Assembly (NCBI GenBank): GCA_018831055.1
Contig: JAHJRE010000039.1
Coordinates: 1 to 36,992 of the forward strand
Source: Bacteroidota bacterium
GTDB taxonomy: Bacteria > Bacteroidota > Bacteroidia > Bacteroidales > B18-G4
Direction: 5' to 3'
Length of the DNA: 36,992 nucleotides
Each line of letters begins with the position of its first letter. Position 1 is the first letter of the stretch. The notes under the pieces are model-generated. The model saw nothing but the letters and a program-made list of their open reading frames with translations. It ran no database searches and was not told the DNA's origin. The translations under genes and the position numbers were made by a program. Positions 1 to 36,992 of this stretch are shown here, piece by piece.

Positions 1-1
1 C

Positions 2-424
2 AATTATTTTTATCATAATGCCGGTTTGGATTTCACCTGGATCATTTGGAAGGGGTTGGTTTTTAGAAATGAATTGAATCAGCGTTTATACAGGGGGTTG
101 AATGAGGATCTTGATGATGATTACCTGTTATGGAATGCAAGTATAGGGTGGAAATTTCTGAAAAACCATAGTGCGGAAGTATCTCTTGCGGTATATGACA
201 TTCTGGATCAGAACAAAAGCATATCCAGGAATGTAACGGAAACATATATTGAAGATTCGTCAACAGAGGTATTACAACGATATTTTATGCTTACTTTCAC
301 ATACAATTTAAAAAACTTTGTACAAGATGAGAGTCAACCCATGGAAGGGCCGGGATTTGGTCCTGGCGGCAGGTCTTCTTTTGGTCATCCCGGTGGTGGG
401 CCTCCTCACGACAGGATGCCATAG
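2..424 (+). CDS. Outer-membrane beta-barrel protein, C-terminal fragment (5' end outside window)
   Basis: The reading frame is open from the first bases of the window, so only the last ~140 codons are seen. The residues fit the final strands of the large Bacteroidetes outer membrane beta-barrel family related to TonB-dependent receptors. They include a WNASIGWKFL strand, the turn VYDILDQNKSISRNVTETY, and a last aromatic strand ending in YFMLTFTYNLKNF. The barrel should close at that strand, near base 318. After it comes a ~30-residue Gly/Pro-rich tail (GPGFGPGG, GHPGGGPP), a common ending for this family. The family is known for outer-membrane location; the ligand cannot be judged from this piece. 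The tail region is overlapped in another frame by the next gene's proposed signal peptide. Confidence 0.8.
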   Translation, partial: NYFYHNAGLDFTWIIWKGLVFRNELNQRLYRGLNEDLDDDYLLWNASIGWKFLKNHSAEVSLAVYDILDQNKSISRNVTETYIEDSSTEVLQRYFMLTFTYNLKNFVQDESQPMEGPGFGPGGRSSFGHPGGGPPHDRMP

Positions 425-1202
425 GATGCCGGTCTCAAAGTCATACTGGCGAGCGGAATCGGGTATGGAAACAGCGGCTTTTTCAGGATATGACAAAAAA
501 TCCGGGATACGATGGAAGGTTTCTAACGATGAGAACAGCTTATTCCTGGAATTTGACACGGATAACAGAGGTGTTCAGAGAAATATCCTGATCGCCGGTG
601 TAAAAATCTACATTGATACCACCGGCAAAAAGAAGGAAGGGATGTACCTGCACTATCCATACCGTGAGGGTGGAATGCGGGAAAGGCCGGATATGAGGCC
701 GCCACAGGATGAAGGGATGGAATTTGGCGCAGGTCCCGACCGGCAGCAGGCTGTTCAGCGCATGACGATCCGGATACCGGGTAAAGCGCTTTGGGTGTCG
801 GGGGATGGTGAATATCACATGGATCTTCAACTGGAAAAGACTGATTTTTCAGGTTCCATTGCATTTGATTCAGCCGGTTATCTGATTTATCATGCGTCAA
901 TTCCTTTAAAATTGATCTTTCCGGCAGGGAGGAGTAGGGGCATACCCTTTGCTTGCGGTATTGCCGCGGAAGGTATTATTCGTTCCCCAGGAATTGAATC
1001 GGATGGTTTCGGAGGTACCCGGGGCAGCGGTCAGGGTGGTTTTCCTGGATCCGGGCAAGGAGGAGGGAATTATGGTGGAGGACAAGGGAGAGGACAAGGA
1101 GGGGGGCCACCTGCGGGTCAACGGCCATCGGGATCGATTTCATCGGGTACAGAGATATGGTTTCAGACTGAGTTGGCGAAGCCAGGAATAACCAATCATT
1201 AG
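327..1202 (+). CDS. Predicted lipoprotein with Gly-rich C-terminus, overlapping the preceding barrel gene
   Basis: A 291-residue protein of unknown function. I chose ATG 327 because residues 1-31 then form a plausible lipoprotein signal: a basic start (MRVNPWKGRD), about 19 hydrophobic residues, and LLTTGC with Cys31. This start lies 98 bases inside the previous gene in another frame. The only later start that keeps most of the protein is ATG 426, which would leave a protein with no export signal. The body (roughly 40-230) has a beta-rich look, with segments such as SGIRWKVSNDENSLFLEFD and an IDTTGKKKEG motif. Residues ~235-270 are Gly/Gln/Pro-rich (GSGQGG repeats). The position behind a barrel gene suggests a surface or periplasmic partner; that is inference. 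The T at the -3 lipobox position is atypical, so lipidation is not certain. Confidence 0.65.
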   Translation: MRVNPWKGRDLVLAAGLLLVIPVVGLLTTGCHRMPVSKSYWRAESGMETAAFSGYDKKSGIRWKVSNDENSLFLEFDTDNRGVQRNILIAGVKIYIDTTGKKKEGMYLHYPYREGGMRERPDMRPPQDEGMEFGAGPDRQQAVQRMTIRIPGKALWVSGDGEYHMDLQLEKTDFSGSIAFDSAGYLIYHASIPLKLIFPAGRSRGIPFACGIAAEGIIRSPGIESDGFGGTRGSGQGGFPGSGQGGGNYGGGQGRGQGGGPPAGQRPSGSISSGTEIWFQTELAKPGITNH

Positions 1203-1230
1203 AATACAGCAAAGTCAATAATAGCCTGGA

Positions 1231-2361
1231 TCAGCTTCGGAAGAAATCTGAGACTTTTTCTGCCACGAAGGCTATTTCATTCTCCGAAAGTCCGTAAAAA
1301 AAAGGAAGTCGCACGATGGTTTCAGCATAGCGCACAGCATTAGGTAGTTCTCTTCCATCGTGCTTATCTTTATAATAGGGGCTGTTATGCAACGGCAGGT
1401 AATGGAATACGGCATGCACGCCTTTTTTGTTCAGGAATTGGAGTAATTCAATTCTTTCCTTAGGATTCCTGGCCAGGAAATAGAACATACTTCCATTTAC
1501 ATTAGCATAACCGGGGATTACCGGAAGGGTTAACAGTCCTTTATCCTGAAGGGGCTTGAGATAATCAAAATACGTATACCAAATATCTTTCCTGCGCTGT
1601 TGTATTATTTTCATGTCCTTAAGCTGGGCCAGGAGGGCTGCTGCCATCATTTCGGATGGCAGGTATGAGGCGCCCACGTCCACCCATTCGTATTTTACAA
1701 CATCACCTCTTTGAAATGCCGCGCGGTTGGTGCCTTTCTCCCAGATAATTTCTGCCCTTTCTTTCAGTTTACCATCGTTAACGGTCAACATTCCGCCTTC
1801 GCCGGTAATAATGTTTTTCGTTTCATGGAATGAGAAGCTTGCCAGATGTCCGATACTTCCCAATGCGCGTTCGCGGTACCATGAATCGATGGAGAGGGCA
1901 GCGTCTTCCACAACAAGCAGATTATACTTTCGGGCGACATGCATGATGGCATCCATGTTGCAGGCAACACCACTGTAATGGACCACAATGATGGCTTTTG
2001 TACGGTGTGAAATCAATGATTCGATGAGAGTTTCATCGATATTGGGTTGGTCGGGGCGGCTGTCGGCGAAAACGATTTTTGCATTGTGCAATGCAAAGGC
2101 ACTGGCAGTAGAGACAAAGGTAAAAGACGGGCAGATCACCTCATCGCCGGGTTCAAAGCGGGTCAGTACGGCGGCCATTTCCAGGGCATCGGTGCATGAA
2201 TTGGTTAAGAAAGCCTTTCCAAATCCGTATTTTTTTTCGAAAAACGAATGGCACTGACGTGTAAAGTTCCCGTTGCCTGAAATACGTCCTTCACGGGCAG
2301 CTTCCGTCATGAAATTTATTTCATTACCCGTGAAATGAGGCTTGTTAAAAGGGATTTTCAT
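1231..2361 (-). CDS. rffA: dTDP-4-amino-4,6-dideoxygalactose transaminase (RffA/WecE family)
   Basis: A 376-residue PLP enzyme of the DegT/DnrJ/EryC1/StrS family. It matches RffA/WecE along its whole length: start MKIPFNKPHFTGNE, then CPSFTFVSTA, VHYSGVACNMD, SFHETKN with the PLP lysine Lys182, EKGTNRAAFQRG and a C-terminal VFHYLPLH. The family moves an amino group from glutamate to dTDP-4-keto-6-deoxyglucose, giving dTDP-Fuc4N for surface glycans. One oddity: the usual DAAQ motif reads DAAL here (Asp153...Leu156), losing the Gln that normally contacts the PLP ring. It lies 14 bases after a polyprenyl-phosphate glycosyltransferase gene on the same strand. The exact substrate could be another 4-keto sugar. 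Confidence 0.88.
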   Translation of the reverse strand: MKIPFNKPHFTGNEINFMTEAAREGRISGNGNFTRQCHSFFEKKYGFGKAFLTNSCTDALEMAAVLTRFEPGDEVICPSFTFVSTASAFALHNAKIVFADSRPDQPNIDETLIESLISHRTKAIIVVHYSGVACNMDAIMHVARKYNLLVVEDAALSIDSWYRERALGSIGHLASFSFHETKNIITGEGGMLTVNDGKLKERAEIIWEKGTNRAAFQRGDVVKYEWVDVGASYLPSEMMAAALLAQLKDMKIIQQRRKDIWYTYFDYLKPLQDKGLLTLPVIPGYANVNGSMFYFLARNPKERIELLQFLNKKGVHAVFHYLPLHNSPYYKDKHDGRELPNAVRYAETIVRLPFFYGLSENEIAFVAEKVSDFFRS

Positions 2362-2375
2362 GGCACAACCTTAAT

Positions 2376-3296
2376 TTAGAGGACTTTGTCGATGTGGTAG
2401 GGAGGTTTTCGCTTTTGCACCTGATAAATACGACTGATATATCCACCGATAACACCAAGGCTGAAGATAATCAGGCTTGTACTAAAAAGAACCGTAACGA
2501 TGAGGGATGTATATCCCAGGGGAATATCCAGAAAGAGTTTTTTCAGGATAAAGTGAACACCCAGAAGGAAGGTCAGTACAGAAATAGTGAAGCCTCCGTA
2601 TATCATTATTTTCAGTGGCATATTGGTATAAAAGAAAACCAGGTCGGATGCGAGACGGAAAAGCTTGATAGGGGTGTAACCCGACTTATTACCCTTTCTT
2701 TTATGATGTTGCACTTCCACCTGTAAAATATCATCGGTGTACCATTGGAGAATTTCATCGATATAGACGAAGTGGAGGTCGTGTTCCACGATCTTGTCGA
2801 TGATCTCCTTCCTTATCAACCTGAATGAGGATCCTTTGCGAGCTCTTCTGTAAAATACGCTGGAGTACTTTCTAACGGAGTAGCTTCCAATGTTCCGGAT
2901 GATTGAATGCTTTTTATTCCTGAAAACTCCATAAACCATATCCGGGTTGTAATCATTCGCCACTGCAGCGAGTTTTTCTATTTCGGCAGGAGGGTGCTGG
3001 AGATCATCGTCCATTGTAATGATATAATCACCCTTCACGAAGTGGAAACCGCACATGATGGCGTTGTGCTGTCCATAATTTTTGTTAAGCCGGATGGCTG
3101 TAATGTTTCCAGGGTTTTCTTTTTTGAGGTGTGTAAGCACTTGCCAGCTTTGGTCACGGCTGCCATCGTCGATGAAGATGACTTCAAAGCTTTTGCTGAT
3201 CTTGTCAAAAACCTCTTTGATTCCTTTGTACAGTTCGCTCAGGAGTGTATCACTCTGGAAAACGGGAACAACAACCGAATAATCAACCTGGTTCAT
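2376..3296 (-). CDS. GT2 glycosyltransferase with two C-terminal membrane helices (polyprenyl-phosphate sugar synthase type)
   Basis: A 306-residue protein. Residues 1-220 form a GT-A fold GT2 domain: YSVVVPVF at the start, DDGSRD (43-48), and MDDDLQHPP with the metal-binding Asp run at 96-98. Two hydrophobic segments follow (about 228-250 and 263-287), then a basic cytoplasmic tail. This is the ArnC/GtrB/DPM-like arrangement, known to transfer a sugar from a nucleotide donor onto undecaprenyl phosphate at the inner membrane. It sits 29 bases after the TMTC-like transferase gene and 14 bases before rffA. I infer that it supplies a lipid-linked sugar to a membrane transferase such as that neighbour. 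The sugar is not readable from the sequence. Confidence 0.85.
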   Translation of the reverse strand: MNQVDYSVVVPVFQSDTLLSELYKGIKEVFDKISKSFEVIFIDDGSRDQSWQVLTHLKKENPGNITAIRLNKNYGQHNAIMCGFHFVKGDYIITMDDDLQHPPAEIEKLAAVANDYNPDMVYGVFRNKKHSIIRNIGSYSVRKYSSVFYRRARKGSSFRLIRKEIIDKIVEHDLHFVYIDEILQWYTDDILQVEVQHHKRKGNKSGYTPIKLFRLASDLVFFYTNMPLKIMIYGGFTISVLTFLLGVHFILKKLFLDIPLGYTSLIVTVLFSTSLIIFSLGVIGGYISRIYQVQKRKPPYHIDKVL

Positions 3297-3315
3297 GCCG
3301 AAAAGTTAGGTCATG

Positions 3316-3323
3316 CAAATATA
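3316..3323 (-). promoter_or_regulatory. Candidate Bacteroidetes -7 element (TATATTTG)
   Basis: On the minus strand this reads TATATTTG, an exact fit to TAnnTTTG, 20 bases upstream of the GT2 start at 3296. No TTG was found at the expected -33 distance, so this is a weak call for an internal promoter. Confidence 0.3.
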
Positions 3324-3325
3324 AT

Positions 3326-5338
3326 CTATTTCCGTTCAGGAATGGGGTTGTCGCCTGAGGCCTTTCTCAGTTTCTCAAAGTAGAATCCTGCTTTTTCTTC
3401 ATCACCTTTTTGGCGGTAATAGCGGTTGAGGAACATGCTCACCTGGGCGGGAGCGCCCATTTCAACAGCTTTTTCATAAAACCCAATGCCCTTTATAGTG
3501 TCTCCGATACTAAGATAATAATTACCAAAGTTAAGGTAGGGAAGGGTTTCTTTCGGGTCAAGTTTGATGATTTCTTCATTCAGGATGAGGGCTTTGCGGA
3601 AATCACCTTTCAGGAAATGGAGATTAGCCAGGCGTGATCTGGGATTGATGATTCCCGGTTCCAGTTCTATGCACTTTTCGTACATAATCATTGCAGAATC
3701 GCGCATGCCTTTATTTTCGTATACCATTCCGAGGTTAAAGAGGGCGACCCCATAATCCGGTTTGATCTCAATTGCCTTCTTGAAATACTTCATAGCCTGG
3801 TCGTAATCCTTGAAAATTTTATTGTAGGCAATCCCGAGATTGGACCAGGATGAATAATGTTCAGGGTAGATTTCCAATGCTCTTTTCCAAAAACCGGCGG
3901 CTCTTTCTGCCGAGGGTTTAATGAATTTGGTAACATCCACGGGTTTTGATAGTTCTCTGTTGACTTGTCGCATAATTTCGTCGGCCAGAAGGTCATTGGC
4001 TTTAACCGAATTATGAAGGTGTTTGATATCGGCATTGAACAAGGTATATTGTGTATTCCAGTCCTTGTTTCTGTCGCGGGTTTTTAAGGTGGAAGGGATC
4101 AGCAATAATAGAACAATAACGGTAACGATTGCTGTATTTATGCTGAATGCATTGCTTGTTTTTCCTGCGAGCCTGAAAACCAGGAAGAGGATATAAACAA
4201 TGGCAAGGATAAAAGGCAGGGAAGGAAAGAAAAGAAAGCGTTCAGCGATGATACCCGGGGGAAAGGCTACAATATTTGAATATGGAGCCATTGTGATCAG
4301 GAAGAACAAAAACGCAAAGGATAAAATAGCTTTTTTCCTGAAAAAGATCACGGCATACACAAACATACCCAGATAGATCAGGAAAGATAGTATTACCCAG
4401 GGGTTGGCCGGTCCGGTGAGCGGGATCATGTCATAGCCGTAATAATAAACGAGCGGGTGGGGATAGAACAGTAAGCGCAGATAATATAATAACCCATAAA
4501 GTCCTGTGGATATTCTGACAAGGAAATCATCCTGGTATCCGATGGGGTTTTCGTGAAAGCGGATGATCCTGGAAGTTTCCGGCAGGTAAAGGTATGGACC
4601 GAAGATGGATACAATTGCTACCAGCAGCATTACCCCCGTGATAATGAGTATTTTCTTTGGTTTCATATCGGTAAAGAAATGAAAGACCAGAGGGAAAACC
4701 AGGATAGTAGAAACAATAGAGGCTTTCGAAAGGAAAGCGAGAATATAGAAGATGATACCCCAGAATACCGGCCATTTTTTCCCGTAATCGGCATATTTCA
4801 GGAAGGCCTGCAGGGAGAGCAGGAAAAACCCGAGGCTAAGGATCTCGTCGCGGTTTTTAAGGCTGGCGACTACTTCGGTATGAATGGGATGGGCAACAAA
4901 GAGAAGGGTTATAAGAAAGGGGAGATACAGGCTTTGGTTGCGGAAGAGCCTTTTAAGAACCTGAAAAATCAGCAGGGCAAGCAGGATGTAAAGAAGAAGG
5001 TTGATAGTATGGCTGATATAAGGCATTTTAGGATTATTCTCTCCGAAAATACCGTATTCAATAGCGAATGAAATCCTCACAACCGGCCGGTATCCATAAT
5101 GCATATCTTCCAGTTCACGGGAGGCATAAAGGGAAGTCATAATTTCCGGTATGGCTTTGAAACCCTGCTTGATCAGATCATTTCCCGATGAGATATGATA
5201 ATCATCGAGGGAGTAAAAATTGCCAATGGTATTACTATAATTAACTGCGCCCAGCAGGATAATGACCAGGATGAAAATCCGGTTCAGCAATTTTGAATGG
5301 TTCTTTTCATTCAAAGGTGTAGGATCGGGTTGTTTCAT
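3326..5338 (-). CDS. TMTC-like membrane glycosyltransferase with C-terminal TPR repeats
   Basis: A 670-residue protein. The first ~420 residues are a multi-spanning membrane domain. After the first helix comes an external loop with FYSLDDYH, matching the acidic pair in the first loop of GT-C enzymes (PMT/TMTC type). The motif HPIHTEVVASLKNRDEIL also resembles TMTC proteins. From about residue 470 there are roughly five TPR units, for example a WSNLGIAYNK...DYDQAMKYFKKAIEIKPDY repeat. Eukaryotic TMTCs are O-mannosyltransferases using lipid-linked mannose; bacterial homologues are mostly uncharacterised. The neighbouring polyprenyl-phosphate GT2 and rffA fit a lipid-linked sugar transfer role. 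The TPRs are predicted to lie on the outer face and may bind acceptor proteins; this is inference. Confidence 0.8.
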   Translation of the reverse strand: MKQPDPTPLNEKNHSKLLNRIFILVIILLGAVNYSNTIGNFYSLDDYHISSGNDLIKQGFKAIPEIMTSLYASRELEDMHYGYRPVVRISFAIEYGIFGENNPKMPYISHTINLLLYILLALLIFQVLKRLFRNQSLYLPFLITLLFVAHPIHTEVVASLKNRDEILSLGFFLLSLQAFLKYADYGKKWPVFWGIIFYILAFLSKASIVSTILVFPLVFHFFTDMKPKKILIITGVMLLVAIVSIFGPYLYLPETSRIIRFHENPIGYQDDFLVRISTGLYGLLYYLRLLFYPHPLVYYYGYDMIPLTGPANPWVILSFLIYLGMFVYAVIFFRKKAILSFAFLFFLITMAPYSNIVAFPPGIIAERFLFFPSLPFILAIVYILFLVFRLAGKTSNAFSINTAIVTVIVLLLLIPSTLKTRDRNKDWNTQYTLFNADIKHLHNSVKANDLLADEIMRQVNRELSKPVDVTKFIKPSAERAAGFWKRALEIYPEHYSSWSNLGIAYNKIFKDYDQAMKYFKKAIEIKPDYGVALFNLGMVYENKGMRDSAMIMYEKCIELEPGIINPRSRLANLHFLKGDFRKALILNEEIIKLDPKETLPYLNFGNYYLSIGDTIKGIGFYEKAVEMGAPAQVSMFLNRYYRQKGDEEKAGFYFEKLRKASGDNPIPERK

Positions 5339-5353
5339 ATAACCAAGGATGAA

Positions 5354-6148
5354 TTAAAGTGTTCTGTCGGCCAGCCCTTTGATTGCCAGCATGGTTTGTT
5401 TTCTGGCCTCAATGAAGCCCATATGTCCTGTCCCATCCAGGATAAGTATTTCGGAGTGTTTTGGAAGGATGACCTGTTCCATGATCAAATCCATAGGAAT
5501 GCGGGAGTCGTCTTTTCCAATGATGAACAAAACAGGAAATCCCGCATTTTTCAGTACATTTTCCTTCCCGGTCCTAAGTTTCATCCCTTCGAGTGCTGCG
5601 ATGATGTTTGCGGGGGATATTTTGGAGGCCTGGGAATGAAGTTTTTCAATTTCTCTTTCATACAATTCTTCATTTCCGGGAGAGAAGAGAGAAGGAATGA
5701 ACTGTAGGATAAAGTCGTGATGATTTTCTTCCACTATGCGGATTGTCCGGTTACGGTTTGCTTTGGCTTCCGGGCTGTCGGCAGCGGCATGTGAGTGGAA
5801 TAGAACGAGAGCGCCTATTTTTGCGGCATACATTTCAGCAAACGACAATGCCACATACCCTCCCATGGAATGTCCTGCCATCAGGCATTGCTTGACGTTA
5901 AGCGAATTAAGAACTTTGTTGACGGCTTCCGCCATGATTTCCATGGTATTGATCATATCAATACTATCGCTCTTTCCGAATCCGGGGAGGTCGATGGAGA
6001 CCACGCTGTAATCGTTGGAGAGAAAGTCTTCAAAACGGTTCCAGATTTTGGAATTCTCCAGGAAGCCATGGAGCAGGACGATGGTTTTTCCATGGCCTTT
6101 GACCCTGAAACGGATGTCTTTTCCTTTAAATTTGATACTACTAACCAT
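5354..6148 (-). CDS. Alpha/beta-fold hydrolase
   Basis: A 264-residue hydrolase. It has an oxyanion-loop motif LLHGFLEN (25-32), a nucleophile elbow AGHSMGG with Ser94, an acid in GKDDSRIP (Asp213 or Asp214) and DGTGHMGF with His242, giving a complete Ser-Asp-His triad. No signal peptide is seen, so it is probably cytoplasmic. I chose ATG 6148 rather than an upstream ATG at 6166. ATG 6148 overlaps the stop of the preceding peptidase gene by eight bases (ATGGTTAG), which suggests translational coupling. The family includes esterases, haloperoxidase-like and MenH-like enzymes; the substrate cannot be assigned. It is 15 bases before the TMTC-like gene. Confidence 0.88.
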   Translation of the reverse strand: MVSSIKFKGKDIRFRVKGHGKTIVLLHGFLENSKIWNRFEDFLSNDYSVVSIDLPGFGKSDSIDMINTMEIMAEAVNKVLNSLNVKQCLMAGHSMGGYVALSFAEMYAAKIGALVLFHSHAAADSPEAKANRNRTIRIVEENHHDFILQFIPSLFSPGNEELYEREIEKLHSQASKISPANIIAALEGMKLRTGKENVLKNAGFPVLFIIGKDDSRIPMDLIMEQVILPKHSEILILDGTGHMGFIEARKQTMLAIKGLADRTL

Positions 6149-7541
6149 TGTACATAATCTTTTCAATTTCCAAAACTGATTTCGGAATAGGTTTACCCAG
6201 GACGATGCAACCCGATTCTGTAATCAGGATATCATCTTCAATACGTATGCCGCCGAAGTCTTTGTATGTTTCCACTTTATCGTAATTAATAAATTCGGAA
6301 AATTTCTTTTCATTGCGCCATTGATCGATGAGAGCCGGTATGAAATAAATTCCGGGTTCATCGGTGATCACAAAGCCGGGCTGTAGTCTTCTGGCCATAC
6401 GCAGGAAAGCAAGTCCGAATTGTTTAGAGCGTTGTATTTCCTGATCATATCCTACAAAGTTTTCGCCCAGGTTTTCCATATCATGAACATCGAGGCCCAT
6501 CATATGTCCTAATCCATGTGGGAAGAACAGAGCGTGAGCACCCTGGCTGACGGCTTCCCCAATATCACCCTTCATCAGGCCGAGAGCTTTCAAACCTTCT
6601 GCGATGGTTGTTGCGGCAAGCAAATGCATTTCTCTGTAAAATATACCGGGTTTGCAGGCTGCAATCACGTCGTTATTGGCTTTGAGGACGATCTCATAGA
6701 TTTCTTTCTGACGGGTATTGAATTTTCCCCCGACAGGAACGGTACGGGTGATATCGGAGGCATAATGCATTTCCGATTCGGCCCCGGCATCGGTGACCAT
6801 CATTCTGCCTTCCCGGAGGGTATTCCCGTGATAATGATTATGTAATGTTTGACCGTTAATGCTAAGGATCACCGGGAAAGAGACAGGGCCTCCCATGGAA
6901 AGGGATATCCCTTCGATGGTACCGGCTATTTCTCTTTCAACAACCCCGGGCATGGCCATTTTCATGGAGGTGGTATGCATTGCATAGGCAATATCCATAG
7001 CTTTTTCGATCTCTCTGATTTCGTGTTCGTCCTTGACCGACCTGAGTTTAACAACACCACGGATCAGCTCTTCGGAGACATAGGATTTGATTTTCGGGAA
7101 ATCGACATCCAGGATTCTGTTAAGCTGCATCCAGTGATCGCCCCGGTAAGGAGGGAGGATGTGCAACCTGCGTCCTGAACCTATGGCTTTACTTAAATAT
7201 TCAGGAAGTGCAGACAAAGGCCGGGTATGTTCTACTCCTACTCTGAGTGCACGGTCTTTCATGGATGGCTGGGGGCCCATCCAAATAATATCGTCCATAG
7301 TGACATCGTCACCGAAAATTATGTCGTTACCTGCATCTAAGTCTATGATGGCAGCAAGATCAGGCTGGTCGAGGCCGAAAAAATATAAAAAGCTGCTATC
7401 CTGACGGAAATGATAGGTGTTGGCGGGGTAATTCATTGAGGCTTCCTGGTTGCCCATAAAAAGGATAACGCCTCCGGAAAGTTCTTTACGCAGGTTTGTT
7501 CTGCGTTCCTGGTACAAACTGGCTTCAAACATATTGGTCAT
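6141..7541 (-). CDS. M24B metallopeptidase, prolidase-like (aminopeptidase P family)
   Basis: A 466-residue protein with an N-terminal creatinase/AMP_N domain (about 1-135) and a C-terminal pita-bread catalytic domain. All five dinuclear metal ligands are visible: Asp in VTDAGAE, Asp in SDITRT, His in HGLGHMMGLDVHD, Glu in TDEPGIYF and Glu in GIRIEDD. The family removes residues linked to proline. Compared with the next gene it has a long insertion between the HGLGH block and the EPGIYF block, and another before GGIRIED. This is how prolidases (PEPD type) differ from bacterial PepP. It is probably a cytoplasmic Xaa-Pro dipeptidase or aminopeptidase; no signal peptide is seen. It starts 72 bases after the paralogue upstream and may have its own promoter. 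Confidence 0.9.
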   Translation of the reverse strand: MTNMFEASLYQERRTNLRKELSGGVILFMGNQEASMNYPANTYHFRQDSSFLYFFGLDQPDLAAIIDLDAGNDIIFGDDVTMDDIIWMGPQPSMKDRALRVGVEHTRPLSALPEYLSKAIGSGRRLHILPPYRGDHWMQLNRILDVDFPKIKSYVSEELIRGVVKLRSVKDEHEIREIEKAMDIAYAMHTTSMKMAMPGVVEREIAGTIEGISLSMGGPVSFPVILSINGQTLHNHYHGNTLREGRMMVTDAGAESEMHYASDITRTVPVGGKFNTRQKEIYEIVLKANNDVIAACKPGIFYREMHLLAATTIAEGLKALGLMKGDIGEAVSQGAHALFFPHGLGHMMGLDVHDMENLGENFVGYDQEIQRSKQFGLAFLRMARRLQPGFVITDEPGIYFIPALIDQWRNEKKFSEFINYDKVETYKDFGGIRIEDDILITESGCIVLGKPIPKSVLEIEKIMYNG

Positions 7542-7560
7542 TTTTTGTTAATTACGACTT

Positions 7561-7568
7561 CAAAGGTA
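7561..7568 (-). promoter_or_regulatory. Candidate -7 element (TACCTTTG) for the prolidase-like gene
   Basis: The minus strand reads TACCTTTG, fitting TAnnTTTG, 20 bases upstream of ATG 7541 in the 72-base gap between the two M24 genes. No clear TTG at -33. It would separate expression of the downstream peptidase/hydrolase/glycosyltransferase genes from the upstream peptidase. Confidence 0.4.
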
Positions 7569-7613
7569 AATAAAACATGGGTGAATTAGGTGAATCTGTC
7601 CGGAAAATCAGGA

Positions 7614-8915
7614 TCATGAATTTCTGTCATTCATGATTGATTCTATCTCAGATGCTTCTGCCGGTATGTTTTCCGAAAGGTTAACCGGTCCGTTTTCGGT
7701 AACCAGGATAACATTTTCTATCCTGATTCCCATTTTTTCTTCTCTGAGATAAATGCCCGGCTCGAAGGTAAGCACCATTCCTGGTTGAAGAATTTCATAT
7801 TTTGTGCCGACATCGTGCACATCAAGTCCGATGAAATGGCTGACACCATGCATGAAGTATTTCAGGTACAGCGGGTTTGATGGTGGTTGCTTTTTCACAT
7901 CTTCGGCAGAGAACAATCCGAGTCTGATCATACTTTCTTCCATCATGGCATTCACCTCTTTGTTAACGTTATCGATAGTATTACCCGGGACCAGGAGTCT
8001 GCCGGCCTGTTCCTGGATTTTCATGATGGCATCATAGAAAGTCTTCTGTCGTTTGGTAAACCTTCCGTTAACCGGGATGGTACGGGTGATATCGGCGGCA
8101 TAGTTTAAGTATTCTGCGCCAAAATCCATGAGGAGGAGGTCACCGCTGCGGCATATATCGCTGTTAGTAACATAATGCAGGAAGCATGCATTTTCCCCGG
8201 AGGCAATGATGGGTTTGTAGGCGTGATTCCTGGCTCCGTTCATCATAAAAGCGTAGGTTATCTCAGCTTCTATCTGGTATTCTTTCATTCCGGGAACAAT
8301 GTTTTTCAGTACCCTGTTAAAGGCAAGCCCGGTGATGTTGATAGCCTGTCGAATAAGATCAATCTCCGTCTCCGATTTAATCATTCGGAGTTTTTTCAGC
8401 AGGGGGGCAAGCCTTTCATACTTGTGTAGAGGGAATTTGCTTTGGAGTTCCCGGCTGAACCTAAGGTCGAAATAGGGAACGGGGTTTGAGTATTTTGGAT
8501 ATTCATTGGCATTCAGATACACAGATTCGGATGCTGTCATGACTTCATGCAGGAAGCTGTCGAAAGAGTCGTTATACAGGATGGTTTTTATTCCTGAAAT
8601 ACTTGTGGCTAGTTCTTTATCCAGTTTTTTACCTTCCCAGGTTTCCACGGCAGGATCAGGTTTACGGATGAAGAGGACTTCCTGAAAATCTTTATTATGG
8701 TATGTGGGTGCCAGGACAAGGCGGGTCATTTCCTGGTCTATGCCGGTGAGATAATACAAATCTGAATTTTGCCGGAAAGGGAAACTCTGGTCACCATTCC
8801 TGGGGTATTCATCGCTGGAGTTGATGATTGCCAGGGAGCCCTGGGGCAGGAGAGATATAAGGTTTTTCCTGTTTTGTTCGAAGAAGTTAGATGCGGGTTG
8901 AGAAATGTTCATCAT
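7614..8915 (-). CDS. pepP: Xaa-Pro aminopeptidase (PepP-like, M24B)
   Basis: A 433-residue aminopeptidase P. The N-terminal AMP_N domain contains SSDEYPRNGDQSFPFRQNSD and YYLTGI. The catalytic half has LLMDFGAEY, AADITRTIPV, HGVSHFIGLDVHD, LTFEPGIYL and GIRIENVILV, so all five metal ligands are present. The GVSHFIGLDVHD block is close to the classic PepP motif, and there are no prolidase-type insertions. It should cleave the N-terminal residue from peptides with proline at position two. The gene is divergent from sdhC with a 159-base intergenic region. The start could be either of two adjacent ATGs (8915 or 8912). It is the first gene of a minus-strand run of six. Confidence 0.92.
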   Translation of the reverse strand: MMNISQPASNFFEQNRKNLISLLPQGSLAIINSSDEYPRNGDQSFPFRQNSDLYYLTGIDQEMTRLVLAPTYHNKDFQEVLFIRKPDPAVETWEGKKLDKELATSISGIKTILYNDSFDSFLHEVMTASESVYLNANEYPKYSNPVPYFDLRFSRELQSKFPLHKYERLAPLLKKLRMIKSETEIDLIRQAINITGLAFNRVLKNIVPGMKEYQIEAEITYAFMMNGARNHAYKPIIASGENACFLHYVTNSDICRSGDLLLMDFGAEYLNYAADITRTIPVNGRFTKRQKTFYDAIMKIQEQAGRLLVPGNTIDNVNKEVNAMMEESMIRLGLFSAEDVKKQPPSNPLYLKYFMHGVSHFIGLDVHDVGTKYEILQPGMVLTFEPGIYLREEKMGIRIENVILVTENGPVNLSENIPAEASEIESIMNDRNS

Positions 8916-8990
8916 TCACCAATTATTTAAATTGAATAAAAATTAACATCCGGACATTTATCTGTGATAAATTTAACAATGGATTTTCCA

Positions 8991-8998
8991 TACATTTG
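8991..8998 (+). promoter_or_regulatory. Candidate -7 element (TACATTTG) upstream of sdhC
   Basis: TACATTTG fits TAnnTTTG and lies 76 bases upstream of ATG 9075, in the AT-rich pepP/sdhC divergent region. No TTG at -33 was seen. Initiation here would give a leader of roughly 70 bases. Confidence 0.4.
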
Positions 8999-9052
8999 CC
9001 TATTAACATGCAAAGAAACATTATTTAATGTTCTGTTACAAATCGTTAAACA

Positions 9053-9060
9053 TACATTTG
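9053..9060 (+). promoter_or_regulatory. Second candidate -7 element (TACATTTG) directly before sdhC
   Basis: The same octamer TACATTTG recurs 62 bases downstream of the first copy, only 14 bases before ATG 9075. If used, the leader would be under ten bases. Two identical -7 elements suggest tandem promoters or that only one is active. Confidence 0.35.
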
Positions 9061-9074
9061 AAAAATTGTATTTT

Positions 9075-9755
9075 ATGAGTAAGTTCCTGCACTATTCATC
9101 ACTGACGAAGAAATACATCATGTCCATTGCCGGATTTTTCCTGATGGTGTTTCTGATCGTCCACCTGACCATCAACCTGTTCATTTTGCCGATCACGGAA
9201 AATCACGAGGAGATCTTCAGGGAAGCGGTACACTTCATGACCAGCAATCCTTTGGTGAAGATCATGGAGATCTTTTTATTTGCAGCTTTCATTATTCACA
9301 TCATTTATGGTGTGGTACTTCAGTTGCATAACTGGAGATCCCGTCCCATCCGTTACAAAATTGAAGGTTGGTCGCATACCTCGTATTTTTCCAAGTTCAT
9401 GATCCATACGGCGGTGATTGTTTTCATCTTTCTGGTGATACACATGATGAACTTCTACCTGGTCAAAGCCGGGCTTACCAAGGCTCCTGAGGGGCCGGTG
9501 GTTGTTCAGAACAGCCATGATTTTTATCATATGGCCATCAATCTGTTTTCAGACACAACCTATTCCGTGTTATATATTTTGCTGATCATTGTATTGGGTT
9601 TTCATCTGAATCATGCATTTCAGTCGGCCTTTCAGTCTCTGGGATGGAACCACAGCAAATACACTCCAGCGATTAAGTTAGTCGGGAACGTTTATTCCAT
9701 TGTGATACCTTTGGGATTCATACTCATTCCATTGTATTTTATCTTTTTTGTATAA
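9075..9755 (+). CDS. sdhC: Succinate dehydrogenase / fumarate reductase cytochrome b subunit
   Basis: A 226-residue membrane anchor with five predicted helices, the Wolinella-type single large di-heme subunit. Helices lie near residues 15-37, 63-84, 108-131, 163-183 and 203-225. Candidate heme-ligand histidines are His30, His75, His112/His123 and His177/His180. The protein passes electrons between the quinone pool and the Sdh catalytic subunits. I chose ATG 9075 (MSKFLHYSSLTKKY) over an upstream ATG at 8964. The extra 37 residues do not look like family sequence, and both candidate -7 elements lie inside that extension. It leads the sdhCAB set. Confidence 0.93.
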   Translation: MSKFLHYSSLTKKYIMSIAGFFLMVFLIVHLTINLFILPITENHEEIFREAVHFMTSNPLVKIMEIFLFAAFIIHIIYGVVLQLHNWRSRPIRYKIEGWSHTSYFSKFMIHTAVIVFIFLVIHMMNFYLVKAGLTKAPEGPVVVQNSHDFYHMAINLFSDTTYSVLYILLIIVLGFHLNHAFQSAFQSLGWNHSKYTPAIKLVGNVYSIVIPLGFILIPLYFIFFV

Positions 9756-9792
9756 CCATTGATTATCAAGACATTCAAAATAATTTGCCACT

Positions 9793-11733
9793 ATGACAAA
9801 ACTTGATCCAAAAATACCGGAAGGTCCTCTCGCCGAAAAGTGGAGCAGGTATAAATCGACTCAGAATCTTGTCAATCCTGCCAACAAGCGGAAGCTCGAC
9901 ATAATAATCATCGGTACGGGGCTGGCCGGAGCATCGGCAGCAGCCAGTCTCGGGGAAATGGGTTTTAAGGTAAAGGTTTTCGGGATACATGAGAGTCCGA
10001 GGCGTGCTCACAGTATAGCTGCCCAGGGAGGTATCAATGCAGCGAAGAATTATCCGAACGATGGAGACAGCATATACCGTTTGTTTTACGACACCATAAA
10101 AGGCGGTGATTACCGGTCGAGGGAAGGCAATGTGTATCGACTTGCTGAAGTCAGCAACGATATTATCGACCAGTGTGTAGCTCAGGGGGTTCCTTTTGCC
10201 CGTGAGTATGGTGGTACGCTGGCAAACCGTTCTTTTGGGGGAGCATTGGTATCCAGGACGTTTTATGCCCGTGGCCAGACCGGTCAGCAGTTACTTTTAG
10301 GTGCTTATGGTGCCTTGATGAAAGAGATAAACCGTGGTAATGTCACCATGTATCCCAAGCGGGAGATGCTTGATCTGGTGATCATTGACGGTCGTGCCCG
10401 GGGAATAATCACACGTGAATTAAATACAGGGAAGATAGAACGTCACTCTGCCCATGCCGTAGTAATTGCAACGGGTGGTTACGGCAATGTTTTCTTTCTT
10501 TCCACTTATGCGATGAATTCCAATGGAAGCGCATCCTGGCAGTGTTATAAGCGGGGTGCGTTCTTCGCGAATCCGTCATTTACACAGATCCATCCCACCT
10601 GTATCCCTGTCCATGGCGATTACCAGTCGAAACTGACACTGATGAGTGAAAGTCTCAGGAATGATGGCAGGATCTGGGTTCCGAAGAAGAAAGAAGATGC
10701 GGAGAAGATCCGCAAGGGGCAAATGAAGCCTGTGGAAATCCCGGAGGAAGACAGGGATTATTATCTTGAGCGCCGTTATCCGGCCTTTGGCAACCTGGTT
10801 CCCAGGGACGTTGCTTCCCGTGCAGCCAAGGAAAGATGTGATGCAGGCTACGGGGTTGGCAGCACAGGCCTTGCCGTTTACCTTGATTTCGCCGATGCTA
10901 TCAAGAGACTGGGTTTATCGGTGATCGAAGCCCGTTATGGGAATCTTTTCCAGATGTATGAAAAGATTGTGGATGAAAATCCATACAAAACACCGATGAT
11001 GATCTATCCGGCGGTTCATTATACTATGGGAGGTACCTGGGTTGATTATGAACTTCAGACCACGGTTAAGGGACTGTTTGCAACGGGGGAATCGAATTTT
11101 TCAGATCACGGGGCCAACAGGCTTGGGGCTTCGGCCTTGATGCAGGGATTAAGTGACGGGTATTTCGTGTTGCCTTACACCATTCAGAATTACCTTGCCG
11201 ACCAGATCAATGTGCCGCGGTTCTCCACCGATACACCCGAGTTTACAGAAGCCGAAAAGGCTGTCCGGGAAAAGATCAACCGTTTGATGAGCATCAGGGG
11301 CAACCGGACAGTTGACAGCTTCCACCGTGAGTTGGGGCATATCATGTGGGAATATGTGGGTATGGCAAGAAATGAAGAAGGATTGAAGAAGGCAATAGAG
11401 CTCATCCGGAAGACGCGCGAAGATTTCTGGAAGCAGGTGAGAGTGCCAGGTAAAGCCGAGGATGTAAACCTTGAGTTGGAAAAAGTCCTCAGGGTGGCCG
11501 ATTTTCTTGAGATCGGGGAATTGATGGCCCGAGACGCTTTGAACCGGAATGAATCCTGCGGGGGGCATTTCAGGGAAGAATACCAGACCCCGGAAGGGGA
11601 AGCCTTGCGTGACGACAAGAACTACACTTATGTTGCTGCCTGGGAGTATAAAGGCGACGACAAGGAACCCGAGCTGCACAAGGAACCCATCAAGTTTGAG
11701 TTCATTGAGGTCAAGCAAAGGAGTTACAAGTAA
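9793..11733 (+). CDS. sdhA: Succinate dehydrogenase / fumarate reductase flavoprotein subunit
   Basis: A 646-residue flavoprotein. It has a dinucleotide-binding GTGLAG (41-46) and the covalent FAD site [13 protein letters not shown] with His73. Further family blocks are [32 protein letters not shown] and [18 protein letters not shown]. The length and the C-terminal [19 protein letters not shown] fit the type B (Wolinella/Bacteroidetes/Bacillus) enzymes. It oxidises succinate to fumarate or the reverse at the inner face of the membrane, linked to menaquinone through SdhB and SdhC. The gap after sdhC is 37 bases with no terminator. Confidence 0.96.
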
Positions 11734-11777
11734 GCATCCGATTTACAAAACGATTAACGAATTTAAAAATCACACAT

Positions 11778-12539
11778 ATGGATTTGACTCTTAAAATCTG
11801 GAGACAGGCGAATCCCGCAACCAGGGGAAAATTTGAGACTTACCAGGTGAAGGGTATTTCTTCCGATGCATCATTCCTGGAAATGCTGGATATTCTCAAT
11901 GAGCAGCTTGTGATGGAAGACAAGGATCCGGTGGCATTTGACCACGATTGCCGGGAAGGTATTTGCGGGACCTGTTCATTATACATCAACGGAAGGCCGC
12001 ACGGACCTGACAGTGGCATTACGGTATGCCAGATGCACATGAGGAATTTCAAAGACGGATCGACCATAACCATAGAACCATGGAGGGCCAAGGCATTTCC
12101 GGTGATCAAGGATCTGATGGTAGATCGTACTGCCTTTGAAAAGATCATTCAGGCAGGGGGATATATTTCCGTGAACACGGGTAATGCTCCTGATGCCAAC
12201 GGTATCCCGGTACCCAAATATGCTGCCGATATTGCCATGGATGCTGCTGCCTGTATAGGTTGCGGTTCCTGTGTTGCTGCCTGTAAAAATGCCTCGGCCA
12301 TGCTTTTTGTAGCAGCCAAGGTATCACAGTTTGCCGTGTTGCCGCAGGGGAAAGTTGAAGCTGCACGCCGCGTTCAGGCTATGGTCAATAAGATGGATGA
12401 ACTGGGATTTGGTAATTGTACCAATACCTATGCCTGCGAGGCAGAATGTCCTAAAAACATTTCCGTCAGTCATATTGCCAGGATGAACCGTGAGTTTTTC
12501 ATTTCCAAAGTTTGCTCATCCAAAGAAGCAGTAAAATAG
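11778..12539 (+). CDS. sdhB: Succinate dehydrogenase / fumarate reductase iron-sulfur subunit
   Basis: A 253-residue protein with an N-terminal plant-type [2Fe-2S] domain: [10 protein letters not shown] with Cys58, Cys63 and Cys66, plus Cys84. The C-terminal bacterial ferredoxin part contains [11 protein letters not shown] (Cys159, 162, 165, 169) and a second group (Cys214, Cys220, Cys224 in [13 protein letters not shown]). Together these ligate the [2Fe-2S], [4Fe-4S] and [3Fe-4S] clusters that carry electrons between SdhA and SdhC. It starts 44 bases after sdhA and ends 4 bases before holB, so holB is probably in the same transcript. Confidence 0.96.
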
Positions 12540-12543
12540 GACC

Positions 12544-13680
12544 ATGCTGTTCAGGGATATACCGGGATATGCCGGAATCAAGAAACGGCTCCTGGGTACC
12601 GTGGCGGATGGCCGTGTTAGTCATGCCCAGCTTTTTCTTGGTCCGGAAGGCAATGGTAAGTTTGCGCTTGCACTTGCCTATGCCAGGTATGTGAACTGCC
12701 GTGACCGCAACGATAGCGATGCGTGCGGGACTTGTCCATCCTGTGTGAAATTCAATACACTGGCACATCCCGACCTGCATTTTATATATCCGGTAGCAAG
12801 TACCAGCGAATTCAAGGATCCCAGAAGCAGGGATTTTATTCCCCAGTGGAGGTCTTACATCCTGGAATCGAATTATTATCCGGCTTTGAACGAGTGGTAC
12901 GAAAGGATAGGGATAGAAAAGAAGCAGGGCATCATCAATGCGAAGGATTGTAACGAGATCATCCGACTTTTGAGCTATAAAAGCTATGAGTCGGAATATA
13001 AGATCATGATCATATGGATGGCGGAGCGCTTGTATTATTCTGCTGCCCCTAAAATACTGAAGATCCTGGAAGAGCCACCGGATAAAACCTTGTTTATATT
13101 GATTTCTGAAGACCAGGATGAGATCATCAACACTATATTGTCGAGAACCCAGATTGTAAAAATTCCCCGGTTTGAGGACAAGGACCTTCAGGAATTGCTG
13201 ACACGGCAGACACAGCATACAGAAGAAGACATCCGCAGGGCAGCCATGGCATCAGGAGGTAATTTACATTCAGCCAAATCTTTCCTGGAAGCTACGGAAA
13301 GGGAAAAATTTAATTTTGAGACCTTCAGAAATTGGATGCGGCTGTGTTTTAAAAAAGATATTATTGGGATTGAAGGATTTGTGGGAGAAGTTGCACGCAG
13401 TACCCGGGAAGAGCTGAAATCTCTCTTCCGTTATGCATTGATGGTTTCGAGGAACAGTCTGCTGATCCATTATAATCAGAATAAGAATGTTTTCCTGCCA
13501 CCGGAAGAAATGGATTTTAACGTAAAAATTGCGCCATTTCTTCAACCTGCTGTGCTGGAACGGTTTGTCGGGATTTTCGAGGAGGGGCACAATCATATTG
13601 AGAGGAATGCTTATGCTCCATTGACTTTAATGGATATGTCGCTGAGGATAATGGAATTGTTCCGGGAAACATCTCAGTGA
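12544..13680 (+). CDS. holB: DNA polymerase III delta' subunit (clamp loader)
   Basis: A 378-residue clamp-loader AAA+ protein. Seen: a start IPGYAGIKKRLLG, then VSHAQLFLGPEGNGK (Walker A, residues 33-39), a zinc module with Cys52, Cys61, Cys64 and Cys67, the AAPKILKILEEPP block, and the sensor segment NTILSRTQIVKI. Delta' helps open the sliding clamp during replication. The normal SRC motif reads SRT here; the arginine is kept. It begins 4 bases after sdhB and is followed by ricT, a holB-ricT order also known in Firmicutes. Confidence 0.9.
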   Translation: MLFRDIPGYAGIKKRLLGTVADGRVSHAQLFLGPEGNGKFALALAYARYVNCRDRNDSDACGTCPSCVKFNTLAHPDLHFIYPVASTSEFKDPRSRDFIPQWRSYILESNYYPALNEWYERIGIEKKQGIINAKDCNEIIRLLSYKSYESEYKIMIIWMAERLYYSAAPKILKILEEPPDKTLFILISEDQDEIINTILSRTQIVKIPRFEDKDLQELLTRQTQHTEEDIRRAAMASGGNLHSAKSFLEATEREKFNFETFRNWMRLCFKKDIIGIEGFVGEVARSTREELKSLFRYALMVSRNSLLIHYNQNKNVFLPPEEMDFNVKIAPFLQPAVLERFVGIFEEGHNHIERNAYAPLTLMDMSLRIMELFRETSQ

Positions 13681-13696
13681 TAATTTTGTACATTTG
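13657..13696 (+). promoter_or_regulatory. Candidate promoter for ricT-gldH-PBP with two abutting -7 elements
   Basis: TTG at 13657-13659 is followed after 21 bases by TAATTTTG (13681-13688), a good fit to the Bacteroidetes TTG/TAnnTTTG promoter. A second octamer, TACATTTG (13689-13696), abuts it directly. The -33 element lies inside the end of holB. ATG 13721 is 24 bases downstream. Confidence 0.5.
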
Positions 13697-13720
13697 CCGG
13701 AATGAATTGATGATAATATC

Positions 13721-14827
13721 ATGGACGATACAAACCACCATATTTTCAATAATATATTCCTGACCCGGGGATTAACGGAAGAACCGGCAAACAATGAGAG
13801 GGGTCAGTCATCATTTAAACATGGCTGTTGTAAGCTTGACAGTACCGAATGGGTGAATGATATCCCCATGGCTCCCGGGACAGAAGTTTTCGATTATGTT
13901 GAGGTAAGGTTTAAGAACAGCCACAAAGAGTTTTTCATGGTTACGCAGGGTTATGAACTGTTGGTTGGGGATATTGTAGCGGTGGAGGCCTCGCCGGGTC
14001 ATGATATAGGGATAGTTTCCCTTACCGGAGAGACGGCCCGCCTGCAGATGAAAAAGAAAGGGCATTATATACGAACCGATACCGTTAAGCAGGTTTACCG
14101 CAGGGCACGTATCACAGATCTTGAAAAATGGGTAAGTGCTGTGAAGAGGGAAAAACAGACCATGCAACGGACCAAGTCGATCGTTGAGAACCTTGGCCTT
14201 GACATGAAGATGAACGATATTGAGTATCAGGGGGACAATACGAAAGCCATATTTTATTATACGGCTGAAGACAGGGTAGACTTTCGGGAGTTGATCAAGA
14301 TCCTTGCTGAGGAATTCCGGGTAAGGATAGAGATGCGTCAGATCGGGGTGAGACAGGAAGCTGCGCGTTTGGGTGGTATTGGATCCTGTGGCAGGGAATT
14401 GTGCTGTGCAACGTGGATAACCCGTTTTCGCTCGGTGACCACCAATACGGCGCGCACACAACAGTTATCGCTGAATCCGCAAAAACTAGCCGGTCAGTGC
14501 GGAAAGTTAAAATGCTGCCTGAACTTTGAAAACGATTGCTACATAGATGCTTTGAGCCATTTCCCGGATAACCGGATAGCATTAAAAACCGGAAAAGGAG
14601 AGGCAATACATCATAAGAGTGATGTTTTCAAAGGGGTTATGTGGTATAGTTATGTTAATGACAAATCCAAGATCCTTGCCATCAAGATTGAGAAGGTGAA
14701 AGAGATCATGGCGATGAATGAGAAAGGAGTTTTCCCTGAAAAACTGGAAGACTATGCCGAAGTGACTGAGAAGAAGGTGGATTACGGTAACGGCATGGAG
14801 CAAAATGACCTCCACCGCTTTGATTAA
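13721..14827 (+). CDS. ricT: RicT/YaaT-type PSP1-domain iron-sulfur protein
   Basis: A 368-residue PSP1-domain protein. Characteristic cysteines are in GSCGRELCCATW (Cys223, 228, 229), AGQCGKLKCCLNFE (Cys260, 265, 266) and an extra N-terminal pair in KHGCCKLD (Cys36, 37). In Bacillus, RicT works with RicA and RicF as an iron-sulfur complex that steers RNase Y in mRNA maturation; whether the Bacteroidota protein does the same is not established by this sequence. Residues 1-50 are a low-similarity leader before the PSP1 core (VRFKNSHKEFF). The gene follows holB by 40 bases with its own promoter candidate. Confidence 0.88.
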   Translation: MDDTNHHIFNNIFLTRGLTEEPANNERGQSSFKHGCCKLDSTEWVNDIPMAPGTEVFDYVEVRFKNSHKEFFMVTQGYELLVGDIVAVEASPGHDIGIVSLTGETARLQMKKKGHYIRTDTVKQVYRRARITDLEKWVSAVKREKQTMQRTKSIVENLGLDMKMNDIEYQGDNTKAIFYYTAEDRVDFRELIKILAEEFRVRIEMRQIGVRQEAARLGGIGSCGRELCCATWITRFRSVTTNTARTQQLSLNPQKLAGQCGKLKCCLNFENDCYIDALSHFPDNRIALKTGKGEAIHHKSDVFKGVMWYSYVNDKSKILAIKIEKVKEIMAMNEKGVFPEKLEDYAEVTEKKVDYGNGMEQNDLHRFD

Positions 14828-14894
14828 ATTTATTGGGTTTAACAATAAATTCCCCTTTCGGTACTTATCAAAGAAAGTTTTTATCTTTACCCGG

Positions 14895-15362
14895 ATGTCA
14901 AGATATATTGTTTACATAATCCTGCCGGTTTTGTTTCTTTTTTTTATTTCCTGCGACAGGGGGAGGTTGTATGACAGGTCCTTTTCGGTTGCTGATCAGA
15001 TTTGGCATATGGACTCAGCCATGGTTTTTTCTGTAGAGGTTGACGACAGCCTGTCGCTTTATAGGTTTTATCTGAATATCAGGCATAATACCGATTATCC
15101 CTTCAGTAACATTTTCCTTTTTCTGGATACGCGCTTTCCAAACGGTAACACGGCGCGTGACACGCTGGAATGTATTCTGGCCGACAAGCAAGGTCGCTGG
15201 TATGGCACGGGGGGAGGCAGGATCAGGGATAATCAGATCCTGATCCGGGAAGGATTGAAATTTCCGAGAAATGGTGAGTACTTATTCAAGATTACTCAGG
15301 GGATGAGGGAGACCGGGTTGGAGGGAATGGAAGATGTGGGAATCAGGATAGAAAAGATGTAA
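14895..15362 (+). CDS. gldH: Gliding motility lipoprotein GldH
   Basis: A 155-residue lipoprotein. The start at ATG 14895 gives a short signal (MSRYIVYIILPVLFLFF) with ISC at the lipobox and Cys20. An upstream start at 14805 would bury this signal, so I rejected it. The mature part has GldH features: YDRSFSVADQIWHMD, YRFYLNIRHNTDYPFSNIFLF, and a KQGRWYGTGGGRIRDNQILIREG block. In Flavobacterium GldH is needed for gliding and supports the type IX secretion machinery. Homologues occur in non-gliding Bacteroidales, where the role is unclear. It sits between ricT and a class A PBP gene, 19 bases before the latter. Confidence 0.87.
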   Translation: MSRYIVYIILPVLFLFFISCDRGRLYDRSFSVADQIWHMDSAMVFSVEVDDSLSLYRFYLNIRHNTDYPFSNIFLFLDTRFPNGNTARDTLECILADKQGRWYGTGGGRIRDNQILIREGLKFPRNGEYLFKITQGMRETGLEGMEDVGIRIEKM

Positions 15363-15381
15363 AATATAAAGTGAGTTATTG

Positions 15382-17649
15382 ATGGCCGGAGTGGAGAAAA
15401 AGAAAAAGCGCCCATCCAGGTACCTGATCCGGTTCTGGGGACTATACCTAACGGTTCTCCTGATAGTTTTCCTGATGTTTTTCGGGATAGCTCATGGGTG
15501 GTTCGGATACATGCCCGGATTCGAGGAGCTGGAAAATCCGGAAAGCAACCTTGCATCGGAGATTTACTCGGCTGATGGCGTGTTGCTGGGTACCTATTAT
15601 ATTGAGAACCGTTCCAATATCCATTTTCAGGATTTACCTCCTCATTTGGTCAATGCCTTGTTGGCGACCGAAGACATTCGTTTTTACAAGCATGCAGGCG
15701 TGGATTCCAAGGCATTATTCAGGGTTGCATTTGGTGTTTTAACCGGTAATTACAGTGGAGGAGGCAGTACCATCACCCAACAGTTGGCTAAGAACCTTTT
15801 TCCGCGTGGCGAGAACCTGACCAAAATGCAACTGGTGATGCGAAAGTTCAAGGAGTGGGTAACGGCTACAAGGCTGGAACATAATTACTCCAAGGAAGAA
15901 ATCATTGCCATGTATTTCAATACCATGGATTACGGGCATCAGAGTTTTGGGATCAAGTCGGCGGCAAGGACATTTTTCAACAAGACACCGGATTCGTTGA
16001 ACCTTGAAGAGTCGGCACTGTTGGTCGGAGTGGTGAACGGGCCGACCTGGTACAGTCCGGTAAGAAACCCGGGTCACGCACTGCAGCGGAGGAACCTGGT
16101 TTTATCGCAGATGGAGAAATACGGGTTCATCGACAAGGAGACATTAGACAGTGTATCCTCCATACCCATTGACATGTCGAGATTTCGGGTTCAGGACCAC
16201 ACGGCTGGGCTGGCGCGTTATTTCCGGGAGTATCTCCGGGTGAATTTGCATGACTGGTGCAGGAATCATTACAAAGCCGATGGCAATCCGTACAATTTAT
16301 ATAAAGATGGTTTAAAGATATATACTACCATTGATTCAAAGATGCAGACATATGCAGAGGAGGCTGTGGCCGAGCATCTTGCAAGCGATTTACAGCCGGC
16401 TTTTTATGAGCATTGGAAGGGGCATCGTTATGCACCATATGTTTTTGAACCTGAGGTTATCCAGGAAGAGATCAGGAGGTTACAGGATCAGGCCATGCGC
16501 CGGTCGGAGCGGTATCAGCGTTTGGCTTCCCGCGGGGTAGAGGAAGATTCCATCCGGATAGTCTTCAACACGCCGGTATCTATGGAAGTATTTACCTGGG
16601 AAGGTGATGTTGATACCATATTGACGCCGATGGATTCCATCCGTTATTATAAATTTTTTCTGAATGCAGGGCTAATGGCTATGGATCCCCATTCGGGCCA
16701 TGTAAGGGCTTATGTTGGGGGTATTGAATACCGTTTCTTCAAGTATGATCATGTGACTCAGGCCAAAAGGCAGGTTGGTTCCACGTTCAAGCCATTCTTA
16801 TATACACTGGCCATGCAGGAAGGAGAGTTTTCTCCCTGTTATAAGGTAGCGAACATTCCATATAGCGTAGAGCTTCCCACGGGGGAGTTCTGGGCACCCA
16901 GGAATTCATCCGATGCGAGAGTTGGTGAGATGGTCACCCTGAAATGGGCCCTGGCCAACTCAAATAACTGGATATCGGCTTTTCTGATGAAAAGGTATTC
17001 GCCATTGTCGGTGATCAAGATAGCAAGGAAGATGGGCGTAGTAAGTGAGATCCCGCCGGTTCATGCGATAGCGTTAGGGTCGGCCGATCTTTCCTTGTAC
17101 GAAATGGTAGGAGCGTTCAATTCCTTTGCCAATAAGGGGGTTTATGTGGAGCCAATATTTATCACCCGCATTGAAGACAAGAACGGTAATGTTGTTGAGG
17201 ATTTCATACCGGATAAGAATGAAGCCATGAGCGAAGAGACAGCCTATTTGATGCTGGAGCTGATGAAAGGGGTGGTACAAACGGGTACAGGTATACGTTT
17301 GCGGTTGAAGTACAGTTTTCAGAATCCTATAGCCGGCAAGACCGGAACCACGCAAAATCAGAGCGACGGATGGTTTATGGGCATCACACCGGATCTGAGC
17401 GCAGGAGTATGGGTAGGATGTGAAGATCGCGGGGCCCATTTCCGCTCAATTTCCTTAGGTCAGGGAGCCAATATGGCCTTGCCCATATGGGCACTATTCA
17501 TGCACAAGGTTTACGCCGACTCCACCCTGGGCGTGGGTATGGGAGATTTTGAAAAGCCGTTAAAAGCATTGGACTTGGAGTTGAATTGCGATGAAAGTGA
17601 AGATGTGGAGGGTGTTTTAATGGAATTTGGTGAGGAGGAGGAGTTTTAA
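15382..17649 (+). CDS. Class A penicillin-binding protein (GT51 transglycosylase + transpeptidase)
   Basis: A 755-residue PBP1A-like enzyme with a basic cytoplasmic start and one membrane helix (about 17-36). The GT51 domain has LLATEDIRFYKHAG with catalytic Glu97 and GGGSTITQQLAKNLFPR. The transpeptidase has STFK with Ser467/Lys470, SNN at 527-529 and KTGTT at 653-657, so both activities look intact. It builds and crosslinks peptidoglycan in the periplasm. ATG 15382 is preferred to a TTG three bases earlier. It ends 18 bases before an AT-rich gene of different composition, with no visible terminator between them. Confidence 0.94.
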   Translation: MAGVEKKKKRPSRYLIRFWGLYLTVLLIVFLMFFGIAHGWFGYMPGFEELENPESNLASEIYSADGVLLGTYYIENRSNIHFQDLPPHLVNALLATEDIRFYKHAGVDSKALFRVAFGVLTGNYSGGGSTITQQLAKNLFPRGENLTKMQLVMRKFKEWVTATRLEHNYSKEEIIAMYFNTMDYGHQSFGIKSAARTFFNKTPDSLNLEESALLVGVVNGPTWYSPVRNPGHALQRRNLVLSQMEKYGFIDKETLDSVSSIPIDMSRFRVQDHTAGLARYFREYLRVNLHDWCRNHYKADGNPYNLYKDGLKIYTTIDSKMQTYAEEAVAEHLASDLQPAFYEHWKGHRYAPYVFEPEVIQEEIRRLQDQAMRRSERYQRLASRGVEEDSIRIVFNTPVSMEVFTWEGDVDTILTPMDSIRYYKFFLNAGLMAMDPHSGHVRAYVGGIEYRFFKYDHVTQAKRQVGSTFKPFLYTLAMQEGEFSPCYKVANIPYSVELPTGEFWAPRNSSDARVGEMVTLKWALANSNNWISAFLMKRYSPLSVIKIARKMGVVSEIPPVHAIALGSADLSLYEMVGAFNSFANKGVYVEPIFITRIEDKNGNVVEDFIPDKNEAMSEETAYLMLELMKGVVQTGTGIRLRLKYSFQNPIAGKTGTTQNQSDGWFMGITPDLSAGVWVGCEDRGAHFRSISLGQGANMALPIWALFMHKVYADSTLGVGMGDFEKPLKALDLELNCDESEDVEGVLMEFGEEEEF

Positions 17650-17667
17650 GGTTTCTAAACATTTCTA

Positions 17668-19257
17668 ATGAAGAGAAATTTTTCAAATTTATTAAGGGAG
17701 TTATTTAGCTTAAAATTAGCTAGAACAATCAATTGGATGATATTGATCTTTATAATGATTTTTAATTTCTCTAACAAGATATGGCTGACCGATGACAAAA
17801 TCATTTATTCCGATGTTAACTCGTACTATGCATATTTGCCGGCTTTATTTATACATCATGATATTTCTCTGGAATTTATAAAGGAAGATGTAAATAAACA
17901 TACCAAGCATTTTTGGCCTTTACCGACAGCTACCGGGAAAAATGCCATCCTTACTTCCATGGGAATGGCTTACCTATATCTTCCTTTTTTTATTATAGCT
18001 CATATTGTAACACCATTTCTGGGTTATGAGGCAGATGGGTTTTCTATTCCCTATAAGGTGGCAATAGTTATTGGTTGTTGGGTTTATCTTGCAATCGGAT
18101 TGTATTTTCTTAGAAAGTTTCTGGAGAATTATTTTAAGCAGATAGTGATTGCTATTACAAGCATTGCAATAGTAATCGGGACTAATCTTCTTTACTATAC
18201 TACATTGGATGCTGGAATGTCTCATACATACAGCTTTACATTATTTGCAATTTTTCTTTTTCTCACGGTCCGTTGGTATAAAAATCCTGGTTTATTAAAT
18301 ACATCCTATATTGGAATGGTTTTAGGTTTAATAAGTCTGGTTCGGCCCTCAAATATTATTATCCTTGCATTAATTATCTTTTGGGGGATTACAACATGGG
18401 CAGGTTTATTGGAAAGAGTTAAGTTTTTTATAGGAAAGTATTACCTCATAATTCTAATGGTTTTTTTCTTTTTTCTTGTTTGGGCTCCTCAATTCCTTTA
18501 TTGGAAATATATATCCGGTTCTTTTTTATTTAATACTTATGGAACTGTTGGTGCCAGGTTTTATTTTGATGACCCTGAGATAACAAATACCTTATTCAGT
18601 TACAGGAAAGGGTGGTTAATTTACACACCTATAATGACTCTGGCGCTTATTGGTATTGGATTTCTTTACCAAAGAATCAGACAAGCATTTTTCCCAATTC
18701 TCATTTTTACCTTATTAAACATTTGGGTGATAGCATCTTGGTGGTGCTGGTGGTACGGAGGTAGTTACGGACAAAGGACCTTTATAGAGTCATATGCTAT
18801 TTTAGCATTACCCTTTGCTACAATTACATCGTGGTTTTTTAAGAAAAAAATACTCCTAAAGGTAATATACATAATCCTTATATTGATTTTTTCCGCACAT
18901 AATATTTTCCAGGTAATTCAATACAGGAATGGTGCCATTCATTATGCGATGATGACTAAAGAGGCCTACTGGAGCAGTTTCCTGAAAGTTTATCCTGAAA
19001 CTGAATTTTGGGAACTGATAACCTGGCCTGATTATGAAGGAGCAAAAAAAGGCGAATATAAAGAAAACAGACCTGTGATATTTGACAGGAGTACCTATGA
19101 GAAAGAAATTGAATATTATGAAAACAGGTTGAGGAATAGTGAGGATTTACAACCCATGTTAAAAGAGAAAGCTGAAAAATGGGGGATTTCAATTGATTCT
19201 GTGATAAAAATGGATGCTATTTGGTTATATAATCATAATAAAAACAAATCTGAATAG
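17668..19257 (+). CDS. Multi-spanning GT-C-like membrane protein, paralogue A (with helical C-terminal tail)
   Basis: A 529-residue protein with about ten to eleven hydrophobic segments. After the first helix comes YSDVNSYYAYLPALFIHHDIS, where Asp49 is in the position of the catalytic acid in the first periplasmic loop of GT-C transferases. Other blocks shared with the gene at 21291 are GTNLLYY, RPSNIII, PQFLYWKYISG, SYRKGWLIYTPIM and WWYGGSYGQR. I infer a lipid-linked sugar transferase; no family is certain. Unlike the paralogue it has an extra charged, probably helical end (about 452-529) containing MLKEKAEKWGISIDS and KMDAIW. The gene is 18 bases after the PBP gene but much more AT-rich, and convergent with the flippase-like gene. 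Confidence 0.75.
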   Translation: MKRNFSNLLRELFSLKLARTINWMILIFIMIFNFSNKIWLTDDKIIYSDVNSYYAYLPALFIHHDISLEFIKEDVNKHTKHFWPLPTATGKNAILTSMGMAYLYLPFFIIAHIVTPFLGYEADGFSIPYKVAIVIGCWVYLAIGLYFLRKFLENYFKQIVIAITSIAIVIGTNLLYYTTLDAGMSHTYSFTLFAIFLFLTVRWYKNPGLLNTSYIGMVLGLISLVRPSNIIILALIIFWGITTWAGLLERVKFFIGKYYLIILMVFFFFLVWAPQFLYWKYISGSFLFNTYGTVGARFYFDDPEITNTLFSYRKGWLIYTPIMTLALIGIGFLYQRIRQAFFPILIFTLLNIWVIASWWCWWYGGSYGQRTFIESYAILALPFATITSWFFKKKILLKVIYIILILIFSAHNIFQVIQYRNGAIHYAMMTKEAYWSSFLKVYPETEFWELITWPDYEGAKKGEYKENRPVIFDRSTYEKEIEYYENRLRNSEDLQPMLKEKAEKWGISIDSVIKMDAIWLYNHNKNKSE

Positions 19258-19275
19258 TTCAATCGATTAATTGAT

Positions 19276-20181
19276 TTATTGTTTGGAATTTTTCTTAGAT
19301 AATCTTAATAATACCGCAAATAAAAAGATAAAGATTTCTCCGGAAAGGAACCAGAACCTTGCTAAAAAAGAAATACTGATAGCTGCATCCTCAGGAATTC
19401 CTGTTAAAATAAGATAACCTGAAATAATTCCTTCTCTTACTCCCAATCCACTTGGAATGATAATGGCAAGTAATCCCAGGGTCACCCCAAGAGGGAATGC
19501 AAAAACAGCCATTATTGTAACTTTTGGATATATAGAATAACTGAAGAAATAGAAACCTACCATCCAGATTATCCAATATGCTGAGCAAAAAAGAATGATT
19601 GTTGTATTTTCAGAAAAGCGTAATGCCGGGACCTGAATGTCTTTTTTAAAAACCCGGTTAATTAGTTTAATTACAGTATTATGAAATGGCTTTAAAAACA
19701 AAAATATAGTCAGAAGTATAAATATCCCGAAAACCAAGATGCTTAAGCTCTTTATTCCATAATATATTAAAACGGGAATAATACTTATCCCTATTCCAGT
19801 CCAAACATATATTAATTGTTCTTTTAAGGAAGCCAGTGAAGAAGTATTAATAGAATATCCAAGGTTTGAAACATAAGTTGCTCTTCCCAAAACCACCCAA
19901 ATTTTACCTGGAATATATTTTGCGAATATTGATAATCCATGTGAGATGACAGCATTCTTTGAACTTATGGTAATATGGTGTACTTTAAGTGCATTCCCCC
20001 AACTGAGAGAACTCATAGTAATTCCAATCCAGAATAATACGATCGATGCTGCTAAAGCAATATAATTAAATTGGATTTTATCAAAGTTGATATAATCGGT
20101 CCGGATTAAATAAATAAACAGGAAAATAAAAGAAATGTATATCAGGATATTATATAATAATTTGCTTTTAATTAGTTTCAT
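19276..20181 (-). CDS. Flippase-like membrane protein (lysylphosphatidylglycerol synthase TM region / AglD-like family)
   Basis: A 301-residue protein with about eight membrane segments. It carries features of the LPG_synthase_TM (UPF0104) family: SWGNALKVH, SIFAKYIPGKIW near residues 90-100, and PLGVTLGLLAIIIPSGLGVREGII near the C-terminus. The family includes the membrane half of MprF, which flips lysyl-PG, and stand-alone proteins often placed beside GT2 enzymes. The gene's start overlaps the stop of the upstream GT2 by four bases (ATGA), indicating translational coupling. I infer that it moves, or helps to use, the lipid-linked product of that GT2. Confidence 0.8.
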   Translation of the reverse strand: MKLIKSKLLYNILIYISFIFLFIYLIRTDYINFDKIQFNYIALAASIVLFWIGITMSSLSWGNALKVHHITISSKNAVISHGLSIFAKYIPGKIWVVLGRATYVSNLGYSINTSSLASLKEQLIYVWTGIGISIIPVLIYYGIKSLSILVFGIFILLTIFLFLKPFHNTVIKLINRVFKKDIQVPALRFSENTTIILFCSAYWIIWMVGFYFFSYSIYPKVTIMAVFAFPLGVTLGLLAIIIPSGLGVREGIISGYLILTGIPEDAAISISFLARFWFLSGEIFIFLFAVLLRLSKKNSKQ

Positions 20182-21125
20182 CTGAGTTTTTTGTTACTGT
20201 CCATATCAAACCACATGGCAAAAAGGATGAACTGTATTCCCATAATCACGGCAAACATCCATGCAAGGAAATTTACTTTTGGTATGTGATTAAAGACGAT
20301 CCAGAAATACAATACCCTAATGAAAAGGGGTATGCTGATTAAATTCAGAAAGAAACCAAATAGATAAAAGAAAATCAGGGGATGAAAATCTCTAATGATA
20401 TACTTTTCTTTCAGGCGATAGAAAAACATCTTTACCAACAACCAGGAAATTGTCCGGACAACTTTTGAAATCTTCATTTTTGATTGCTCTCCGATATTAT
20501 ATACCGGATCGGTTATAATATCCCTGACTTTAAAATCAAAAATATTAAGTCTAACCAATAAATCATTCGGTTGTCCATAACGTTTGTACATCTTATCCCA
20601 GTCTATAGTATGAAGTGCTTTCTTATCAATTACGGTATAACCTGACTGGGAGTCGGCAATATGCCAGTATCCTGAAGCAATTTTCGTAAGAAGAGATAGA
20701 ATGGAGTTCCCCCAGTAACGTGTTCTGGGAATTTTTTGATACGCTTCTCCGGAAAGTAGCCTGTTGGTTTTTGTATAATCTACTTCACCGCTGACAACGG
20801 GGTCCAAAAGATCAGGGAGATGTTCCGGGTCCATTTGTCCATCTCCTGCCATGACAACAGCTGCATCATATTCATTATCTCTGGAATATTTATAACCTGA
20901 GGCAATAGCCCCACCCACTCCCTGGTTTTTTTCATGAACAATCAATATGATTCTGGAATATTTCTTTTGTAGTTCTTTAACTACGGTTACAGTATTATCA
21001 GTGCTTGAATCATCAACGATAACCATGCCATCAATATAATCCGGCATTTGTTCGACGACCTTGTTTATTTGATTAGCTTCATTATAGCATGGAATGACAG
21101 CTGCAATCTTTTTTCCTTTATACAT
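20178..21125 (-). CDS. GT2 glycosyltransferase (dolichyl/polyprenyl-phosphate sugar synthase-like) with membrane C-terminus
   Basis: A 315-residue protein. The GT2 domain (about 1-230) begins KIAAVIPCYNEANQI, with VDDSSTDNT and a metal-binding block MAGDGQMDPEHLPDL (Asp95, Asp99). Two hydrophobic segments follow at about 246-268 and 276-306. It resembles the DPM1/GtrB-like GT2 enzymes that place a sugar on polyprenyl phosphate at the cytoplasmic face. It is coupled by ATGA to the flippase-like gene and is the first gene of this two-gene operon. The sugar is unknown. A promoter candidate lies just upstream. Confidence 0.87.
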   Translation of the reverse strand: MYKGKKIAAVIPCYNEANQINKVVEQMPDYIDGMVIVDDSSTDNTVTVVKELQKKYSRIILIVHEKNQGVGGAIASGYKYSRDNEYDAAVVMAGDGQMDPEHLPDLLDPVVSGEVDYTKTNRLLSGEAYQKIPRTRYWGNSILSLLTKIASGYWHIADSQSGYTVIDKKALHTIDWDKMYKRYGQPNDLLVRLNIFDFKVRDIITDPVYNIGEQSKMKISKVVRTISWLLVKMFFYRLKEKYIIRDFHPLIFFYLFGFFLNLISIPLFIRVLYFWIVFNHIPKVNFLAWMFAVIMGIQFILFAMWFDMDSNKKLR

Positions 21126-21150
21126 AGCAAAGAGATGAATGGTTGACCGG

Positions 21151-21182
21151 CAAAGTTATAAACAAATACATAAAAAATACAA
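21151..21182 (-). promoter_or_regulatory. Candidate promoter for the GT2/flippase operon
   Basis: On the minus strand TTG (21182-21180) is followed after 21 bases by TAACTTTG (21158-21151), both Bacteroidetes elements at the expected spacing. The -7 element ends 25 bases upstream of ATG 21125. The rest of the 165-base divergent gap (21126-21290) is AT-rich; I see no clear -7 match for the plus-strand gene. Confidence 0.55.
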
Positions 21183-21290
21183 TATAGCCCGATTGAATCC
21201 AAATTCAGGATTTTAAAAAATTTCTCATTCTACGTTAAGGTTAATAATATTTAAATGTAAAATTTACTAATTTTCCACCGCAATGAGACT

Positions 21291-22682
21291 ATGAAAACAA
21301 AGGATATTTTCAACCGCATGGGGAAATTTTTAATGAAACATATAGTTTATGTTTCAATAATATTGGTTTGTCTGGTAATCTTTTTAACAGACAATGAGGT
21401 AAAGTTTTGGAAAGTCCCTGGCCGGGTTATCGCTCATGATGTAAAGTCTTATTATGCATATTTACCTGCTGTATTTATACATCGGGATATTTCACTTGAC
21501 ACCCTGAATGAAAATTTTGCATTAAACAATAATTTACAGTCCATAAAACATAATAATGGGAAATTCTTTCTTCGCTATACAATGGGCAATGCAATCATGT
21601 ACCTGCCATTTTTCATAGTGGCTCATGTTACTTCTCCTCTTTTAGGATATGAGCAGAATGGCTACACTTCTCCATACAAAATAGCTCTATTGATAAGTAG
21701 CGCATTTTTTCTGATTATTGGTTTGCTCTTTTTAAGAAAATACCTTTTAAATTACTACTCTCCGATAAGTGTCGCAATTGCCTTGTTTGCAGTAGTTGTC
21801 GGTACAAATTTGCTTTTTTATTCAACTTTTGAAGCGCCTATGCCACATGTTTATGGATTTTCTTTAATAGCCGCCTTTCTTTATATGACTACCTTATGGT
21901 ATAAAAAACCCAATGCCGGCAATTCAATAACACTAGGGATTATCTTTGGTTTGATTTCATTGATCAGGCCCTCTAATATTATTGTTGGTCTTTTCTTTGT
22001 GTTATATAATATAAGAGGAATTTATGACTTGAAAGATCGTGCAAGATTTTTACTTATTAATTATCGTAAGCTGCTATTTATTATAGTCTTTATTTTCTTA
22101 GTCTGGATTCCTCAATTGCTTTATTGGAAATACATTACAGGACAATTTCTTTTTTATTCTTATGAAGATCAAGGGTTTAATTTGATTAACCCACAGATTA
22201 TCAATAGTTTGTTTAGCTACAAAAAGGGTTGGTTCATATATACTCCTATAATGCTTTTTGCAGTGATCGGCTTGTTTTTTTTACGAAAGTATCAGCCTGG
22301 TATATTAATTCCGCTGATACTTTTCCTTATTTTGAATATCTATATATTATCTTCCTGGTTCCAATGGTACTTTGGAGGTAGCTTCGGCTTAAGGGCCTAT
22401 ATAGATTCATATGGCATCCTGATCATACCGCTTGCGGCTTTAATTCAGTTTTTTATCCAATTGAAAAATCGTTATCTGATTCCTTTTCTTATAGTTTTTG
22501 CTTTAATAGTGGCATTTAATGTATTTCAAACCTGGCAATATTATTATGGGTCCATACATTGGGTAAATATGAATAAAGAGTCTTATTGGGAATCTTTTGG
22601 TAAGTTAAAACCAACAGAAAGGTTTTATCAGTTAATCCAGGAGGAAGAAATGAAAGATAATGAATGCCGTAACCAGCAGTAG
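21291..22682 (+). CDS. Multi-spanning GT-C-like membrane protein, paralogue B
   Basis: A 463-residue paralogue of the gene at 17668, matching it along the membrane domain. It has AHDVKSYYAYLPAVFIHRDIS (Asp50 as candidate catalytic acid), PFFIVAHVTSPLLGYEQNGY, GTNLLFYSTFEA, RPSNIIV, PQLLYWKYITG, SYKKGWFIYTPIM and WYFGGSFGLRAYIDSYGIL. It lacks the ~65-residue helical tail of paralogue A and ends shortly after the shared KLKPTERFYQLI region. The predicted role is a periplasm-facing sugar transferase, by analogy with GT-C enzymes. Its stop codon is one base from the stop of the convergent GT2 gene. Confidence 0.75.
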   Translation: MKTKDIFNRMGKFLMKHIVYVSIILVCLVIFLTDNEVKFWKVPGRVIAHDVKSYYAYLPAVFIHRDISLDTLNENFALNNNLQSIKHNNGKFFLRYTMGNAIMYLPFFIVAHVTSPLLGYEQNGYTSPYKIALLISSAFFLIIGLLFLRKYLLNYYSPISVAIALFAVVVGTNLLFYSTFEAPMPHVYGFSLIAAFLYMTTLWYKKPNAGNSITLGIIFGLISLIRPSNIIVGLFFVLYNIRGIYDLKDRARFLLINYRKLLFIIVFIFLVWIPQLLYWKYITGQFLFYSYEDQGFNLINPQIINSLFSYKKGWFIYTPIMLFAVIGLFFLRKYQPGILIPLILFLILNIYILSSWFQWYFGGSFGLRAYIDSYGILIIPLAALIQFFIQLKNRYLIPFLIVFALIVAFNVFQTWQYYYGSIHWVNMNKESYWESFGKLKPTERFYQLIQEEEMKDNECRNQQ

Positions 22683-22683
22683 A

Positions 22684-23424
22684 TCAGAAGTTCTGTTGAA
22701 TTAAATATCTCCTGTCCCAAACATTATATTTCAAAATACACCATATCGCTCTGAAGCCGTCCTTTGCCCCGATTTTTTTACCTTCGTCGTAAGTTCTGCC
22801 ATAATAGGATATCCCGACTTCATAGATCCTGATCCCGGGGAAACGGGATATTTTGGCTGTAACCTCCGGCTCAAAGCCAAAACGGTTTTCCTTGAAACGG
22901 ATCTTTTTGATGTAATCCGCCCTGAACAGCTTGTAGCAGGTTTCCATATCGGTAAGGTTCAGGTTGGTGAACAAATTGGATAAAAAAGTAAGGAATTTAT
23001 TTCCGATGCTGTGCCAGAAAAAGAGGATGCGGTGCGGATTGCCTCCCATGAACCTGGATCCGTAAACCACATCGGCAAAACCTTCCACAACAGGCTTAAG
23101 CAGAATATTGTATTCCTGCGGATCGTATTCAAGGTCAGCATCCTGGATGATAATGAAATCCCCGCTTGCCTCACGTATTCCGCGGTGCAAAGCCGCTCCC
23201 TTTCCCATATTGACTTCCTGGTTAAACAGCCGGATGTCGTGCCTTGGATGTTCTGAAATATATTGCTCAATAACTTTTTGAGTATCGTCACGGGAACAAT
23301 CGTTAACAATGATGATCTCTTTTTCGATATTATTGATCAACTTTACGTCCAGCACCTTGTTCAGGATCAGGTGTATGGTTTTGGCTTCATTGTAGGCCGG
23401 GATAAGGATGGATAGTTTTTTCAC
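22684..23424 (-). CDS. DPM1-like GT2 glycosyltransferase (GTG start)
   Basis: A 246-residue GT2 enzyme without membrane helices. Seen: [33 protein letters not shown], the metal-binding QDADLEYDP (Asp95-Asp97), VYGSRFMGG and the acceptor-side [11 protein letters not shown] and [13 protein letters not shown]. It is close to soluble DPM1-type polyprenyl-phosphate mannosyl/glucosyl transferases. The start is set as GTG 23424. The frame stays open further upstream, but every upstream ATG lies inside murF-alr, and family homology begins at this codon (VKKLSIL). It is 28 bases after the murF-alr stop and probably co-transcribed with it. Composition is normal, unlike the adjoining AT-rich cassette. 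Confidence 0.85.
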
Positions 23425-23452
23425 TGTCGTTTTTGATTCGGATCTGAAATGG

Positions 23453-25948
23453 TTACTCGTGATAATAGATTCTTTTAACGCGCCTGGAGATACCCGAGAG
23501 CACCTCATAGGGTATGGTTTGCATTTCCTTTGCGAGCTCCGGTATGGGTCGGTTTTTCCCAAAAATGATCACTTCATCTTCTTCTTTTACTTCGAGGCCG
23601 GTTACATCGATCATGCACATATCCATGCAAACGTCACCGGTAATAGGAACCAGCTGGTCATGAACCATGAGGTGCCCTTGTCCGTTGCCAAGGTTGCGGT
23701 GCAGACCATCGGCATAGCCAACCGGGACTATGGCGATTTTGCGGTCATTTTCCGATAAGCCATTCCTGTTGTATCCAACGCTTTCTCCGGCAGGGATGTG
23801 CTTTACCTGTGAGATGACCGATCGCATGGTACTGACATTTTCCAGTTTTTTTTGTTCTTCAGGCACATTGGATACACCGTAGAGGCTTATCCCCAACCTT
23901 ACCATCTGGAATTGTGCTTCCGGGAACCTTATAATGCCTGCTGAGTTCAGGATATGCATCATCACCGGATGACCGGCGGCTTCCCTGACCTTTTCCCCCA
24001 TTATCCTGAACCGTTCGATCTGCTGCCGGGTGAATCCATCGTGTTCGGGCATATCGCTGGCTGCGAGGTGTGAAAAAACCGATTCTACATAAATAAGTTT
24101 GTTCTTCTTTAAGCGTTCGATCAGTTCATCAAGGTCCTTTTCTTCAAACCCCAGCCTGTGCATTCCTGTATCAAGCTTGATATGCACCTTCACGGGTTTG
24201 TTGAGGGGGATGATGTTTTTCCCGATGGCATTTTCCAGTTTTTCCAGGATATGGAAACTGTATATCTCAGGTTCCAGCTGGTGTGTGATCATGGAATCAA
24301 AGCTTTCTTCCTCGGGGTTCATTACCAGGATGGGTACGATGATGCCTGCCTTTCTCAGTTCGACACCTTCGTCGGCATAAGCCACCGCAAGGTAGTCGAT
24401 GCGGTGGAACTGAAGCGTATTTGCGATTTCATAGCTGCCACTTCCGTATGAGAATGCCTTTACCATAGCCATGATCTTGGTGATGGGTTTTAGCCTGGAG
24501 CGGTAAAGATTAAGGTTATTGACCAGGGCATTCAGGTTGATCTCCATCACGGTTTCGTGGGATTTTTGCTGCAAGGCCCTTGAAATCAGCTCAAACTCAA
24601 ACATCCTGGCGCCTTTCAGCAATATGCTCTCATTGTTGAAGCTGGAAAAGGAAAAACGGTTCAGGAAGTCTTCGGTTCCCGGGAAAAAATATTTTTCACC
24701 GGGAAATTTATCCTTATATCTTGAAATGGCCGGTCCAATGCCAATAAGCCTGTCAACTTTTTTCTTTTCCAGGATGCCGGCTATCTCGCCATATAATTCT
24801 TCATCGTTCTTGCTGCTTTGTAAAATGTCGGAAAGAATGACCGTTTTCTTTTTCTGATGTGTTTGTTGTTCCAGGAAATCGATGGCGATGCTCAGCGAAT
24901 TGATATCGGAATTATAGCTATCGTTGATCACCTGGCAATGATTGATTCCTTCCTTCAGCTCAAGCCGCATGGCAATGGGTTGCAGTCCGGCCATTCTTTC
25001 GCTGATGATGTGATTGGGATATCCCATTTGGAGCATGGCAGCCCAGCAGTGAATGGCATTTTCCACGGAGGCCTCATCGATGAACGGGATAATGACAGAC
25101 ACTTCATGTTCGTGATAAATACCGGATATCTTAGTTTGGTGGAGGCTCATTTTAACGGTTCCAGTGATCTGCAGGCTGGCAGATTGTTTCCGGCTCCAGG
25201 TAAATGCCTTAATGGATTGCAGTAGTTCCGAACGGATGATGATCTGTTGTATTTCCGAGTGATCGGGGCAATATATCAGGGTTTCAACCTTGGTAAACAA
25301 TTTTAGTTTTTCGCCTACCTTTTGTGCGGTGCTGATAAAGTTCTTTTCGTGTGCGGCACCGATATTGGTAAATAATCCGATGGTAGGCTGAATGATAGCC
25401 TGGAGTTTGTCCATTTCATCGGGTTCGGATATCCCGGCCTCGAATATTGCGAGATCGTAGGTGTCTTCCATTTGCCAGACCGACAGGGGCACACCAATTT
25501 GCGAATTATAGCTTTTAGGACTGCGGATTATCTTTTTATCCTGGTGCATCAGTTGGAACAACCATTCTTTCACAATGGTTTTCCCGTTACTGCCGGTGAT
25601 CCCTATAACAGGGATGGCGAAGTGTTTTCGATGGGCAGCGGCCAGGTTTTGCAGGGCACGCAGGGTATTATTTACCAGGATGAAGGAGGCATCCTGATAT
25701 TCCTTCATATTTACAGGAAGGATTGAGATCACGAAATTGCGGATGCCTTTGCGGTAAAGCTCATCAATATAATTATGCCCATCGTTGCGTTTACCCTGGA
25801 TGGCAAAGAACAGGCAATGATCGGGGGCAATGAGCCTGCGGCTGTCGATCAGGATATCGAGGATGAGCGGGTTTGCTGAGCCTTCCTGAACTAATTCACC
25901 TTTGATGAAATGGCAGATTTCCGATACGTTATATCCGGTTGCTGGCAT
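23453..25948 (-). CDS. murF-alr: Bifunctional MurF / alanine racemase
   Basis: An 831-residue fusion. The N-terminal half (about 1-460) is a Mur ligase, with GITGSNGKT (P-loop 119-124), [22 protein letters not shown] and [11 protein letters not shown]. The C-terminal half (about 465-831) is a fold-type III alanine racemase, with [12 protein letters not shown] (PLP lysine Lys497), [26 protein letters not shown] and [13 protein letters not shown]. This fusion is known in Bacteroidetes. The racemase makes D-alanine, while the MurF domain adds D-Ala-D-Ala to the UDP-MurNAc-tripeptide. The MurF half appears diverged, and whether it remains active cannot be shown here. It is 6 bases after pdxA. Confidence 0.93.
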
Positions 25949-25954
25949 AGAGGA

Positions 25955-27073
25955 TTAAAGGTTGGGTTCTTCGGTTTCAAGGTCGGGACTTTCATCTTCC
26001 TGTCCTTCCACTTCAGCGGATATGGGAAGGGGGTCTGAAGATATCTCATCATAGACACGCCGGTTTCTCACGATATCAACAGCAAGGAAGATCGCAGCCA
26101 GCATGGATGAGGGAGAGGCCTGGTCTTTTCCGGCGAGGTCATAGGCAGTACCGTGATCGGGTGATGTCCTGACTATGGGTAGTCCGGCTGTATAATTGAC
26201 TCCATTTTCAAAAGCTATGGCTTTAAAGGGAATAAGACCCTGGTCGTGGTACATAGCCAGGATGCCATCAAACTTCTTATAAGTATCCGAGCCGAAAAAT
26301 CCGTCGGAAGGGAAGGGGCCATATGCCCAGATAGAATCATCCTGGAGTTTTTTCAGGACGGGAGCAATGATTTTATTCTCTTCATCGCCCAGCAATCCGT
26401 TTTCTCCGGCATGAGGGTTCAGTCCAAGCACGGCGATCCTGGGTTTACGGATACCGAAATCACGGAGCAGGCTTCGGTTGAGGATCCTGATCCTGCTTTC
26501 GAGCAGGGCGGGGGTGATCTTTGCCGGTACATCCTTTAGAGGAATATGGCCTGTAACCACTCCGATCCGGAGATTTCCGCTGACCATAAGCATGAGGTAG
26601 TCCCTGGTGTTAAAGTTTGCGGCAAAGTATTCGGTATGTCCGGGAAAGGGAAAATCCTCCGATTGAATGTTTTCCTTATTGATAGGGGCCGTAACAACGG
26701 CATGGATTTTCCCCCGTTTAAGGTCGTTAATGGCTCGTTCCAGTGCGATGCGGGCCATCTTTCCTGCGATGGGGGTACTTTTGCCGAGTTCTATCCTGAC
26801 TTCTTCATCGGAACAGTTGATAAGGTTGACTTTTTTATCCAGGGCCTGGTCGGGGTTTTTAATATTATGGAAATTGAACTCACCAACATCCACGCTTTTA
26901 CGGTGGTAGGAGGCTACTTTGGAATGGCCGTAAACAACCGGGGTTAAAATCTCAGTGATGCGGGTGTCGCAGAGAGCCTTAATAATGATCTCATAACCTA
27001 TCCCGTTAAGGTCGCCATGGGTAATTCCGATCAGGAATCTTTCTTCGCTATCGTTTGTTATCAGTTCGTTCAT
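25955..27073 (-). CDS. pdxA: 4-hydroxythreonine-4-phosphate dehydrogenase
   Basis: A 372-residue PdxA, the NAD-dependent step that oxidises 4-phosphohydroxythreonine in pyridoxal phosphate synthesis. Seen: GITHGDLNGIGYEII, FPGHTEYFA, VTGHIPLKDV, LGLNPHAGENG, MYHDQGLIPFKA and NYTAGLPIVRTSPDHGTAYDLAG, which hold the metal histidines and substrate site. After the family end there is an acidic tail of about 35 residues (EVEGQEDESPDLETEEPNL), not typical of the enzyme and probably disordered. Its PLP product pathway serves the alanine racemase encoded next door; the link may be only co-expression. Confidence 0.95.
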   Translation of the reverse strand: MNELITNDSEERFLIGITHGDLNGIGYEIIIKALCDTRITEILTPVVYGHSKVASYHRKSVDVGEFNFHNIKNPDQALDKKVNLINCSDEEVRIELGKSTPIAGKMARIALERAINDLKRGKIHAVVTAPINKENIQSEDFPFPGHTEYFAANFNTRDYLMLMVSGNLRIGVVTGHIPLKDVPAKITPALLESRIRILNRSLLRDFGIRKPRIAVLGLNPHAGENGLLGDEENKIIAPVLKKLQDDSIWAYGPFPSDGFFGSDTYKKFDGILAMYHDQGLIPFKAIAFENGVNYTAGLPIVRTSPDHGTAYDLAGKDQASPSSMLAAIFLAVDIVRNRRVYDEISSDPLPISAEVEGQEDESPDLETEEPNL

Positions 27074-27096
27074 TGCAATGAAGGAATTAAAATGTG

Positions 27097-27104
27097 CAAA
27101 GATA
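27097..27104 (-). promoter_or_regulatory. Candidate -7 element (TATCTTTG) for pdxA-murF-alr
   Basis: The minus strand reads TATCTTTG, fitting TAnnTTTG, 23 bases upstream of ATG 27073 in the short pepA-pdxA gap. No TTG at -33, so moderate to low support. Confidence 0.4.
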
Positions 27105-27107
27105 CAA

Positions 27108-28553
27108 TTAATCGGCAGATGTCATCTGTTTGAAAAAGTTATACAGGAGCCGGACGCCGAAGCCGGTACCTCCTTTGGACCGGTAGGTGTCTTTTTTTCC
27201 GTAAAAAGCGACTCCTGCGATATCAAGGTGGATGAAAGGATAATCGGTAAATCTTTCCAGGAATTTCCCGGCGGTGATCATACCTGCTTCCGGACCACCT
27301 ATATTTTTTATGTCGGCCACATCGGATTTTATCAGATCTCCATATTCATCCCAGAAGGGAAATTCGGCTATTCTTTCATAAGTGGATAAGCCGGATGTTT
27401 TCAGTTTATCCATCCACGATGCAGCTTTTGTTTCCATAGCGACGATGCCATATATGCCGATTGCCCTGGCGGCAGCTCCGGTTAGTGTGGCGGCATTGAT
27501 CACCAGTTCAGGATTATACCGGCAGGCGTAGCTTAATGCATCTGCAAGGATCATGCGGCCTTCGGCATCGGTATTCAGCACCTCAACGGTCATTCCGTTA
27601 TGCATTTTTATTACATCACCCGGAACGTACGCGTTACCATCGGGACGGTTATCAGTTGCAGGAAGCAAGGCAATAACATGAACCGGCAGGTGATTATCGG
27701 CAATGGCAAACATAACCGATGCCATGGTGGCTGCCCCGGCCATATCGCTTTTCATGTCGTCCATAAAAGTCCCCGTCTTAATGTTGAGTCCGCCGGTATC
27801 GTAAACAACGCCTTTGCCTACCAGGATAATTGGTTTACTGTTCCTTGCATTGTCAGGTTTCCATTCCATCACGGTGAAAGTAGGAGGATCTATACTTCCT
27901 TTGTTTACTGCCAGCAACCCACCCATTTTGAGCGATTCGATTTTCTTTTTATTGAAGACTTCTGTCACGATGCCCTTCTTTTCAGCTTCTTCCCTTATGA
28001 TGGAAGCCAGACGGACGGCATTAAGATAAGAAACCGGTTCATTTACCAGATCGCGGCAGAAAAATACAGAGCGGCAAACACTTGACAATTCATTGGTTTG
28101 CTTCGCTGATATTCCTGTGGAGACAAGAGTAACCTTATCCAGGTTAAAACCATTTTTGTTTTCTGTTTTGTATTTTGTAAAGGAATAGCTTCCCAGGATG
28201 AGTCCTTCCGTATAATCCAGGATGGCTTCCGGGTTGTGGAATAAATCTGTAATCACGATCTCATTCAGGTTGTTTTCGCGGAGGTATTGCAGGAGGTTAT
28301 CTCCGGCCTGACGATAGTTTTCCCGGAGGCGTCCCGGATCATTATCGGGTTTGATATAGTGGACAAATATCCAGTAATGGTAACGGTTTATCGCGAAACA
28401 GCGTGATTTGTCACTTTTGAATATCTTCAGGATGAAGTCCTTTTCATTGCTTTCAAGCTCCAGTTCATGAATCTGCTCTATCTTGAAAACAGGTATAACC
28501 TGGTTGACTTCATTATTTTTAAGTGATTTAACGGATTGAATTTTTATATTCAT
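27108..28553 (-). CDS. pepA: Leucyl aminopeptidase (M17)
   Basis: A 481-residue cytosol aminopeptidase. The C-terminal catalytic domain has LVGKGVVYDTGGLNIK, MDDMKSDMAGAATM, NTDAEGRMILADAL and NAATLTGAA, covering the dizinc ligands and catalytic lysine and arginine of M17. It removes N-terminal residues from peptides in the cytoplasm. I chose ATG 28553 (MNIKIQSVKSL) because an ATG at 28601 would overlap kdtA by 29 bases with no family-like sequence. It begins 19 bases after kdtA. Confidence 0.94.
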   Translation of the reverse strand: MNIKIQSVKSLKNNEVNQVIPVFKIEQIHELELESNEKDFILKIFKSDKSRCFAINRYHYWIFVHYIKPDNDPGRLRENYRQAGDNLLQYLRENNLNEIVITDLFHNPEAILDYTEGLILGSYSFTKYKTENKNGFNLDKVTLVSTGISAKQTNELSSVCRSVFFCRDLVNEPVSYLNAVRLASIIREEAEKKGIVTEVFNKKKIESLKMGGLLAVNKGSIDPPTFTVMEWKPDNARNSKPIILVGKGVVYDTGGLNIKTGTFMDDMKSDMAGAATMASVMFAIADNHLPVHVIALLPATDNRPDGNAYVPGDVIKMHNGMTVEVLNTDAEGRMILADALSYACRYNPELVINAATLTGAAARAIGIYGIVAMETKAASWMDKLKTSGLSTYERIAEFPFWDEYGDLIKSDVADIKNIGGPEAGMITAGKFLERFTDYPFIHLDIAGVAFYGKKDTYRSKGGTGFGVRLLYNFFKQMTSAD

Positions 28554-28572
28554 GGTGTGTTGATTTAAACGT

Positions 28573-29820
28573 TTATTCCTGATCTGCAAGAAACTTTTCA
28601 AGGTCCTTCATTATAATTCTGCTTGCTCCCCGGTGCTCCCGCATAAAATTCCGGACGTCAGTGCAGGTTTGGGAATAGTATTCAGGGTTATCCAAAAAAC
28701 CATTAACAATTTTCAGGAATTCCTTGTGATTTTTAATGCTGAAGGCACCCCCTTTACTAACAAGTTTTCCTGCTTCATGGAATTTCTGGTGATCGGGTCC
28801 GAAAACCACAGGCACTCCGAAAGCAGCCGGTTCCAGGATATTATGGAGGCCGGACCCGAATGCCCCGCCAACATAGGCAATCCAGGCGTATTTATAAGTC
28901 CTGCTGAGGATACCGATGGTGTCTATCACCAGCACACGGTAAGATCCAATCTGATTCGGGTCGACTTTAGTATACCGTGCAACCGGTTCCTTTATCATTT
29001 CCACGATTCGGCTGATATGGTTTTCATCTACCTGATGGGGCGCGATGACGAGCTTTATGTTTTCAGGAAGGGTGTTCATAGCAGGCAGGATAATTTCTTC
29101 ATCTGCCGGCCAGGTACTTCCTGCAACGATTAGCTTTGCCTCACCGGCAAAATGGCGGATCAGGTCTATATCTTCCGCTTTTTCAGCAGTTTCCATCACT
29201 CTGTCGAAACGGGTATCTCCTGCGATGGTAAAATTCTTATAATTTATTTTCTCCAGGAAGTTTGCTGATGCATCATCCTGGGTATAGATATGATCAATGA
29301 GGTTTAGCTGTTTCCTGAACCAGGCGCCGTACCAGCGGAAAAACGGCTGATCGTTTCGGAAAACCGCTGAAATAAGGATAAGAGGGATGTTATGGCGTTT
29401 CAGTTCGCGGAAATAATTGTACCAGAATTCATATTTGATGAACACAGCCAAAACGGGTTGGAAGGTGTTAATGAATGTACGAGCATTTTGTGGAGTATCG
29501 GAAGGAAGATAATAGACTCTGTGTGCGGGTTTGTAGTTTTTGCGGTGTTCGTATCCTGAAGGGGAAAAGAAGGTCAGCAGAAGCTTATAACGGGGATATT
29601 TATTCAGGATGGCTTCCATGACCGGTCTGCCCATCTCAAATTCCCCGAGGGAGGCACAATGGAACCAGATATATTCCTGTTGTTCCTCGTTTTCCCGGAC
29701 GATCCTGGCGGTAAGTCCTTTTCTTCCAAAGGCCCATTGCCGGGCCTTAATGTTGAAAAGTCCGTATATCTTTGCTGCCCATTGGTACAACAGGATGAAT
29801 AGAGTATATAAAAAGCGCAT
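28573..29820 (-). CDS. kdtA: 3-deoxy-D-manno-octulosonic acid (Kdo) transferase
   Basis: A 415-residue WaaA/KdtA (GT30). An N-terminal hydrophobic stretch (about 3-20) anchors it to the inner membrane. FHCASLGEFE places the catalytic glutamate at residue 60, and later blocks VAGSTWPADEEIILPA, IAPHQVDENH and YVGGAFGSGLHNILEPAAFGVPVVFGP are family hallmarks. It transfers Kdo from CMP-Kdo to the lipid A precursor, so the organism makes Kdo-containing lipopolysaccharide. It lies 9 bases after the exported protein gene at 29830 and 19 bases before pepA. Confidence 0.95.
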   Translation of the reverse strand: MRFLYTLFILLYQWAAKIYGLFNIKARQWAFGRKGLTARIVRENEEQQEYIWFHCASLGEFEMGRPVMEAILNKYPRYKLLLTFFSPSGYEHRKNYKPAHRVYYLPSDTPQNARTFINTFQPVLAVFIKYEFWYNYFRELKRHNIPLILISAVFRNDQPFFRWYGAWFRKQLNLIDHIYTQDDASANFLEKINYKNFTIAGDTRFDRVMETAEKAEDIDLIRHFAGEAKLIVAGSTWPADEEIILPAMNTLPENIKLVIAPHQVDENHISRIVEMIKEPVARYTKVDPNQIGSYRVLVIDTIGILSRTYKYAWIAYVGGAFGSGLHNILEPAAFGVPVVFGPDHQKFHEAGKLVSKGGAFSIKNHKEFLKIVNGFLDNPEYYSQTCTDVRNFMREHRGASRIIMKDLEKFLADQE

Positions 29821-29829
29821 TTTGGAGAA

Positions 29830-30597
29830 TTAATAAAAATAGTACGCTTCAGGCTTCCGTTTGTAGATTGGAATAATCCATCCAATTTTGAATCCGTTAA
29901 GCAATTCGAACCGTTTTGAATTATCTTTCTGACCTGTGTCAAAATCAACATCTCTAAGTCCCCTGGTCCAACCCTGCATAAATTCGAACCCCCCGTAGAA
30001 ATTAAGGACCCTGGTATTTCCGAGATAAAGGTATCCGATGAATTCGCTCATAGCAAAGCCGCCAGTCATGCGGTCATAACCTTTGGCATAATCGTCTTCC
30101 AGCCAGGGTACTTCAAAATCTCCGATCTGTATCCTGACCCAGTGTTGCATGTAACCCGCTCCAACTTTAACCATGATCCCCGAATTGGGATTGGGTGCCA
30201 GCACATTGAAAAGTCTTCCGACATGTCCCATGATAGAATAGCCTCTTTCAAACAAGTCGAAAATGGCATAGGTCCCATCTGTAGAAATAAGCTGACCATC
30301 CGCGGTCAGCACATTCCCGAGAATTTCATCGGCATTTTTCACCTTGTTGCCCCAAAAATAATTGTATTCCAGTCCGAAAATCCATTGCGACTTTAGTTTC
30401 ACCTGGAACCCTGGTCCTACAACGGAATTGTTTCCAAAACGTTCCGCCATGTCTCCTCCGGCAATCTGGTAACCGTAGAATCCATAAACCATGGGGACTG
30501 TAATAGAGGAATCCTGAATGTCTTTTTGTGCGGAGACAATACTAATATGGAAAATGAGGAGGAAAAACAGATAATTCCTGAAGGCAAACATGTTCAT
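29830..30597 (-). CDS. Exported protein of unknown function, possible small outer-membrane barrel
   Basis: A 255-residue protein with a signal peptide: MNMFAFRNYLFFLLIFHISIVSAQ, cleaved around residue 24. I chose ATG 30597; an ATG at 30672 would add 25 residues in front of the signal and lies upstream of the candidate promoter. The mature part alternates aromatic and polar residues: FGLEYNYFWGN, YSIMGHVGRLFN, IMVKVGAGYMQH and LNFYGGFEFMQGW. This fits a beta-barrel, ending in KRKPEAYYFY with a terminal aromatic. I recognise it only as a conserved-looking Bacteroidetes protein. Its place before kdtA hints at envelope function, which is inference. Confidence 0.75.
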   Translation of the reverse strand: MNMFAFRNYLFFLLIFHISIVSAQKDIQDSSITVPMVYGFYGYQIAGGDMAERFGNNSVVGPGFQVKLKSQWIFGLEYNYFWGNKVKNADEILGNVLTADGQLISTDGTYAIFDLFERGYSIMGHVGRLFNVLAPNPNSGIMVKVGAGYMQHWVRIQIGDFEVPWLEDDYAKGYDRMTGGFAMSEFIGYLYLGNTRVLNFYGGFEFMQGWTRGLRDVDFDTGQKDNSKRFELLNGFKIGWIIPIYKRKPEAYYFY

Positions 30598-30659
30598 ATA
30601 ACTATTGTTATTGATCCTGTTAGGAATGGATATTGCAAAATAATTCACATAAAGTAACG

Positions 30660-30667
30660 CAAAGATA
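30660..30667 (-). promoter_or_regulatory. Candidate -7 element (TATCTTTG) for the exported protein-kdtA-pepA run
   Basis: The minus strand reads TATCTTTG, exact TAnnTTTG, with ATG 30597 about 62 bases downstream. No clear -33 TTG. It sits in the 191-base divergent gap opposite the MBOAT promoter. Confidence 0.4.
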
Positions 30668-30711
30668 GGCAATTCAGTCTGAATGGAGCGGAATTTCCTT
30701 AAAAAACGACC

Positions 30712-30726
30712 GAATGACGATCATTC
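30712..30726. repeat. Short inverted repeat GAATGA-cga-TCATTC, possible operator
   Basis: Perfect 6-base arms separated by three bases, ending one base before the -33 TTG of the MBOAT promoter. The position fits a regulator binding site between the two divergent genes. A chance match of this size is possible. Confidence 0.3.
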
Positions 30727-30727
30727 A

Positions 30728-30758
30728 TTGTGAAGCGAAATAATACTGCTTATATTTG
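30728..30758 (+). promoter_or_regulatory. Promoter for the MBOAT operon (TTG-N20-TATATTTG)
   Basis: TTG at 30728-30730 and TATATTTG at 30751-30758 are separated by 20 bases, the clearest match to the Bacteroidetes sigma consensus in this window. ATG 30789 is 30 bases downstream. Confidence 0.6.
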
Positions 30759-30788
30759 CGCCCTGAAATTGAAAATCGAACTGCCCAC

Positions 30789-32198
30789 ATGCTTTTCAAT
30801 TCCTACGAATTCATCTTTGTTTTTTTACCGCTGGCTTTTGCGGGATACTTTCTTTTGCGGAGGTTCTCAAGCGACGTATTATCCAAATCCTGGCTGGTGT
30901 TGGCCTCCCTGTTTTTTTATGCATGGTGGAATCCGGTTTATCTGCCGGTGATCATCTTCTCGTTGTTCTTCAATTATTTTTTCAGTTTTCTGATGGTTGC
31001 GCGGGATAAAGGTGGAGGGAAGCATGGCAGGTTACTATGGTTAGTGATCGGGATTGCGGTGAATGTTTTGCTGCTTGGTTATTTCAAGTATTACAACTTT
31101 CTGCTTTGGAATCTGAACGAGTTATTTGGGACATCCTTGGCGTATAAGTCGATGGAGTTACCCATAGGGATAAGTTTCTATACTTTCCAGCAGATTGCTT
31201 TCCTTGTAGATGCATACAAAGGCAAGGTAAAGGAAAGGAATTTCCTGAATTATTCCATGTTTGTTACGTTCTTCCCTCAGCTCATAGCCGGGCCCATAGT
31301 ACATCATGCAGAGATGATGCCACAGTTTGCCGATCCCGGTAACAGGGTTTTAAAGAGCAGGAATATTTCAGTAGGATTATACATCTTTTTTATCGGATTA
31401 TTCAAGAAGGTTATTCTTGCAGACACTTTTGCCGTTTGGGCAAGCGCGGGTTTCGACGGTTCACAGACGCTGGGTTTTGCCGAAGCCTGGGCCACATCGT
31501 TGTGTTATACATTCCAGTTGTACTTTGATTTCAGCGGATACACCGATATGGCAATCGGTTTGGGGTCTATGTTCAATATCCATCTTCCCTATAATTTTAA
31601 CTCACCTTATCTGTCACTTAATATCCAGGAATTCTGGAGGCGTTGGCATATGACGCTAAGCCGTTTTCTCAGGGATTACATTTATATCCCTTTAGGGGGA
31701 AACAGGGGAGGGGAGATCATGTTGCTAAGGAACCTGATGCTTACTTTCCTGATAGGAGGGATATGGCATGGAGCCGGCTGGACGTTTGTTTTCTGGGGGT
31801 TCCTCCATGGTTCAGCAACCGTTATGCATCGCTTGTGGCAGCATACCGGGATCAGGATGAACCGGGCGCTTTCCTGGTTTATCACATTTAATTTTGTAAA
31901 CATTGCCTGGATATTTTTCCGGGCAGTTACATGGGGTGATGCCCTCAAGGTGCTCAAGGGGATGTTCGGTTTTTCAGGATGGGGCAACCCCATGGCTATG
32001 CCCGGACTGGGAGGAAACCTGGAAACATGGATCTGGCTGCTTGCAGCTTTCCTGATTATTTTCTTCCTGAAAAACACCAATTATGTTAAAGAGAACTTTA
32101 AACCTACAGGATGGAGGATATTGTTATTGTTGGCCGTTGCTTTGTATTCGGTTATGAATATGCATAAAATCAGTGAATTTATTTATTTCGGATTTTAA
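30789..32198 (+). CDS. MBOAT family O-acyltransferase (AlgI/DltB-like)
   Basis: A 469-residue polytopic membrane protein. It has the AlgI-type blocks NSYEFIFVFLPL at the start, LPIGISFYTFQQIAFLVD, FFPQLIAGPIVHH, FDFSGYTDMAIGL, EFWRRWHMTLSRFLRDYIYIP with His287, and GGIWHGAGWTFVFWGFLHG with His327, the catalytic histidine in this family. Such proteins pass an acyl group, usually acetyl, across the inner membrane for O-acylation of exported glycans or teichoic acids. ATG 30789 is chosen over an upstream TTG because the promoter's -7 element overlaps that codon. The SGNH-like partner follows at once, as AlgJ or DltD-like partners do. The glycan target is unknown. Confidence 0.93.
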   Translation: MLFNSYEFIFVFLPLAFAGYFLLRRFSSDVLSKSWLVLASLFFYAWWNPVYLPVIIFSLFFNYFFSFLMVARDKGGGKHGRLLWLVIGIAVNVLLLGYFKYYNFLLWNLNELFGTSLAYKSMELPIGISFYTFQQIAFLVDAYKGKVKERNFLNYSMFVTFFPQLIAGPIVHHAEMMPQFADPGNRVLKSRNISVGLYIFFIGLFKKVILADTFAVWASAGFDGSQTLGFAEAWATSLCYTFQLYFDFSGYTDMAIGLGSMFNIHLPYNFNSPYLSLNIQEFWRRWHMTLSRFLRDYIYIPLGGNRGGEIMLLRNLMLTFLIGGIWHGAGWTFVFWGFLHGSATVMHRLWQHTGIRMNRALSWFITFNFVNIAWIFFRAVTWGDALKVLKGMFGFSGWGNPMAMPGLGGNLETWIWLLAAFLIIFFLKNTNYVKENFKPTGWRILLLLAVALYSVMNMHKISEFIYFGF

Positions 32199-32199
32199 C

Positions 32200-33324
32200 G
32201 TGAGCGACAGGAAATTCATACGGGCATTTTTTACAGGATTTGTCGGATTGATCCTGTTTTTCGGGGCAGTTAACCTCCTGGTTGATCCATATGGGTTCCA
32301 TTTCAATAAACGATATACCGGCTTCAATCGTCACAAACCCAGTTTTCTTAATTATACCAGGATAGTAAAGCTATATAATGCCAATCATATCCAACCTGAG
32401 GGGATTTTTCTCGGGAACTCCCGCATTCTTTACCTGGCGCCGGAAGAAGCCTTCAGCCGGTACCGTCCACTTCGCTTTTATAATTTTTCTTTAAGCAGCG
32501 GTACACCGAACGAGATGAAGGATCTTTTAAACTATGCCATCAGGAACTATAACATCCGCTTTGTTTGTTACGGGGTAGATTTTATTGCGATGATAAACTG
32601 GTCGACACCCTATGCCAACACTTTCGATACATTGTTGGTGAGGGGGGAGAAATCGATGGATCTTGAATTCCTGAAGATGCACACCAGTGCCCAATCGGTT
32701 TATGAAACAGGCCGTTGCATTTATACGAATATCACCGATCCGGAGGGGATCAGGGTTCAGTATCATTATAACGAGTTTGGTTCAAGGACAAACCGCTGGA
32801 GGGAATTGAATTACGAAAGAATGGGCGATAAATGGGTAAGGGATGAGATAGCCAAGGTCATGGAAACCTACAAGCCGATATATAACGCATACTCAGTTCG
32901 TATCCCGGAATACAAGGAAAAAGCCTACAGGGATATTCTGCAAACATGCCATGATAATGGAATTGAGTATGTGGCATATATAAACCCTTTGTTTGAGGAT
33001 CAGTTTCGTTTATTGCTGAGTTCCCGTGCTTATCCGGTTTACATAGAGTATTTGCGCTTTCTGGCAGAGAACGGAGGATTCTGGTATTTCGGCGGGATCA
33101 ATGAAAAAACGTCTGATATGGGATATTTCTGGGATTCACAGCATCCCCGCAAGAAGCTGAGTTTCATTCTTACGGATATAATGTTGAATCAGGATTCAAA
33201 GGAATACAGAGATATTTTTTTCGGGCATTTTTATCATTCAGGAAATATTGGCACATTAGTTTCCGGGCTTGACAGTTTGAGAACGGTTGTAACTGAAGGT
33301 CAGATTATAGAAGTTAATAATTAG
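32200..33324 (+). CDS. SGNH-hydrolase-like protein, probable acyl-transfer partner of the MBOAT protein
   Basis: A 374-residue protein. It has one N-terminal membrane helix (about 8-28) and then a periplasmic domain. The nucleophile block is FLGNSRILYL with Ser74, followed by YNFSLSSGTPNE. Near the end FWDSQHP supplies Asp312 and His315, as in the DxxH of SGNH enzymes, so the triad looks complete. The start is taken as GTG 32200, one base after the MBOAT stop (TAA-c-GTG). A GTG at 32173 would overlap the MBOAT gene by 26 bases and is the alternative. The pairing suggests that this protein places the acyl group on the glycan. No recognised name. Confidence 0.8.
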   Translation: MSDRKFIRAFFTGFVGLILFFGAVNLLVDPYGFHFNKRYTGFNRHKPSFLNYTRIVKLYNANHIQPEGIFLGNSRILYLAPEEAFSRYRPLRFYNFSLSSGTPNEMKDLLNYAIRNYNIRFVCYGVDFIAMINWSTPYANTFDTLLVRGEKSMDLEFLKMHTSAQSVYETGRCIYTNITDPEGIRVQYHYNEFGSRTNRWRELNYERMGDKWVRDEIAKVMETYKPIYNAYSVRIPEYKEKAYRDILQTCHDNGIEYVAYINPLFEDQFRLLLSSRAYPVYIEYLRFLAENGGFWYFGGINEKTSDMGYFWDSQHPRKKLSFILTDIMLNQDSKEYRDIFFGHFYHSGNIGTLVSGLDSLRTVVTEGQIIEVNN

Positions 33325-33374
33325 GCGGGCCGGCAAATTTTCCAACTTTTTCTTCGTTTCATGTCAGGAATCTA

Positions 33375-33382
33375 TAATTTTG
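33375..33382 (+). promoter_or_regulatory. Candidate -7 element (TAATTTTG) for the aminotransferase gene
   Basis: TAATTTTG fits TAnnTTTG, 45 bases upstream of ATG 33428, in the 103-base gap after the SGNH gene. No TTG at -33 was seen. Confidence 0.4.
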
Positions 33383-33427
33383 CAGCTGTTAAATAAATCA
33401 CAACAGAAAATTATATTAAGGGATATT

Positions 33428-34558
33428 ATGAAAAAAATTCAAATGGTTGACCTTCAGAGTCAGTATTTAAAGATTAAAAGCGAAGTGGATCAGGCTATCC
33501 ATGAAGTCATTGACTCCTGTCAGTTCATCAATGGTCCGGCAGTCCAGAAATTCGCTTCCGACCTGGAGAAATACCTGGGAGTTAAGCATGTGATCCCCTG
33601 TGCCAATGGTACGGATGCGCTGATGGTATCAATGATGGCATTAGGGCTTAAGCCTGGGGATGAGGTTATTACGGCATCCTTCACATTCATCGCTACCGCT
33701 GAAGTTATTGCAGTTCTTGGGTTAACGCCTATCCTGGTTGAAGTGGAGGAAGGCACTTTCAACATTGACCCGGCAGCTATCGAAAAGGCTATTACGCCAC
33801 GGACAAAGGCCATAGTCCCGGTACATTTATTCGGGCAGTGTGCAGATATGGAAGCCATCATGGAGATTGCCCGTAAACATAAGCTTTATGTGATAGAAGA
33901 CACCTGTCAGGCAATAGGTGCCGATTTTATATATCCCGACGGGAGCCACAAAAAAGCAGGTACTATTGGTGATATAGGATGTACATCGTTTTTCCCTTCC
34001 AAAAATCTTGGCTGCTATGGTGATGGTGGAGCCATTTTTACCGATGATGATAAGATAGCCGATGATTTACGCGCAATAGTAAATCATGGGATGAAAGTTC
34101 GTTATTACCATGATATGATCGGGGTTAATTCCCGTCTAGATAGTATACAGGCAGCCATCCTGTGCGTAAAGCTTCAGCATCTTGATGAGTACGCAGAGGC
34201 AAGGAACGGGGCTGCAGAATATTACGACAAGGCCTTCAGCGGGAACAAACATATAGAGATCCCGGAACGCTTCCCCAAATCAACGCATGTATTCCATCAG
34301 TATACCCTGCGGCTGAACGATGTTGACCGGGCCGGACTGCAGGCTTTTCTGAATGAAAGGGGGATACCGGCCATGATATATTATCCGGTGCCCTTACATT
34401 TACAGAAAGCTTATCTGAGCGACCGCTTTAAGGAAGGAGATCTGCCGGTAACGGAGAAGCTTTCTAAAATTGTGGTATCCCTTCCCATGTCAACAGAGCT
34501 TGATGAGGAACAACTGAGCCATATTTGCAGTTCCTTTCTTGAATATGTGAACCGTTAA
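33428..34558 (+). CDS. DegT/DnrJ/EryC1/StrS sugar aminotransferase (WbpE-like)
   Basis: A 376-residue PLP aminotransferase, very like WbpE along its length: MVDLQSQYLKIK, CANGTDAL, SFTFIATAEVIAVLG, HLFGQCADMEAI, FFPSKNLGCYGDGGAIF (PLP Lys192), GVNSRLDSIQAAIL and YYPVPLHLQKAY. WbpE aminates UDP-GlcNAc(3-keto)A on the way to diacetylated aminuronic acids of O-antigens. I leave the symbol blank because the other enzymes of that route are not here. The PLP motif is DTCQ (Asp158, Gln161). ATG 33428 is used; an upstream GTG- or TTG-like start would add residues without family similarity and overlap the -7 element. It is unrelated in subtype to the RffA gene at 1231. Confidence 0.9.
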   Translation: MKKIQMVDLQSQYLKIKSEVDQAIHEVIDSCQFINGPAVQKFASDLEKYLGVKHVIPCANGTDALMVSMMALGLKPGDEVITASFTFIATAEVIAVLGLTPILVEVEEGTFNIDPAAIEKAITPRTKAIVPVHLFGQCADMEAIMEIARKHKLYVIEDTCQAIGADFIYPDGSHKKAGTIGDIGCTSFFPSKNLGCYGDGGAIFTDDDKIADDLRAIVNHGMKVRYYHDMIGVNSRLDSIQAAILCVKLQHLDEYAEARNGAAEYYDKAFSGNKHIEIPERFPKSTHVFHQYTLRLNDVDRAGLQAFLNERGIPAMIYYPVPLHLQKAYLSDRFKEGDLPVTEKLSKIVVSLPMSTELDEEQLSHICSSFLEYVNR

Positions 34559-34565
34559 ATAGTTG

Positions 34566-34587
34566 CGGGAACATGATGATGTTCCCG
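34566..34587 (+). terminator. Rho-independent terminator after the aminotransferase gene
   Basis: CGGGAACAT (34566-34574), loop gatg, ATGTTCCCG (34579-34587): a perfect 9-base stem 7 bases after the stop codon, followed by TTTAATTT. Confidence 0.8.
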
Positions 34588-34637
34588 TTTAATTTATCCA
34601 CGAGATGCATAAGTATGCAATTCGATACAGTCAGAAA

Positions 34638-34668
34638 AATGAACATTAAGTCAATTATGTCGTTCATT
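34638..34668. repeat. Inverted repeat AATGAAC...GTTCATT upstream of the aldehyde dehydrogenase gene
   Basis: Seven-base arms (34638-34644 and 34662-34668) with 17 bases between, in the 163-base gap before ATG 34722. Could be a regulator site or chance. I see no good TAnnTTTG promoter here; a weak TAACTTTA lies at 34710-34717, too close to the start to trust. Confidence 0.25.
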
Positions 34669-34721
34669 GGAAATATATAGGAAATGTCACAGAAATATTA
34701 AACCTAATATAACTTTAAGAA

Positions 34722-36257
34722 ATGAAAGAGATTTTAAACCGGTTAAAGATCACGGAGATCAACAATGGAGTGAGTACCGGAACACAATGGTTTGGTACCC
34801 GGGGAGAGCTTACTTCTTCCTACAACCCTGCAAATGGGGCTTTAATAGCTCAGGTCAGGAATGCAAATATTGAGGATTATGAAAATATTGTTAAAACAGC
34901 GCAGGAAGCATTCCAGATATGGAAAAGGATACCGGCTCCCAGGCGCGGTGAAATAGTCAGGCAGATAGGAGATGCGTTGAGGGAGGCCAAGCCGGATCTG
35001 GGATATCTGGTTTCGCTGGAGATGGGCAAAATTTATGAAGAGGGGCTTGGCGAGGTTCAGGAGATGATCGACATTTGTGATTTCGCAGTGGGTCAGTCGA
35101 GGCTCCTGAACGGATATACGATGCATTCGGAGCGAAAGGAGCATCGCATGTATGATCAGTATCATCCGATTGGAATTTTGGGATTGATCACATCCTTCAA
35201 TTTCCCTGTAGCGGTTTGGGCCTGGAATGCTATGATAGCAGCCATTGCAGGGGATGTAGTGATATGGAAGCCAAGTTCCAAGACACCATTAACGGCGATA
35301 GCCACACAGCAGATCATCGGTAATGTGCTTAAGGCCAACGACGTACCTGAAGGTGTATTTAATCTGATCGTTGCAAAATCATCGGTATTGGGTGACAATT
35401 TTGTTGCTGACCGCAGAATTCCTTTGTTTTCTGTAACCGGATCCACTTTGGTTGGAAAGAAGATAGGAGCTATTGTTGGTCAGCGGCTTGGAAGGGTGAT
35501 ACTGGAATTGGGTGGTAACAATGCAGTGATCATTTCAGACAGTGCCAACCTGGAGATGGCGATGAAGTCGGTTGTTTTCGGTGCAGTTGGAACTGCCGGT
35601 CAGAGGTGTACTTCAACCCGGAGGCTTATCATTCAGGAGAGCATATATGAAGATGTAGTAAAGCAGCTTGTTAAGGCATATGAGAGTATATCAAAGCGTA
35701 TAGGTGATCCTTTGGAGAAAGGAGTTTTGGTAGGACCGCTGGCAGATCATGCGGCTGTGAATAATTTCCGGTCAGCATTGGAAGAAGCCCAAAAAGAAGG
35801 AGGAAAGGTATTATTTGGAGGTGAAGTGTTAACAGGAGAGAAATACCAATCCGGGAATTTTGTTGTACCTGCCCTGGTAGAGGCTGAAAACCAGTACAGT
35901 ATTGTTCAGGAGGAGACATTTGCACCCATCCTGTATCTAATAAAATACAAAACCATTGAGGATGCGATCAGGATCAACAATGATGTACCGCAGGGTTTAT
36001 CATCTGCCATATTTACTCAGAACCTTCGCGAGTCCGAATTATTTCTTTCGGAGACCGGTTCCGATTGCGGGATAGCTAATGTGAACATCGGGACGTCGGG
36101 TGCGGAGATCGGCGGAGCTTTCGGAGGTGAGAAGGATACCGGTGGTGGTCGTGAGTCGGGATCTGATTCCTGGAAGCTATATATGAGAAGGCAGACCAAC
36201 ACCATTAATTACAGTGAGGATCTGCCGCTTGCTCAAGGGATACAATTTGGGTTTTAG
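34722..36257 (+). CDS. ALDH7-type aldehyde dehydrogenase (antiquitin / piperideine-6-carboxylate dehydrogenase-like)
   Basis: A 511-residue aldehyde dehydrogenase. The block SFNFPVAVWAWN holds Asn160, VILELGGNNAVI holds the general base Glu262 and GTAGQRCTSTRR holds the nucleophile Cys296. These exact flanks, especially ELGGNNA and GTAGQRCT, mark family ALDH7 (antiquitin), known to oxidise 2-aminoadipate 6-semialdehyde in lysine breakdown. The end, GGAFGGEKDTGGGRESGSDSWK, also fits. No lysine-degradation neighbour is present, so the substrate is assumed from family only. The gene stands alone between a terminator and a convergent superoxide dismutase. Confidence 0.9.
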   Translation: MKEILNRLKITEINNGVSTGTQWFGTRGELTSSYNPANGALIAQVRNANIEDYENIVKTAQEAFQIWKRIPAPRRGEIVRQIGDALREAKPDLGYLVSLEMGKIYEEGLGEVQEMIDICDFAVGQSRLLNGYTMHSERKEHRMYDQYHPIGILGLITSFNFPVAVWAWNAMIAAIAGDVVIWKPSSKTPLTAIATQQIIGNVLKANDVPEGVFNLIVAKSSVLGDNFVADRRIPLFSVTGSTLVGKKIGAIVGQRLGRVILELGGNNAVIISDSANLEMAMKSVVFGAVGTAGQRCTSTRRLIIQESIYEDVVKQLVKAYESISKRIGDPLEKGVLVGPLADHAAVNNFRSALEEAQKEGGKVLFGGEVLTGEKYQSGNFVVPALVEAENQYSIVQEETFAPILYLIKYKTIEDAIRINNDVPQGLSSAIFTQNLRESELFLSETGSDCGIANVNIGTSGAEIGGAFGGEKDTGGGRESGSDSWKLYMRRQTNTINYSEDLPLAQGIQFGF

Positions 36258-36262
36258 AGATT

Positions 36263-36294
36263 AAAAAACGGTCACGGCATTGCGCCGTGACCGT
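36263..36294 (-). terminator. Strong intrinsic terminator between convergent genes, oriented for the superoxide dismutase gene
   Basis: ACGGTCACGGC (36268-36278) pairs perfectly with GCCGTGACCGT (36284-36294) around a five-base loop. On the minus strand the stem is followed by a run of six T (36268-36263), so it terminates sod. The plus strand lacks a T tract, but the stem lies only 10 bases after the aldehyde dehydrogenase stop and may serve both genes. Confidence 0.85.
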
Positions 36295-36317
36295 CCCATT
36301 ATTAACCCAAATCAAAT

Positions 36318-36342
36318 AATTGTTATTTTAGAAATAACAATT
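36318..36342. terminator. Second, AT-rich hairpin between aldehyde dehydrogenase and superoxide dismutase genes
   Basis: AATTGTTATTT (36318-36328), loop tag, AAATAACAATT (36332-36342): a perfect 11-base stem just after the sod stop. There is no clean T tract. It may stabilise the mRNA end or back up the main terminator. Confidence 0.5.
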
Positions 36343-36357
36343 TCTTAAAAAACCTGT

Positions 36358-36972
36358 TTATTTTGCTTCTGCAAACCTTCTGGCTACTTCGTCCCAGTTT
36401 ACAACATTCCAGAAAGCCTGTATATAATCCGGTCTGCGGTTCTGATATTTCAAATAATATGCGTGTTCCCAAACATCAAGCGCCAGGATGGGTACGCCTT
36501 TTTGTTCAGCCATATCCATCAGAGGGTTATCCTGGTTGGGAGATGAAGTAACAATCAGCTTATGATCTTTGTTCAGCAGCAGCCAGGCCCAACCACTACC
36601 AAAGCGGTTTGCGGCGGCATCGTTGAATTTTTCCTTGAAGCTTTCAAATGAGCCGAATGTAGATTTGATAAGGCTTCCCAGTTCTCCGTCGGGTTCACCG
36701 CCTTTGTTCGGGCCCATATTGGTCCAGTACAAATTATGGTTAAAATATCCACCGCCATTGTTTCTGACTGCAGCCGGCAATTTGCTGATGTTGCCGAAAA
36801 TTTCTTCAAATGAATCATTTTCATACGACTGTCCTGCAATAGCTGCCATAAACTTATCATAGTAAGCACGGTGGTGCTTGGTATGGTGGATCTCCATGGT
36901 CATTTTATCGATATATGGCTCCAGTGCATCGTAAGCGTATGGTAATGCCGGAAATTCAAAATGATGACTCAT
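36358..36972 (-). CDS. sod: Superoxide dismutase, Mn/Fe family with manganese-type signature
   Basis: A 204-residue cytoplasmic superoxide dismutase. Metal ligands are His29 (MEIHHTKHH), His79 (YFNHNLYW), Asp166 and His170 (LDVWEHAYY). The residues separating Mn from Fe types point to Mn: a Gly at 75 where Fe enzymes have Gln, and Gln147 in the SPNQDNPLM loop. Some Bacteroidetes enzymes work with either metal, so use of iron is not excluded. It converts superoxide to peroxide and oxygen. The gene is complete, with its start 20 bases from the window edge, so its promoter is mostly outside. Confidence 0.95.
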
Positions 36973-36992
36973 AATAATATCTTTTTTAATTA

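Follow-up and report, generated by a model that had tools for sequence, protein, structure and literature searches.

The Arn pathway, which runs in the order ArnB-ArnC-ArnT and in which ArnT uses lipid A as the acceptor, combines a sugar aminotransferase, the family 2 glycosyltransferase (GT2) ArnC and a membrane transferase of the GT-C type. In animals, TMTC1-4 constitute one of three enzyme families that initiate O-mannosylation on cadherins and other membrane proteins (PMC11292533), and prokaryotic TMTC homologues have been mentioned in passing (PMC7801869). The viosamine island of Pseudomonas syringae, vioA/vioS/vioR/acp/vioB, encodes a 4-aminotransferase, a ketosynthase III, a 3-oxoacyl-ACP reductase, an ACP and an N-acyltransferase, and yields an N-(3-hydroxybutyryl) 4-amino-4,6-dideoxy sugar, which VioT moves from the dTDP-sugar to the flagellin glycan (PMC3927599). 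In the Pgf system of Streptococcus mutans (PgfS, PgfM1, PgfE and PgfM2), surface-protein modification requires a membrane GT2 together with multi-TM proteins, among them a member of the PMT-2 subfamily; the operon as described has an epimerase in place of an aminotransferase and no acyl cassette, and that description does not mention TPRs (PMC5856776). The general O-glycosylation of the Bacteroidota is described as extracytoplasmic and widespread, with mannose in the core and a transferase still undiscovered (PMC12871550).

The window, that is the whole stretch of 36,992 nucleotides of Bacteroidales DNA that was analysed, carries on its minus strand a head-to-tail run of genes which, in the direction of transcription, encode a TMTC-like GT-C transferase with C-terminal TPRs, an ArnC/GtrB-type GT2 and an RffA-type transaminase, separated by gaps of 29 bp (TMTC/GT2) and 14 bp (GT2/RffA). 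This order, given in the original prediction, was borne out by three open frames and by profile matches. The features are as follows.

1231..2361, minus strand: RffA/WecE-type dTDP-4-amino-4,6-dideoxyhexose transaminase, 376 aa (NCBIfam)
2376..3296, minus strand: ArnC/GtrB-type GT2, 306 aa (Pfam, NCBIfam and PDB relatives)
3326..5338, minus strand: TMTC-like GT-C transferase with C-terminal TPRs, 670 aa (ORF, profile matches and models)
3359..4006, minus strand: TPR-like helix pairs spanning about residues 445-660, periplasmic by prediction (Pfam and model)
4370..4555, minus strand: TMTC_DUF1736 segment in the loop between TM7 and TM8 (Pfam match)
5201..5206, minus strand: DD-motif codons (D46, D45), external loop 1 (motif present in 35/35 aligned sequences; position computed)
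5354..6166, minus strand: alpha/beta hydrolase, directly upstream of TMTC (Pfam)
6141..7541, minus strand: M24 peptidase gene 1 (Pfam)
7614..8915, minus strand: M24 peptidase gene 2 (homology among relatives; name given by eye)

The range 2376-5338 covers the TMTC and GT2 genes only, the RffA gene lying just outside it. The TMTC frame is conserved in seven of the eight other genomes of the family (E <= 1e-160). Within the family the alpha/beta hydrolase gene is often syntenic with the TMTC gene, with no evidence for a role of the hydrolase in the pathway, and the two M24 peptidase genes are frequent syntenic neighbours that are probably functionally unrelated.

In hmmscan analysis with Pfam, TPR families scored far over their cut-offs in the C-terminal array of the TMTC-like protein, and PF08409 (TMTC_DUF1736) reached 23.8 bits, under its cut-off of 27; in a six-frame search the same profile gave 27.4 bits, with zero matches across 14 control genomes. 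Alignment A1, made up of 20 sequences including the window protein and two distant rows (L014, L015), contained PF08409 in 10 and PMT_2 in six (E <= 0.001). The AlphaFold2 model of the protein (pLDDT 89, pTM 0.84) consists of a helical membrane domain and a TPR-like part, in which we paired the helices of residues about 445-660 into about six TPR-like pairs. As the 50 rows listed by Foldseek for the whole model were large complexes and TPR proteins, a separate model of the membrane domain was built and used as the query; its fold was of the GT-C type and matched STT3 (Z 19.6), PMT4 (18.4) and ArnT (16.8) over 342-351 residues, with modest Foldseek E-values (best 6.7e-4). The membrane-domain profile A3 gave no match to PDB sequences at E <= 1, so the evidence for the fold comes from the models. 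The PDB match lists showed no entry under the name TMTC, an absence that is uninformative. Eleven TM helices, a cytoplasmic N-terminus and non-cytoplasmic TPRs are predicted from the helices of the AlphaFold2 model and fit the loop charges, in agreement with the earlier expectation that the TPRs lie outside.

The motifs of eukaryotic TMTCs were retained to different degrees in the 35 aligned sequences. DD in external loop 1 (M1) was present in all; in M2, which reads SHKSYRP in human TMTC and was aligned by eye, Y-R-P was kept in 35, 34 and 35 sequences, respectively, whereas S-H-K-S was not kept. The S-H-K-S part is the mannose contact in human TMTC as modelled. The Arg of M3 (RxD, loop 2) was found in 35/35, followed by x-Glu in 30; M4 (Lys-Glu) had Lys in 35/35 and Glu in only four, and M7 (Glu-Arg) had Arg in 35/35 preceded by Glu in 31 and Asp in four. 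M4 and M7 are the modelled phosphate and metal contacts in TMTC. By eye, M5 (DW) was altered to D/N followed mostly by Met (25/35), and no M6 PxxP was seen in TM9. The stretch LLFVAHPIHT of the window protein is close to LLFAVHPIHT of human TMTC3 (PMC7801869). The window protein resembles TMTC1-4 in its GT-C domain with probably 11 TM helices, DD in loop 1, a probable DUF1736 loop, HPIHT and the C-terminal, predicted non-cytoplasmic TPRs, but differs in that S-H-K-S, the M5 Trp and M6 PxxP are not seen, and its type is linked to an amino-sugar cassette.

The GT2 matched Glycos_transf_2 by Pfam and is no more than a relative of ArnC, its top NCBIfam model (174.8 bits, equivalog cut-off 529), with a score of 115.3 bits against the PgfS model (cut-off 500). 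Its closest PDB relatives were ArnC (145.9 bits) and sll0501 (GtrB), and Dol-P-Man synthase scored lower (53.5 bits); the protein was the sole match at E <= 1e-45 in the window's genome. The RffA-type protein exceeded the cut-offs of both NF008687, the model for dTDP-4-amino-4,6-dideoxygalactose transaminase (513.1 bits, cut-off 375), and TIGR02379 (479.9 bits, cut-off 434.85). RffA was present in 14 of 15 relatives with a close TMTC homologue (TMTC-I) versus 9 of 45 other relatives, and rmlB was found in the window's genome (480.8 bits).

In relatives, the GT2 gene lies mostly inside an acyl/amino-sugar cassette encoding ACP, a FabH-like ketosynthase, SDR and GNAT, often with an acyl-AMP ligase and RffA, and on sequence grounds the window GT2 is the orthologue of this cassette GT2. 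Two loci (L145, L146) show unidirectional runs such as TMTC-FabH1-ACP-FabH2-SDR-GT2-GNAT, and many cassettes include Wzx-type, sulfotransferase and MBOAT genes. Residues C119, H267 and N297 of FabH2 were invariant in 17 rows, and GNAT scored 47.4 bits against PseH, below the cut-off of 93.1. In the window's genome the cassette-related genes are spread across two contigs, the second of which, C4, carries FabH2-SDR-GNAT, with GT2 absent between SDR and GNAT; no ACP or acyl-AMP ligase was found within the 12 kb of C4 examined, and FabH1 was not found in this genome, where the single match was FabH2. In trees, the window GT2 tracks the family lineage, and FabH2 and GNAT of C4 track another. The viosamine island of P. 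syringae has the same enzyme roles as the relatives' cassette, a likeness of roles and not one drawn from comparison of Vio sequences, and on one relative's contig (G003:C196, L087) aminotransferase, KSIII, reductase, ACP and N-acyltransferase are all linked; in the window type, the part played by VioT would fall to a GT-C and a GT2 of the polyprenyl-phosphate type. In the open-licence literature, as judged by title and the start of the abstract, no recognisable description was found of this cassette or of a bacterial TPR GT-C accompanied by amino-sugar genes.

The gene pairing expected from the window held at the level of the genome (36 of 42, see below) but not as adjacency: GT2 adjoined TMTC directly in one of 34 other loci, being seen only in the window and in G002, and a conserved TMTC-GT2 operon was rejected. 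Directly downstream of TMTC, 17 of these 34 loci have FabH1 or an acyl-AMP ligase (matches under 60 bits except ACP were dropped, so that L056, with a 41-bit acyl-ligase match beside TMTC, counts as none, and G035 and G546 contribute two loci each). Core cassette genes lay within 10 kb of TMTC in 14 of 36 loci, a figure biased upward because 10 of the 36 (L143-L152) were chosen for GT2 on the TMTC contig.

Co-occurrence was surveyed across 295 genomes from the order, that of the window among them, with at most 4 TMTC, 7 GT2, 9 GNAT and 7 FabH2 candidates scored per genome, class I borders (TMTC 600 bits, GT2 285, GNAT 180, FabH2 539) chosen after the scores had been viewed, and profiles derived in part from cassette loci (A5 and A6 came from such loci; A2 has two GT2 rows, L011 and L013, found beside TMTC). 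TMTC-I occurred in 42 genomes, GT2-I in 38 (36 of the 42 and two others), GNAT-I in 36 of the 42 and two others, and FabH2-I in 32 of the 42 and no others, with all four together in 31 genomes. The control paralogue GT2-II, likewise present in 38 genomes, fell on six with TMTC-I and 32 others and showed no association (p 0.46); among the 59 genomes with only a lower-scoring TMTC, GT2-I was found in two and GNAT-I in none. The p values ignore phylogeny; that of the co-occurrence stayed below 1e-34 when the TMTC border was shifted from 500 to 650 bits or the window's genome was omitted. There is no sharp gap in TMTC scores at 600 bits (612, 596, 581, 567 and 565 around the border); the scores of 596 and 581 belong to second copies within class-I genomes, and those of 567 and 565 to G657 and G464, just under the border and without the cassette. 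The GT2 of G490 and G643 are ambiguous (299 and 287 bits), and with these dropped all 36 remaining GT2-I genomes have TMTC-I. The GT2 of G633 is partial, the TMTC of G013, split across two frames, was taken as class I, and a TMTC fragment of G484 (237-residue frame) was left out. GT2 and TMTC lay on one contig in 15 of 36 genomes and within 15 kb in 12 (window counted), a count not biased by locus choice, and GT2 and GNAT on one contig in 29 of 35 and within 250 bp in 25. Within five families (f4, f13, f32, f109, f118) presence and absence move together by class-I borders, a FabH2-like match of 389 bits in G011 of f4 lying under the border. Six genomes had TMTC-I without GT2-I, four of them 78-85% complete; G491 (98% complete) and G590 (90%), which share a family, appear to be genuine exceptions, with no GT2, FabH2, SDR or GNAT homologue seen in the 19 kb examined around TMTC and, in G491, only a 38-bit acyl-ligase match.

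We propose that the three window genes belong to a pathway for glycosylation, the remaining genes of which would lie elsewhere in the genome, on contig C4 at least. RffA would convert the RmlB product to a dTDP-4-amino-4,6-dideoxyhexose, the ACP/FabH/SDR set would provide a 3-hydroxyacyl-ACP, and GNAT would transfer the 3-hydroxyacyl group to the 4-amino group of the sugar. The ArnC-like GT2 would place the N-acyl sugar on undecaprenyl phosphate and, after flipping of the lipid-linked sugar, the TMTC-like GT-C would move it via the DD motif to an acceptor on the periplasmic side, probably Ser/Thr of exported proteins held by the TPRs. The analysis itself establishes gene content, conservation, co-occurrence, clustering and a predicted fold; topology, the identity of the sugar and acyl group, the direction of transfer and catalysis are inferences. 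For this pathway as a whole, with an acylated amino sugar passing through GT2 and GT-C, probably to protein, we consider the case evenly balanced. The anticipated role of the GT2 as sugar-lipid supplier to the GT-C is supported by the comparative data, GT2-I accompanying 36 of 42 TMTC-I genomes versus 6 of 42 for the control paralogue. It is plausible that the acceptor is a protein and that the TPRs select it; no acceptor gene was linked to the TMTC/cassette loci. Mannose, the donor sugar of the original prediction, is disfavoured as the transferred sugar, since RffA together with the ACP/FabH/SDR/GNAT set suggests an N-acyl 4-amino-4,6-dideoxyhexose, and since Y-R-P of M2 is kept while S-H-K-S is not. 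A more far-reaching reading, to which we give somewhat less than an even chance, is that uncultured Bacteroidales have an as yet undescribed pathway for glycosylating proteins in the periplasm, in which a TPR-bearing TMTC-like GT-C would put an undecaprenyl-phosphate-linked N-(3-hydroxyacyl) 4-amino-4,6-dideoxyhexose, made by a viosamine-type cassette, on TPR-selected exported proteins. If so, the TMTC architecture would be that of a general TPR-guided protein glycosyltransferase and not mannose-specific, the Bacteroidota would have an extra glycosylation route, and the fusion of TPRs to a GT-C domain would have a reason. The bacterial TMTC branch comes with a candidate donor pathway, so that its sugar becomes predictable and testable.

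The same sugar-lipid pathway might instead serve a glycan or lipid acceptor (lipid A core, O-antigen or capsule), as with ArnT, the TPRs holding a partner from the envelope machinery. The combination of ArnC-like GT2, aminotransferase and GT-C matches the Arn order, ArnT matched the membrane domain at Z 16.8, and the Wzx-type, sulfotransferase and MBOAT genes of many cassettes are typical of polysaccharide loci. The window type differs from Arn in its dTDP-4-amino-4,6-dideoxyhexose type transaminase, its extra acyl cassette and its C-terminal TPRs. Against a glycan or lipid acceptor, TPRs are known for protein binding, and the best fold matches, STT3 and PMT, are protein glycosyltransferases, although Z differences inside GT-C do not decide acceptors; we regard such an acceptor as unlikely, yet as deserving serious attention. 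That the neighbours are accidental, TMTC being syntenic behind the M24/hydrolase genes and GT2/RffA serving an unrelated polysaccharide, would agree with G003, G004 and G006, where the M24-TMTC order is kept with neither GT2 nor RffA adjoining, and with a window order that looks like two older loci joined, because relatives have nadD-, gmk- and yicC-like genes in the vicinity of RffA or of the cassette. The co-occurrence in 36 of 42 genomes beside an unassociated paralogue, the FabH1 or acyl-AMP ligase genes directly downstream of TMTC and the joint presence and absence within the five families argue against accident, which we hold to be improbable.

Classical O-mannosylation, in which polyprenyl-P-mannose would come from the GT2 and its mannose would be placed on Ser/Thr by the GT-C, would account for the PF08409 match, the invariant DD motif and the likeness to the TMTC3 stretch (PMC7801869), but is very improbable in view of the unconserved S-H-K-S, the amino-sugar and acyl type of the cassette and the higher score of the GT2 with ArnC than with Dol-P-Man synthase. 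Least probable of all, with only a slight chance, is that the window protein is the undiscovered transferase of general Bacteroidota O-glycosylation, whose glycans start with mannose. A 2025 review does propose seeking relatives of eukaryotic O-mannosylation for that extracytoplasmic process of the same phylum (PMC12871550), but the cassette predicts a different, amino sugar, and TMTC-like matches at E <= 1e-60 were found in only 16 of 395 phylum genomes, the window's included and with three candidates scored per genome, too patchy for a phylum-wide O-glycosylation transferase, which was rejected. In this phylum sample, no genome besides the window's exceeded 437 bits.

The contig that carries the locus, C39, is part of a 4.19 Mb genome assembled in 342 contigs and 96% complete. 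Read in the direction of transcription, its genes are:

minus strand, M24 peptidase
minus strand, M24 peptidase
minus strand, alpha/beta hydrolase
5338-3326, minus strand, TMTC-like protein
3296-2376, minus strand, GT2
2361-1231, minus strand, RffA

The last three genes lie head to tail, which bears out the run proposed in the original prediction. Sequence search of named genomes returned nine loci, seven of them in Bacteroidota MAGs (two of these Bacteroidales), and the match to the other two was confined to the TPRs. Elsewhere in the window, positions 17668-23562 hold another GT2/GT-C set comprising two multi-TM GT-C-like proteins, two GT2s and a UPF0104-like protein (named by eye), within which the GC content is low (0.33-0.34 at 18001-22000). 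At 30756-34558, a DegT-type aminotransferase comes after MBOAT-like and SGNH-like genes (also named by eye), a group resembling modification genes of polysaccharide loci.

Profile searches with TMTC, GT2, GNAT and FabH2 were performed on one set of 295 genomes of the order, which included the window genome, and close homologues (class I) were separated by score borders set after the score lists had been seen (600 bits for TMTC). TMTC-I was found in 42/295 genomes, GT2-I and GNAT-I each in 38 (36 with TMTC-I in both cases) and FabH2-I in 32, all of them with TMTC-I; 31 genomes had all four genes together, and 251/295 lacked both TMTC-I and GT2-I. The control paralogue GT2-II also occurred in 38 genomes, only six of which had TMTC-I (Fisher p 0.46), and among the 59 genomes with only a lower-scoring TMTC (<600 bits) GT2-I was present in two and GNAT-I in none. 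The association of TMTC-I with GT2-I (p 1.5e-37, a value not corrected for phylogeny) stayed below 1e-34 at TMTC borders of 500-650 bits and upon removal of the window genome. Both genes were found together in 20 families, and in families f4, f13, f32, f109 and f118 the four genes were, at the class-I borders, present or absent together from one member to the next. Six genomes had TMTC-I without GT2-I. Two of these, G491 and G590, come from one family, and the 19 kb inspected around their TMTC showed no homologue of GT2, FabH2, SDR or GNAT; the other four (G021, G454, G529, G585) are 78-85% complete, and in G021 and G529 the cluster meets the contig end inside FabH2.

The predicted pairing of TMTC with GT2 therefore held at the level of the genome (GT2-I in 36/42 TMTC-I genomes) but not as direct adjacency: 34 other TMTC loci extended 300 bp or more downstream, and the co-directional gene that followed was FabH1 in ten, an acyl-AMP ligase in seven, GT2 in one (G002) and RffA in one (G001); the remaining 15 had no tested gene in that place. 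TMTC-I and GT2-I are thus a conserved pair by genome, not by direct neighbourhood. They shared a contig in 15/36 genomes and lay at most 15 kb apart in 12, many assemblies being fragmented and the TMTC position in G013 being taken from a separate search. In G013 (L061, C38, 9736-11851) the TMTC gene is split over two frames beside an otherwise seemingly intact cassette, by assembly error or decay. Locus L156 (G546:C10) carries two TMTC-like genes on the same strand about 5 kb apart (7428-9374 and 14406-16361; 648 and 651 aa), and its 20 kb contain no cassette-type match apart from a terminal RffA-like fragment.

The cassette runs ACP, FabH-like ketosynthase, SDR, GT2 and GNAT in most of the relatives inspected, and loci L145 and L146 show an unbroken one-direction run TMTC-FabH1-ACP-FabH2-SDR-GT2-GNAT. 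GT2 and GNAT were at most 250 bp apart in 25/35 genomes. Acyl-AMP ligases, B12 radical-SAM enzymes, sulfotransferases, a Wzx-type protein and sometimes MBOAT lie near the cassette GT2; many cassettes (L087, L095, L091, L183 and others) hold one to three B12-binding radical-SAM genes. Among 60 relatives, RffA was present in 14/15 TMTC-I genomes (only 40% identical in G041) versus 9/45 others. In 5/6 loci fetched for RffA alone (L101-L106), RffA was accompanied by a homologue of GNAT, Wzx, sulfotransferase or MBOAT, a weak link because polysaccharide loci often contain sulfotransferase and Wzx genes.

The window genome carries FabH2, SDR and GNAT in cassette order on a second contig, C4, with no GT2 between SDR and GNAT; the 12 kb of C4 that were examined showed neither ACP nor acyl-AMP ligase, and FabH1 was absent from the genome at E<=1e-50. 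The window GT2 is the sole GT2 match of its genome at E<=1e-45. In trees of the three proteins, the window and G002 GT2s belong to a group formed with the window genome's own family, G477 and G647 (support 99/97), and the C4 FabH2 and GNAT group with G001 and G503 (100/100 and 100/97, respectively). In G001, a member of the same genus, the GT2 sits inside the cassette and no GT2 separates TMTC from RffA. Given these trees and G001, the two GT2 arrangements look interchangeable, as expected if the window GT2 serves the cassette. RffA or the cassette lies near nadD- and gmk-type genes in G002 and G004 (by Pfam; G004 also has yicC) and, by eye, in G001, G003 and G005, and the window order probably arose by joining an M24-hydrolase-TMTC locus to such an RffA/cassette locus.

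The TMTC-like protein matched TPR families and, at a borderline score, DUF1736. It was modelled at full length (35 sequences; pLDDT 89, pTM 0.84), as was the membrane domain alone (17 sequences; pLDDT 84.9, pTM 0.89). K/R-rich loops lie on one membrane side, and helices and loop charges would fit, by our own assignment, 11 TM segments with the N-terminus inside and the C-terminus outside, D45-D46 on the first external loop and DUF1736 as a long external loop, the same layout as that published for human TMTCs in PMC7801869. The seven motifs M1-M7 of Table 4 in that source were matched by us from their printed form in 35 aligned sequences. The DD of M1, the Arg of M3 and M7 and the Lys of M4 were present in 35/35, with x-Glu replacing x-Asp after the M3 Arg in 30 and the M4 Glu found in 4/35. 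M2 retained YRP, while its S-H-K-S part, modelled as mannose contacts in PMC7801869, showed no conservation; M5 was D/N followed mostly by Met, and PxxP (M6) was not seen in the 35 sequences. The bacterial protein shares DD and, as predicted, the layout with human TMTCs but differs in S-H-K-S, M5 and M6. As the modelled metal/phosphate contacts are partly kept and the modelled sugar pocket differs, the alignment suggests a sugar other than the mannose of human TMTCs.

The cassette gene roles match those of the Pseudomonas syringae viosamine island as given in PMC3927599 (vioA aminotransferase, vioS ketosynthase III, vioR reductase, acp and vioB acyltransferase), whose proposed product is dTDP-N-(3-hydroxybutyryl)viosamine; here an ArnC-like GT2 and a GT-C would stand in place of VioT. 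No recognisable description of the cassette was found among the open-licence papers searched. RffA scores as the transaminase that forms 4-amino-4,6-dideoxygalactose, rmlB is present in the window genome, and FabH2 retains Cys, His and Asn in the FabH triad positions. The GT2 would transfer the sugar to undecaprenyl phosphate, from which the GT-C would use it on the outer side of the membrane.

Against the PDB, the predicted membrane domain matched STT3 (8agb_A; Z 19.6, rmsd 4.5, 342 aligned), PMT4 (9i5l_A; Z 18.4, rmsd 4.6, 351 aligned) and ArnT (5ezm; Z 16.8, rmsd 4.9, 342 aligned). By title, the best 50 matches listed were oligosaccharyltransferases or complexes with them, PMTs, ALG and GPI mannosyltransferases, arabinosyltransferases, PimE, DPY19, ArnT and GPI transamidase. 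The TPRs and the resemblance to PMT and STT3 favour a protein as acceptor, the main rival being a glycan or lipid; Z differences inside the matched GT-C group do not tell the acceptor. Identity with the general Bacteroidota O-glycosylation transferase was rejected, since TMTC-like matches at E<=1e-60 occurred in 16/395 genomes across the phylum. In the window genome, locus L004 (G000:C35) encodes a second, distant TMTC-like protein (787-2709; 640 aa, 61 bits), and the frame immediately after it is distantly GT2-like (1-735; 24.5 bits).
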